This document shows positions 1-39,296 of a stretch of 39,296 nt of DNA, one piece after another. This stretch comes from a virus. Each line of letters begins with the position of its first letter. The first letter of the stretch is position 1. The notes beneath the pieces are model-generated. The model was not told the DNA's origin. It saw only the letters and a program-made list of their open reading frames with translations, and ran no database searches. The stretch spans positions 1-39,296 of the IMG/VR virus record IMGVR_UViG_3300024518_002571. One strand, 5' to 3'. The translations under genes and the position numbers were made by a program.

Positions 1-3000
1 TTGCCCTGCACGCTGGCGTTGTAGAACATGTACCCCGCGTTGATGAACGCGCCCCACTCGCCGCGCCGGTTGAAGTTCACCGTCAGGTTCTTGGCCGCGC
101 TCGCCGCCTCGTCCACCGACTTGCCAGCCTCCAGGAGGTTGTGGAACAGCGAGTAACGCACCGCGTTCTCCGCCGCACCGTTCATGTCCTCGACGATGTC
201 GATGGCGTACTTGACCGCGCGCTTGCCGTTGCCCGCCGAGAGCTCCCGCTCGATGTCCTTCACCTGATCCTGGAACGGCAGGGAGTAGAACCAGTCCGTG
301 CGAGCACCCGACTCGAAGTACATCTTCATGTGCTTCGCGTGCTTGCCCGTCACCTTCCCGTCCGTGCGGTTGTACTGCAGGTACGCCTTGAACGCGCCCG
401 GCCAGGTCTTGATCACGTCGCGCCGGAGCCGCTTTACCTCGTTCTCCCCCATCACAACGTTCGCCATGCCCAGGTCGCGAGCGATGTTCGACAGGATGAA
501 GCCAGGGTTGTACGAGGTCGCCATGCGCGACAGGAACCGCGTTGACGCTGAGCTGTACTTGAGCAGCTGCCCGAAGAACCCCTCCCCGAGGTGCATGTCC
601 CCCACGTTCTTCAGCGCCCGCGCCAGGTGCTTGTTCGTCAGCCGAATCTGAATGTCCTTGCCAGCCTCCTTGAAGAAGAACGACTCCTCGGCTCCCTCCA
701 TGATGGCCTTGCGGTTCTCCGGGTCCTCCTCCTTCAGCTCCTCACGCGTGTACGACACCACCGTGTCGTTGTCCGCGAGCAGCTGGCCGAACGCCTGGCC
801 GACCTTGTTCTTCTCCGCGCGGATCACAGCGTTCTTGGCCTGGAACATGCTGAAGACGAGCGGGTTGTCCGCCGGTGAGCGCCGCCCGAGCCTGCGCTTC
901 ACCTCCTTGCCCCGGACCTGATACCCCACCGCTCGAGCGAACCCGCCCTCATCGGTCTCCTCGGTGCGCAGGGGGACGTAGTTGTCGAACTGCTCCTCCC
1001 AGGTGTCGTAGGTCGCCTGGGAGATGAGCCCGCCGTCCAGCATGGCCTTGCGGGTCGCGATGTTCATCGCCTTCATCAGCCGCGCCACCTCGCGCAGCTG
1101 CTTGACCTTGCCGAGCCGCGCCTGGATCGCCTCCGCCTCCGACGTGGGCATGCCCGAGCCGGCGTTGCCCTCGTGGTCGAAGTCCTCCTCGAAGAACACG
1201 TCCATCAGCCGCTGGTTGGCCTCTTTGGCGTGCAGCGCGTACACGTACTGTCCTGCGTTCGTCAGGGCCTCCTTGCCTGAGATGCCCGCTTCTGCGCGGT
1301 ACGCGCGCAGGGCCACCAGCATCGGTTTCGTGTACTCGCGCTCGATCTCCTTCAGCCTGAACGCCGTGCGCCCAGGGAGGAGCTCCGCGAGCCGGTAGAC
1401 GTGCGTCTCGTCGACGACCTTGCCCTTGGCCTTGACGACGGCGTCCACGAAGCGCTTGAGCGGCAGGTCCTTGTCCTGGAGCTTGCGCCGCACGAGGTCC
1501 ATGAACTCGTCGTTGCCCTCGACGCCTGCGTCGAAGTGCTCGAAGGTTCTGGCTCGGAACGCGGCCTTCTTGCCCTTCTTGGGCAGCCGGCCGGTCCGCG
1601 CCTTGCCCTTGGGCGAGTACCGCGCCGCGAACGTCGAATACCCCTGCGCCTTCGCCGTCGCGCGCATGTCATCGGTGAGGGGGAGGGTGTGGACGGCCTC
1701 CTGCTCCAGGATGAACCTCGGAAACCCCCTCGAGAGTTGCCGCTCGTAGTCCATCGCTTCCGCCGCGGTGTCGAACCGAGGACCGAAGCGGCGCTCGTCG
1801 CCATTCGCGAGTCGCGCCATCACCCAATACTGGCGACCGTTGGACGAGACGCGCGGCGCTATCCCCTCTTCACCCAACGGGAGTGCCGCTCGCCCCGCCT
1901 TGACCCCGAACCGCTTGCCGAGCTTGTTGGCGACGTTGACCAGGATCTTGTCGTAGAAGTCCTGCATCCCCTTGCCGCCGATGGTGAGGCCCTCCTCCTC
2001 GATCGTGCCGCGGGGCTCCGCGAGGATGCGCTTGGCGATCTCCTTGCCGACAAGGTCTTCGAGGGGCTTCCCGTCCGCGCCCGGCTGGTCAGCAGCGTCG
2101 ACGATGCCGCGCTCGTCAATCGTCACGTTCATGCGTGACTCGCCGCCCTTGTTGGCTGAGATGTGCGTGCCCTTGAAGCCGCCGGGCATGGGCTCCCAAA
2201 CGATCTCGTCAACCGCAGACCGCAGGCTCGTCTCGTACCGCTCCACCTGCTGCGCGCCGGTCGTCCAGCCCACCGAGTCGAACCCGTTGTCCGCCGCCCA
2301 CTTCAGCGCGCGCTTGAACGCCAGCGCCGGCCAGGTCGCCTTGAACGGGGCGTCGGGGACGCCGCCGTACTGGTTGCTGTTTCGCCACCGATCGACCCGG
2401 TACTCCACCGCGTCGTCCGGCTTCATGCCTTCTAGCTTCTGGGCGAACTGTTCTCCGTTCCAGGTGAACTGCACGTATTCACCCCGCCCGTTCGGGTCTC
2501 CAACCACCCGCTTGTCCGTCACGTCCGCAGGATCGAAGGGCTTGTCATACCCCTTCTTCCGCCCCTCCTGGTGCCAGTCCGACTGGATCTCCTCGATGAA
2601 CAGCACGCGCCCCCCGTCCGCGTCCGTGCGCTCGTTGAAGCGCAGGTGCGCGAGCACGTTGGGGATGTCGCCGTAGTGGCCGCCGGTGAAAGTCCCCCCC
2701 GCCGTGGTCAGCTCGCGCCGCGCACGATCCTGGTATCGTTGTCGTCCATTCGGGCTGAGCAGTTCCCATCGCTCTCCGTCGGCCTGCGCGGCCTCAATCG
2801 CCCGGGACGCGACCGCCTGGTCGGCAGGTTTCTGCCCCACCGGCAGCGCCAGCAGCACCTCCCGGTAGTTCTCGCCGCCGGGGAGGACGAGGGTGCTGTC
2901 GCCGTGCCTCGGCGGATTGGCGCCAGCCGCCTCCATAGACGCCATGTGGTTCGCCAGGTCCACGTAGTCCATCAGGTCGATGTACCCGTAGTCCCCCTCG

Positions 3001-6000
3001 GCGTCGATCCCGCGAGCATTCAGCCACTCCAGCGCATCGTTCGGAGTCTCCGCAACGCGCCGCTGCTCGCCCTTCGTTTCCAGCACCGTATCCCGCACCT
3101 CGATCCGGTGCGCGCGCAGCCACTCGAGCGTCTCGTCCTTCGTGATCGACTTGCGGCCACGCAGCATCTCGTCCCAGCCAACCCACTTGAGTTCGTCGGC
3201 GGTTACCCCGGGGATGTCCTTCAAGACGCCGGTGGCCTCCTCCTGCGTCACCTCTACGCTGGGGCGCACCTTGCCCGTCTTCTTGTCCTTGCGCGCCTTG
3301 GTCATAAAGGTGCGCGTGGCGATGCGGCCCAACTGCTGCGCGGTGAACCGCTTCTGCTTCATCCCCTCGATGCCACGCTCGAGCGCCGAGTAGAACGGGG
3401 GCGCCTTGCCCGCGGGGGAGAAGCGCGGCTCCCCGGTCTCGTCCAGGAAGTCGTCCACCTCGGCCGGGCGCTCTCTCTCCTGCGCGCGCTGCTGGCGCTC
3501 GACCTCCGCGCGCTCCTTGCCCTCGAGGTCTTCCGTCGCCTGCTCGCTCGGTAGAACGATGTTCGACTCGATCAGGTCGAAGACCTCCTGCTCGGTCATC
3601 TCCTGCGCGTTCGGGAACTCGTCCACGAGCCGCTCACGGGCCTCGTTGAGGCTCATCCCCCCCCGTGATCGAATCCAGTACCCGTGCATCCCCGCGCGCG
3701 CCGTGTCGGCACCCGTCGCGTCCACGTCGCTGCTGCGCTTGAGCCCACCCTGGGCGGCGATGAACTCGCGCACCGTGCGCGGGCCGCGCTTCTTGCGGGG
3801 TCCCTTGGCCTTGGGCTTCTTCTTCGCCGCCTTCTTCTTGCGCACCGGGCTCGCCTCGGGCCCCGGCGCTTCGTCGGCGAACGCCTGGCTGCCGTAGTCC
3901 GGCGCCTCAGCCTTCGGGGCAGCCTTGGCCGCCTGGGCCGGCGCCTGCTCCCTGATCTTCGCCACCTCGCGCACGGCCAGGCTGTACAGCCGCGCCATCT
4001 CCGCCTTCTTCTTCACGTCCGCCGGGGCGAGCTCGGCGTCGATCCCGCCCAGGTCGTCGCCCAGCTTCCTGAGAAGCCCCTCCTGCCACGTCTCCACGTC
4101 GTAGCCAGCGGAGCGCAGCACGCGCCTGATCGCGTCCACGATGCGCCTGATCAGCCCTGGCTGGGTGTCCAGGATGCGGTCGAAGCTCTCCCGCCCCTCG
4201 GCCGTGGACAGGTACTCGAGGTACGACGCGAGCGTCTCCGACTGCACGGCCGCGCCCTCCTCGCGCTGCACCGCCGCCGACAGCTTCGCCCAGCGCTTCT
4301 CCCCGACCTTCTGCCGGTAGATGTTCTCCCCCTCCTGGAGACCGGCGGGGTCGATGCGCTTGAACTCTGCGTACAACTCCTGGAACGTTGCGTTCGACGA
4401 CTTCGCCAGGTGGTGCACCACCTCGTGCGCCGCCACCTGGGCGAACCGCTCGTCCGACAGCGACTCGTCCACCAGGATCTCGCCAGGCTTCAGCGACACC
4501 CCCTCCATGTCCAGGGGCCCCTCGCCCCGGACGATGCGCAGGTTGATCCCACCCGCCGCCAGCCGCTCCCTCGTCGCTGTGCGGAAGGAGCCCTCGGGCT
4601 CGACCTCCTCGAGCGGCTGCTCGAGCTCCATCGAACGCGCGAACGCCTCGAGCGAGTCTTCCTCCTCGCCGGCAGCAGCGGAGGGGGCGACATCCTGTGG
4701 CTCCTGCTCTTGGCCCCCGGGCCTGCCAGCTTCCGGGGAAGCCTCGGGCGCCGCCTCCTCCTTCTCCGCAATAGCCTCTTCGAGGAGCCGTGTCACCTCG
4801 TCGATCAGGTCCCCGGGCGTCTGCGCCTCCACCGGGGTCCTGAACGCCGCGCCCGCAACCGCCGGCACGCTGAACATCACCGCCATCACCCCGAAGTCGC
4901 GCCACGCGCGCGTCCCGAAGGGCGGGGGCACCGCACCCTCGACGGTCTCCTCCAACTCGGGGGACAGCCCGCGCAAGAGGTCGCCTTCCACCTCTTCCAG
5001 GAGCTCGCCTCCTGGGCCGTCCCACCAGGCCGCACGAGAGACCTGCTGGAGCGCCTCCGGCAAGGCGAGGTCCGACTTGCCCATCGTCTTGCGCAACACG
5101 AGCCCGAAGAGCCCGCGCATCCCAAGGGTGCGGCTGAGCACGGGCGAGATGGCTGGGCCGGTGCGCTCGGAGAGCCCCTCGATCAGCATGTCGAGGCGCC
5201 CCTTGCCGAGCTTGTTGATCGCCACCTCCTCGAAGTCGGCCGAGAACCCCTCGGCCACCAGCCGCATGTTGTGGTAGTCCTCGCCCGTCAGGGTGAACTT
5301 GCCCCACTTCATGCTGCGCTGGATCTGTGACAGCGTGACACGCCCGCCCTCAGCACCGAGCAGTTGCGGCAGCGTCTCCTGCACGATGTAGTCGCCGATC
5401 GTCACCTCGACCCCGGCCTTGGCGACCTTCTCCGCGAGCCGCGCGGTGAGGTGCTTGCGCATGAACTTCCCGGCCCGGGTGCGGATCTCCCTGCCGAGGA
5501 GCTTCCCCGCGGTCTTGCGCGCCACGTGCGCCGCGACGCCCACGCCGAGGTGCGAGGTCACGACCTCCGCCATGAACGGGACCATGTCCATGAGGCCCTC
5601 GTCGACCTCCCGTGCGAACGTCTTGTCGGTGCTGCGCTTGAGGTAGAGGTCGAGCATGAACTCTTCCTCTTCGTCCGTCGCCGTGCCCTCGTCGAACTTC
5701 GGCCCGAGCATCTGAAGCCGCACAAGGTCGGCGGTGTCCATCGCCGCGGCGGCCCCTGGTGCGATCCGCAACATGGACGGCATGGGGTAGGACTTGATCG
5801 TCTTGTTGATCAGCGCGATGCCCTGCTCGGCGTTCGCGTCCTTGCCGAGCAGCGCGCGCGTCTGCCGCAGCATGTAGATGTCGCGTTGAGCGGACGACAT
5901 GCGCTCGTCCCCGCGGGCCTGGTTGTACAGCGCGGTGAGCCGCTTGCCTGCGAGCCTGAGCCGGCCCTCCTCGGCCTGCGCGGGATCTTGCGCCGGCTCC

Positions 6001-6023
6001 TGATCGACGAGCACGTCCGTCAC
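1..6023 (-). CDS. Giant virion polyvalent protein with zincin motif and LPD38-like end (partial)
   Basis: An open frame of at least 2007 codons with no stop before the left window edge, so the C-terminus is missing. The GTG start at 6023 follows the upstream stop by three bases and has a GGGGAG Shine-Dalgarno six bases ahead. A zinc-metallopeptidase signature HEVVH lies at residues 533-537. Around residues 1040-1260 there is a block seen in phage large polyvalent proteins (LPGGENYRE, FIEEIQSDWHQ, WTTGAQQVERY). From about residue 1830 the sequence matches the style of the large polyvalent protein-associated domain LPD38 (NPGFILSNIARD ... NLTVNFNRRGEWG ... FYNASVQG). Residues 440-510 and 610-690 are acidic or Lys-rich linkers. 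Position after the nozzle and internal-virion genes suggests a protein packaged in the capsid and ejected with DNA, like T7 gp16 or N4-type proteins. Peptidase activity is inferred from the motif only. Confidence 0.85.
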   Translation of the reverse strand, partial: MTDVLVDQEPAQDPAQAEEGRLRLAGKRLTALYNQARGDERMSSAQRDIYMLRQTRALLGKDANAEQGIALINKTIKSYPMPSMLRIAPGAAAAMDTADLVRLQMLGPKFDEGTATDEEEEFMLDLYLKRSTDKTFAREVDEGLMDMVPFMAEVVTSHLGVGVAAHVARKTAGKLLGREIRTRAGKFMRKHLTARLAEKVAKAGVEVTIGDYIVQETLPQLLGAEGGRVTLSQIQRSMKWGKFTLTGEDYHNMRLVAEGFSADFEEVAINKLGKGRLDMLIEGLSERTGPAISPVLSRTLGMRGLFGLVLRKTMGKSDLALPEALQQVSRAAWWDGPGGELLEEVEGDLLRGLSPELEETVEGAVPPPFGTRAWRDFGVMAVMFSVPAVAGAAFRTPVEAQTPGDLIDEVTRLLEEAIAEKEEAAPEASPEAGRPGGQEQEPQDVAPSAAAGEEEDSLEAFARSMELEQPLEEVEPEGSFRTATRERLAAGGINLRIVRGEGPLDMEGVSLKPGEILVDESLSDERFAQVAAHEVVHHLAKSSNATFQELYAEFKRIDPAGLQEGENIYRQKVGEKRWAKLSAAVQREEGAAVQSETLASYLEYLSTAEGRESFDRILDTQPGLIRRIVDAIRRVLRSAGYDVETWQEGLLRKLGDDLGGIDAELAPADVKKKAEMARLYSLAVREVAKIREQAPAQAAKAAPKAEAPDYGSQAFADEAPGPEASPVRKKKAAKKKPKAKGPRKKRGPRTVREFIAAQGGLKRSSDVDATGADTARAGMHGYWIRSRGGMSLNEARERLVDEFPNAQEMTEQEVFDLIESNIVLPSEQATEDLEGKERAEVERQQRAQERERPAEVDDFLDETGEPRFSPAGKAPPFYSALERGIEGMKQKRFTAQQLGRIATRTFMTKARKDKKTGKVRPSVEVTQEEATGVLKDIPGVTADELKWVGWDEMLRGRKSITKDETLEWLRAHRIEVRDTVLETKGEQRRVAETPNDALEWLNARGIDAEGDYGYIDLMDYVDLANHMASMEAAGANPPRHGDSTLVLPGGENYREVLLALPVGQKPADQAVASRAIEAAQADGERWELLSPNGRQRYQDRARRELTTAGGTFTGGHYGDIPNVLAHLRFNERTDADGGRVLFIEEIQSDWHQEGRKKGYDKPFDPADVTDKRVVGDPNGRGEYVQFTWNGEQFAQKLEGMKPDDAVEYRVDRWRNSNQYGGVPDAPFKATWPALAFKRALKWAADNGFDSVGWTTGAQQVERYETSLRSAVDEIVWEPMPGGFKGTHISANKGGESRMNVTIDERGIVDAADQPGADGKPLEDLVGKEIAKRILAEPRGTIEEEGLTIGGKGMQDFYDKILVNVANKLGKRFGVKAGRAALPLGEEGIAPRVSSNGRQYWVMARLANGDERRFGPRFDTAAEAMDYERQLSRGFPRFILEQEAVHTLPLTDDMRATAKAQGYSTFAARYSPKGKARTGRLPKKGKKAAFRARTFEHFDAGVEGNDEFMDLVRRKLQDKDLPLKRFVDAVVKAKGKVVDETHVYRLAELLPGRTAFRLKEIEREYTKPMLVALRAYRAEAGISGKEALTNAGQYVYALHAKEANQRLMDVFFEEDFDHEGNAGSGMPTSEAEAIQARLGKVKQLREVARLMKAMNIATRKAMLDGGLISQATYDTWEEQFDNYVPLRTEETDEGGFARAVGYQVRGKEVKRRLGRRSPADNPLVFSMFQAKNAVIRAEKNKVGQAFGQLLADNDTVVSYTREELKEEDPENRKAIMEGAEESFFFKEAGKDIQIRLTNKHLARALKNVGDMHLGEGFFGQLLKYSSASTRFLSRMATSYNPGFILSNIARDLGMANVVMGENEVKRLRRDVIKTWPGAFKAYLQYNRTDGKVTGKHAKHMKMYFESGARTDWFYSLPFQDQVKDIERELSAGNGKRAVKYAIDIVEDMNGAAENAVRYSLFHNLLEAGKSVDEAASAAKNLTVNFNRRGEWGAFINAGYMFYNASVQG

Positions 6024-6026
6024 GGG

Positions 6027-7406
6027 CTACTCCCCTTCAGGCGACGCCGCACCCTGGGCCCGCATCTGCTGCACGGTGGCGAGCGCCTGGGCGTGGATCT
6101 GCCGCATCTTCTTCTTCTTCTTCACCTGCTCCGCCTGCGCGCGCCGCCCCTTGTCCTTGCCTGTCGGGGCGATGCTGTCGTTGCCCGCGGCCTCGACCGG
6201 CTCGCCGCGCTTGCGATAGAACTCCTCGCGCGCCTTCTTGCCTGGCGGCGCACCGTCACGCTTCCACTTCTGGACGTTGCGTGCGCGCTGCGCCTCCTTG
6301 GCCTCGATCGTCTCGGGGCTGTTGTCCAGGGGCGGGCGCCCTTTGCCGGGGCTCGTGAGCGCAGCGTCCAGCTTCTCCACCTGGGAGTCGAACAGGCCCG
6401 GTTGCGCTGCCTGCTGCGGGGGGTGTAGCGCCTTCTGCTGCCCAAGGGCGAACTGCGTGGGGTCCTGCGAGCCGAGGAAGTCGAACGCGGCGCGCAGGGC
6501 TGCGTTCTCCTCGCTCAGGCGCCCGAACTCTGCACGCACCTGTGGCGCCGTGCCGATCATGAACTCCGCGTCCGCCTCGAACTTCCCCACGTCGATCTTC
6601 TCCATCCCCTCCCAGCTGCGCAGGCTCTCCTCGAACCCGGCGAGTAGCTTGGGCGCGTTGGTGTACGCGACAGGATCGGAGGAGTGGCTGTCAGTGTTCT
6701 CCGCCCACCGCTTGCGCCATGCGTCGAGCCGTGACGTTCCCGCGCGGTAGTTCGCCACCCGCTGCTCGTGCACACCCTTCAGCTCGGCGAAGTCTCGAGC
6801 GATCCGCTCGGGGTTCTCCCCCGCCTCCAGCCGGGACAGGAGTACTTTCGCCTGGTCCGGCCGTAGCGCGAAGTTCAGCCGGCCCTCGGGAGTCATGGAC
6901 GAGGCGTCTGCCGTCTGCCCCTCCTCCACCTGCTGGGCCGACATCGCGATCTCGCTGCCGAGCGCCTGGGTCTCTGCGAACTCCTGCTCGAGGTCGAACT
7001 CGTCGGCCAGGATCTTCGCCATCTTCAGGCCCGCGCCCACGCTCATCTGCGACATCGCGCTGAACAGCCCGGGGGTCTTCTCCGCCTGGAGCCGAGCCTT
7101 CTGCATCTCAGGCGACGCCGCACCCTGGGCCCGCATCTGCTGCACGGTGGCGAGCGCCTGGGCCTCCTTGGCCTCCGCCCCAGCCTTCGCCGCGAGCGCG
7201 TTCAGCCGGTTCGTCTGCGCCTCCACGTGCAGGAGCTCCTTGCCGAAGAGCTCTGCGTCCTGGTCGGCCGCGGCCTCCGCGCGCTTGTCCGCCGCGCTGC
7301 GCGATCGGATGATCGAGCCGGTGTTGGCGATGTTCGCACCCACCGCCGCCCCCTGCGTGAACAGCTGCCCGACGTTGTCCTGCGCCCCGATGAAGATTCT
7401 CGGCAT
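6027..7406 (-). CDS. Putative internal virion protein, coiled-coil, with terminal duplication
   Basis: 459 codons, rich in Ala, Gln and Glu and probably mostly helical; no known domain recognised. Residues 60-110 look like a coiled coil. A Lys-rich stretch (VKKKKKM) lies just before the C-terminus. The peptide AQALATVQQMRAQGAASPE occurs twice, once near residue 90 and again as the last residues of the protein, encoded by an exact 56-bp DNA repeat. The gene sits between a Gly-rich small protein and the giant polyvalent protein, the usual place for internal virion proteins in podoviruses, so that role is inferred from context. The ATG start at 7406 lies nine bases after the previous stop and has AGGAGG ahead of it. 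Confidence 0.75.
   Translation of the reverse strand: MPRIFIGAQDNVGQLFTQGAAVGANIANTGSIIRSRSAADKRAEAAADQDAELFGKELLHVEAQTNRLNALAAKAGAEAKEAQALATVQQMRAQGAASPEMQKARLQAEKTPGLFSAMSQMSVGAGLKMAKILADEFDLEQEFAETQALGSEIAMSAQQVEEGQTADASSMTPEGRLNFALRPDQAKVLLSRLEAGENPERIARDFAELKGVHEQRVANYRAGTSRLDAWRKRWAENTDSHSSDPVAYTNAPKLLAGFEESLRSWEGMEKIDVGKFEADAEFMIGTAPQVRAEFGRLSEENAALRAAFDFLGSQDPTQFALGQQKALHPPQQAAQPGLFDSQVEKLDAALTSPGKGRPPLDNSPETIEAKEAQRARNVQKWKRDGAPPGKKAREEFYRKRGEPVEAAGNDSIAPTGKDKGRRAQAEQVKKKKKMRQIHAQALATVQQMRAQGAASPEGE
6037..6092. repeat. 56-bp direct repeat, copy A
   Basis: Identical over 56 bases to 7108-7163, in the same orientation and 1071 bp (357 codons) apart, so both copies are read in the same frame of the internal-virion gene. 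Copy A covers the last codons before the stop. Confidence 0.95.
7108..7163. repeat. 56-bp direct repeat, copy B
   Basis: Identical to 6037-6092. This copy lies in the N-terminal third of the protein, where the peptide fits a longer predicted coiled coil, so it is probably the ancestral copy and the C-terminal one the duplicate. Confidence 0.95.
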
Positions 7407-7415
7407 GGTGTCCTC

Positions 7416-8060
7416 CTAGCCTCCGAAGAGACCCGAGTTCGAGAGCAGCCCACCCGCTGCCATCCCGAGCGGGCCTGCGAGCTGCGCGAACGGGGAGGGC
7501 CCGCCCTGGAACTGGTAGCTGCCGAGGATGCCGCCGAGGTTCTGGCCGAGCCCTCCGATGTCCCGTCCGTGCTGCTGTGTCATCTGCGCCAGGTTGCCGC
7601 CGCCGGCCATCAGCCCCGTGCCACGCTGTGCCATGAGGCTTGAGATCAGCCCCTCCTGGCGGCCCCTGAGGTCTGCCAGCCCCAGGTTAGTCTGCCGCGA
7701 AATGTCCCCCGTCATCGGCACCGAAGAGCCTGGGGCGCCGCCCAGGCCCGCCTGCTGCATCCTCTGCCGCATGCCTGACAAGAGCTGCCGCTCCCGGTCA
7801 AGGAACCCCTCGGCCTGGCCCTCGAACGCGAACGGCACGCGGTTGATCGCGCCCGTGATGTTCGTGCGGAAGTCCTCGATCCCCTGCTGCATGAACGGCA
7901 GCGCCTGTTGGAACTGGCTGTTCAGCGCACCGAACAGCGAGCCCCCGCCCTGGTCACCCGGGCTCCCGAAGAGGCCCAGGATCCTGTCCCGGTTCTCCAG
8001 GTTGAGGCGCTGGGCGTCCTGCTGGCTGCTGCCAACGAAAAGGTCGTCGAAAAGTCCCAT
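7416..8060 (-). CDS. Gly/Gln-rich small virion protein
   Basis: 214 codons starting MGLFDDLF and ending in a glycine-rich, hydrophobic tail (residues 160-214, with GPLGMAAGGLLSN). The middle, residues 60-130, is probably helical with many Gln and Arg. No family recognised. The start ATG abuts the stop of the nozzle gene (TAG then ATG), and the next gene starts ten bases after its stop, so it is in the same transcription unit. Short hydrophobic glycine-rich proteins between the nozzle and the large internal proteins often act as T7 gp14-like ejection proteins that enter the host envelope; that role is an inference here. Confidence 0.7.
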   Translation of the reverse strand: MGLFDDLFVGSSQQDAQRLNLENRDRILGLFGSPGDQGGGSLFGALNSQFQQALPFMQQGIEDFRTNITGAINRVPFAFEGQAEGFLDRERQLLSGMRQRMQQAGLGGAPGSSVPMTGDISRQTNLGLADLRGRQEGLISSLMAQRGTGLMAGGGNLAQMTQQHGRDIGGLGQNLGGILGSYQFQGGPSPFAQLAGPLGMAAGGLLSNSGLFGG

Positions 8061-11000
8061 CTACGATCGCACCAGCCGCGGGCCGGTGGCCTCCATGTAC
8101 ATCGACATCGCTTCGACCGCGAACCGCTCCGACACCGAAGCGTTGCGCAGCCTGAGCCAAAGATAGCTGCCCGTCGCATGGGCAGCCACAAACGGGTTTT
8201 GCCCTGGACCGAGCAGCGTGTTCCAGCGCGCCGCGCCCAGGGGGGCGTCGGGCGACTCCGTCACGAAGCACTCCACCCGGCACCCGTGCTGCCCCGTGGC
8301 GAGCACGGCCTGGAAGTGCGCCGCGTGCACCTCGTACCCCTCCTTCGAGATCGGCCCGAGCAGCACGCTGGAGTCGATGCGGTGCGTGTCGTCGTCGAGC
8401 GCGTCCTTGTCTGCCGCGCGGACCGTGCCGTCCACGCAACCCGTCAACAGCACGTTCTCCGCCTGCACGTCGCCCATCGACTCGCACACCGCCGTCGGTT
8501 GCAGGTTCGCGTTCGAGAACGACACCGGCCACCAGGCGTTGTTCTTCTTGTCCCAGAACCAGTGCCCGATGTCGGGCGTCGTCTCCGAGCCCTCCGGGTC
8601 CTGGTCGACCGGCAGGTACAACAGGTACATGCCCTCCTCCTCGTACGACCACGTCAACGTCGCCCGGTACTTGCGCTGGTCCACGCTCTGGAGCGAGCGC
8701 TCGATCCTGTCCAGCGAGATGCGCATCGGCGGCGTCCCCAGCCCGCTCAGGTAGAACACCCCGCCGCGTGACCCCACGAAGTAGAGCTGGCCCTCGGGGT
8801 CCTGGGTGGTCGAGCCCTGCCCGAACGCGATCCCCACCTCGGTCGAGATCTCCACCAGGGAGCGCGTGCCGTAGCCGCCGAGGGCCACCGCCATCGGGTC
8901 GCCGATGAAACACCGCACCGACTGCGCGCCGCCCACGAGGAGGAGCGGTTGGGTCTGCCCGCCGCCCACGTGCCACGGCACGAGCGCCGTGATCATGTCA
9001 GGGTTGCGCCCGATCGACAGGCGGTTCGACCCGGAGATCGGCTGCTCGGATGTCGCCACGTCCGGGTTCTCGTCCCAGTCGTCGGGGTCCCCGTTGCGGC
9101 TCATGAACCAGTTGGTGGGCTGGGTCTCGGGCACAGCGACGAGGCGCCCACGCCAGGGAGCGAGCACACGGATCAACTTGGGCACAAGCCCCTTCGCCGC
9201 AACCCAGCTGACAACCGTTCCCTGCGCCGGGTCGTATACGACCTGCTTCATCAGGTCGCACAGGTAGAGCTTGCCGAAGATCACCGCAGAGGTGACCGCC
9301 GTCGAGGAGGCGTCCAATGCCCCCGTGCCGCCAGTGATGGCCGTGTACCCGCCCGATGACGTGAACGCCTGCACGTTACCGCTGCGCACCGCAACACCTG
9401 CGAACCGGCGCGCCGAGGTCTCGGCCGCGTTGCGCGCCGCCTTCACGATGCGCACCTTGTGAATGACCGGGTGCAGCCCCACCTGTCCCTGGTCCGCAGG
9501 GAACCCCGAGGGGTGGGACTCGTCCGTCGCGACGTAGATGAACTCGGGCCCGGTGAGCGTGGAATCCGAGTAGACGGGCAGACTCGGGTCGAACGCCACG
9601 TCGCGCGCCTGGTAGCGGTACTGCGTCGGCGCTGCGATCGTGGTGTCGAAGCGCAGGTCGAAGACCTCAGTAGCCGCCCCGTTGGTGGAGTCGCCCCGGA
9701 TCTTGCGCAACTGCAGGATGCGGTCCTCCGCCGTCAGCGGCACGTACAGGTCCCCGTCCGCGTCGGTGCGGATCGCCACGTCCTTGTCACGCTGGCGCCC
9801 GAAGAACGTTTCCCACGCCTCCCAGGATCCGGTGACACGCACGGCGGCCTTGGGCCCTGTCGTGGCGAAGTCGGTGATCGTCGCGTTCGTGAGACCGCCG
9901 CCCGAGACGATCGAGAACGTCCCCACGGGGGAGGCGTAGTAGGCGTGGTTCGCGCGCAGGATCGTGGCGTCCGAGGGCTCGTCCGCCGTGGCCACGATCG
10001 CGTCCTCCCAGATCTGGCCGCCCCCTGCGCCGTTGTACCAGGCGAACATCGTCACGGCCATCTGGACACACTGTGCGTTCGCGTCCCCTGGGGTGCGCAA
10101 GATGTCCGTGCCAACCCCCGGCGTCGTTCTGAAGGTGAACGTCGTCGCCGTGCCGCTGAGCGTGAGCACAAAGCTCTCGCCGTCCGCCGGGGCGTCTGTG
10201 AACCCGATCTGGCCCTCGGCGCGGATGTTCACGGCGACGTTGTTGCCGAGCTCCACCAGCTTGCGAGCGATGACGTTTGAGTCCGCCCCATCACGGATGG
10301 GCATCTGGTACGCCGCCGTCGCGCCGAAACCGTGTCCCACCGGAAGAGAGGTCCCTGTCGTGTACACGTCCCCGTCGGGGTCCGTCGTCACGGCATACCC
10401 CATCCCGTGCCCCGTCACCGCCCAGCGCAGCCCGCCGTCCGGTGCGTACTTGGCCGTGATCGGCCCGTCCGAGCGAATGGCCTCCGTCGCCGAGTCGATG
10501 CCCGTGCCTAGCGTCCCCGCCACCGGGCTGTTGCCGCCGAAGGGGTGGTCATTGTTGTACGTGACGGCGTTGACGATGAACGTGCCGCCGAGCCCGTTCG
10601 GCAGGATGTGCCGCAGCCCCCACTTGTGCGCGAGGATGCCCTCGATCTTGTGCCAGATCGCCGCGTTCGCCGCCGACACGAGCGTCGGATGGTAGCTGTA
10701 GGAGGTCTGCCCGGCCGCGGGCACGCCGCCCGGGAATGTGATCAAGTCGGTCGTGGCGTTTTGGTGGGCGAACGCGGTGTCGTGTGGCGTCGTCGCCGTG
10801 CTGCTCGGGCCCAGGTACGTGATCACCTCGCCCAGCGCGCCTTCGAAGGAGTTCAGGCCCGCGGCCACATCCGACGCCGACGCACCGCCGAGGTAGTCGA
10901 GGTCTGAGCGGTAGGGCTTCACGTACCCGCCGAAGTTCGTGAACGCCGTGACGCTGTCCCCTGCGTTCGTAGCCCCCGAAGCGTTCGCCACCCACTCCGT

Positions 11001-12875
11001 CAGCACCTCCCCGTTCACACGCACGAAGGCCTCGCGCGCGTCGGAGTTGTGAATAAAGGTCAGGATGATGGCGTCCGTCTCGTTGTTCGCCCCGTCCCAC
11101 CGCGTCTGGGCGTACTGGTACTCCACCCGCCGCCCGGCTGTCAGTGGGTCGTCGGCGGTCGAGTAGATGAACGTCAGCCACCCGCTGGTGGTGCTGCCCA
11201 CGACCGGCTCGGCGTACTCCGCCGCACGGCAGTTGGCGAGCAGCGCGATCTGGATCCCTGGGGCCTGGTGCTGGAACACGATCTGCGGCACCACCGTCGC
11301 CGCTGTGTCTCGAGTGAACCGGAGCACCATCGAGACCATGAAGATGGAGTCTGTGTGCGAGGGGATCAGCGCGCGGCTGTTCGGCAGCGCCGAGCTCGTG
11401 TCCGTCTTGGTCGCCTCCTGGGTGTTCGGCAGCGTGGTGAGGCCCTGGCCGGTGATGCGCAAGGGCTGCGCCGACCCCACATACTCGTGGTCGAACTCGA
11501 GCGTGTACGTCGACGCCCCGCTCGTCAGCTCACGCGCGTTCGTGTTCTCAAAGCCCCGCGTCAAGATCCCCCGTGTCGTCGCGTTCGGGATGGCCTCCCA
11601 GCTGTCGTACACGTCATGGGTTACTTGCTGCGGGCCCCTGCCGCCGCCTGGGAGCTGCGCCGGGGGCGTGAACGTCCTCGTCACGTCGGGGCGGATCCGG
11701 GGCAGGGGGTGGTTCTGCTTGAACCGGATCCCGGGCATCTCTCCGAACGCGGACAGGTCGAAGACCGGCGCGAAGCGGTTGCGCTGGTCCCCCAGGCCGT
11801 GCTGGTTCAGGAGCGCGCGCTCGGTGTCGTCGTGGATCTCTGTCACCACCGGGGCGCCCTGAGAGGTCGCCCACTCCCTGCGGAACGGGACGCTGCTCAC
11901 GGCCTCCCCGTCGCCCAGGCGCAGCGTAGAGGCGTCACACCAGGCGTAGATCTCCTCGGCCGATGCTGACGTGGACGTGACCTCGTGCGGCGAGGCGTCT
12001 GTGTTGATGGCCGTGAAGCCAGAGGGGGTGACGACCCGCCCGATCATCGCGGGGCATGCCACGTAGAGCTCGCCCCCGCGGCCGAGGTGCATCCCCGCTG
12101 GGCCCACCGGCACCACGAACGAGCCCACCACGATCGGGGCCGAGGTCGTGATCGAGGAGAACGTCACCGCGCGCGTCTGCCGGGGCTCCGTCTCCGTCGC
12201 GGCGATCTCGATCAGGATCGTAAGGAGGCTCCCGCGCGCGCTGAAGTCGATCGGCACCGAGCCCAGGTCCTGCTCCCACAGGAGCTCGTAGAACTGCACA
12301 TCGTCGCGCTCGACCAGCCTGTAGGCGTACGCGACCCCGGTGTCCAGCTGGCGGTGCCGGGCCACGACGAACACCACGCCCAGGTCGTGCACCTCCACGT
12401 GCCGCAAGGCCTGGAAGGCCGTACGCGCCGGCAGGACGATGGTGGAGAGGGCAGCGCCATCGGCCCCGAACTTGTACACCGCCCCATCGGACAGGACGAA
12501 GACGTTGCCGGCGCGGTCCTCGCGCACCGCGTGCGCGGGCCCCTTGTTCGGCAGCTGCTTTTGCCACTCGAGCAAGGTGGCGTCGCCGCCGCCCGTGTCG
12601 AAGTTCAGGTCGGTAGTGGTCGCCAGGGTGTGCGAGATGAGGTTCGAGGCGTACCCGAAGACCGAAAGGTTCTGGATCTTGCCGGTGCCCGTTGCCGTCC
12701 CCGCGACGTGACGCTTGAACCCGGGGCGGCTCGCCCCGCGAGTACGGCCCGTCTTGCAGTCGATGCCGCGGAAGTTGTCCGACTCCCGGCACGTCCCCGG
12801 GGGCTGTTTGGAGTACGCGAAGTTCTCCGAGACCCCGCCCAGGGGGAAGTAGACCTCCTCGTGTCCGCCAGGCAT
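8061..12875 (-). CDS. Tail nozzle protein (T7 gp12-like), enlarged with a LamG-type insert
   Basis: 1604 codons, about twice the length of T7 gp12. The N-terminus (PLGGVSENFAYSKQPPGT, then RGASRPGF) resembles nozzle proteins of podoviruses, which begin with a Gly-Val-Ser and Gln-Pro-Pro segment and a later Arg-Pro-Gly. Residues 60-450 are beta-rich. Residues about 450-760 look like a concanavalin A/laminin G domain ending in the typical IEGILAHKWG motif. Residues about 870-940 hold a small beta domain common in phage tail proteins (DGESFVLTLSG ... TTFTFRT). Residues about 1195-1480 return to propeller-like nozzle sequence (APWRGRL, WFMSRNGDPDDW, GMYLLYLPVD). It would form the distal tail tube below the adaptor. 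The start overlaps the adaptor stop (TAATG). Nozzle assignment is moderately strong; the insert could give glycan binding. Confidence 0.8.
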   Translation of the reverse strand: MPGGHEEVYFPLGGVSENFAYSKQPPGTCRESDNFRGIDCKTGRTRGASRPGFKRHVAGTATGTGKIQNLSVFGYASNLISHTLATTTDLNFDTGGGDATLLEWQKQLPNKGPAHAVREDRAGNVFVLSDGAVYKFGADGAALSTIVLPARTAFQALRHVEVHDLGVVFVVARHRQLDTGVAYAYRLVERDDVQFYELLWEQDLGSVPIDFSARGSLLTILIEIAATETEPRQTRAVTFSSITTSAPIVVGSFVVPVGPAGMHLGRGGELYVACPAMIGRVVTPSGFTAINTDASPHEVTSTSASAEEIYAWCDASTLRLGDGEAVSSVPFRREWATSQGAPVVTEIHDDTERALLNQHGLGDQRNRFAPVFDLSAFGEMPGIRFKQNHPLPRIRPDVTRTFTPPAQLPGGGRGPQQVTHDVYDSWEAIPNATTRGILTRGFENTNARELTSGASTYTLEFDHEYVGSAQPLRITGQGLTTLPNTQEATKTDTSSALPNSRALIPSHTDSIFMVSMVLRFTRDTAATVVPQIVFQHQAPGIQIALLANCRAAEYAEPVVGSTTSGWLTFIYSTADDPLTAGRRVEYQYAQTRWDGANNETDAIILTFIHNSDAREAFVRVNGEVLTEWVANASGATNAGDSVTAFTNFGGYVKPYRSDLDYLGGASASDVAAGLNSFEGALGEVITYLGPSSTATTPHDTAFAHQNATTDLITFPGGVPAAGQTSYSYHPTLVSAANAAIWHKIEGILAHKWGLRHILPNGLGGTFIVNAVTYNNDHPFGGNSPVAGTLGTGIDSATEAIRSDGPITAKYAPDGGLRWAVTGHGMGYAVTTDPDGDVYTTGTSLPVGHGFGATAAYQMPIRDGADSNVIARKLVELGNNVAVNIRAEGQIGFTDAPADGESFVLTLSGTATTFTFRTTPGVGTDILRTPGDANAQCVQMAVTMFAWYNGAGGGQIWEDAIVATADEPSDATILRANHAYYASPVGTFSIVSGGGLTNATITDFATTGPKAAVRVTGSWEAWETFFGRQRDKDVAIRTDADGDLYVPLTAEDRILQLRKIRGDSTNGAATEVFDLRFDTTIAAPTQYRYQARDVAFDPSLPVYSDSTLTGPEFIYVATDESHPSGFPADQGQVGLHPVIHKVRIVKAARNAAETSARRFAGVAVRSGNVQAFTSSGGYTAITGGTGALDASSTAVTSAVIFGKLYLCDLMKQVVYDPAQGTVVSWVAAKGLVPKLIRVLAPWRGRLVAVPETQPTNWFMSRNGDPDDWDENPDVATSEQPISGSNRLSIGRNPDMITALVPWHVGGGQTQPLLLVGGAQSVRCFIGDPMAVALGGYGTRSLVEISTEVGIAFGQGSTTQDPEGQLYFVGSRGGVFYLSGLGTPPMRISLDRIERSLQSVDQRKYRATLTWSYEEEGMYLLYLPVDQDPEGSETTPDIGHWFWDKKNNAWWPVSFSNANLQPTAVCESMGDVQAENVLLTGCVDGTVRAADKDALDDDTHRIDSSVLLGPISKEGYEVHAAHFQAVLATGQHGCRVECFVTESPDAPLGAARWNTLLGPGQNPFVAAHATGSYLWLRLRNASVSERFAVEAMSMYMEATGPRLVRS

Positions 12876-13621
12876 TACGCCGACCCGGGTCCTGTCATGT
12901 TGAAGCTACGCCAACGCGGGATGTTGACGTAACGCGACTCGTTCGCCGCGCCCATCCCCTCGAGCCCAAGAGCAGGCTGCGTGGAGCTGTCGAGTCGCTG
13001 GAGGTCGGCGAAGGTCTCCGAGCGGGTGATCGCTTCGATACGCTGGATCGGGCGCCCGCCATCGCCGGGCTTTTCGTACCCGCGCGCGGTGGCGTCCAGG
13101 AACTCGAGGAACATGGCCTCGTGCGACGCGGGCAGGAAGATCGGGTCCGAGTCGTCGACGAGGTCGGCCCACCCGAGCTTGAAGCGGATGCGAAAGGCGC
13201 CAGCGAGCGCGGTCTGCCGCGTGGGCCATATGCCGATTGCCCACTGTTGGTAGGGATCGCCAGTCGCCGGGGTCACCCTGCGCGACTCGATGGCCCAGTG
13301 ATATTGATCGAGTTGGGCTGCGATGACCGAGGTGCGCAGCTCGTCGAGCTCTTTCTGCGTCACCTCCTGGACGTAGTACGTCAACGCGTCCTGGACGTAG
13401 ATGGAGATGATCTCGCGGATGCCCAGCGGCAGGAGGATGAAGTCCTGGCCCCCGGTAATGTCGAGCGTGGTCGAGGTGTTCTCGAGGTAGGCCCAGGAGT
13501 GCGCGGACACCCAGAACCGCCCTGCGTCGTTGGTGATCGAGCGCGCAGAGCGCGACGCCGGCTTGTCGATGCCTAGGCTGTTACGGATGTAGGTTTCGCA
13601 GCTGCCGAGGGTTAGCGTCAT
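12875..13621 (-). CDS. Head-tail adaptor (T7 gp11-like tail tubular protein A)
   Basis: 248 codons, close to the roughly 200 residues of T7 gp11. It directly precedes the nozzle gene and overlaps it by one base (TAATG), the same gene order as T7 11-12. The N-terminus is helical, followed by a beta segment (FILLPLGIREIISIYV), with a final helix-rich part carrying residues for interaction with portal. It would form a 12-fold ring joining portal and nozzle. No clear Shine-Dalgarno sits before the ATG at 13621; the preceding bases are pyrimidine-rich and form part of a GC-rich inverted repeat. Assignment rests on size, order and general similarity. Confidence 0.75.
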   Translation of the reverse strand: MTLTLGSCETYIRNSLGIDKPASRSARSITNDAGRFWVSAHSWAYLENTSTTLDITGGQDFILLPLGIREIISIYVQDALTYYVQEVTQKELDELRTSVIAAQLDQYHWAIESRRVTPATGDPYQQWAIGIWPTRQTALAGAFRIRFKLGWADLVDDSDPIFLPASHEAMFLEFLDATARGYEKPGDGGRPIQRIEAITRSETFADLQRLDSSTQPALGLEGMGAANESRYVNIPRWRSFNMTGPGSA

Positions 13622-13740
13622 GAGAGATAGAGGGCCCCGCCCCGGAGGGAGAGGGCTCCAACCGAGGAGGGGCCCAAGAAGGAGGAGAAGCTCCCCCGCC
13701 CAGCGATGTAGCCGGACGAGGGTGCGCTAGTTGTCAGGGG
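13622..13740 (-). other. Intergenic stretch with GC-rich inverted repeat after the capsid genes
   Basis: 119 bases without a gene between the small head protein and the adaptor, the largest gap in the structural block. It contains an inverted repeat GGGCCCC (13632-13638) and GGGGCCC (13669-13675) with 30 bases between, and further short complementary runs inside. No T-tract follows on the minus strand. It could be a partial terminator or processing site that lowers tail-gene expression relative to capsid genes, as the terminator after gene 10 does in T7; this is inference. Confidence 0.4.
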
Positions 13741-14211
13741 TCAGGCGTTGACTTGCCCGAACCCGCCCAGGCCATCGAACTCGACCCAGACCAGGCCCGT
13801 GCCCGCCGTGGTCTCCAGTGCCTTGGCGACGATCTTCTCGTTCACCGCCGCACCGGGGGAGGCCGCGTCCAGGTAGTCCTGTGCCGTGATCGGCGCCAGG
13901 AGATCTTCCAGGGTGCAGATGCCGTTGTGCAGCGCCTGGCACTTGCCCGACCAACGGATGAGCACCTCTTCCTCGGCCGCAGCGTCTGCCATGGCCACCC
14001 CGTACATCCCGACATCGAGTGTCGTGGTTGCAACGAGGGGCTGGATCACCCGGTCGAAGATGCGCGTCGCACCCGTCGTGGCCGTGAAGTTTGCCTCGTC
14101 CACCGCGACAATGTCACCCGCCGTGATGGCGTTCGTCGAGATCATGATGGACTCGTTCACCACGGTCTGCATGCCGGCTCGGCCGGACCCGTGTGTTGCT
14201 AGTTGAACCAT
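13741..14211 (-). CDS. Small head protein, probable capsid decoration
   Basis: 156 codons from the ATG at 14211, which is preceded by a strong AAAGGAGGT seven bases upstream; the frame is open further upstream, but that part has no ribosome site and overlaps the major capsid stop. The protein is beta-rich, with Thr, Ala and Val repeats (ITAGDIVAVDEA, ARIFDRVI). Its place directly after the major capsid gene and its small size suggest a head-stabilising or decoration protein. The excellent ribosome site fits a protein made in capsid-like numbers. No family was recognised with certainty. Confidence 0.7.
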   Translation of the reverse strand: MVQLATHGSGRAGMQTVVNESIMISTNAITAGDIVAVDEANFTATTGATRIFDRVIQPLVATTTLDVGMYGVAMADAAAEEEVLIRWSGKCQALHNGICTLEDLLAPITAQDYLDAASPGAAVNEKIVAKALETTAGTGLVWVEFDGLGGFGQVNA

Positions 14212-14230
14212 TCCTTGTACCTCCTTTCGA

Positions 14231-15544
14231 TCAGGCGTTGACGATTTGGTTGCCGCTGCCGCCTTCGGCCGCAAGGCCGGAGGGGTAGACCATGAACTGG
14301 TGCACGAGTGAGCGCGCGACGAAGTTGTTCGTGACGCTCACGACTTGGACCCGGTTGAAGGGTTGCTTCTCGGGGGTGATGATCGGCTCGAAGGAGAGGT
14401 ACTGGCCTCCGTGGAAGACCCATTTCATGTACTTCCCGTTCACGCCCACGTATCTGGGACCCGAGTTCAGCTCGGTCGCGTTGGCGACGACTGCGCCGTC
14501 GACCACGATCCGACCGTCCCACGTTCCCAGCGTCGCCGTGACCTTGTTCGCCGCCGACCCCGTGGGGTAGATGAGCGCCGTGTCCATCTCGGTGATGTGC
14601 TGGATCGGGATGCCTCGGAACGTCGGCCCCATGTAGGCCGGGTCCTCGCCGGTCACCTTGCCCACGCCCCGGAACTCGTCCTGGTTCGTGCGCACCGCGT
14701 GCTCGAAGTTCACCACACCCTGCGTCTGCGTGAGAATCGCGTTCGGGCTGGTTGTCTTCTCCGAGTAGGCCGGCTCTTTCGGGAGCCGGTCGAAGGTGGT
14801 GTTCAGGAACGCAGCGGTCAGGGCCGCGAAGATTCCAGTCGTCCCCCCGCCCGAGGTGCCGCCTGCGTCGTAGTCGTAGGTTCTGCGGTAGCAGTCCCAC
14901 TTCCCATCGACGCTGGCCGCGCCAGGGGTCAGCCCCTGTTTGGTGGTCCAGGCGCCACCGGGGTGCGTGGCGGGCGGAAGCCCGTTCATCGCCGTGCCGG
15001 CCGTGCCGGGACCCTGGTTCCCGTACTCGTTGATGAACACCGGAATCGAGAACGGGGCCGTGCCCTGGGTCGTCGACTCCATCTCTGTCACGTTCGGCTG
15101 GGCCCAGCACTCCGCATCCATCGAGTTGCAGATGTCGGTGTACAGGTCCATGAACTTCTGCTTGCGCACCTTCTTGAAAACGTGCGCAAGGTACTCGGGC
15201 CGCATCTGGTCCGAGTTGAGAGAGAACTCCCACTTGTTCCAGCCGGTGTGGTCGACGCCGATGCACCACGGGACCGTCCAGATCTGACCCTGTTGGGGGT
15301 TGTTGTAGGAGAGCTCTGCGTCGGGATTGATTCGTTTCCAGTTCTTCGTCACCTTGAAGAACACGCGGTCGCGGATCACCTCGCCGGATTGAATCATCTC
15401 CTCCATGCCGTGAGCCGTCATGAGACGGGGCATGGTGTAGGTGTTCTTCACCGCCATGTTGATGATCTCTTCGGGACCTGTCAGGTACCGCGGACCGGTG
15501 CTGTTCCAGAACGTGGTGAACTGGTCAAGCGTACTGCCAGCCAT
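14231..15544 (-). CDS. Major capsid protein
   Basis: 437 codons, the usual size for an HK97-fold major capsid protein without a cleaved delta domain. It follows the scaffold gene and precedes a small head protein. The N-terminal part (residues 1-60) is helical and the rest mixed alpha-beta, with a predicted long spine-helix region around 115-145 (PEYLAHVFKKVRKQKFMDLY). The middle (residues 165-215) is Gly/Pro/Thr-rich and may be the E-loop or an insertion. A GGAGG lies about ten bases before the ATG. The fold is inferred from context and size rather than from a diagnostic motif. Confidence 0.8.
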   Translation of the reverse strand: MAGSTLDQFTTFWNSTGPRYLTGPEEIINMAVKNTYTMPRLMTAHGMEEMIQSGEVIRDRVFFKVTKNWKRINPDAELSYNNPQQGQIWTVPWCIGVDHTGWNKWEFSLNSDQMRPEYLAHVFKKVRKQKFMDLYTDICNSMDAECWAQPNVTEMESTTQGTAPFSIPVFINEYGNQGPGTAGTAMNGLPPATHPGGAWTTKQGLTPGAASVDGKWDCYRRTYDYDAGGTSGGGTTGIFAALTAAFLNTTFDRLPKEPAYSEKTTSPNAILTQTQGVVNFEHAVRTNQDEFRGVGKVTGEDPAYMGPTFRGIPIQHITEMDTALIYPTGSAANKVTATLGTWDGRIVVDGAVVANATELNSGPRYVGVNGKYMKWVFHGGQYLSFEPIITPEKQPFNRVQVVSVTNNFVARSLVHQFMVYPSGLAAEGGSGNQIVNA

Positions 15545-15574
15545 ATCAGCGCAGCCTCCAAGCTACGCGACGGG

Positions 15575-16573
15575 TTACATGGGTCGCTTCGAGAGATCCT
15601 TTAGCGCGGGCTCGTCTCCGTTGATGGCGGCGAGCGCTACCTTTGTCTCCCAATCCCCCTCGTTCTCACGCGTTGCGGTGGAACGTTTGTTTGTTGAGGG
15701 CACCGTCGATGTCGCTTTACGACGGGACGACTTCTTGGCCTTCGACGTGTCGACGATCGTCAGCGTGGGGTCGTCAACGGAGAGGGCGACGTACGCCTCC
15801 TTCATCAACCGCTCCGCTTCACCGACATAGGTGCCGGTCTTCGCGAACTCCACCATCTTGGGATAGATGGCTGCCTTGAATACGTCGTCGTCAGCGAGCC
15901 CCGGAAACCGTTCCCGGAGCCGCTCCCTCGAAGCGCGAACCAGCATTTGCTCGACCAGACCCTTCACAGACTCCATCTCCTTGCGGAGTGGGGCCATCTG
16001 CGAGGCCAGGCTGGAGTGCGACTGCTGCATCGCGCCTTTGAGGAGACCTGCACCGTCTTCGCCCAACAGCTCGCCGAGGGGGGCATCCAAGGTGTCGAAA
16101 TCAAAAGCGGGGCCATCCGGCTGGCTGGCATTCCCACCGGACTCCGCCTGTTTCGACTTGGACTCCAACTCGGCTTCGAGCTGCTGAACCTTGCGGTTCA
16201 GGTTGTCTTCCGCGACCCGGCGCTGCTGCGCTTTCAGGCCGCTCTGCAAGATCTCGGTGTTCGACATGCGCTTCAGCGCCTTGTCGGTGAGCCCCGCGCG
16301 CTTCAGCGCGGTGTACGCGGCGTCGAAGTCGGGGTCGCTCGAGGACTCGTCTTCCTCGTCGTCCTCCCCCTCCTCCTCCGGCTCCTTCGCCTTGGCCTTG
16401 GGGGCCGGCTCGGGCTCCCCCTCCTCTTCCGCCTCGGGCCCTGGGGCGGGCTCAGACGCCGCTGGCGCCCCGAGGATGTCGGCCAGGATGCTGTCGTCCT
16501 CCGCGGCGCCGGCCTTGTCAGCGGCCTCCACGGTGGCGTTCGCTACGTCCTGTGCTCCCTGGGTGTCTGTCAT
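15575..16573 (-). CDS. Capsid scaffolding protein
   Basis: 332 codons immediately upstream of the major capsid gene. Residues 30-85 are extremely acidic and Pro/Ala-rich (EEEGEDDEEDESSSD), residues 115-155 form a likely coiled coil (NLNRKVQQLEAELESK), and the C-terminus is basic and Ser/Thr-rich. This acid-coil-basic pattern and location are typical of podovirus scaffolds, in which the C-terminal basic helix binds the capsid inner face. It would direct procapsid assembly and leave before packaging. No protease motif was seen. Confidence 0.8.
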   Translation of the reverse strand: MTDTQGAQDVANATVEAADKAGAAEDDSILADILGAPAASEPAPGPEAEEEGEPEPAPKAKAKEPEEEGEDDEEDESSSDPDFDAAYTALKRAGLTDKALKRMSNTEILQSGLKAQQRRVAEDNLNRKVQQLEAELESKSKQAESGGNASQPDGPAFDFDTLDAPLGELLGEDGAGLLKGAMQQSHSSLASQMAPLRKEMESVKGLVEQMLVRASRERLRERFPGLADDDVFKAAIYPKMVEFAKTGTYVGEAERLMKEAYVALSVDDPTLTIVDTSKAKKSSRRKATSTVPSTNKRSTATRENEGDWETKVALAAINGDEPALKDLSKRPM

Positions 16574-16576
16574 CGC

Positions 16577-16927
16577 TTACTCGAAGAAGAAGAGCACGTT
16601 GCAGATCCCCGCCGTCGTCAAGTGATTGCCCCACACGTCGATGATGGGCGGCCACGGCGAAGCGCCCGTCGTCTCCGTGGGGTTGATCGGCAGGTAGAAG
16701 TTGTCGCCGCGCGCTGAGAGCCGGATGCCCGTCCCGGCCACGGCCCCGTTCGTCGTGATCCAGATGTCCGTGTCCGGCGCCGCGACCACCGCCGTCGCCT
16801 GCACGAACAGGATGCCTACGCACCCCTCGGGGATCTCGGGCGTGGCCGTCACGTCGCTCTGGAGGTTGGTCAGTTGCGCCGTGGTCGTGCGCGTGTCCCA
16901 GCGGGGCGTTCGGGGTGTGTCAACCAT
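16577..16927 (-). CDS. Small structural protein, paralogue of the neighbouring upstream gene
   Basis: 116 codons, beta-rich. It shares with the gene at 16934-17314 a pattern RWxxRTT, then a Leu/Ser-Asx segment, IPxG, a similar central DxxI and a C-terminal aromatic end (VLFFFE versus VYFYD). It therefore looks like the product of a tandem duplication. It lies between portal and scaffold genes, so a neck or head accessory role is likely. Function not recognised. The start ATG has only a weak ribosome site (GAG). Confidence 0.65.
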   Translation of the reverse strand: MVDTPRTPRWDTRTTTAQLTNLQSDVTATPEIPEGCVGILFVQATAVVAAPDTDIWITTNGAVAGTGIRLSARGDNFYLPINPTETTGASPWPPIIDVWGNHLTTAGICNVLFFFE

Positions 16928-16933
16928 GCGCGC

Positions 16934-17314
16934 TCAGTCGTAGAAGTAGACGATGTCGATCTCGCCGACGGTGCCGATGGTGTGCCCACGCACCTCGATC
17001 GTCGGCAGGTCGTCGGGGTTCAGCGCGAACCCATACGTCATCCCAGGGGTGGCGGCTGAGAGCACCGCACCCTCGGTGCCAGCGCCGCCCGCCTGGATGT
17101 ACACGTCGTCCGTCGGGGCGGTGGGCGTGATGCGGCCGAGACTGAGCTCCATGTACGTGGCGCCAGCGGGGATCGTCAAGGTGTCGGTGACGAGCGACGA
17201 GAGCCCAGTGATGCGCTCCTGTGTCGTCCGTGACGACCACCTCGGGTTTCGTTCCTCCACCGCCTGCACGCTCCTCTCACGCTCCGGTATACCCCCACGC
17301 CACCCCTTCGCCAC
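16934..17314 (-). CDS. Small structural protein, paralogue of the following gene
   Basis: 126 codons if it begins at the GTG at 17314; a GTG at 17269 or 17260 is a plausible alternative, because the first 15 residues are charged and the paralogue begins only nine residues before the shared RW motif. From that motif on it is beta-rich (ITGLSSLVTDTLTIPAG; VEIDIVYFYD-like end). It is separated by seven bases from the downstream-coded gene and ends six bases before the paralogue. Function unknown; head or neck accessory by context. Confidence 0.6.
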   Translation of the reverse strand: MAKGWRGGIPERERSVQAVEERNPRWSSRTTQERITGLSSLVTDTLTIPAGATYMELSLGRITPTAPTDDVYIQAGGAGTEGAVLSAATPGMTYGFALNPDDLPTIEVRGHTIGTVGEIDIVYFYD

Positions 17315-17321
17315 CCCCCGC

Positions 17322-17657
17322 TCAGGGCTTGATGGCGCTCCACTCGGACCCGTAAGTACCTCCCTCCTTAGCGAGGTACTTACTCACCTGCCGGCGACTC
17401 GTGAAAAAGGGCATGCCGTTTTTCGTCCAGTGGCGGTGTCCCGTCGCCGCGCGCTCCTCGGGCGTCATCTTCGCCGGCATCGTGCGGCCCTCGAAGTGCA
17501 GCGGCTTCTGCACGTTGTACTCGGGCGGCGCGTGGATCACCCGCGTCAGCTTGCGCCCCTCGTGCTCGAGCGTGCCGCCGAGGGGCGGGGCCTCCGACAT
17601 CCACAGGAAGAGCTCCTCGGGCTCACCGTTCTCGTTCTCGAATTCGTACGTCGGCAT
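17322..17657 (-). CDS. FmdB-like small protein lacking zinc cysteines
   Basis: 111 codons. The ATG at 17657 overlaps the portal stop (TGATG) and has GGAGGA five bases ahead; a GTG one codon earlier is also possible. The N-terminus MPTYEFENENGE resembles FmdB-type zinc-ribbon proteins (which start MPxYEYxCxxCG), but every cysteine is replaced. The remainder is basic and ends in residues resembling a DNA- or RNA-binding surface (SRRQVSKYLAKEGG). Small proteins with an FmdB-like start are often seen beside phage portal genes. Zinc binding is unlikely here. Function unknown. Confidence 0.6.
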   Translation of the reverse strand: MPTYEFENENGEPEELFLWMSEAPPLGGTLEHEGRKLTRVIHAPPEYNVQKPLHFEGRTMPAKMTPEERAATGHRHWTKNGMPFFTSRRQVSKYLAKEGGTYGSEWSAIKP

Positions 17658-19522
17658 CACCGTCCTCCAAACATCCCGCGCGTCATGTCCGCGCCGTTCA
17701 TCTGCCCTGCGTTCTGGGCGCCATTGAGCTGGAGCTGCGGCACCCCCTTCGCATCCCCGGACAGCCGGGCCTGCGTGTCACCCGACTGGAGCCCGCGAGT
17801 GGCGGCCTCCTGGATCTTCTCCACCTTCAGCATGTCGCCCACGCCCGGGATGTTCATCGCATCGCCCACCGCGTTGAACCAGTCCGACCACGGGAAGGCG
17901 TCGGGGAACATCATGATCATCTGGAACGAGCCCATGATGAGCTGGTGCATCTCCAGCACGCGCCGCTGGTGCAGCCCCTCGTTCGTGCGCTCCATCGAGT
18001 ACGGCTCGATCGACAGCTCCAGGTCGTAGAAGCTCGTGCCGCTCTCGGGGTCCGTGTCGCCACCCTGGAACCATGCGTCCTTCCCGGGCACGCCGATGTC
18101 CTTGCCCACGTTGATCAGGAACACCACCTCCTCCTCGTGGAACAGGTACCAGGCCACCTTCTCGATGACATCCGCCGTGTTCTTGAGGTTCTGCTCCTTG
18201 ATGTACTCGACGCGCGCGTTGGCGTTCTGCGCCGCCTCCGCCACCGCCGTCGCCGTCGCACCCGCAGCACCCACACGCCCACGCTGCTGCTCGTCGAACC
18301 CGCTCACCCCGTACAGGACGTTGCGCCGGTCGTTGCGCGCAATGATCTGCTGCTCCGTCACGCCACCGATCTCGAAGCCGGTCAACACGTCCTCGGGCTT
18401 GAACCCGGGGATCCCCACGTACTGGTTGTGCTGCGCGTTCTTCAGCGCCGCGGCCATCTTCAGGTTCTTCTCGTCGTACACGAGCGGGCGCTTCCAGTCC
18501 TGCATCGACTGACTCATCGCCTGGTCGATCCGGTTGAGCTCGTCCACCTGGGACTGCACCGCCGTGATCGGCCCGAGGGGGTACACCTCGTTCGGCACGG
18601 GGTAGATGCCGAACATCGTGTACGGCCCAGTGGGCGGGCCGAAGTACGGGATCGGGTCGCGGATCCACGCGCTGTCCGCGCCCTTGCCGTCTTTCTTCTC
18701 ACGGTTCGCACGCACCGCAAGCGTGAACAGCGTGCCGTTGTACCCGTACTCCGGGGTCGGCTCCTCGTCCCCCATGTCCCACGGCACGTCGTCCTTCTCC
18801 AGTTGGTACCCCGGCACCCAGATCTCCCACGCCTCCACATCGCCGCGGTCGGGGACCTGCGCGTTGGGCCGCTGGAACGGAGCGTTCTCCGACCCGTCGC
18901 GCTTGGTCATCCCCTCGATGGCCTCCTTGTGCCAGCCCGCCTTCGGGTCCAGCTCGGCCTCGGCCATCAGGTCTTCGACCACGCGCCGCCACTTGTGGAA
19001 CTTGTACTGCGCCGTGCTCCAGCTCCGCGCGGCGGGGTCGATGCCGAAGTCGTCCTGCGAGACCCGCTGCACCGTGGGCCGGAGCGGCGCCGCCTTGGAC
19101 GAGTAGATCTCGTCGGGGATCTGCACCCCGCGCAGCTTGTCGTTCTCCTCCATCGTGACCAGCATCACCCCGAAGTTGAACAACGAGTCCGTCACCACCG
19201 GGACCAGGAGGTCACGCAGGTTCACGTCCGAGACCCAGCGGCTGAGCCCGTGCTCGATCGCCAGCGCCACCTGCTTCTCGTTCTCCCCCTGGCGCCGGGT
19301 GCCCACGCGCACACGCGGCGAGGAGAACACCATCTGCGGCAACATCCAACTGAGATAGGAGTACGCGAAATTCTCCTGGTCGTACCGCTCCCGGTTCTGG
19401 TCGTAGAAGGGGCCGGTGTACTTCTCGATCTGCTCGTCGAACTTCGCGATCTTCGTCCGCTTGAACTTGTCTGCGTTGTCGATCTCCCGGTATACGTCTG
19501 CCGCGCTATCCCAGTTGATCAT
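17657..19522 (-). CDS. Portal protein (head-tail connector)
   Basis: 621 codons, within the usual podovirus portal size. Context: four-base overlap (ATGA) with a small gene after the large terminase, and followed by scaffold and capsid genes. The N-terminal half includes residues typical of portal clip and wing regions (FAYSYLSWMLPQMVFSSPRVRV), and the long helical segment at about residues 315-480 (AVQSQVDELNRIDQAMSQSMQDW; AEAAQNANARVEYIKEQ) fits the stem and tunnel-loop helices. The C-terminus is Gln/Gly-rich. It would form the dodecamer through which DNA is packaged and ejected. Confidence 0.85.
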   Translation of the reverse strand: MINWDSAADVYREIDNADKFKRTKIAKFDEQIEKYTGPFYDQNRERYDQENFAYSYLSWMLPQMVFSSPRVRVGTRRQGENEKQVALAIEHGLSRWVSDVNLRDLLVPVVTDSLFNFGVMLVTMEENDKLRGVQIPDEIYSSKAAPLRPTVQRVSQDDFGIDPAARSWSTAQYKFHKWRRVVEDLMAEAELDPKAGWHKEAIEGMTKRDGSENAPFQRPNAQVPDRGDVEAWEIWVPGYQLEKDDVPWDMGDEEPTPEYGYNGTLFTLAVRANREKKDGKGADSAWIRDPIPYFGPPTGPYTMFGIYPVPNEVYPLGPITAVQSQVDELNRIDQAMSQSMQDWKRPLVYDEKNLKMAAALKNAQHNQYVGIPGFKPEDVLTGFEIGGVTEQQIIARNDRRNVLYGVSGFDEQQRGRVGAAGATATAVAEAAQNANARVEYIKEQNLKNTADVIEKVAWYLFHEEEVVFLINVGKDIGVPGKDAWFQGGDTDPESGTSFYDLELSIEPYSMERTNEGLHQRRVLEMHQLIMGSFQMIMMFPDAFPWSDWFNAVGDAMNIPGVGDMLKVEKIQEAATRGLQSGDTQARLSGDAKGVPQLQLNGAQNAGQMNGADMTRGMFGGR

Positions 19523-19764
19523 TTCAGGTGCTCCGCGCTTGTCCAGCGTTCGATGACGCCCGCGTAGAACGTCTTCGGCTTCGGCTCGTCAGGGGGCAGC
19601 GCCGCGCGTATCGCTCGACACGCGTCATTTCGGCACAGGAGCGGGTTCGGCACGTCCTGGATGCTCTGCGCCTCCACGTGCTGGTCATCCTCGAACCCGC
19701 ACACGTGGCAGTAGCCGCGCACGACCCACTTGAGGTCTTTGATTTCAGGCTGGGATTCCACCAA
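19519..19764 (-). CDS. Small zinc-finger-like protein between terminase and portal
   Basis: 81 codons. Cysteines C19-x2-C22 and C44-x4-C49 form a likely zinc site. It overlaps the terminase C-terminus by 20 bases and the portal start by four (ATGA), so it is translated in a coupled series. Function not recognised; the location between terminase and portal suggests an accessory to packaging or early head assembly. Confidence 0.65.
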   Translation of the reverse strand: MVESQPEIKDLKWVVRGYCHVCGFEDDQHVEAQSIQDVPNPLLCRNDACRAIRAALPPDEPKPKTFYAGVIERWTSAEHLK

Positions 19765-21226
19765 ACTTCGTCCTCGTCAATCCGAGCTTGTGCCCCCAGG
19801 TGCCAACGGCGTAATCGTCCGCGGGCTCGAAGGTGTAATCGCGCTGCCATGCCCACATGCACGCGTAACGCAGCGCGTCCATCCCGTGGTCGTCCTTCTT
19901 CTTGGGCACGTCCTTGCGCGCGGTCTCTTCTGTCTTGGGCGTCTCCCACACGTACGCTGGGAACTCTTCTGCTGTGCACGTCGGCGCGTTGCGCTCGAGG
20001 AGCTTCGGGTCGGCATCGTGGCTGCGCGCGCCATCGAACAACATCACGTCCGGCACGCCCGTCTCCGCGTTCGGCTCAAGCCGCGAGAGCACCTGGTTGA
20101 TACCCGTGATCACGTCCTTGTTGGCGCCGATCGCGATGCGCCCCTGGTCCTTCTCGACGATGTAGTCGTTGAAGATCGAGATCGCCGAGGCGTCCGCGTA
20201 GTCGCACACGATCTGGTAGAGCTCGTACTTGGTGTGCATCTCAGCCGCGCGCTTGGCCCACCAGTTGGCGTTCTTGCCGGACATGTAGACCTCCTCGAGC
20301 AGGTACATGCGCTCGTCGCGGTCGACCCCCCACACCTGGAGGCAGCCGGGGTTGTCGACGCCGAAGTCCTGGGAGGCGAAGCACCACTCCATCTTCACCG
20401 GGCGCTTCATCGTCTGGAATTTCTTGGGATGCAGCACCCAGCTGTCGCCCTCCTTCTTGAGCTGGCCCTTGATGATGTGCTTGTCCTCGTCCCAGTCGCG
20501 GTAGATCACGCCCTCGCTCGTGACCCACTCGCCCAGGTACAGCCGCTCGTAGTCCGCGCCACGCAGCTCCTTGCGCAGCCGCTTCAGGTACCGCTGGCCC
20601 TTCGACGAGTCCGTCAGGAACGGGTTGTCGGCGTGCTCCGACTTCAGGCGCAGCGCCTTCCCGTCCTGCATGCGCTTGAGGATCCAGTGGTGCCGCGGCC
20701 CCGGGTTGCAGTCGCCGAGCAGCATCTGGAACGGGATCACGTAGTTCCGCAGCGCGCGGTGAACGGACTGCCACTCCTCCTCGGAGATCTCCGTGCACTC
20801 GTTGCAATACGCGATGTCGTACTCCGTCGAGAACAGCCGCGTGCGCTGATCCATCCCGCCCAGCACGATCTTCGACCCGTTGGGGTAGATGTAGTATTGG
20901 CGGTTGATGCGCCGCGGCCCGCGCAGGATCTGCGTGTACGAGGGGTAGGAGCGGCGGATGATCTTCTCCTCGAAGGTCTCGAGGAACGATTCGTTCAGCG
21001 AGACGCGCGTCTTGCGGAACACGAGGATCCGACACCCCGGGTAGAGCCTGCATGCGAGATGAAGGAGGTGCCCGAACCCGAACGACTTCCCCGTGCCAGC
21101 GGGACCGTCCATGATCAATTCAGGCACCTCGGCTTCACTCAACTCCACTTCATCCATCTCCCGCAACTTGCAGAAGACGGTGAACAGCTCGGCGACCGCG
21201 CCGCGGGGTTCGTACGATTCCCTCAA
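19745..21226 (-). CDS. terL: Terminase large subunit
   Basis: 493 codons, the normal length. Walker A GPAGTGKS at residues 41-48; the following basic segment (ILVFRKTRVSLNESF) fits the adenine-binding/motif Ia region. The Walker B-type strand is at 136-146 (YDIAYCNECTE), with Asn before the catalytic Glu143 where Asp is more usual; similar QE or NE forms occur in some phage terminases. The C-terminal RNase H-like nuclease is marked by QDFGVDNPG near residue 293, YADASAISIF near residue 355, and a final DALRYACMW helix. It drives headful or site-specific DNA packaging. The start ATG overlaps the preceding gene stop (ATGA). Confidence 0.95.
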   Translation of the reverse strand: MRESYEPRGAVAELFTVFCKLREMDEVELSEAEVPELIMDGPAGTGKSFGFGHLLHLACRLYPGCRILVFRKTRVSLNESFLETFEEKIIRRSYPSYTQILRGPRRINRQYYIYPNGSKIVLGGMDQRTRLFSTEYDIAYCNECTEISEEEWQSVHRALRNYVIPFQMLLGDCNPGPRHHWILKRMQDGKALRLKSEHADNPFLTDSSKGQRYLKRLRKELRGADYERLYLGEWVTSEGVIYRDWDEDKHIIKGQLKKEGDSWVLHPKKFQTMKRPVKMEWCFASQDFGVDNPGCLQVWGVDRDERMYLLEEVYMSGKNANWWAKRAAEMHTKYELYQIVCDYADASAISIFNDYIVEKDQGRIAIGANKDVITGINQVLSRLEPNAETGVPDVMLFDGARSHDADPKLLERNAPTCTAEEFPAYVWETPKTEETARKDVPKKKDDHGMDALRYACMWAWQRDYTFEPADDYAVGTWGHKLGLTRTKFGGIPA

Positions 21227-21624
21227 CCGCCCCTCCTCGAGACAACACTCACCGCGTACAGGAGCGTCTCCATCTCAGGGCCCAGGTTGTCGTCCACCGA
21301 GTCGTCGAACATGACCGCCTCGACCTCGCACCCGTACACCCCTGCACCCTTCGTGAACTGGGACGGGATCACGCGCAGGAGCAGGTTGTAGCCGGTGGGG
21401 TCACGGGTCCACTTGGAGTCCGTCTGGAGCGTGTTGAAGATCACGTCGTCGGGGAAGTAGGGGACGGACGCCGTCAGAGCTCCGGTGTCGTCGAACACCT
21501 TGAGCACCACCGACATCACCCCCGCCTGCACGGGGTAGGTCCCGTCGAGCTTGCTGAACCGCCCGAGCAGCGCAGCGGAGCGCCCCTCGACGACCGTCAG
21601 CTTTTCGATGGACAGGCTTCCCAT
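21223..21624 (-). CDS. Small beta-rich structural protein
   Basis: 133 codons, mostly beta (ALLGRFSKLDGTYPVQAGVM-type strands; residues 65-100 WTRDPTGYNLLLRVIP). It resembles the immunoglobulin-like or baseplate-type small domains that phages encode near fibre genes. It overlaps the terminase start by four bases and the preceding gene stop by one (TAATG). Function unknown. Confidence 0.65.
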   Translation of the reverse strand: MGSLSIEKLTVVEGRSAALLGRFSKLDGTYPVQAGVMSVVLKVFDDTGALTASVPYFPDDVIFNTLQTDSKWTRDPTGYNLLLRVIPSQFTKGAGVYGCEVEAVMFDDSVDDNLGPEMETLLYAVSVVSRRGG

Positions 21625-21851
21625 TACGTCACCATCCCGTCTTTCACGGCGTCAGCCCTCGTGATCGCCTGCATCGCCTTCGCGCCCGTGAACGAGGAGA
21701 GCACGGGCAACTGCGGGCCTAGGCCCTGCACCGCGCCGCCCTCGACCGCCTGAACGGGCGTCGGGGCAGCGGGTGCGGCGGCCTTGGGCACGGTCATCAC
21801 CCGCTTGCCGAGCTTGCGCCGCGGCGGCCTGCGATAGACCCACGCTTTCAC
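21624..21851 (-). CDS. Small basic/Ala-Pro-rich protein
   Basis: 75 codons with a basic N-terminus (RRPPRRKLGKRV), an Ala/Pro linker and a short helical end. The GTG start at 21851 directly abuts the preceding TAG; an internal ATG at codon 19 is an alternative. No family recognised. The packed position in the series and typical codon use support a real gene. Confidence 0.5.
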   Translation of the reverse strand: MKAWVYRRPPRRKLGKRVMTVPKAAAPAAPTPVQAVEGGAVQGLGPQLPVLSSFTGAKAMQAITRADAVKDGMVT

Positions 21852-22313
21852 CTACCCGCCGATCGCTTCGAAGGTGATCGAACCCTCCATCGTCAAGGAG
21901 TCGGCGGGGGCCGCCGGCAACTCGACGACGAGCACCCCCGAGGGCGAGATGATGATCCGCTCCTCGGGCGTCGGCACGAAGTACCACCCCGCCTGCACGT
22001 TGAAGGCCTCCTCGAAGAGGACCGTCGTGGTGCCCGCCTGGGTCGTGTTGTTCGCCTCGACCGTGCCACCGTAGGCGGGGGAGCCCACCTCGTGCGGGCG
22101 CGCCGTGGGCACCGAGCCGCCCGAGCCCGCGGTGCCCGTCGAGCGCGAGATCTGCACCCTGAGCATTTCCGCCTGGGCGTCGCCGGCGTCTGACGATTGG
22201 CCGATGAAGATGCGGTGGATTGCCACGGCCGCGTCAGCCGGGGCGTTCACCTCGAAGAAGTCCTGAATGGCGGTCACCGCCACCGAGACGCTTGCCGTGT
22301 AGATCCGTCCCAT
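21852..22313 (-). CDS. Conserved beta-sandwich structural protein
   Basis: 153 codons. The pattern is of a type seen in many phage fibre clusters: a beta start (MGRIYTASVSVAVTAIQDFF), an AxxIHxIFIGQSSDAGDAQAE segment, a Gly/Ser-Gly-Gly turn, EANNTTQAGTT, and a closing APADSLTMEGSITFE strand. It probably forms a small jelly-roll or sandwich domain in the fibre or head surface. AAGGA lies six bases before the ATG. Molecular role unknown. Confidence 0.7.
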   Translation of the reverse strand: MGRIYTASVSVAVTAIQDFFEVNAPADAAVAIHRIFIGQSSDAGDAQAEMLRVQISRSTGTAGSGGSVPTARPHEVGSPAYGGTVEANNTTQAGTTTVLFEEAFNVQAGWYFVPTPEERIIISPSGVLVVELPAAPADSLTMEGSITFEAIGG

Positions 22314-22314
22314 G

Positions 22315-23580
22315 TCACATCCTTAGAAGTCGCTGTTGCTGTGGCCGCAGGATTCGCGCGGCGAGGAAGTCCAGGCCGAAGCCCGGGGGTTTGATGCCGG
22401 TTGGCACCGTGTACGGTCTGTGGAATCGCCTGGGCTGGGGCGGGCGAAGCATGAGCGTGCGCCGCATGATCTGGCGCCTCGTGATCACACCCAGGTACTC
22501 GTGCGACGGCGTCGTGGGCGCTGTGATCCCCGTGAGCGGGACGTGGCGCCGGAACCACCTCGGACGCGCAGGCCGCGCCAGGCGGTCGCGGTCCCCAGTA
22601 AGGCGGCGCACCAGCGCCTCCAGGACGCCCGGGACTCGAGCGTCTGCGGGCAGGGCAGGGCCCGTGAGCGGGACGTAGCGCGACACACGCCGGGGCCGGG
22701 CGGGCCGCTCGATGCGCAGCCGCAGTCCAGCCATGCGCTGCACGTGCGCGGAGAGCCAGCCTGAGCTGACATCAGCGTCGGGGGCCGCGACGCCATGGAC
22801 GGGCGGGCGCACCTGGCGCCGGGGCAGCGGCTCACGCAGCCGGGCGGCGGACAGGCTCGACATGCGTCGCACGTGCGCTGGCAGCCAGTCGTGACCCACG
22901 TCGGCGGGAGGGGCCCCGGCGGGTACGACTATCGTGCGCCTGGTCGGATACGTGACCGGCGGGTGCTCAACCAGCGTGACGCCCGAGCCCGCGAACTCTG
23001 CGAGGTCCATCCCGCCAACAACGTCCTGGAACCCGCGAATCAACGGCCAGTAGTGAATCAGGCCGCGCGGGAATGCACTCGGGGCGAGTAGCGTGTCCTC
23101 GAGGGACTGCAACTCCTCGGCCGACAGAATGCGGTTCCAGCACGCGCACTCGGCCCAGGAGCCATTGTCGAAGTCGGCCCCGCCCGTGTTGGCCTCGTAG
23201 AACCCGATCGTGAACCGGTTGATGTTCGAGATGGCGCCCGTGTGCGTGTTCGAGCTGTTGACCCCGTCGAAGTACAGGTCGATGTTGGTCGTGTCCCAGG
23301 TGCTGATGATGCGGTGCCACACCGGGAAGTCATCGGACGCCGTCGATGAGTCCGTGGCGGAAACACCGTCATGGGTCGCCGAGTAGTCGAAGCCGAAACG
23401 GTGGTCCTTCGACAAGCGGATCTGCTCGCCCGAGAACTGGCTGTCACTGAACGCACAGATCACATCAAGGTCGGCCGGCGTGGTGTTCTGCTGGTACAGA
23501 ATGCACATCGTCCCCACCGAGGGGACAGACGGGTTGGAGGCTGTGAGCCCGTCGTTTACGCCATCGCCCGAGTAAGCCAT
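22315..23580 (-). CDS. LamG-like domain fused to Arg-rich repeat array
   Basis: 421 codons. Residues 1-170 form a concanavalin A/laminin G-like domain: MAYSGDGVNDGLTA start, HRFGFDYSATH, DFPVWHRIISTWD, IDLYFDGV, WAECACWNRILSAEEL. Residues 210-421 are about five degenerate repeats of 40-45 residues, each with Arg-rich and Pro-rich ends and a core like xxWLxAHVxRM or xxVLEALVRRL, followed by R(P)ARPRR. The pI of this half must be very high. The LamG domain is probably glycan- or protein-binding; the basic repeats may bind DNA, capsid or lipopolysaccharide. ATG directly follows the upstream TAG. Confidence 0.75.
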   Translation of the reverse strand: MAYSGDGVNDGLTASNPSVPSVGTMCILYQQNTTPADLDVICAFSDSQFSGEQIRLSKDHRFGFDYSATHDGVSATDSSTASDDFPVWHRIISTWDTTNIDLYFDGVNSSNTHTGAISNINRFTIGFYEANTGGADFDNGSWAECACWNRILSAEELQSLEDTLLAPSAFPRGLIHYWPLIRGFQDVVGGMDLAEFAGSGVTLVEHPPVTYPTRRTIVVPAGAPPADVGHDWLPAHVRRMSSLSAARLREPLPRRQVRPPVHGVAAPDADVSSGWLSAHVQRMAGLRLRIERPARPRRVSRYVPLTGPALPADARVPGVLEALVRRLTGDRDRLARPARPRWFRRHVPLTGITAPTTPSHEYLGVITRRQIMRRTLMLRPPQPRRFHRPYTVPTGIKPPGFGLDFLAARILRPQQQRLLRM

Positions 23581-24075
23581 CTACGTCTCGCGGATCTCCA
23601 GGGCGATCAGCTCGAGGTCCCCCGCCATCGTGTCGCTTGCGTTGTCCGCATCGCGCATGAAGCGGATCCGGAAGAGGTTCCCAGCCGCCACCGAATCCAT
23701 GTCGGCGCCGTCCGTGAACGTGATCGTGTCGATCGAGGGGATGCCGCTCGTGCCCGAGGTCGCCTGAGCGCCGCTCGCATTGTTGGCCGCGAACCCATCG
23801 GAGTCCGCGTCCTGTGCAACCAAGTTGTCGAACCCGACCTCGAACATGAAGTTGCCCGTGGTCGCTGTCGAGGCCATCGTGTGCGCGTGCACCGTCACCC
23901 CGGTGGTGCCCGCGTAGTGCTGGGGCATGATCCCGAGAAAGTAGACCGTCTCGTCGGTCGCCGCGTCGAAGTCGAGGACCAGGCGGTTGTTCCTCGTGTC
24001 CGGTGTCCCGGGGTTGGTCGCCGGGAAACCCGCCCCCTCGGCTGTGAAGACCAGGAGTGTGTCGCCGCTCGCCAT
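23581..24075 (-). CDS. Jelly-roll phage structural protein
   Basis: 164 codons from the ATG at 24075, which overlaps the previous stop (TGATG); the frame is open upstream, but that part overlaps another gene. The sequence has the marks of a widespread phage beta-jelly-roll family: a FP-x-NPGT start, RNNRLVLDFDAATDET, MPQHYAGTTGVTV, FRIRFMRDADNASDTMAGD and a closing LELIALEIRET strand. It is found with fibre genes in many phages and may be a fibre or head-surface component. Confidence 0.75.
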   Translation of the reverse strand: MASGDTLLVFTAEGAGFPATNPGTPDTRNNRLVLDFDAATDETVYFLGIMPQHYAGTTGVTVHAHTMASTATTGNFMFEVGFDNLVAQDADSDGFAANNASGAQATSGTSGIPSIDTITFTDGADMDSVAAGNLFRIRFMRDADNASDTMAGDLELIALEIRET

Positions 24076-24362
24076 CAGGCCACCGCCGTTCCGTTCTCGC
24101 GCCGCGCCTCTTCTACAGCGCCGAGCATCCTGCGCAGCAGCGGCACGTTCGCGTTCTTCCACGTCACCTGTGCGGGCGTTCCTACGGTGTTGACCCAGGT
24201 ATTGAGTGCCTGTTCGGCACCCTCCTGCTCGATGTCCGCGCGCACAAGAAAGGCCCGGATGGCAGCCTTGTCCGGGGGTGGGGTGGAGTCCCGGCGCCCC
24301 GAGAATGCTCTCATGGCTTCGTGCCAGAGAACGTCGATCTGTGCTGCTGTCATCTGTGCCAT
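24075..24362 (-). CDS. Small helical protein ahead of the jelly-roll gene
   Basis: 95 codons from the ATG at 24362, which has GGAGG four bases upstream; the open frame further upstream is the shadow of the adhesin gene. Sequence is helical, with TAAQIDVLWHEAMRAFSG at the start and an Arg-rich end. Similar small helical proteins of about 90-100 residues often accompany the jelly-roll protein in fibre clusters. Function unknown. Confidence 0.65.
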   Translation of the reverse strand: MAQMTAAQIDVLWHEAMRAFSGRRDSTPPPDKAAIRAFLVRADIEQEGAEQALNTWVNTVGTPAQVTWKNANVPLLRRMLGAVEEARRENGTAVA

Positions 24363-24373
24363 GTCGCCTCCGT

Positions 24374-27300
24374 TCAGCAGGGGCTCGTCCAGGGGTTTGC
24401 CGCGCTCGAGGGGTCCGTGCCGTCGTACGGCACACCTGCCACACCCCCGCCGTTGTTCATCTGGTCCGCGTCGAGCACCACGCAAGAGGGGTCCGCCGGG
24501 TCGGTCGGGCCGGTGATGTCACACGGCCCAGCGTTGCGGCCGTGCCACGCGAAGTTCACACCGCTCGGGTTCGTCTGGTTCCACCCGGGGTAGTCCGTCA
24601 GCAGGTTCGTTGCTGAGAGCACGTACGCGACATCCGTCGTCGGGTCGTGCAGGTCCCACGTGATCCCGCCGTTCTGCAGGAACGGGTAGTGGTTCGCCGG
24701 GATCTGCGGGTGCGTGCCAGGTCCGCCCAGCGCTGACCCGAGCGTGTGCCACATGTCCGAGTTGCGCCAGTAGTCGAACGCGAAGGGCTTGGTGAGCCAG
24801 ATCCCGATCCCCACCCCTGCCGTCTGCGGCAGGATGTTGAACGAAAACTTGCGCAGCGTGATCGACCGCGCGCCGCCGCCGATCACCACGATGCGTGTCG
24901 TGTTCCAGCTCGTCTCCGCATCGGGCACCGCGCCCGAGATGATGAACCCGTCGATGATCACCGGCGGCTGGCCATACACCCCGTTCGTGTTCGCGCCGGA
25001 AGGCACCCCAGCCGACTCGGCCGAGTACGTGTCCTGGTCGTTCACCACCACGCTCACCGGCGTTGGCTTGGGCGCCCAGACCTCGAGCGCGCGCTTGTTG
25101 ATGTGCTGGGATGTCCCAGTGACCGGCGTGTTGGAGCTGTCCAGCATCGCCCACGGCCCGTCGCACGTGCAGTCCTTGATGTAGATGTCGGACCGCACGG
25201 CCGTGGGGTCACCCGCGCCGTGGCTCGAGACGGTGAGACATGCGCCCCCGCCCGAGAAGTGCCGCTGGCAGTCACCGATGTCCGCGCACCGCAGGTACAG
25301 GAGCCGCCCCATCTGCTGGTTCCCGATCACGGGATACCCCCCCCCGCCCGACTCGAGGTGGGCCCAGTCCTGGCGCACCTGTATGTGTGTGCGCCCCGAC
25401 CCTATCAGGTTGGACGAGTAGCCCTGGGGGTTGGCCCGCCACGCGCGCGAGGTGATGTTGATGCACGTCAGCGCGTTGTGCGCGTCGATCTCTCCCAGCG
25501 TCGGGTCCGCCGTCTCGTCGTACTTCCCGCCGAAGGCGTTGTTCTGGTAGATGTAGTGCTCTTGCGCGGGCTCGTACTCCGTGCTGCGCACGTCGAGCAT
25601 CATCCCTGTCGGGAAGTGAGTCCCCCACTTCATCCCCACAAGCCCCTGCACCGCCGTGGCCTCGCCCTCGACGCGACAGCCGTACAGCTTCAGCATCCCA
25701 TCGTTCGACCAGAACCCACCCCCGACCGGGTGCGTGCCCCCGACCTTGCGGACCGAGAGGTTCTCAAGGCGGATGTTGTCCGAGCGCCGCGAGGTGCCCC
25801 CAGCGCTCGCACCTGAGCTGAAGAACAGGGACGTGATGCGGTCGGTCGCCGGGCCCGTCTGTCCGTAGAAGACGATGTCGCGGATGATGTTGCGCGTGCG
25901 CCAGTTGGCATCGTCGGCGCCGTTGATGTTGTCCCCGTTGAGCTTGATCGGCTCGTCGACGAAGCCCTCGATACGGATCAACACCGGGTTGCGCTCATAC
26001 CCACGCCCGTACGTGCGCGGGATGCCGTTCGCACCTGCCGCTGGCCCATCGGGCGCGATCGTCTGCCACGGGTCGTTCGGTGGCCCAGGGTTGAGCCCGC
26101 GCCACACCTGCTCCGTCGCCGTCAGCGTGTTGCCGCCCTGCAGCCTGAACGGAGCCGTGAGGGGGTTGGCGTCGGCTGTGAACACCCCGCTCCCACCGCC
26201 GAAGGCCGTGTGCATCCACTGGCCCGGCTGGATACGGAAGTGCGGGTTCGCCAGGTCGTACGGTTGCCGCTCAGGGGCGAGCGCCACGCCGTCACGGTCA
26301 CGCAGGTTCCCGTCCACCCCGTTCACGTTGTCCACGATGGTCACGACGAGCTCTTGAGCAGTCGCGGCCTGAGCCCCGCCGCCTGTGACCGCTGTCACCG
26401 AGATGCGGAACTCCTTGTTCCCCGTCACGTTGTTCACCGTGAACGTGAACGGCTGGTCCTGCTGCCCGGACCCGAGCACGATGGGGGACGCCACCGGCAC
26501 GGACACGTCGTAATCCCCGCCCGCCGCAGGGTTCGTGAGCCCCGCCGTGTCCACCGCCCACGTGATCGTCGCCGGGGTGGGGAAGGGGATCGGGTCCGTG
26601 AAGCGGTAGTTGATCGTGTAGGTCAGCCCCGCGTTGTCGATCGCGTTGAGGGTCGTCTGGGTGAACGCGCCCTCGGGGATGGGCACCACGGGGTCTGTGA
26701 TCGTGACCACGTGCGTGGCGATGGTGCCGTTGGTCGCGCCGCCTGTGTGCGCGCCGAGGCTGAACGTCAACTCCACAGGCACCGGCGACCCAGGGGGATC
26801 AAGCACGCGGTACTGGAGCGTCTGCTCTGGCACCGGCGGCGCACCTGGGGCCCAGGGCGGGAAGATGATCGGCGAGGGGGTGACGATCTCGTAGCTCGTG
26901 CCCTCCACCGCAGGGTTTGCGCCTGTGCCTGCGTGCGTGTACACGATCGATTGCTCGATCGCCGAGGGGTTCGAGAACTGGAGCGTGAGGTCCTTGATGC
27001 CCACCGTCGCCTGCGCGCTCACGGGCTCTGTGAACTCGACCGTAGGCGCGGGGTCGAGGCTCACGAGCTCGATGGTCTGCACGAGGTCAGACCCAGCCGT
27101 GGCGCCTGCGATGTTGCCCAGCGTCAGGGTCACCGTGCGCGCCGCCTCGAACACCCCGTTCCCCACCACCCGAAACCTCACGGGATGCGTGGTGGGCGCG
27201 CCCCCCGGCAGGGGCTCGCCTCCCTCGGGTTGCACGGTGATCTGGGAGGTGAGCAGGATGAAGTCCGTGCCCGGCACTGAGCCGAGGGCCAAGGTGATGT

Positions 27301-28261
27301 CTGCTGTGACGACCTCGACCGGGTCGGGCGCGATGCTCACGAGCACCGCGTAGTCCGTGGTGGCGCCGAGCGTCCCCGGCTCCGACACCGAGCGGAACGG
27401 GCTCTCCCAGTTGATGACCGAGTTGTTGGCCGGCGCCTGGCTCGTGTCGTTGAACGTCAGCGTGTGCTGGATCGGGGCCGTCGTCGACAGCGACGTGCCC
27501 ACCGGGGTGCCCAGGTCCAGGATCAGGTTCAGCGGAGGCACGTCCACCTGGTTGTTCGGCACCGGCGTCACGTTGAGCACCCTGCGCGTCACCCCAGCCC
27601 CGAACGTCGCCGTCCAGGGCAAGGTCTGGTCGAGGGTGTAGTTCGTCGTCAGCGCCGCCGTGCTCGAGGCGTTGCGTGACACGATCACCGACTCGGCGCC
27701 TGTGCCGGCGGGGTTGATGTCCACCTGGATGGGATGCGTGGTCGTCTGCGTCTCGTCCACACTCGACTGGTCGATGTTGAACGCGACCGTCGACGCCGAG
27801 GCCGAGTTGAGCAGCTGGACCGTCGTCACCTCGGGGTCCGACTCGATCGTCCACCCCTCGGGCAGGAAGGCCGGGGCCTCGGTGTCGACCGTGAACGTTG
27901 CCTCGAGGTCGCCTGTGAGCGCCGCTGCTGGCACCTCGAGCCACATGTCCCCGAACACCGCGCCCTGGGCGATCGTCACCGTGGGGGACGACAGCTTGGT
28001 CCCACCCGACTGGGCGGAGAAGAGCGAGTAGTGCGTGTGCTGGACGCCTGAGCCGCCGGGCGAGATCGGCACCACGATGGCCTGGGGGGCTGAGGAGCCA
28101 CCGGCCACCTCGACGATGAGCTGCACCCGGACGCCGCCCTCGATCGCCTGCGTGGCGCCCGCGCGCCACCGGATGACACCCGTGCCAGTCGGCGGCGGGG
28201 GCGTCGTCGGGATGATGCGTACGTCCTGGAGGTGGACCGTGAAGTCGGGCGTGAAGGGCAT
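24374..28261 (-). CDS. Large adhesin: Calx-beta repeats plus beta-helix
   Basis: 1295 codons. Residues about 25-640 contain five Calx-beta-like domains of about 110-130 residues, each with a strand pattern such as (E)TTxYxL...GxxxRxLxVxPxxxxxxxxPLxLxLxLG. After a linker (DGNLRDRDG, near residue 650) a region from about residue 740 to 1200 has short repeated strands and Gly/Asn turns (DNIRLENLSVRKVGG; LKLYGCRVEGEATAV) typical of a right-handed beta-helix, as in pectate-lyase-like tailspikes. The C-terminus (WHGRNAGPCDITGPT) is Cys/Pro-rich. It overlaps the next gene's stop by one base (TGATG). Likely a receptor-binding fibre or spike; a depolymerase activity is possible, but no catalytic residues were identified. 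Confidence 0.75.
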   Translation of the reverse strand: MPFTPDFTVHLQDVRIIPTTPPPPTGTGVIRWRAGATQAIEGGVRVQLIVEVAGGSSAPQAIVVPISPGGSGVQHTHYSLFSAQSGGTKLSSPTVTIAQGAVFGDMWLEVPAAALTGDLEATFTVDTEAPAFLPEGWTIESDPEVTTVQLLNSASASTVAFNIDQSSVDETQTTTHPIQVDINPAGTGAESVIVSRNASSTAALTTNYTLDQTLPWTATFGAGVTRRVLNVTPVPNNQVDVPPLNLILDLGTPVGTSLSTTAPIQHTLTFNDTSQAPANNSVINWESPFRSVSEPGTLGATTDYAVLVSIAPDPVEVVTADITLALGSVPGTDFILLTSQITVQPEGGEPLPGGAPTTHPVRFRVVGNGVFEAARTVTLTLGNIAGATAGSDLVQTIELVSLDPAPTVEFTEPVSAQATVGIKDLTLQFSNPSAIEQSIVYTHAGTGANPAVEGTSYEIVTPSPIIFPPWAPGAPPVPEQTLQYRVLDPPGSPVPVELTFSLGAHTGGATNGTIATHVVTITDPVVPIPEGAFTQTTLNAIDNAGLTYTINYRFTDPIPFPTPATITWAVDTAGLTNPAAGGDYDVSVPVASPIVLGSGQQDQPFTFTVNNVTGNKEFRISVTAVTGGGAQAATAQELVVTIVDNVNGVDGNLRDRDGVALAPERQPYDLANPHFRIQPGQWMHTAFGGGSGVFTADANPLTAPFRLQGGNTLTATEQVWRGLNPGPPNDPWQTIAPDGPAAGANGIPRTYGRGYERNPVLIRIEGFVDEPIKLNGDNINGADDANWRTRNIIRDIVFYGQTGPATDRITSLFFSSGASAGGTSRRSDNIRLENLSVRKVGGTHPVGGGFWSNDGMLKLYGCRVEGEATAVQGLVGMKWGTHFPTGMMLDVRSTEYEPAQEHYIYQNNAFGGKYDETADPTLGEIDAHNALTCINITSRAWRANPQGYSSNLIGSGRTHIQVRQDWAHLESGGGGYPVIGNQQMGRLLYLRCADIGDCQRHFSGGGACLTVSSHGAGDPTAVRSDIYIKDCTCDGPWAMLDSSNTPVTGTSQHINKRALEVWAPKPTPVSVVVNDQDTYSAESAGVPSGANTNGVYGQPPVIIDGFIISGAVPDAETSWNTTRIVVIGGGARSITLRKFSFNILPQTAGVGIGIWLTKPFAFDYWRNSDMWHTLGSALGGPGTHPQIPANHYPFLQNGGITWDLHDPTTDVAYVLSATNLLTDYPGWNQTNPSGVNFAWHGRNAGPCDITGPTDPADPSCVVLDADQMNNGGGVAGVPYDGTDPSSAANPWTSPC

Positions 28262-30282
28262 CAGGTGATCGTGATCGTGTGGGTGTTGGTGCCGGCGGCT
28301 GCGAGGACCGCGTTGCCCACGGGCTCCCAGAAGATCCCTTGGCGCGGGAACCAGTTGGCTGCGGCTGCTGCGGGCGCGCCGGTGAGCACCGCTGCCCCGT
28401 GTTCCCAGCGCGGCCAGAAGAGGTTCAGCCCCTCGTTCAAGTGCGCCGCCAGCCCGCCGTCCACCCCGGCTGTTGAGTTGGTGGCGGCATGCTCAGTCCA
28501 CCCCTGGCCGATGTTCGCCCCGCCGTCCTGGTTGGACCACCAGATGGGGTTCTGCAGCAGCGTCGTCGCGTTGCCCGGCGAGGTCAGCGTGGCGTTGTCG
28601 ACGTGGATCAGGAACCAGATGCGCAGGAGAGAGCGCACCGTGCCGTCAGGGAAGCGCACGTCCTCGGGGGTGATGCCGAAGTTGTGGTTCGCGCCCGAGT
28701 CGCTCGTGAGCCGCCGGTCACTCCAGACAGACCAGTTGCCCGTGGCGTGGGCCACGTAACTCGTCGACGCGTTCGCCTTCGTCACCGCAGCGACGCTCGT
28801 GAGCGTGGTGGGTGACTCGCGGTCGAACACCACGTGGTAGTCGAACCCCTGGCCGTTGTTGATCGTCTGGGGCGTGTCGAACTGGAAGCCACGCTCACGC
28901 TGCCCCAGGCGGATGAAGCGCGGCGCTGTCACCCCGGGCTCGAGGGTCACGAAGATGCTGAAGCGTGAGTAGTTGGCCAGCCTGACCTGGGACACGATGT
29001 CGTCACGCCCGCCGTGCTGCTTGCCGATGGCGTCGCAGCGGATGTACCCCGGCATGTTCGCGCCAGGTGACACCTTGACGTGGATTGCGGGGTCCCCCCA
29101 CGGGTCATTGACGTTGGTGGACTTGGTGATGAGCAGGGGCTCATCGGTGGGGATCGGGTTGTTGAAGGGGTTGTGGCCGGGCAAGGCGGGCCCAGGGCCC
29201 AGCGACATATTCGAGCGGTCCCCGAAGTTGGTCGTGGAGTGCAGCTCCACCGCGGGTGTGCTCGAGTAGTTCTTGTTCTCCTCCCCGATCGCGTCGTACG
29301 TCACCGTGGAGCGCCAGTCAGGGGAGCAGCTGGCGAGGTTCTCCTGGGACTGGTCGTCGAGCTCGTGGCGCAGGTTGACCACCACCGTGCGCCCCGCCAC
29401 GGCCCCTGGCCGCAGCTGGAGCCTGAGTGTGCCCGAGGACCCCGCGGCGGCGATGCTGGCCCCGCCTTGGGGGTCGTCCACCCAGTCGTAGTCCACCCCC
29501 TCGACGGCTGTGCTCGTGGCGTCAGCGACGGCATGGATCGCGAGCGCGTCCTCGTGGGTGCCCACGTCCCCCGCGGCCACATCCACCGTCATGGAGGCGA
29601 GCGCCCCTGGGGCTGGGGTGGAGCTCGCCACGTTGAAGTCGATCACCGGGGCGTTGGTGGTGGTGCGGATCCACACCTGCAGCAGGTTCGAGGAGTCCGA
29701 GAACGCGACCGTGGTGCCGAGGGGGTCGAGGAGCGGGGCGTTCGAGTTGTCGGCGTCCAGCGTCAGGGTGAGCAGGCGCTCGATGTGGTAGTCCCCCGTT
29801 GCGAGGGGGTCGATGGTTATCTGCTTTGTCTGCTCCCCTGCGCTGAACGTGATTGGGGACGTTCCTGCGGTGATCGAGTAGTGCGTGCCTGAGATGGCTG
29901 AGCCGCCTGTGGTGTAGGCGATGGTGCGCGTCTGTCCTGCGGGCACGGGCACGCCGAGGTCCACGTCGACGGTGAAGGCTGCGTGGCTGTCCTGGTAGTG
30001 GAAGACCGACGCCTTGCGGCCCAGAACGTTGGCGCCTGCGGTGGCTGGGTCCTGCTGCTCGGTGGTGATGACCTGGGCGGGGCGAAGGTTGGCCGGCTCG
30101 TCATAGCGGCTGCTCGACCAGAAGTTCAGGAAGCGCACGATGGGGATGGGGTCGACGACCTGCTGGTGCTCGGTGATGTCGACGGTGTAGGGGGCTGTGT
30201 ACCAGGGGGCGCCCGAGCTGAACGTCGCGGTGTCCCCCTGCTCGTCGAGGTAGCAGGTGTCGGTGTTCTCGGTGAAGGGCAT
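28261..30282 (-). CDS. Calx-beta-containing fibre protein
   Basis: 673 codons. Two Calx-beta-like domains: residues 97-195 (SGTHYSITAG, ITFSAGEQTKQITID, HIERLLTLTLD) and 214-312 (AVEGVDYDW, GTLRLQLRPGA, VVVNLRHE). The first fits the canonical Calx-beta pattern of GxxY, a Thr/Lys-Ile strand and an E-x-LTLTLD strand. The C-terminal half (residues 340-673) is beta-rich, with Trp/Asn/Gly segments and no recognised family. It shares its N-terminal design with the larger adhesin and probably belongs to the same fibre. The ATG directly follows the TAG of the spanin candidate. Confidence 0.75.
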   Translation of the reverse strand: MPFTENTDTCYLDEQGDTATFSSGAPWYTAPYTVDITEHQQVVDPIPIVRFLNFWSSSRYDEPANLRPAQVITTEQQDPATAGANVLGRKASVFHYQDSHAAFTVDVDLGVPVPAGQTRTIAYTTGGSAISGTHYSITAGTSPITFSAGEQTKQITIDPLATGDYHIERLLTLTLDADNSNAPLLDPLGTTVAFSDSSNLLQVWIRTTTNAPVIDFNVASSTPAPGALASMTVDVAAGDVGTHEDALAIHAVADATSTAVEGVDYDWVDDPQGGASIAAAGSSGTLRLQLRPGAVAGRTVVVNLRHELDDQSQENLASCSPDWRSTVTYDAIGEENKNYSSTPAVELHSTTNFGDRSNMSLGPGPALPGHNPFNNPIPTDEPLLITKSTNVNDPWGDPAIHVKVSPGANMPGYIRCDAIGKQHGGRDDIVSQVRLANYSRFSIFVTLEPGVTAPRFIRLGQRERGFQFDTPQTINNGQGFDYHVVFDRESPTTLTSVAAVTKANASTSYVAHATGNWSVWSDRRLTSDSGANHNFGITPEDVRFPDGTVRSLLRIWFLIHVDNATLTSPGNATTLLQNPIWWSNQDGGANIGQGWTEHAATNSTAGVDGGLAAHLNEGLNLFWPRWEHGAAVLTGAPAAAAANWFPRQGIFWEPVGNAVLAAAGTNTHTITIT

Positions 30283-30705
30283 CTATTCCTTCTTCCGGAG
30301 CCCCGGCACCTTCTCGAGCACGCCGAAGCGCTTGGCCAGGGCGTAGATGCACACCAGGAGGAGCAGCGCGCCCAGCCCGAGCAGCACCAGGATCGCGTCG
30401 TCGATCGTCTTGGGCACCTTGAGCGCCGCGTCCACCAGGCTGTCGTCTTCCTCCTGGGGCGCTGTGTTGACCGTGACGGGCTGCAGGTTGCCCGTGGCCG
30501 TTGTCACCTCGAGCCGGCGTATCGCCTCCAGGCTCTCCTTGTGCCGCGCCCGGTCGCCCGGTGACCAGGTCACCCCTGCGGTGACAGCCGCCGTGTCGAA
30601 GTCGGTGTCGCGGCCTTCGAAGTCGGAGTGACCGACGCCGGTGCCCACGGTGTAGGAGTCGGGCGCGGTGCAGCCGAGCAGGAGCAGGAGGAGTAGGGCC
30701 CTCAT
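30283..30705 (-). CDS. Putative unimolecular spanin (lipoprotein plus C-terminal membrane helix)
   Basis: 140 codons from the ATG at 30705, which overlaps the previous stop (ATGA). The N-terminus MRALLLLLLLGC carries a lipobox with Cys12; residue 13 is Thr, so no Asp retention signal is seen and outer-membrane sorting is expected. Residues 15-103 are a polar periplasmic part with beta-like stretches. Residues 104-124 form a single hydrophobic helix followed by a basic tail (KRFGVLEKVPGLRKKE) that should be cytoplasmic. Lipoprotein anchor at one end and inner-membrane helix at the other is the plan of u-spanins such as T1 gp11 (134 residues), which fuse the two membranes at the end of lysis. 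The function is inferred from this topology. Confidence 0.65.
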   Translation of the reverse strand: MRALLLLLLLGCTAPDSYTVGTGVGHSDFEGRDTDFDTAAVTAGVTWSPGDRARHKESLEAIRRLEVTTATGNLQPVTVNTAPQEEDDSLVDAALKVPKTIDDAILVLLGLGALLLLVCIYALAKRFGVLEKVPGLRKKE

Positions 30706-31106
30706 CGCCCCACCGCCGGCTTGAGGCCCCACCAGGCGTGGATCAGCTTCTTGCGGTCCCCGTTGGCGTCGGTCCCGAAGAGGTCGAGCTCGCCGGCGGC
30801 GATGGCTGCTGTCTGGATCTTGCCCGTGTCGGTGGACGAGAGGGTGGCGCGCAGCTGTCCGTTGGCGGCTGCACCCTCGATGGTGGCGGTGTAGGTGAAG
30901 ATCTCCTGGCCGGTGTTCGCGGGGCCTGAGTAGACGGCGCCTGCGAACGCGGTATCAAGCCACCCGGTGAAGTCGAGGGGTGTGGTGGCTGGGTTGCCGT
31001 TCTGGGTGGAGGCGTCGGAGCCCAGGGTGACGATGACGGTCTGGGTCTCGCGGCTCTTGATGAGGGGCCACTTGCAGCGGAGCGGGTCCGCGAAGCCAGC
31101 GCCCAT
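30702..31106 (-). CDS. Small beta-sandwich protein of baseplate/BppU-N type
   Basis: 134 codons. The order of a strand of Thr/Val (QTVIVTLG), PLDFTGW, an A-rich loop, GQLRATLSSTDTGKI and a final AGELDLFGTDANGDRKKLIHAWWG resembles the BppU N-terminal-type domain found in many phage baseplate or fibre proteins. It overlaps the spanin start by four bases and the previous stop by one. A role in the fibre or head surface is likely; function not shown. Confidence 0.65.
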   Translation of the reverse strand: MGAGFADPLRCKWPLIKSRETQTVIVTLGSDASTQNGNPATTPLDFTGWLDTAFAGAVYSGPANTGQEIFTYTATIEGAAANGQLRATLSSTDTGKIQTAAIAAGELDLFGTDANGDRKKLIHAWWGLKPAVGR

Positions 31107-31354
31107 CAGGGCACCCCCCCGTCGTCGTCGGGCAGGAGGGCTTTCAGGATCGGGCCCTTCAGGTCACGGATCCAGGAGATGGCTCTCTCCTGCGCGCGCC
31201 GGTTGGACACGAACCAGTTGGCCACGTCGTCGACGTGATCCTCGAGCCAGGCGATGACGAGCTCGGGGTGTTCGTTCAGCACCGCCTCTAGGACGGTGGG
31301 GAGGATCTCGGGGTTATCGACCTCGATGGAGGCCTTGAATACGGCCTGTGTCAC
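31106..31354 (-). CDS. Small helical protein
   Basis: 82 codons starting at GTG 31354, with AGGAAG eight bases upstream. The sequence is helical and acidic, with Leu/Val/Glu heptads (ILPTVLEAVLNEHPELVIAWLEDHVDDV) and no recognised family. A stop-start overlap (TGATG) ties it to the next gene. It heads the run of structural genes after a short gap. Confidence 0.55.
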   Translation of the reverse strand: MTQAVFKASIEVDNPEILPTVLEAVLNEHPELVIAWLEDHVDDVANWFVSNRRAQERAISWIRDLKGPILKALLPDDDGGVP

Positions 31355-31455
31355 CCATCGCGCTTCCTGCCCTCTCCCTGTGCTGCCCCCTGCAAACCCC
31401 CTCCTCGGGCTCTACTGCTCTACCATGCCGCCGAGTGGGCTGCAAGCCTTGCGCC

Positions 31456-31524
31456 TCACCACACCGCCCACACGCCCAGGCCCTCGGGCACGCGGTAGCG
31501 GATGACCTTGCGCGGCTCGTCCAT
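31456..31524 (-). CDS. Candidate 22-residue ORF
   Basis: ATG at 31524 lies two bases after the stop of the zinc-ribbon gene and has GAGGGA six bases ahead. It codes for 22 residues (MDEPRKVIRYRVPEGLGVWA, then VW) with a typical basic-amphipathic composition. The ribosome site and tight spacing argue for translation; length and lack of homology argue caution. The rest of the gap to 31354 holds only a trivial ORF. Confidence 0.4.
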   Translation of the reverse strand: MDEPRKVIRYRVPEGLGVWAVW

Positions 31525-31526
31525 GT

Positions 31527-31853
31527 TCAGTCCCTCATGGGTCCGAGGAGGACCGTCCAGCAGCCCATGCAGACCTGGACCTGTGCGTGCGCGTGGCTGG
31601 CGGGGATCCCTTCCCCGGTGTGTATTGCCTCCATGACCTCCAGGTAGGGGAAGAGGAGGCTGTACATGAAGCGGAGCTCCTTGTTGCAGGCGGGGCAGGG
31701 GTCGGCCCCCTTGTTCGGCATGAGCCTGCCGGCGAGCTTGGTCTCGGCGTCCTTGACGAGCTCGCTGGCCTCCTTGTCGGTGAGGGTGGCGGTGTCCTTC
31801 TTGGCCTTGTCGAGGGAGCGCTTGATGGTCTCTGCATCGTCGGGCCGTCTCAC
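31527..31853 (-). CDS. Zinc-ribbon-like small protein
   Basis: 108 codons. C53-x2-C56 and C95-x2-C98 form a probable zinc site; residues 1-45 are helical and charged (TIKRSLDKAKKDTATLTDKEAS). The GTG at 31853 overlaps the HTH-gene stop (GTGA) and has AAAGGAG five bases upstream, so translation is coupled. Function unknown; perhaps a regulatory or DNA-binding accessory. Confidence 0.65.
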   Translation of the reverse strand: MRRPDDAETIKRSLDKAKKDTATLTDKEASELVKDAETKLAGRLMPNKGADPCPACNKELRFMYSLLFPYLEVMEAIHTGEGIPASHAHAQVQVCMGCWTVLLGPMRD

Positions 31854-32068
31854 TGGTGCTCCTTTGGGATGGGTGTGGGTGCGCCGTCGTCGAGCCAGCG
31901 TTGCAGTCTAACGGGGTCCCATCGGTTCGCGCTGCCGATGCGGTATGGCCTGGGGAAGAGGTCCAGCGCGACGAGCCTGGTGACGGAGCGGGGTGCCATG
32001 TGCAGGTGCTCGGCGACCTCGGCGGTGGTCATCAACATGGCGGTGTTTCGCGGGTTCTGGGGGTACAT
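31850..32068 (-). CDS. Helix-turn-helix protein, AlpA/excisionase-like
   Basis: 72 codons if the ATG at 32068 is used. The segment MTTAEVAEHLHMAPRSVTRLVALDLFPRPYRIGSANRWDPVRLQRWL matches the AlpA/excisionase winged-helix pattern (start of HTH, then an aromatic-Pro wing and RW-x6-W). No good ribosome site precedes 32068; a GTG at 32116 would overlap the preceding mini-ORF by eight bases and add 16 residues of unremarkable sequence. Probably a transcription regulator of this small operon. [The quoted segment is divided in the protein around residues 15-58.]. Confidence 0.65.
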   Translation of the reverse strand: MYPQNPRNTAMLMTTAEVAEHLHMAPRSVTRLVALDLFPRPYRIGSANRWDPVRLQRWLDDGAPTPIPKEHQ

Positions 32069-32108
32069 GGGGTCTACGCGGCCGCGGCTAGGTCCCCGAG
32101 GGTGGGAT

Positions 32109-32192
32109 TCACACACCCACCGTGTTCGCTCCCTCGACTCTCCAGTCTCGGAGTGCCGCGCGCGTCGCGGCGCCGCCTCGGGGTGCGGTCAT
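32109..32192 (-). CDS. Candidate 27-residue ORF after the Lar-like gene
   Basis: The ATG at 32192 overlaps the Lar-like stop (ATGA). The 27 residues include MTAPRGGAATRAALRDW and have no similarity known to me. Its own ribosome site is not evident, so translation would depend on coupling. Treated as a possible mini-gene or leader for the HTH gene. Confidence 0.3.
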   Translation of the reverse strand: MTAPRGGAATRAALRDWRVEGANTVGV

Positions 32193-32344
32193 GCGTTCCA
32201 CCTGTCGTGCGCGGAGGTGTGCTCATCCCCTACAACCATGACCCCGCAGGGCTTGTCTCCGCTCTGGTTTAGACAGGTGACGGTGTTGTGTTTCACGTTC
32301 TCTATGGCCTGAGCACCGCAGAGCCAGCAGGGCTTGAGGGTCAT
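32189..32344 (-). CDS. Lar-like zinc-finger mini-protein
   Basis: 51 codons. The MTLKPCWLCGAQA start and the C6-x2-C9, C24, C33 cysteines, followed by a closing AHDRWNA, match the layout of the Lar family (restriction-alleviation protein: LKPCPFCG ... EAIxxWN). AGGAAGG lies six bases before the ATG. Lar proteins can reduce host type I restriction, but small zinc proteins of this shape occur widely in phages with no known activity, so the function is uncertain. The start overlaps the 20-residue ORF stop (ATGA). Confidence 0.6.
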   Translation of the reverse strand: MTLKPCWLCGAQAIENVKHNTVTCLNQSGDKPCGVMVVGDEHTSAHDRWNA

Positions 32345-32403
32345 CTGCCGCCTTCCTGCCCTCGCTCGAGATCGGTCATGGCTTGGCTGCGGCGACTCAG
32401 CAT
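32341..32403 (-). CDS. Candidate 20-residue leader ORF
   Basis: The ATG at 32403 has the strongest ribosome site in this region (AAAGGAGG about six bases ahead) and lies directly behind the conserved operon leader. It codes for MLSRRSQAMTDLERGQEGGR and its stop overlaps the Lar-like start (ATGA). It may be a leader peptide that couples translation of the operon, or a short gene in its own right. Confidence 0.45.
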   Translation of the reverse strand: MLSRRSQAMTDLERGQEGGR

Positions 32404-32450
32404 CTCAGTCCTCCTTTGGGTGTTGGTAGTGGCCCCCCGGGGGTTCCCAG
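32404..32450 (-). promoter_or_regulatory. Conserved operon leader, copy 3
   Basis: On the minus strand: CCCCCGGGGGG palindrome (core 32434-32443), a short spacer with CTACCAACACC, then AAAGGAGG immediately before the small-gene operon. This matches the leaders at 36301-36360 and 37238-37296 on the plus strand. Likely acts in the 5' UTR, in translation initiation or mRNA stability. Confidence 0.6.
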
Positions 32451-32731
32451 CTCGCAGGTCCCACTCGTGGCAGATCCCTACCGCCCGGCAGTACCTGGTC
32501 AAGCTGGGCAGGGGGCCGTAAGTAGATTACTACCTATATAAGCCCGTGCAAGCCTTTTGCGCTTGAACCTGTCGGGGGATACCCTGGGTCTCAGCCCTGG
32601 GAAGACCAGACCTGGGAGATATAGGGGGTTCCCGGTGGCCTTGTTGTTCCCGGTTTCAGGTGAGCGACCTTTCGGTCGCCGAGTGCGCCGAACCGAGTAC
32701 GCCTGAACCGAGCACCTGAACCAGAGCCCTT
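32404..32731. other. Structured intergenic region
   Basis: 328 bases without a convincing gene; a 78-codon frame on the minus strand (32499-32735) is open, but its product is unlike a natural protein. It contains: an AT-rich island at 32518-32545 that could hold the operon promoter on the minus strand (TTGCAC, 16 bases, TAATCT); a perfect stem-loop GCGACC-TTTC-GGTCGC at 32664-32679, which on the minus-strand RNA closes with a GAAA tetraloop; an outer inverted repeat GGTTTCAGGTG/CACCTGAACC (32652-32662 and 32713-32722, one bulge); and repeated CCTGGG/GGTCT elements at 32580-32620. It separates the terminase-small accessory block from the mini-ORF operon and may include a terminator. Confidence 0.55.
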
Positions 32732-33037
32732 TCACCGTCGCCCCTTCGCCGCGCCCCCCCGCGCCCAGCGCGAGCCTACGAGCCCCCCGAGTTCTGGAAC
32801 AAGCGTTCCAGTTCGTTTCTTGAGAGCGCGGTGAGGTCTGGTCCCAGATCTGGGACAGATGTCGGTGGAGATCTGCTCGAACGCCGCGACCTGCTCGTCG
32901 GTCAGGGGCTCGACCACCCGCACCGGCTCACCCGGCACGTACAGCTCGTAGACGACGACCTCCTCAGGCTTCGCCTTCCCCACCACGGCGATACCCAGCA
33001 GACCCAGCGCGCGCTTGATGAGCGAGCGACGGTTCAC
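32732..33037 (-). CDS. Small protein with twin-arginine-like N-terminus
   Basis: 101 codons from GTG 33037, which overlaps the previous stop (GTGA). The N-terminus (MNRRSLIKRALGLLGIAVVG) fits the twin-arginine consensus R-R-x-L-I-K followed by a short hydrophobic core at 10-20. The rest (residues 24-70, EEVVVYELYVPGEPVRVVEPL) is a small beta/alpha domain, then a basic, Gly/Arg-rich tail. The in-frame extension upstream to 33127 lies inside the holin-like gene and is probably not used. No family recognised. Confidence 0.55.
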   Translation of the reverse strand: MNRRSLIKRALGLLGIAVVGKAKPEEVVVYELYVPGEPVRVVEPLTDEQVAAFEQISTDICPRSGTRPHRALKKRTGTLVPELGGLVGSRWARGGAAKGRR

Positions 33038-33222
33038 AGCTGCACCCGCTGCGTCTTCGAGTTGACTTTGTAAGCGAGCACAAAACGCAGGAGTCCAAAC
33101 AGCACCACCAGCGCCACCACCATCCACACGCCGCCGCTGCCGCCCTCCACGGACTGAAGGCCCGCCTGCTCGATCGCGAGCTCCAGGGCCTGCTCAGTCA
33201 CCAGCAAGATCAGATGTTCCAT
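33034..33222 (-). CDS. One-helix membrane protein, possible holin
   Basis: 62 codons from ATG 33222; the upstream frame to 33453 lies inside the small-terminase gene. Residues 1-22 form an amphipathic helix (MEHLILLVTEQALELAIEQA), residues 32-50 a single membrane helix (VWMVVALVVLFGLLRFVLA), and the tail is basic (YKVNSKTQRVQL). The size and arrangement are compatible with a small holin, but many other small phage membrane proteins look like this. It overlaps the terminase gene by 29 bases and the next start by four. Confidence 0.5.
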   Translation of the reverse strand: MEHLILLVTEQALELAIEQAGLQSVEGGSGGVWMVVALVVLFGLLRFVLAYKVNSKTQRVQL

Positions 33223-33712
33223 CGTCCGCGTCCCCGTCGCCCACAGCCTGCTGCTGTGTCCGCACCAGCGCGCGCAACTCCTTGTTCTCCATCTCGAGCT
33301 TCTTGAACGCTTTCCGGTACGTCTCCTCCCCCAGGAGGATCGGAGCGTCCGTGTGCTGCGTGCGCTCCGCCTTGTCGCGTGCCCACCGGGCCATCGAGAA
33401 CGACTCGGGGAACTGACGCTCAAGCAGCCACGCCGCCGCCTGCCAGTGCTCACCCGCGTGCGAACCCACCGTCTGCACGAGCGAGCACACCGCCGTCGCC
33501 TGCGCCTTCTCCACGTCCTGGCGGAAGCTCTCGTGCTCGGAGAACGGCACCTTCCCCATGCGCAGCCAGTAGTTCACCGCCTCCCGGTGAATCCCAAGAG
33601 CTCGACACGCGATCTTCAACGGCACGCTGACACGCAAGAGCGCGAAGAGCGCCTGCTTGTCCGCCTCGGTGATCTCGTGCGCACGTCGCCCGCCGCCATT
33701 CATCCCCACCAT
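33194..33712 (-). CDS. Small terminase candidate
   Basis: 172 codons. The N-terminal third has a helix-turn-helix pattern (KQALFALLRVSVPLKIACRAL ... HREAVNYWLRMG) suited to DNA recognition; the middle has the WQAAAWLLERQFPESF motif common in small terminases of several phage groups; the C-terminal part is a coiled coil (YRKAFKKLEMENKELRALV) for oligomerisation, then an acidic tail. It should recognise the packaging site and load the large subunit. It lies 12 kb from the large terminase. GGAG is seven bases ahead of the ATG at 33712. Confidence 0.7.
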   Translation of the reverse strand: MVGMNGGGRRAHEITEADKQALFALLRVSVPLKIACRALGIHREAVNYWLRMGKVPFSEHESFRQDVEKAQATAVCSLVQTVGSHAGEHWQAAAWLLERQFPESFSMARWARDKAERTQHTDAPILLGEETYRKAFKKLEMENKELRALVRTQQQAVGDGDADDGTSDLAGD

Positions 33713-33716
33713 GTCG

Positions 33717-33866
33717 TTACTCCAGCCGGATCTGCATGATCCACTCCGGGTCCGTCACAAGGTTGGGGCGACACAGCCCCATCAAGAGCCACGCCTCGTC
33801 CCCATGCCACACCACCGACGCCCAGGAGAGTGAGCTCGCCCTGAGCCAACTGGGCCACACGCCCAC
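33717..33866 (-). CDS. Trp-rich 49-residue protein
   Basis: GTG at 33866 (or 33860) and TAA at 33717, ending just before the small-terminase ribosome site. The product has six Trp in 49 residues (GVWPSWLRASSLSW, VVWHGDEAWLLMGL) and a central MGLCRPN loop. GGAAGAG lies about ten bases upstream, inside the GroES end. No family recognised; the Trp-rich amphipathic layout suggests membrane contact or protein binding. It is too short to be certain. Confidence 0.5.
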   Translation of the reverse strand: MGVWPSWLRASSLSWASVVWHGDEAWLLMGLCRPNLVTDPEWIMQIRLE

Positions 33867-33870
33867 AGGC

Positions 33871-34212
33871 CTAGCGCTCTTCCATGACGCCGAGGATGTC
33901 CGGCTCCGCCGTCAAGCGGTAGGCGACATCACCGATGCGGATGTCCTCCGCGCCTATGTCGAAGGGCGCCAAGAGCACGCGCTCGCCGTGGTGGTACACC
34001 GCAGCCGAGCGCGTCTTGCCGTCAACCGAAAGAAAACCCGGTCCCGTGCTGCACACCGTCCCCGTCACCGACACGCCAGTCTTCGGCTTGATGATCCCCC
34101 CCGGCGTCTTCTCCTCCTCGGGGTCGAGCTTCACCAGCACCCTCCCCACCCCGGGGAACAGGCGCGTCTCGGCGGGAAGGCAGATGGGCGGCGATGTCTG
34201 TGTCTGCTGCAT
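33871..34212 (-). CDS. GroES-like co-chaperonin
   Basis: 113 codons. Core GRVLVKLDPEEEKTPGGI at 23-40 includes the canonical start of the Cpn10 barrel and the mobile loop (residues 32-46, KTPGGIIKP) that docks to GroEL; the last strand is DILGVMEER. Some Gly positions and the Tyr/Glu of the barrel are kept. It should replace or supplement host GroES during capsid folding, as T4 gp31 does. The ATG at 34212 lies inside the upstream twin-arginine gene, which stays open to 34022, giving an unusually long overlap of 191 bases in another frame; no Shine-Dalgarno precedes it. Confidence 0.85.
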   Translation of the reverse strand: MQQTQTSPPICLPAETRLFPGVGRVLVKLDPEEEKTPGGIIKPKTGVSVTGTVCSTGPGFLSVDGKTRSAAVYHHGERVLLAPFDIGAEDIRIGDVAYRLTAEPDILGVMEER

Positions 34213-34678
34213 GGTAGTAGTTGTGGTAGGAGGCGTAATCGAGCCAGTGGGTTTCGGAGGGCGGCGTCATGATCATCGGGGTCGTCTTGTAGATGATCCC
34301 CCACGCCGCGTCGGCGGGCGAGGAGTAGTACCCCACGTGCTCGAACTTGAGCCGCCAGCGGGTCAGGTCGACCGGCGTACCGCCGCTGGTGTACTTGTAG
34401 CTCCAGGTGCCTGGGGCTGGGTCGGTCTCGTTGATGAACACTCGGATCGAGTACGGGGCGGGCTCGAACGAAAACATGCGCTCCATGGCGCAGTTGAGCG
34501 TGTCCCCTACCAGGTTGTAGGGGGAGCGGCCCGCTCGGCGCAGACCGTCGCCGTACACGAACGTCTTCTTGTTCGTGATCGGCTCGCGATCAGGGAGCAG
34601 TAGCTTCGGAGCAACCACCGCCGCAGCCGCGCCGCCCAGGAGGGCGCCGATGAATCCGCGTCGCGTGGGGGCGCTCAC
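34022..34678 (-). CDS. Twin-arginine-signal protein, C-terminus overlapping GroES
   Basis: 218 codons from GTG 34678, which overlaps the previous stop (GTGA) and has GAGGTG five bases ahead. The N-terminus (TRRGFIGALLGGAAAAVVAP, residues 5-24) fits a twin-arginine signal with R6-R7. Residues 30-160 are a beta/alpha domain rich in aromatic residues (PAPYSIRVFINETDPAPGTW, HWLDYASYHNYYHAADT) of no recognised family. From about residue 156 the frame overlaps GroES and becomes Arg/Gly-rich, so this end may be a shadow; translation might instead shift frame into GroES. Confidence 0.55.
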   Translation of the reverse strand: MSAPTRRGFIGALLGGAAAAVVAPKLLLPDREPITNKKTFVYGDGLRRAGRSPYNLVGDTLNCAMERMFSFEPAPYSIRVFINETDPAPGTWSYKYTSGGTPVDLTRWRLKFEHVGYYSSPADAAWGIIYKTTPMIMTPPSETHWLDYASYHNYYHAADTDIAAHLPSRRDAPVPRGGEGAGEARPRGGEDAGGDHQAEDWRVGDGDGVQHGTGFSFG

Positions 34679-34899
34679 GTCCACACCTCGACAGCCCGCA
34701 GAGCCGGGACCGGGGGAACGTCCCCGACTTCGAGCCAGGCTCGGACCGCGCGCGTGGCGTCGTCGAGGTTCGCGCAGTACCAGACGACCTCGTCCGGCGT
34801 GCACGGAGCTCGTGAGACGATGAACCGGACGGCGCCGTCCTCATCGACGACGCGCGTCACCTCGACCGTCTGGACTCTCCGGGTCCTGCGGTGCTGCAT
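34675..34899 (-). CDS. Small protein of unknown function
   Basis: 74 codons. Strong ribosome site AAGGAG six bases before the ATG, inside the end of the preceding gene (59-base overlap). The sequence has a basic N-terminus (MQHRRTRRVQTVEVTRVV) and a compact alpha/beta middle (VVWYCANLDDATRAVRAWLE). The stop overlaps the next start (GTGA). Function unknown. Confidence 0.55.
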   Translation of the reverse strand: MQHRRTRRVQTVEVTRVVDEDGAVRFIVSRAPCTPDEVVWYCANLDDATRAVRAWLEVGDVPPVPALRAVEVWT

Positions 34900-35143
34900 C
34901 TGCTTCTCCTTCTCCGCCGAACAGCGCTCGTGCGCGGGCTAGTAGCCCCCCTTCTTGGGTTTCGGCTTCCTGGTCTTCGGCTTCGGCTTCGGCCTGGACG
35001 GCCGGGGCGTCGACCCCTTCTTCGGTGGCTTCTGTAGCATATTCGGCCCCCTGCCGCTTGCGGAGGTTCATCACCCGCTGGGTGCGTCCGTACCGACGCT
35101 TGCGCGCGCTCATGCACACGCCGCTCGTTCTGATCTCGTCCAT
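34841..35143 (-). CDS. Basic/acidic low-complexity protein
   Basis: 100 codons. CGGAG six bases ahead of the ATG. The N-terminus is strongly basic (MSARKRRYGRTQRVMNLRKR, residues 11-30), the middle is acidic (AEAEAEDQEAETQE) and there is a short amphipathic helix (GLLARARALFGGEGE). No family recognised; the split charge suggests nucleic-acid or chaperone-like binding. Overlap of 59 bases with the next gene. Confidence 0.55.
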   Translation of the reverse strand: MDEIRTSGVCMSARKRRYGRTQRVMNLRKRQGAEYATEATEEGVDAPAVQAEAEAEDQEAETQEGGLLARARALFGGEGEADAAPQDPESPDGRGDARRR

Positions 35144-35146
35144 CGT

Positions 35147-35533
35147 CTACTCCGGTGCCGTCTCGCGGAAAGTGATCCCGAGCGCCTCGGCCTCGCCTGG
35201 TTCGAAGAGCCGCGCCGCGCCCGGGTGGATCGGGTCGCCCCAGTCGGTGGTCTCGTCGATGTCCTCCGAGCGGTCGACGTACCTCACACGCCCGCCCTCA
35301 ACCGCGTAGGCCCAGACCGGGATCGTGGTCCCCGTGTTGCCCGCCGCGACCACGACGAGCTGCGCGCTGGCCGCTGCCTTGCCGCCCACCAGGGCCTCGT
35401 CCGTCGTCGCGCGGATGAACCCGCTCGGGTCACCTGGGGCGCCGACCAGCGCCTGCACGCGGACAGCCTCCGACAGGGAGGGGCACGAGGCGAGGAGAAC
35501 GGGGAGAAGGGCTCCCAGGAGACGACAACGCAT
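35147..35533 (-). CDS. Putative outer-membrane lipoprotein
   Basis: 128 codons from ATG 35533, which has GGAG seven bases upstream and gives a clean signal (MRCRLLGALLPVLLASC) with lipobox LASC and Cys17; a start at 35578 overlaps the nuclease-like stop (ATGA) but adds 15 polar residues and has no ribosome site. The mature part is beta-rich and acidic (FIRATTDEALVGGKAAAS; AVEGGRVRYVDRSED). A role in blocking re-infection or in lysis is possible, but no family was recognised. Confidence 0.65.
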   Translation of the reverse strand: MRCRLLGALLPVLLASCPSLSEAVRVQALVGAPGDPSGFIRATTDEALVGGKAAASAQLVVVAAGNTGTTIPVWAYAVEGGRVRYVDRSEDIDETTDWGDPIHPGAARLFEPGEAEALGITFRETAPE

Positions 35534-35574
35534 GGGGATGCTCCGCTTGGTTACCAGGGGCTCCTCCTCCCCGC

Positions 35575-35958
35575 TCATATCATGCCAGGAAGTGACCAGT
35601 CGCTGTCAAGGGTGATCGTCGTGACCCGCGGCCGCCAGAGAGCTCCTGTGGAGCCAGGAGACGCGTCAGGCTGCACGTACCGCCTCCAGGCCCAGACCTC
35701 CAACTCACCGCCGGCCCGGAGCCACCCGCGCGCCCTGGGCTCCTTCAGGATCTTCGTGGTGCGGGCCGCGCCGTTGGGCCCCGAGGTCGCCTGGACGCCC
35801 AGGATCCGAGAGTGTTCCACGTGGAACGCCAGCACGTCGATCACCCCGTACAGGTCGCGCCGCACCCGCGTCTTGGGCACCCAGCGCTCCACCACGTCAG
35901 CCACCCACCCCGTGTCCCGGAGAAGCTCAAGCGTGCGCGACGTAGGTGAGGAGGCCAT
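35575..35958 (-). CDS. PD-(D/E)XK nuclease-like small protein
   Basis: 127 codons. The run RTLELLRDTGWVADVVERW, then RVRRDLYGVIDVLAFHVE (D41), ILGVQATSG (Q56) and AARTTKILKEP has the layout of small PD-(D/E)XK enzymes of phages (resolvase- or restriction-like): a helix with Glu, the Asp strand, then a Glu/Gln-x-Lys strand. Here Glu is replaced by Gln56, and the Lys may be K69 in the next helix. Activity is therefore uncertain. It is the first gene of the minus-strand run after the divergent region; the ATG at 35958 has only a weak ribosome site. Confidence 0.6.
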   Translation of the reverse strand: MASSPTSRTLELLRDTGWVADVVERWVPKTRVRRDLYGVIDVLAFHVEHSRILGVQATSGPNGAARTTKILKEPRARGWLRAGGELEVWAWRRYVQPDASPGSTGALWRPRVTTITLDSDWSLPGMI

Positions 35959-36020
35959 GATCTTACCGAGGGCTTACCAATGCCTAGGGTATGTGCCTAT
36001 ATCTACCTAGGATCCTAAGT

Positions 36021-36048
36021 AATATACTAAGGGAGTTGACAACGTGAA
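36021..36048 (-). promoter_or_regulatory. Candidate minus-strand promoter
   Basis: TTCACG (36043-36048, minus strand) and TATATT (36021-36026) spaced 16 bases apart, a reasonable sigma-70 match, about 60 bases before the nuclease-like gene, in an AT-rich island of a GC-rich genome. An overlapping near-palindrome CCTAGGATCCTAAG (36006-36019) could be an operator. Confidence 0.35.
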
Positions 36049-36300
36049 CGCGAGACCGGGCCGGTGATGGTCTGGGCGCACAGTCGCCGCGGGGCGAGGC
36101 AACACACCGAGCCGAAGCCCCGAGGGGTCACCCACCATAGACGGGGAGAAGACTGAAACACCGGGGGCGCGGACCATCGCTGCCCCCGTCGTACACCTCG
36201 CATGCCCCAGACTCAACCATGCGGGTGAGCCTGCCCATAGCTTAGGGCCGCGCGTCAAGGTCTGGAGTCGCGCGTGAGCCTCTCTATGCGGCAGGCGCTT

Positions 36301-36360
36301 ACACCCCAAGCCCCCGGGGGGTCAACACCGGGAGCAGCCAACACCAACAAGGAGAACAAC
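36301..36360 (+). promoter_or_regulatory. Conserved operon leader, copy 1
   Basis: ACACCCC, then CCCCCGGGGGG, GTCAACA, CCAACACCAACAAGGAG and a short spacer directly before the ATG at 36361. It shares about 45 aligned bases with the leader at 37238-37296 and the core with the minus-strand copy at 32404-32450. It holds the ribosome site (AAGGAG) of the operon. Confidence 0.65.
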
Positions 36361-36660
36361 ATGCCTCGAGTCCTGCAGCGGAACATGCTGAACGGGGCGG
36401 TGCTCGACTGCATCGCCCAGAGCCTCGTGGAGGCCTTCCACAACGACGGCTCATGGAAGGCGTGGAAGTTCGGCACCGGCGAGGTACGCCTCTCCAACTC
36501 GAACGCCGACCTCAGCTGCGACCTGTCCATCGTCAACTGCGGCGACGACGGGATCGCGATCTACATCGACTGCCCCGGCAAGCGCGCCGAGGTCATCGAG
36601 CGCCACTTGCGCGCCCGCCGCTTCCTCCCGCCCGTCCCTGTGAAAGGGGGTGTGGGATGA
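36361..36660 (+). CDS. Small plus-strand protein, alpha/beta
   Basis: 99 codons, beginning right after the conserved leader; an earlier in-frame ATG at 36274 would put the leader inside the gene and is rejected. The product has an alpha/beta pattern (NGAVLDCIAQSLVEAFHND, VRLSNSNADLSCDLSIVN, IDCPGKRAEVIERHLRARRF) of no recognised family. Stop overlaps the next start (ATGA). Confidence 0.65.
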   Translation: MPRVLQRNMLNGAVLDCIAQSLVEAFHNDGSWKAWKFGTGEVRLSNSNADLSCDLSIVNCGDDGIAIYIDCPGKRAEVIERHLRARRFLPPVPVKGGVG

Positions 36661-36899
36661 GCGGCGCCTCCGCGGAATACCAACTCAAGAGGCTTCGGGG
36701 CCACTACCCAGACGCCACCATCACCCATCGCGTCGTCAACGTGGACGACGGACCCGGGTTCTCGTACTACAAGGTGGACATCGACCCCGATGGTAATGCG
36801 TGCACCACGCGCAACCTGTCTGACCGCGTGTCCCTCGACGTGTACGTGACGGCCGCGATCGACGCCTCGTTCGTGCACGGCGAGAAGGTGACACCGTGA
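36657..36899 (+). CDS. Small plus-strand protein
   Basis: 80 codons; ATG 36657 overlaps the previous stop by four bases. Sequence has an EYQLKRLRGHYPDATIT start and FSYYKVDIDPDGNA strand, with no recognised family. It is the middle gene of a coupled trio. Confidence 0.6.
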   Translation: MSGASAEYQLKRLRGHYPDATITHRVVNVDDGPGFSYYKVDIDPDGNACTTRNLSDRVSLDVYVTAAIDASFVHGEKVTP

Positions 36900-37135
36900 G
36901 GCCCGCCGTGAAGGTCGGCGCGATCGTCGTCTACTTCGGACACGGTCGCCGCACAGGGCTCCGCGTGGGGCTCGTGCGCACGCTCAGGAAGTACGACGCC
37001 ACGGTGCAGGACATAGACCCCAGCACCGACGGCAAGACAGCCTCGGCACGCTACCGGGGCGCCAAGCACAGAGTCCGACTCGACCGCATCACCGGCATGC
37101 AATACCGCGGCCGGGTGCGCAGCGTCTCCGGGTGA
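36896..37135 (+). CDS. Small basic plus-strand protein
   Basis: 79 codons from GTG 36896 (overlap GTGA). Short beta-rich, strongly basic protein (VGAIVVYFGHGRRTGLRVG; RYRGAKHRVRLDRITG) with the look of an SH3-like or other small nucleic-acid-binding barrel. Function unknown. Last gene of the first plus-strand group. Confidence 0.6.
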   Translation: MRPAVKVGAIVVYFGHGRRTGLRVGLVRTLRKYDATVQDIDPSTDGKTASARYRGAKHRVRLDRITGMQYRGRVRSVSG

Positions 37136-37146
37136 CTCTTGTTGGT

Positions 37147-37223
37147 AGGGTGGGCGACGGCCCGGGGGAGGAGCTTGAAAACTCGCCTCCCCCGCCCTCA
37201 ACCAGGAAGGGCCGCCGCCCACC
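37147..37223. other. Two-tier 24-bp hairpin
   Basis: Outer arms of 16 bases (37147-37162 and 37208-37223) pair with one mismatch; the adjoining inner arms of 8 bases (37163-37170 and 37185-37192) pair perfectly, with a 14-base loop and a 15-base bulge on one side. It is the strongest inverted repeat in the window. It lies between two plus-strand groups, 12 bases after the stop of the last gene. No T-tract follows, so it is not a standard intrinsic terminator; an RNase III site, attenuator or DNA cruciform are alternatives. Confidence 0.85.
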
Positions 37224-37237
37224 CGTTCAGCGACCCG

Positions 37238-37296
37238 CACACCCCGCGCCTCGGGGGTCAACAACTGGGGCTACCAACACCAACAAGGAGAACGAC
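37238..37296 (+). promoter_or_regulatory. Conserved operon leader, copy 2
   Basis: ACACCCC, CCTCGGGGG, GTCAACA, CTACCAACACCAACAAGGAG, then the ATG at 37297. About 45 bases align with copy 1 (36301-36360) with few differences. It follows the two-tier hairpin and begins the second plus-strand group. Confidence 0.65.
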
Positions 37297-37371
37297 ATGA
37301 ACTACTGCCCCTCTTGCAACATCCTGGGCAGCAGCGAGCACACGAGCCTGCGCGATCAGGGGGCGATCTGA
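37297..37371 (+). CDS. 24-residue zinc-knuckle-like mini-protein
   Basis: ATG directly behind the conserved leader and AAGGAG; codes for MNYCPSCNILGSS and 11 more residues (C4-x2-C7). The stop overlaps the next start (TGATG). Size makes it uncertain as a stable protein; it could be a leader peptide for the group. Confidence 0.45.
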   Translation: MNYCPSCNILGSSEHTSLRDQGAI

Positions 37372-37556
37372 TGAAGCGCGCCGATTACAAGAACCCGTAC
37401 CGGCTGAGTGACGAAGACCTCGACCGGCTGATCGCCGAACTCGACCACCCCCCGGTCATGTCTGGCACCGCGATCCAGGCGGGCCTGTTCCTGCTGGGCC
37501 TGATGGTGTTCGTTGTGATTATGGTCTGGGCGTTCGTGGTGAGGGTGGTGCTGTGA
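37371..37556 (+). CDS. Small membrane protein
   Basis: 61 codons from ATG 37371 (TGATG overlap). Residues 1-28 are charged (MKRADYKNPYRLSDEDLDRL), followed by a single membrane helix at about 33-58 (AIQAGLFLLGLMVFVVIMVW) ending in AFVVRVVL. Function unknown. The stop overlaps the next start (GTGA). Confidence 0.6.
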   Translation: MKRADYKNPYRLSDEDLDRLIAELDHPPVMSGTAIQAGLFLLGLMVFVVIMVWAFVVRVVL

Positions 37557-38092
37557 CCTGCCCCACCTGCGGACGACGGCCGAGTGAGCGGATTGGCGTT
37601 GTGGTTGAAGAGCAGGGCGACGACGAAGTCTTTCTGGGGAGTGACGCTTGTCCCGATCCCTGCCATGACGCCGCCGACGAGGCGCCAGAGCGCATCGCTG
37701 AGCTGGAAGAAAACTGGTCACATGTCTGCGGCTACCTCGGGCTGATTGAAGAGGAGCCGAGTGTCGAAGACGTGGAGCAGGCGATAAGCGTCCTGCGCGC
37801 CCAGCGCGACGAGCTGGAGAAGGAGGTTGAGCGGCTGCGGCAAGAGGGTCTTCAGGGATCTCTATCTGACTGGAAAGACTTGCGCGCTCAGCGCGACGAG
37901 TTGCTGGTGGCGCTGCGGCCGTTCGCGGAGCATTGGGGCGAATGGCTGAAAGCGCGAGCCGACCACACGCACCCGCAGTGGGGACGTAAGCACGGGAGGC
38001 CCGACTGGCGTAACTACATGACCGTCGGGAAGCACGTTGCTGCAGCCCGCGCCGTGATCGTCAACGCGAAGAAGACGGAGGTGAAGCCGTGA
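37553..38092 (+). CDS. Zinc-finger/coiled-coil protein
   Basis: 179 codons from GTG 37553. C3-x2-C6 and C33-x3-C37 suggest one zinc site; residues 55-120 form a coiled coil with repeated LRAQRDEL, and the C-terminus (AARAVIVNAKKTEVKP) closely matches the last residues of the following gene. It overlaps the next start by four bases. Function unknown. Confidence 0.6.
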   Translation: MTCPTCGRRPSERIGVVVEEQGDDEVFLGSDACPDPCHDAADEAPERIAELEENWSHVCGYLGLIEEEPSVEDVEQAISVLRAQRDELEKEVERLRQEGLQGSLSDWKDLRAQRDELLVALRPFAEHWGEWLKARADHTHPQWGRKHGRPDWRNYMTVGKHVAAARAVIVNAKKTEVKP

Positions 38093-38712
38093 GCCCCTAC
38101 ATCATCGAATCCACCGTCGGGGCCGAACTTTGGTCCGGCAACGCCGCCTCGTTGCGCGAGGCACTCGACCAGGCGGTAGCGGCGCGCGCCAACCTCGCGG
38201 GCGCCAACCTCGCGGACGCCTACCTCGCGCGCGCCAACCTCGCGCGCGCCAACCTCGCGGGCGCCACCCTCGCGCGCGCCAACCTCGAGCGCGCCAACCT
38301 CGCGGACGCCAACCTCGCGGACGCCAACCTCGCGGGTGCCAACCTCGAGCGCGCCAACCTCGCGGACGCCACCCTCGCGGGCGCCACCCTCGCGCGCGCC
38401 AACCTCGCGGGTGCCAACCTCGCGGACGCCAAAGGGCTGCGATATGCGCAAGGTGGTTGGCTCCTGCGCTACTCGTGGAATCTGGTCGCTCGCGAGGTTG
38501 GCGAGCCACGGTTGCGGTATGGGTGCGAGGAGTTCTCGCTATCTGACTGGAACGAGCAGCTCGTAAAGGAGTTGTGCAAGAAGCACGAGCCCGAAAACCA
38601 AAACACCTACTCCCGTGCTATCACGGCGCTCGTTGCCTACTGCCTGGAAGTCGACGCGGTGTACGCCCGCGCCGCGATCGCCAACGCGGAGAAGACGGGG
38701 GTGAAGCCGTGA
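38089..38712 (+). CDS. Pentapeptide-repeat protein
   Basis: 207 codons from GTG 38089. Sixteen near-perfect pentapeptides A(N/T/Y)L(A/E)x at residues 34-113 predict a right-handed quadrilateral beta-helix of about four coils, as in Qnr/MfpA-type DNA-mimic proteins. A C-terminal domain of about 90 residues (YAQGGWLLRYSWNLV; SLSDWNEQLVKEL) follows, ending in YARAAIANAEKTGVKP. It might bind a host enzyme such as gyrase by mimicking DNA, but negative charge is modest here. It overlaps the next start (GTGA). Confidence 0.85.
   Translation: MSPYIIESTVGAELWSGNAASLREALDQAVAARANLAGANLADAYLARANLARANLAGATLARANLERANLADANLADANLAGANLERANLADATLAGATLARANLAGANLADAKGLRYAQGGWLLRYSWNLVAREVGEPRLRYGCEEFSLSDWNEQLVKELCKKHEPENQNTYSRAITALVAYCLEVDAVYARAAIANAEKTGVKP
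38188..38427 (+). repeat. 15-bp pentapeptide-coding tandem repeat
   Basis: Sixteen copies of a 15-base unit close to GCCAACCTCGCGGGC, coding for A-N-L-A-x. The third codon position also varies little, and the unit produces long open frames in other frames that are not genes. Confidence 0.9.
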
Positions 38713-39296
38713 GCCTCGCCTGGCACTTCCTCGACGAGAAGGGACTCCTACGCAACGGCGACGCCCCGCCAGAGAACGGCGTCCCGCTGATTCACGAGGG
38801 CGCCCTCGAGTTGTGCGTTTCCGGGCTGCACGCAAGCGAGAAAGCGCGTGACGCGCTGATGTTCGCGCCGGGACCAATCATCTGCCGCGTCGAGTGCAGC
38901 GGCGATATCTTGCGCGAGAGCGACAAGCTCGTGTGCTGTGAGCGCACAATCCTTTGGCGCGCGGACGCAACGGACACGCTGCGCGCGTTCGCGCGATGGT
39001 GCGCGCTGGAAGTAGCAAGTCTTTGGGACATGCCGCAGGTTGTGCGCGAATACCTGGAGACGGGCGACGAGCCCAAGAGGGCCGCAGCCATGGACGCAGC
39101 CTGGGACGCAGCCAGGGCCGCAGCCTGGGCCGCAGCCTGGGACGCAGCCATGGACGCAGCCATGGACGCAGCCAGGGACGCAGCCAGGGACGCAGCCAGG
39201 GCCGCAGCCAGGGACGCAGCTAGGGCCGCAGCCAGGGCCGCAGCCAGGGACGCAGCCAGGGCCGCAGCCTGGGACGCAGCCTGGGACGCAGCCAGG
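38709..39296 (+). CDS. Protein with DUF7666-like N-terminus and Ala-rich tandem repeat (partial)
   Basis: 196 codons to the window edge, still open. The N-terminal domain (SLAWHFLDEKGLLRNGDAPP, LCVSGLHASEKARDALMFAP, IICRVECSGDI, DKLVCCERTILW) matches a phage domain I associate with DUF7666: an LxxGDGR-like start, LHAS, RV...G and DKLV-ERTIL. From residue 125 an (A/D)-A-A-(R/W/M) repeat runs to the edge. GTG 38709 overlaps the pentapeptide gene stop by four bases. Such repeats follow this domain in many phages; function unknown. Confidence 0.8.
   Translation, partial: MSLAWHFLDEKGLLRNGDAPPENGVPLIHEGALELCVSGLHASEKARDALMFAPGPIICRVECSGDILRESDKLVCCERTILWRADATDTLRAFARWCALEVASLWDMPQVVREYLETGDEPKRAAAMDAAWDAARAAAWAAAWDAAMDAAMDAARDAARDAARAAARDAARAAARAAARDAARAAAWDAAWDAAR
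39081..39296 (+). repeat. 12-bp Ala-rich tandem repeat
   Basis: Eighteen units of (GCC/GAC)GCAGC(C/T)(AGG/TGG/ATG), coding for (A/D)AA(R/W/M). It continues past the window edge. The predicted product is a long Ala-rich helix. Confidence 0.9.

Follow-up and report, generated by a model that had tools for sequence, protein, structure and literature searches.

Three starts in this phage fragment, at 36361 and 37297 on the plus strand and at 32403 on the minus strand, had been suggested to be preceded by one conserved leader, and the question is what this element does: does it switch transcription, encode a peptide extension, or prepare the messenger for the ribosome? The window, that is, the whole stretch of DNA analysed here, comprises the 39,296 bases (67% GC) of one uncultivated virus record, and it represents a tailed-phage fragment. 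We consider it likely that the segment repeated before these starts serves as a translation-initiation leader of the start-associated kind. The segment is repeated, lies directly before start codons, is predicted to be accessible in RNA, and lacks both coding character and promoter hexamers.

Gene layout of the window

The genes needed for the argument are as follows:

17657-19522, minus strand: portal (weak match)
19745-21112, minus strand: large terminase (TerL)
32341..32403, minus strand: 20-codon ORF behind copy C, overlapping a 51-codon ORF; poor coding character
33194-33712, minus strand: small terminase
33871-34212, minus strand: GroES-like protein
36361..36660, plus strand: gene behind copy A, for a 99-aa protein of unknown family
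36657..36899, plus strand: 80-aa protein, overlapping the preceding gene by 4 nt
36896..37135, plus strand: 79-aa protein (75 aa if started at 36908), overlapping the preceding gene
37297..37371, plus strand: 24-aa ORF behind copy B
37371-37556, 37553-38092 and 38089-38712, plus strand: overlapping genes after the 24-aa ORF

Plus-strand genes run from 36361 to the fragment end and are mostly joined by 4-base overlaps (ATGA/GTGA). Copies A and B lie in the non-structural part, in upstream gaps of 402 bp and 161 bp, respectively (both >50 bp), and the weak copy C heads a minus-strand unit that runs into structural genes. Searches of the window found no tRNA and no Rfam family.

A start-adjacent repeat with two strong copies

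The three segments are:

36302..36363, plus strand: leader copy A (by alignment), with a GC-rich box, GGGGGTCAACA and CCAACACCAACAAGGAG, ending at ATG 36361
37238..37299, plus strand: leader copy B (by alignment), ending at ATG 37297
32401..32443, minus strand: degenerate copy C, with CCCCCGGGGGG and CTACCAACACCCAAAGGAGG, ending at ATG 32403; weak, barely above background

A gapless alignment of copies A and B spans 62 nt at 81% identity, and self-blastn aligned them at 87% over 47 nt (E 2e-5), which bears out the sequence-only reading's estimate that the two plus-strand copies align over about 45 bases. The match also outruns the ribosome site by about 30 nt, with a local score of 64 compared with 26 at best for ordinary start pairs in the window; among 990 pairs, all others stay at or below 29 except a second duplicated junction (68). 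CCAACACCAACAAGGAG occurs exactly twice, and at up to three mismatches it has 3 matches where 0.07 are expected. The likeness ends at the start codon, and the proteins behind copies A and B are unrelated.

Conservation between A and B comprises the AAGGAG Shine-Dalgarno (SD) sequence and about 40 more nucleotides, and thus extends past 16S rRNA pairing. Of their 12 differences, 11 lie upstream of the CA/SD core and 1 between the core and the ATG. Since this conservation extends about 30 nt farther than ribosome binding requires, a feature other than SD accessibility may be preserved as well, or the duplication may be recent. A local duplication of a junction segment is indeed a plausible origin of A and B, since the second duplicated junction (38045-38095 and 38665-38715, 92% over 51 nt), which also reaches start codons, sits in the same plus-strand gene group. 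That junction is likewise the support for regarding A and B as by-products of recent local duplication at gene junctions, with no special reason for their retention; such an account is improbable, however, as the CA/SD part is near-invariant while the GC-rich part has diverged, a pattern expected under ribosome-site selection.

The third copy is a different matter. On the minus strand (32429 to 32403), the 11-mer CTACCAACACC stands at an equal distance from the ATG and AAGGAG is present, with an indel between them, and AAGGAG is well spaced from the start in all three copies. Copy C scores 29 against the 37297 leader, a value reached by 0.04% of random 60-mer pairs, compared with 26 for the best background pair among the 990. 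Its palindrome matches that of 36361 at a score of 23, which is a background value, and the palindrome-to-CA spacing differs as well (3 nt vs approximately 16-18 nt). The palindrome CCCCCGGGGG itself occurs at chance frequency (8 sites with at most one mismatch, 6.4 expected), and the copy at 37238 is not among these 8 sites. The GC palindrome was therefore rejected as the key element, given its chance-level frequency and its disruption in copy B, and the earlier view of it as a shared component is not upheld. A leader common to three starts was thus found for 36361 and 37297 (score 64), and is weak for 32403 (29 vs 26): the repeat is a real two-copy start-associated leader, perhaps with a third copy. 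That there are two good copies only, with the third so close to background, speaks against the leader reading.

Coding character of the leaders

Upstream of 36361 and 37297, the reading frames stay open as far as GTG 36274 and GTG 37132, respectively, and upstream-extended proteins would carry the repeat as A-P-x-G-S-T-x-G-A-x-N-T-N-K-E-N-x-M. GTG 37132 forms a typical GTGA overlap, such overlaps are the rule in the plus-strand gene group, and copies A and B share the same reading frame, with their differences distributed 4/2/6 over the codon positions. Nevertheless, we regard a coding role as very unlikely. In the open frame upstream of 37297, the score per codon is -0.25, below the 1% coding limit of 0.08, and the GC content is flat by codon position; for the leaders in general these measures are unlike coding sequence, most clearly for the one before 37297. 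In addition, a well-spaced SD stands directly before the ATG in A and B, and copy C does not keep the register. Given the non-coding score, the flat GC and the indel in copy C, selection in the leaders acts on RNA or DNA and not on a peptide.

Probable promoters lie elsewhere

The two AT-richest 30-bp windows are 36001-36030 (21/30) and 32519-32548 (19/30), followed by others at 18. Both spots hold TAGTANNNTACTTA on the minus strand, which has no other exact occurrence, and at each site a -35-like hexamer stands sixteen bases before TANNNT. We infer that they are minus-strand promoters:

32519..32548, minus strand: probable promoter of the 32403 unit, TTGCAC-16-TAATCT inside TAGTANNNTACTTA
36016..36048, minus strand: probable promoter of the 35958 unit, TTCACG-16-TATATT inside TAGTANNNTACTTA

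The AT patch at 36001-36030 may be usable by the plus strand too. RNA from the 32519-32548 promoter would start near 32519-32516, where a strong hairpin begins. A promoter hexamer scan of 31900-39296 gave one promoter-like match, at 36048-36021 on the minus strand. The conserved box contains no -35- or -10-like hexamers of the sigma-70 type. Two copies have their likely promoters 100-330 bp upstream, and the third has none nearby; the shared box is therefore probably not a promoter. Of the promoter-plus-UTR proposed for it, the shared 5'-UTR/ribosome-site module fits and the promoter does not. Neither a promoter-like site nor an AT-rich patch was found before 37297, which thus probably belongs to the transcript of 36361. 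The description of three operons is not supported either, as 37297 lacks a detectable promoter and the ORF at 32403 has 20 codons and a poor coding score.

A related possibility is that the box, with its GC palindrome and GGGGGTCAACA, is a phage promoter or operator through which a phage regulator would switch the small-gene groups jointly. In its favor are the conservation of A and B some 30 nt upstream of the CA stretch, the lack of any other promoter-like site at copy B, and the precedent of the extended start-associated element (ESAS) of cluster K phages, in which SigA-like promoters occur and regulator binding is suspected (PMC11373665). The box nevertheless has no promoter-like hexamers, its palindrome is about as common as chance predicts and is disrupted in copy B, and the likely promoters with the common core TAGTANNNTACTTA are situated elsewhere, so that we give such a DNA element a small chance of being correct.

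Accessibility, hairpins and a possible switch

In local folding, the three starts rank 2nd to 4th of 45 for an unpaired initiation region (0.72, 0.70 and 0.59; median 0.43), and when long-range pairs are allowed they rank 2, 5 and 6. Copies A and B are first and second among the 45 starts in ACA/CAA/AAC triplets before the SD, and copy C ties for third. The structures considered upstream of the starts are:

32438..32517, minus strand: strong RNA hairpin directly upstream of copy C; -70.4 kcal/mol (151-nt stretch), z -3.78
36220..36308, plus strand: predicted hairpin before copy A; z -0.55, no better than shuffled sequence
37136..37148, plus strand: CTCTTGTTGGTAG, complementary to copy B and immediately behind the stop codon (37135) of the gene before
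37147..37225, plus strand: strong RNA hairpin within the gap that precedes copy B; rank 5 here and rank 1 on the opposite strand

A stable hairpin before the ribosome site, which may be a candidate for an mRNA-stabilizing 5' stem-loop or an RNase III site, is strong at 32403 and 37297 and non-significant at 36361, and the hairpins differ in sequence. The one at 32438..32517 (rank 8 among 90-nt windows) ends beside the CA/SD leader of 32403 and probably starts at or near the mRNA 5' end. As an intrinsic terminator, 37147-37225 was rejected, since the hairpin has no U run. In other phages, upstream hairpins showed no enrichment at CAA leaders over the remaining starts (p 0.39), and a hairpin plus CAA leader was accordingly rejected as a general unit. 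Insulation of the leaders by hairpins is possible from the folding predictions; the lack of enrichment in other phages makes this insulating role weak.

In the full-length fold, part of the CA stretch of copy B is paired with the upstream TGTTGGTAG, which would lower access. A 9-nt stretch of CTCTTGTTGGTAG is perfectly complementary to leader B (p 0.002 vs shuffles, one of three leaders tested), and the pairing appears in both the minimum-energy and the centroid folds. These predictions suggest a translational switch, in which CTCTTGTTGGTAG would pair with leader B until the ribosome ending at 37135 covers it, coupling translation over 161 nt; RNA unfolding is an established model of such coupling (PMC12548453). 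The pairing was, however, found post hoc and in one of three copies, and it has two alternative registers, and we hold the switch to be doubtful. For copy B in particular, it is unlikely that a GU-rich anti-leader lying under a terminating ribosome masks the CA/SD leader about 125 nt downstream. A switch and the translation-initiation leader are compatible and could coexist. If the switch were true, a reusable phage leader would be tied to translation of the preceding gene across a strong hairpin.

Relatives and other phages

Single-sequence searches of viral contigs with the portal, TerL, MCP-position and 36361 proteins found no close relatives, and megablast of 30000-39296 against phages returned nothing. 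A TerL alignment search gave 80 relatives. The closest, L152, has 39% TerL identity and matching portal and MCP-position proteins, with no match to the genes near the leaders; its contig stops short of the homologous region, and no relative spanning the leaders turned up in these searches. The leader copies were not above chance in 25 TerL-relative records or in 869 kb of loci. That the leader is phage-specific is thus not contradicted, within what a closest related contig ending short of the homologous region can show. In the usual sense of the term, the additional suggestion of a mobile module is not supported: the repeat has no ends and no flanking repeats, and no copies were found in relatives or elsewhere.

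Matches to GGGTCAACA...CCAACA.CAACA in viral contigs all lacked the SD-ATG arrangement, and many lay inside open reading frames. By comparison, CAACA.CAACAAGGAG followed by ATG was found in at least 100 stretches of public virus contigs; many of these are polyglutamine coding, and 21 of 54 non-redundant matches have non-coding upstream sequence. A stricter pattern gave 23 matches in bacterial genomes, several before apparent gene starts. Because such leaders recur before ATG in unrelated phages and in bacteria, the CAACA.CAACAAGGAG core is a favored and probably convergent design.

Start-adjacent repeats (at least 34/45 nt) before unrelated sequence were found in 7 of 224 loci (2.26 Mb), the window included. 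Two records of uncultivated phages, IMGVR_UViG_3300027759_000220 and IMGVR_UViG_3300035662_000018, have 22 and 26 matches to their own motifs, respectively, mostly before starts. In both, as in the window, start-adjacent repeats precede unrelated genes; in the former they often continue into CCAACAACAACAACAAGGAG before the ATG, and in the latter a TATAAT box is visible in the repeat.

A proposed initiation leader and its known counterparts

For the translation-initiation leader that we favor, the core would be a CA-rich stretch, CCAACACCAACA, leading into the strong SD AAGGAG six to seven bases before the ATG. In a messenger of 67% GC, the CA-rich stretch would stay single-stranded, so that the 30S subunit could settle on it before pairing with the SD. 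Upstream hairpins or the GC-rich box may wall the leader off from the remaining transcript, and separate promoters further upstream would set transcription. Leader B, which follows a 161-nt gap within the plus-strand transcript, would serve the genes beyond the gap and allow their translation without reliance on overlapping stop and start codons. From the sequence patterns, we infer such ribosome loading and hairpin insulation, as well as duplication of one copy from the other.

Ribosome-site repeats conserved past the SD, known as start-associated sequences (SAS), were described in cluster K mycobacteriophages (PMC3203893) and cluster EF Microbacterium phages (PMC7302621). As in those phages, the window has short near-identical repeats within one genome, at the ribosome site before the starts of unrelated genes (two strong, one weak), and the genes are small and mostly non-structural with long upstream gaps. 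Unlike theirs, the window leader is CA-rich with AAGGAG and is neither GGGATAGGAGCCC nor GGGAAAGGACCCC, and it has 2-3 copies in a fragment, compared with 10-19. The cluster K SAS consensus GGGATAGGAGCCC had 20 matches (at most 3 mismatches) vs 14.5 expected, none at the leader starts, and unlike the cluster K ESAS, the leaders have no shared 17-bp inverted repeats or SigA-like promoter. Judged by sequence, the leader appears to fit the SAS kind outside the cluster K and EF sequence families, that is, an ordinary kind with a new sequence.

In Salmonella, yifK and dppA have ACA motifs ahead of the SD that are proven enhancers of translation: replacing them lowered yifK expression by up to 90%, and replacing four ACAs lowered that of dppA more than 100-fold (PMC3879156). 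The window leaders resemble the yifK, dppA and gltI enhancers in carrying a cluster of ACA motifs just ahead of the SD, with the effect here being predicted; unlike the window leaders, those are chromosomal single leaders and targets of the sRNA GcvB (PMC3879156). No sRNA counterpart is known for the window leaders. The enhancer of phage T7 gene 10 is A/U-rich. That site likewise combines an SD with an upstream enhancer segment for strong initiation, and in T7 it is a single site (PMC8748333).

SAS have so far been described for a few clusters of actinobacterial phages, with no settled role as yet (PMC3203893, PMC12699233). The present case cautions that a GC-rich palindrome before a gene need not be a shared control element. 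A CA-rich leader in an unrelated phage, together with the recurring CAACA.CAACAAGGAG leaders, favors a role in translation, at least for this version.

Repeats and proteins of the window

Besides the start-associated leaders, the plus-strand gene group running from 36361 to the window end holds a second duplicated gene junction (38045-38095 versus 38665-38715, 51 nt at 92%), which comprises common C-terminal codons, GAAGCCGTGA and the following start. An exact direct repeat of 56 bp (6037-6092 and 7108-7163) lies within a single minus-strand gene, 6027-7406.

3-6023, minus strand: 2006-codon ORF
33871-34212, minus strand: phage GroES-like co-chaperonin gene
38089-38712, plus strand: pentapeptide-repeat protein
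38709-39296, plus strand: protein with Ala/Asp-rich repeats in 12-nt steps, next after the pentapeptide-repeat gene

The Ala/Asp-rich protein has matches in two PHROG families whose function is unknown, and the 500 C-terminal residues of the 2006-codon ORF match phrog_14770 and phrog_616, phage proteins that are very large and likewise of unknown function. The GroES-like gene start at 34212, where the sequence is TACCACAACTACTACCATG without a Shine-Dalgarno motif, ranks most open (by unpaired probability of the initiation region) among all starts of the window.

Start-associated repeats in other phage records

In IMGVR_UViG_3300027759_000220 (36,379 bases; L266-L285), a conserved box, ACTGCTTCGGAAAG..GAGAAGCAAAGCCGATATATGGGTGTAAC, was matched 22 times, always on the same strand and mostly 5' of gene starts; copies are often followed by CCAACAACAACAACAAGGAG, and some are arranged in tandem. 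An Rfam search of box copies at two loci matched no family. In IMGVR_UViG_3300035662_000018 (69,142 bases; L286-L305), a cassette, CTCAGGAAAGTATAATGATCTCA...CACGACGAAAGGAC-ATG, contains a ribosome-site motif that was matched 26 times, most matches being preceded on the 5' side by a TATAAT-like box. This cassette is a start-associated promoter-plus-ribosome-site repeat.
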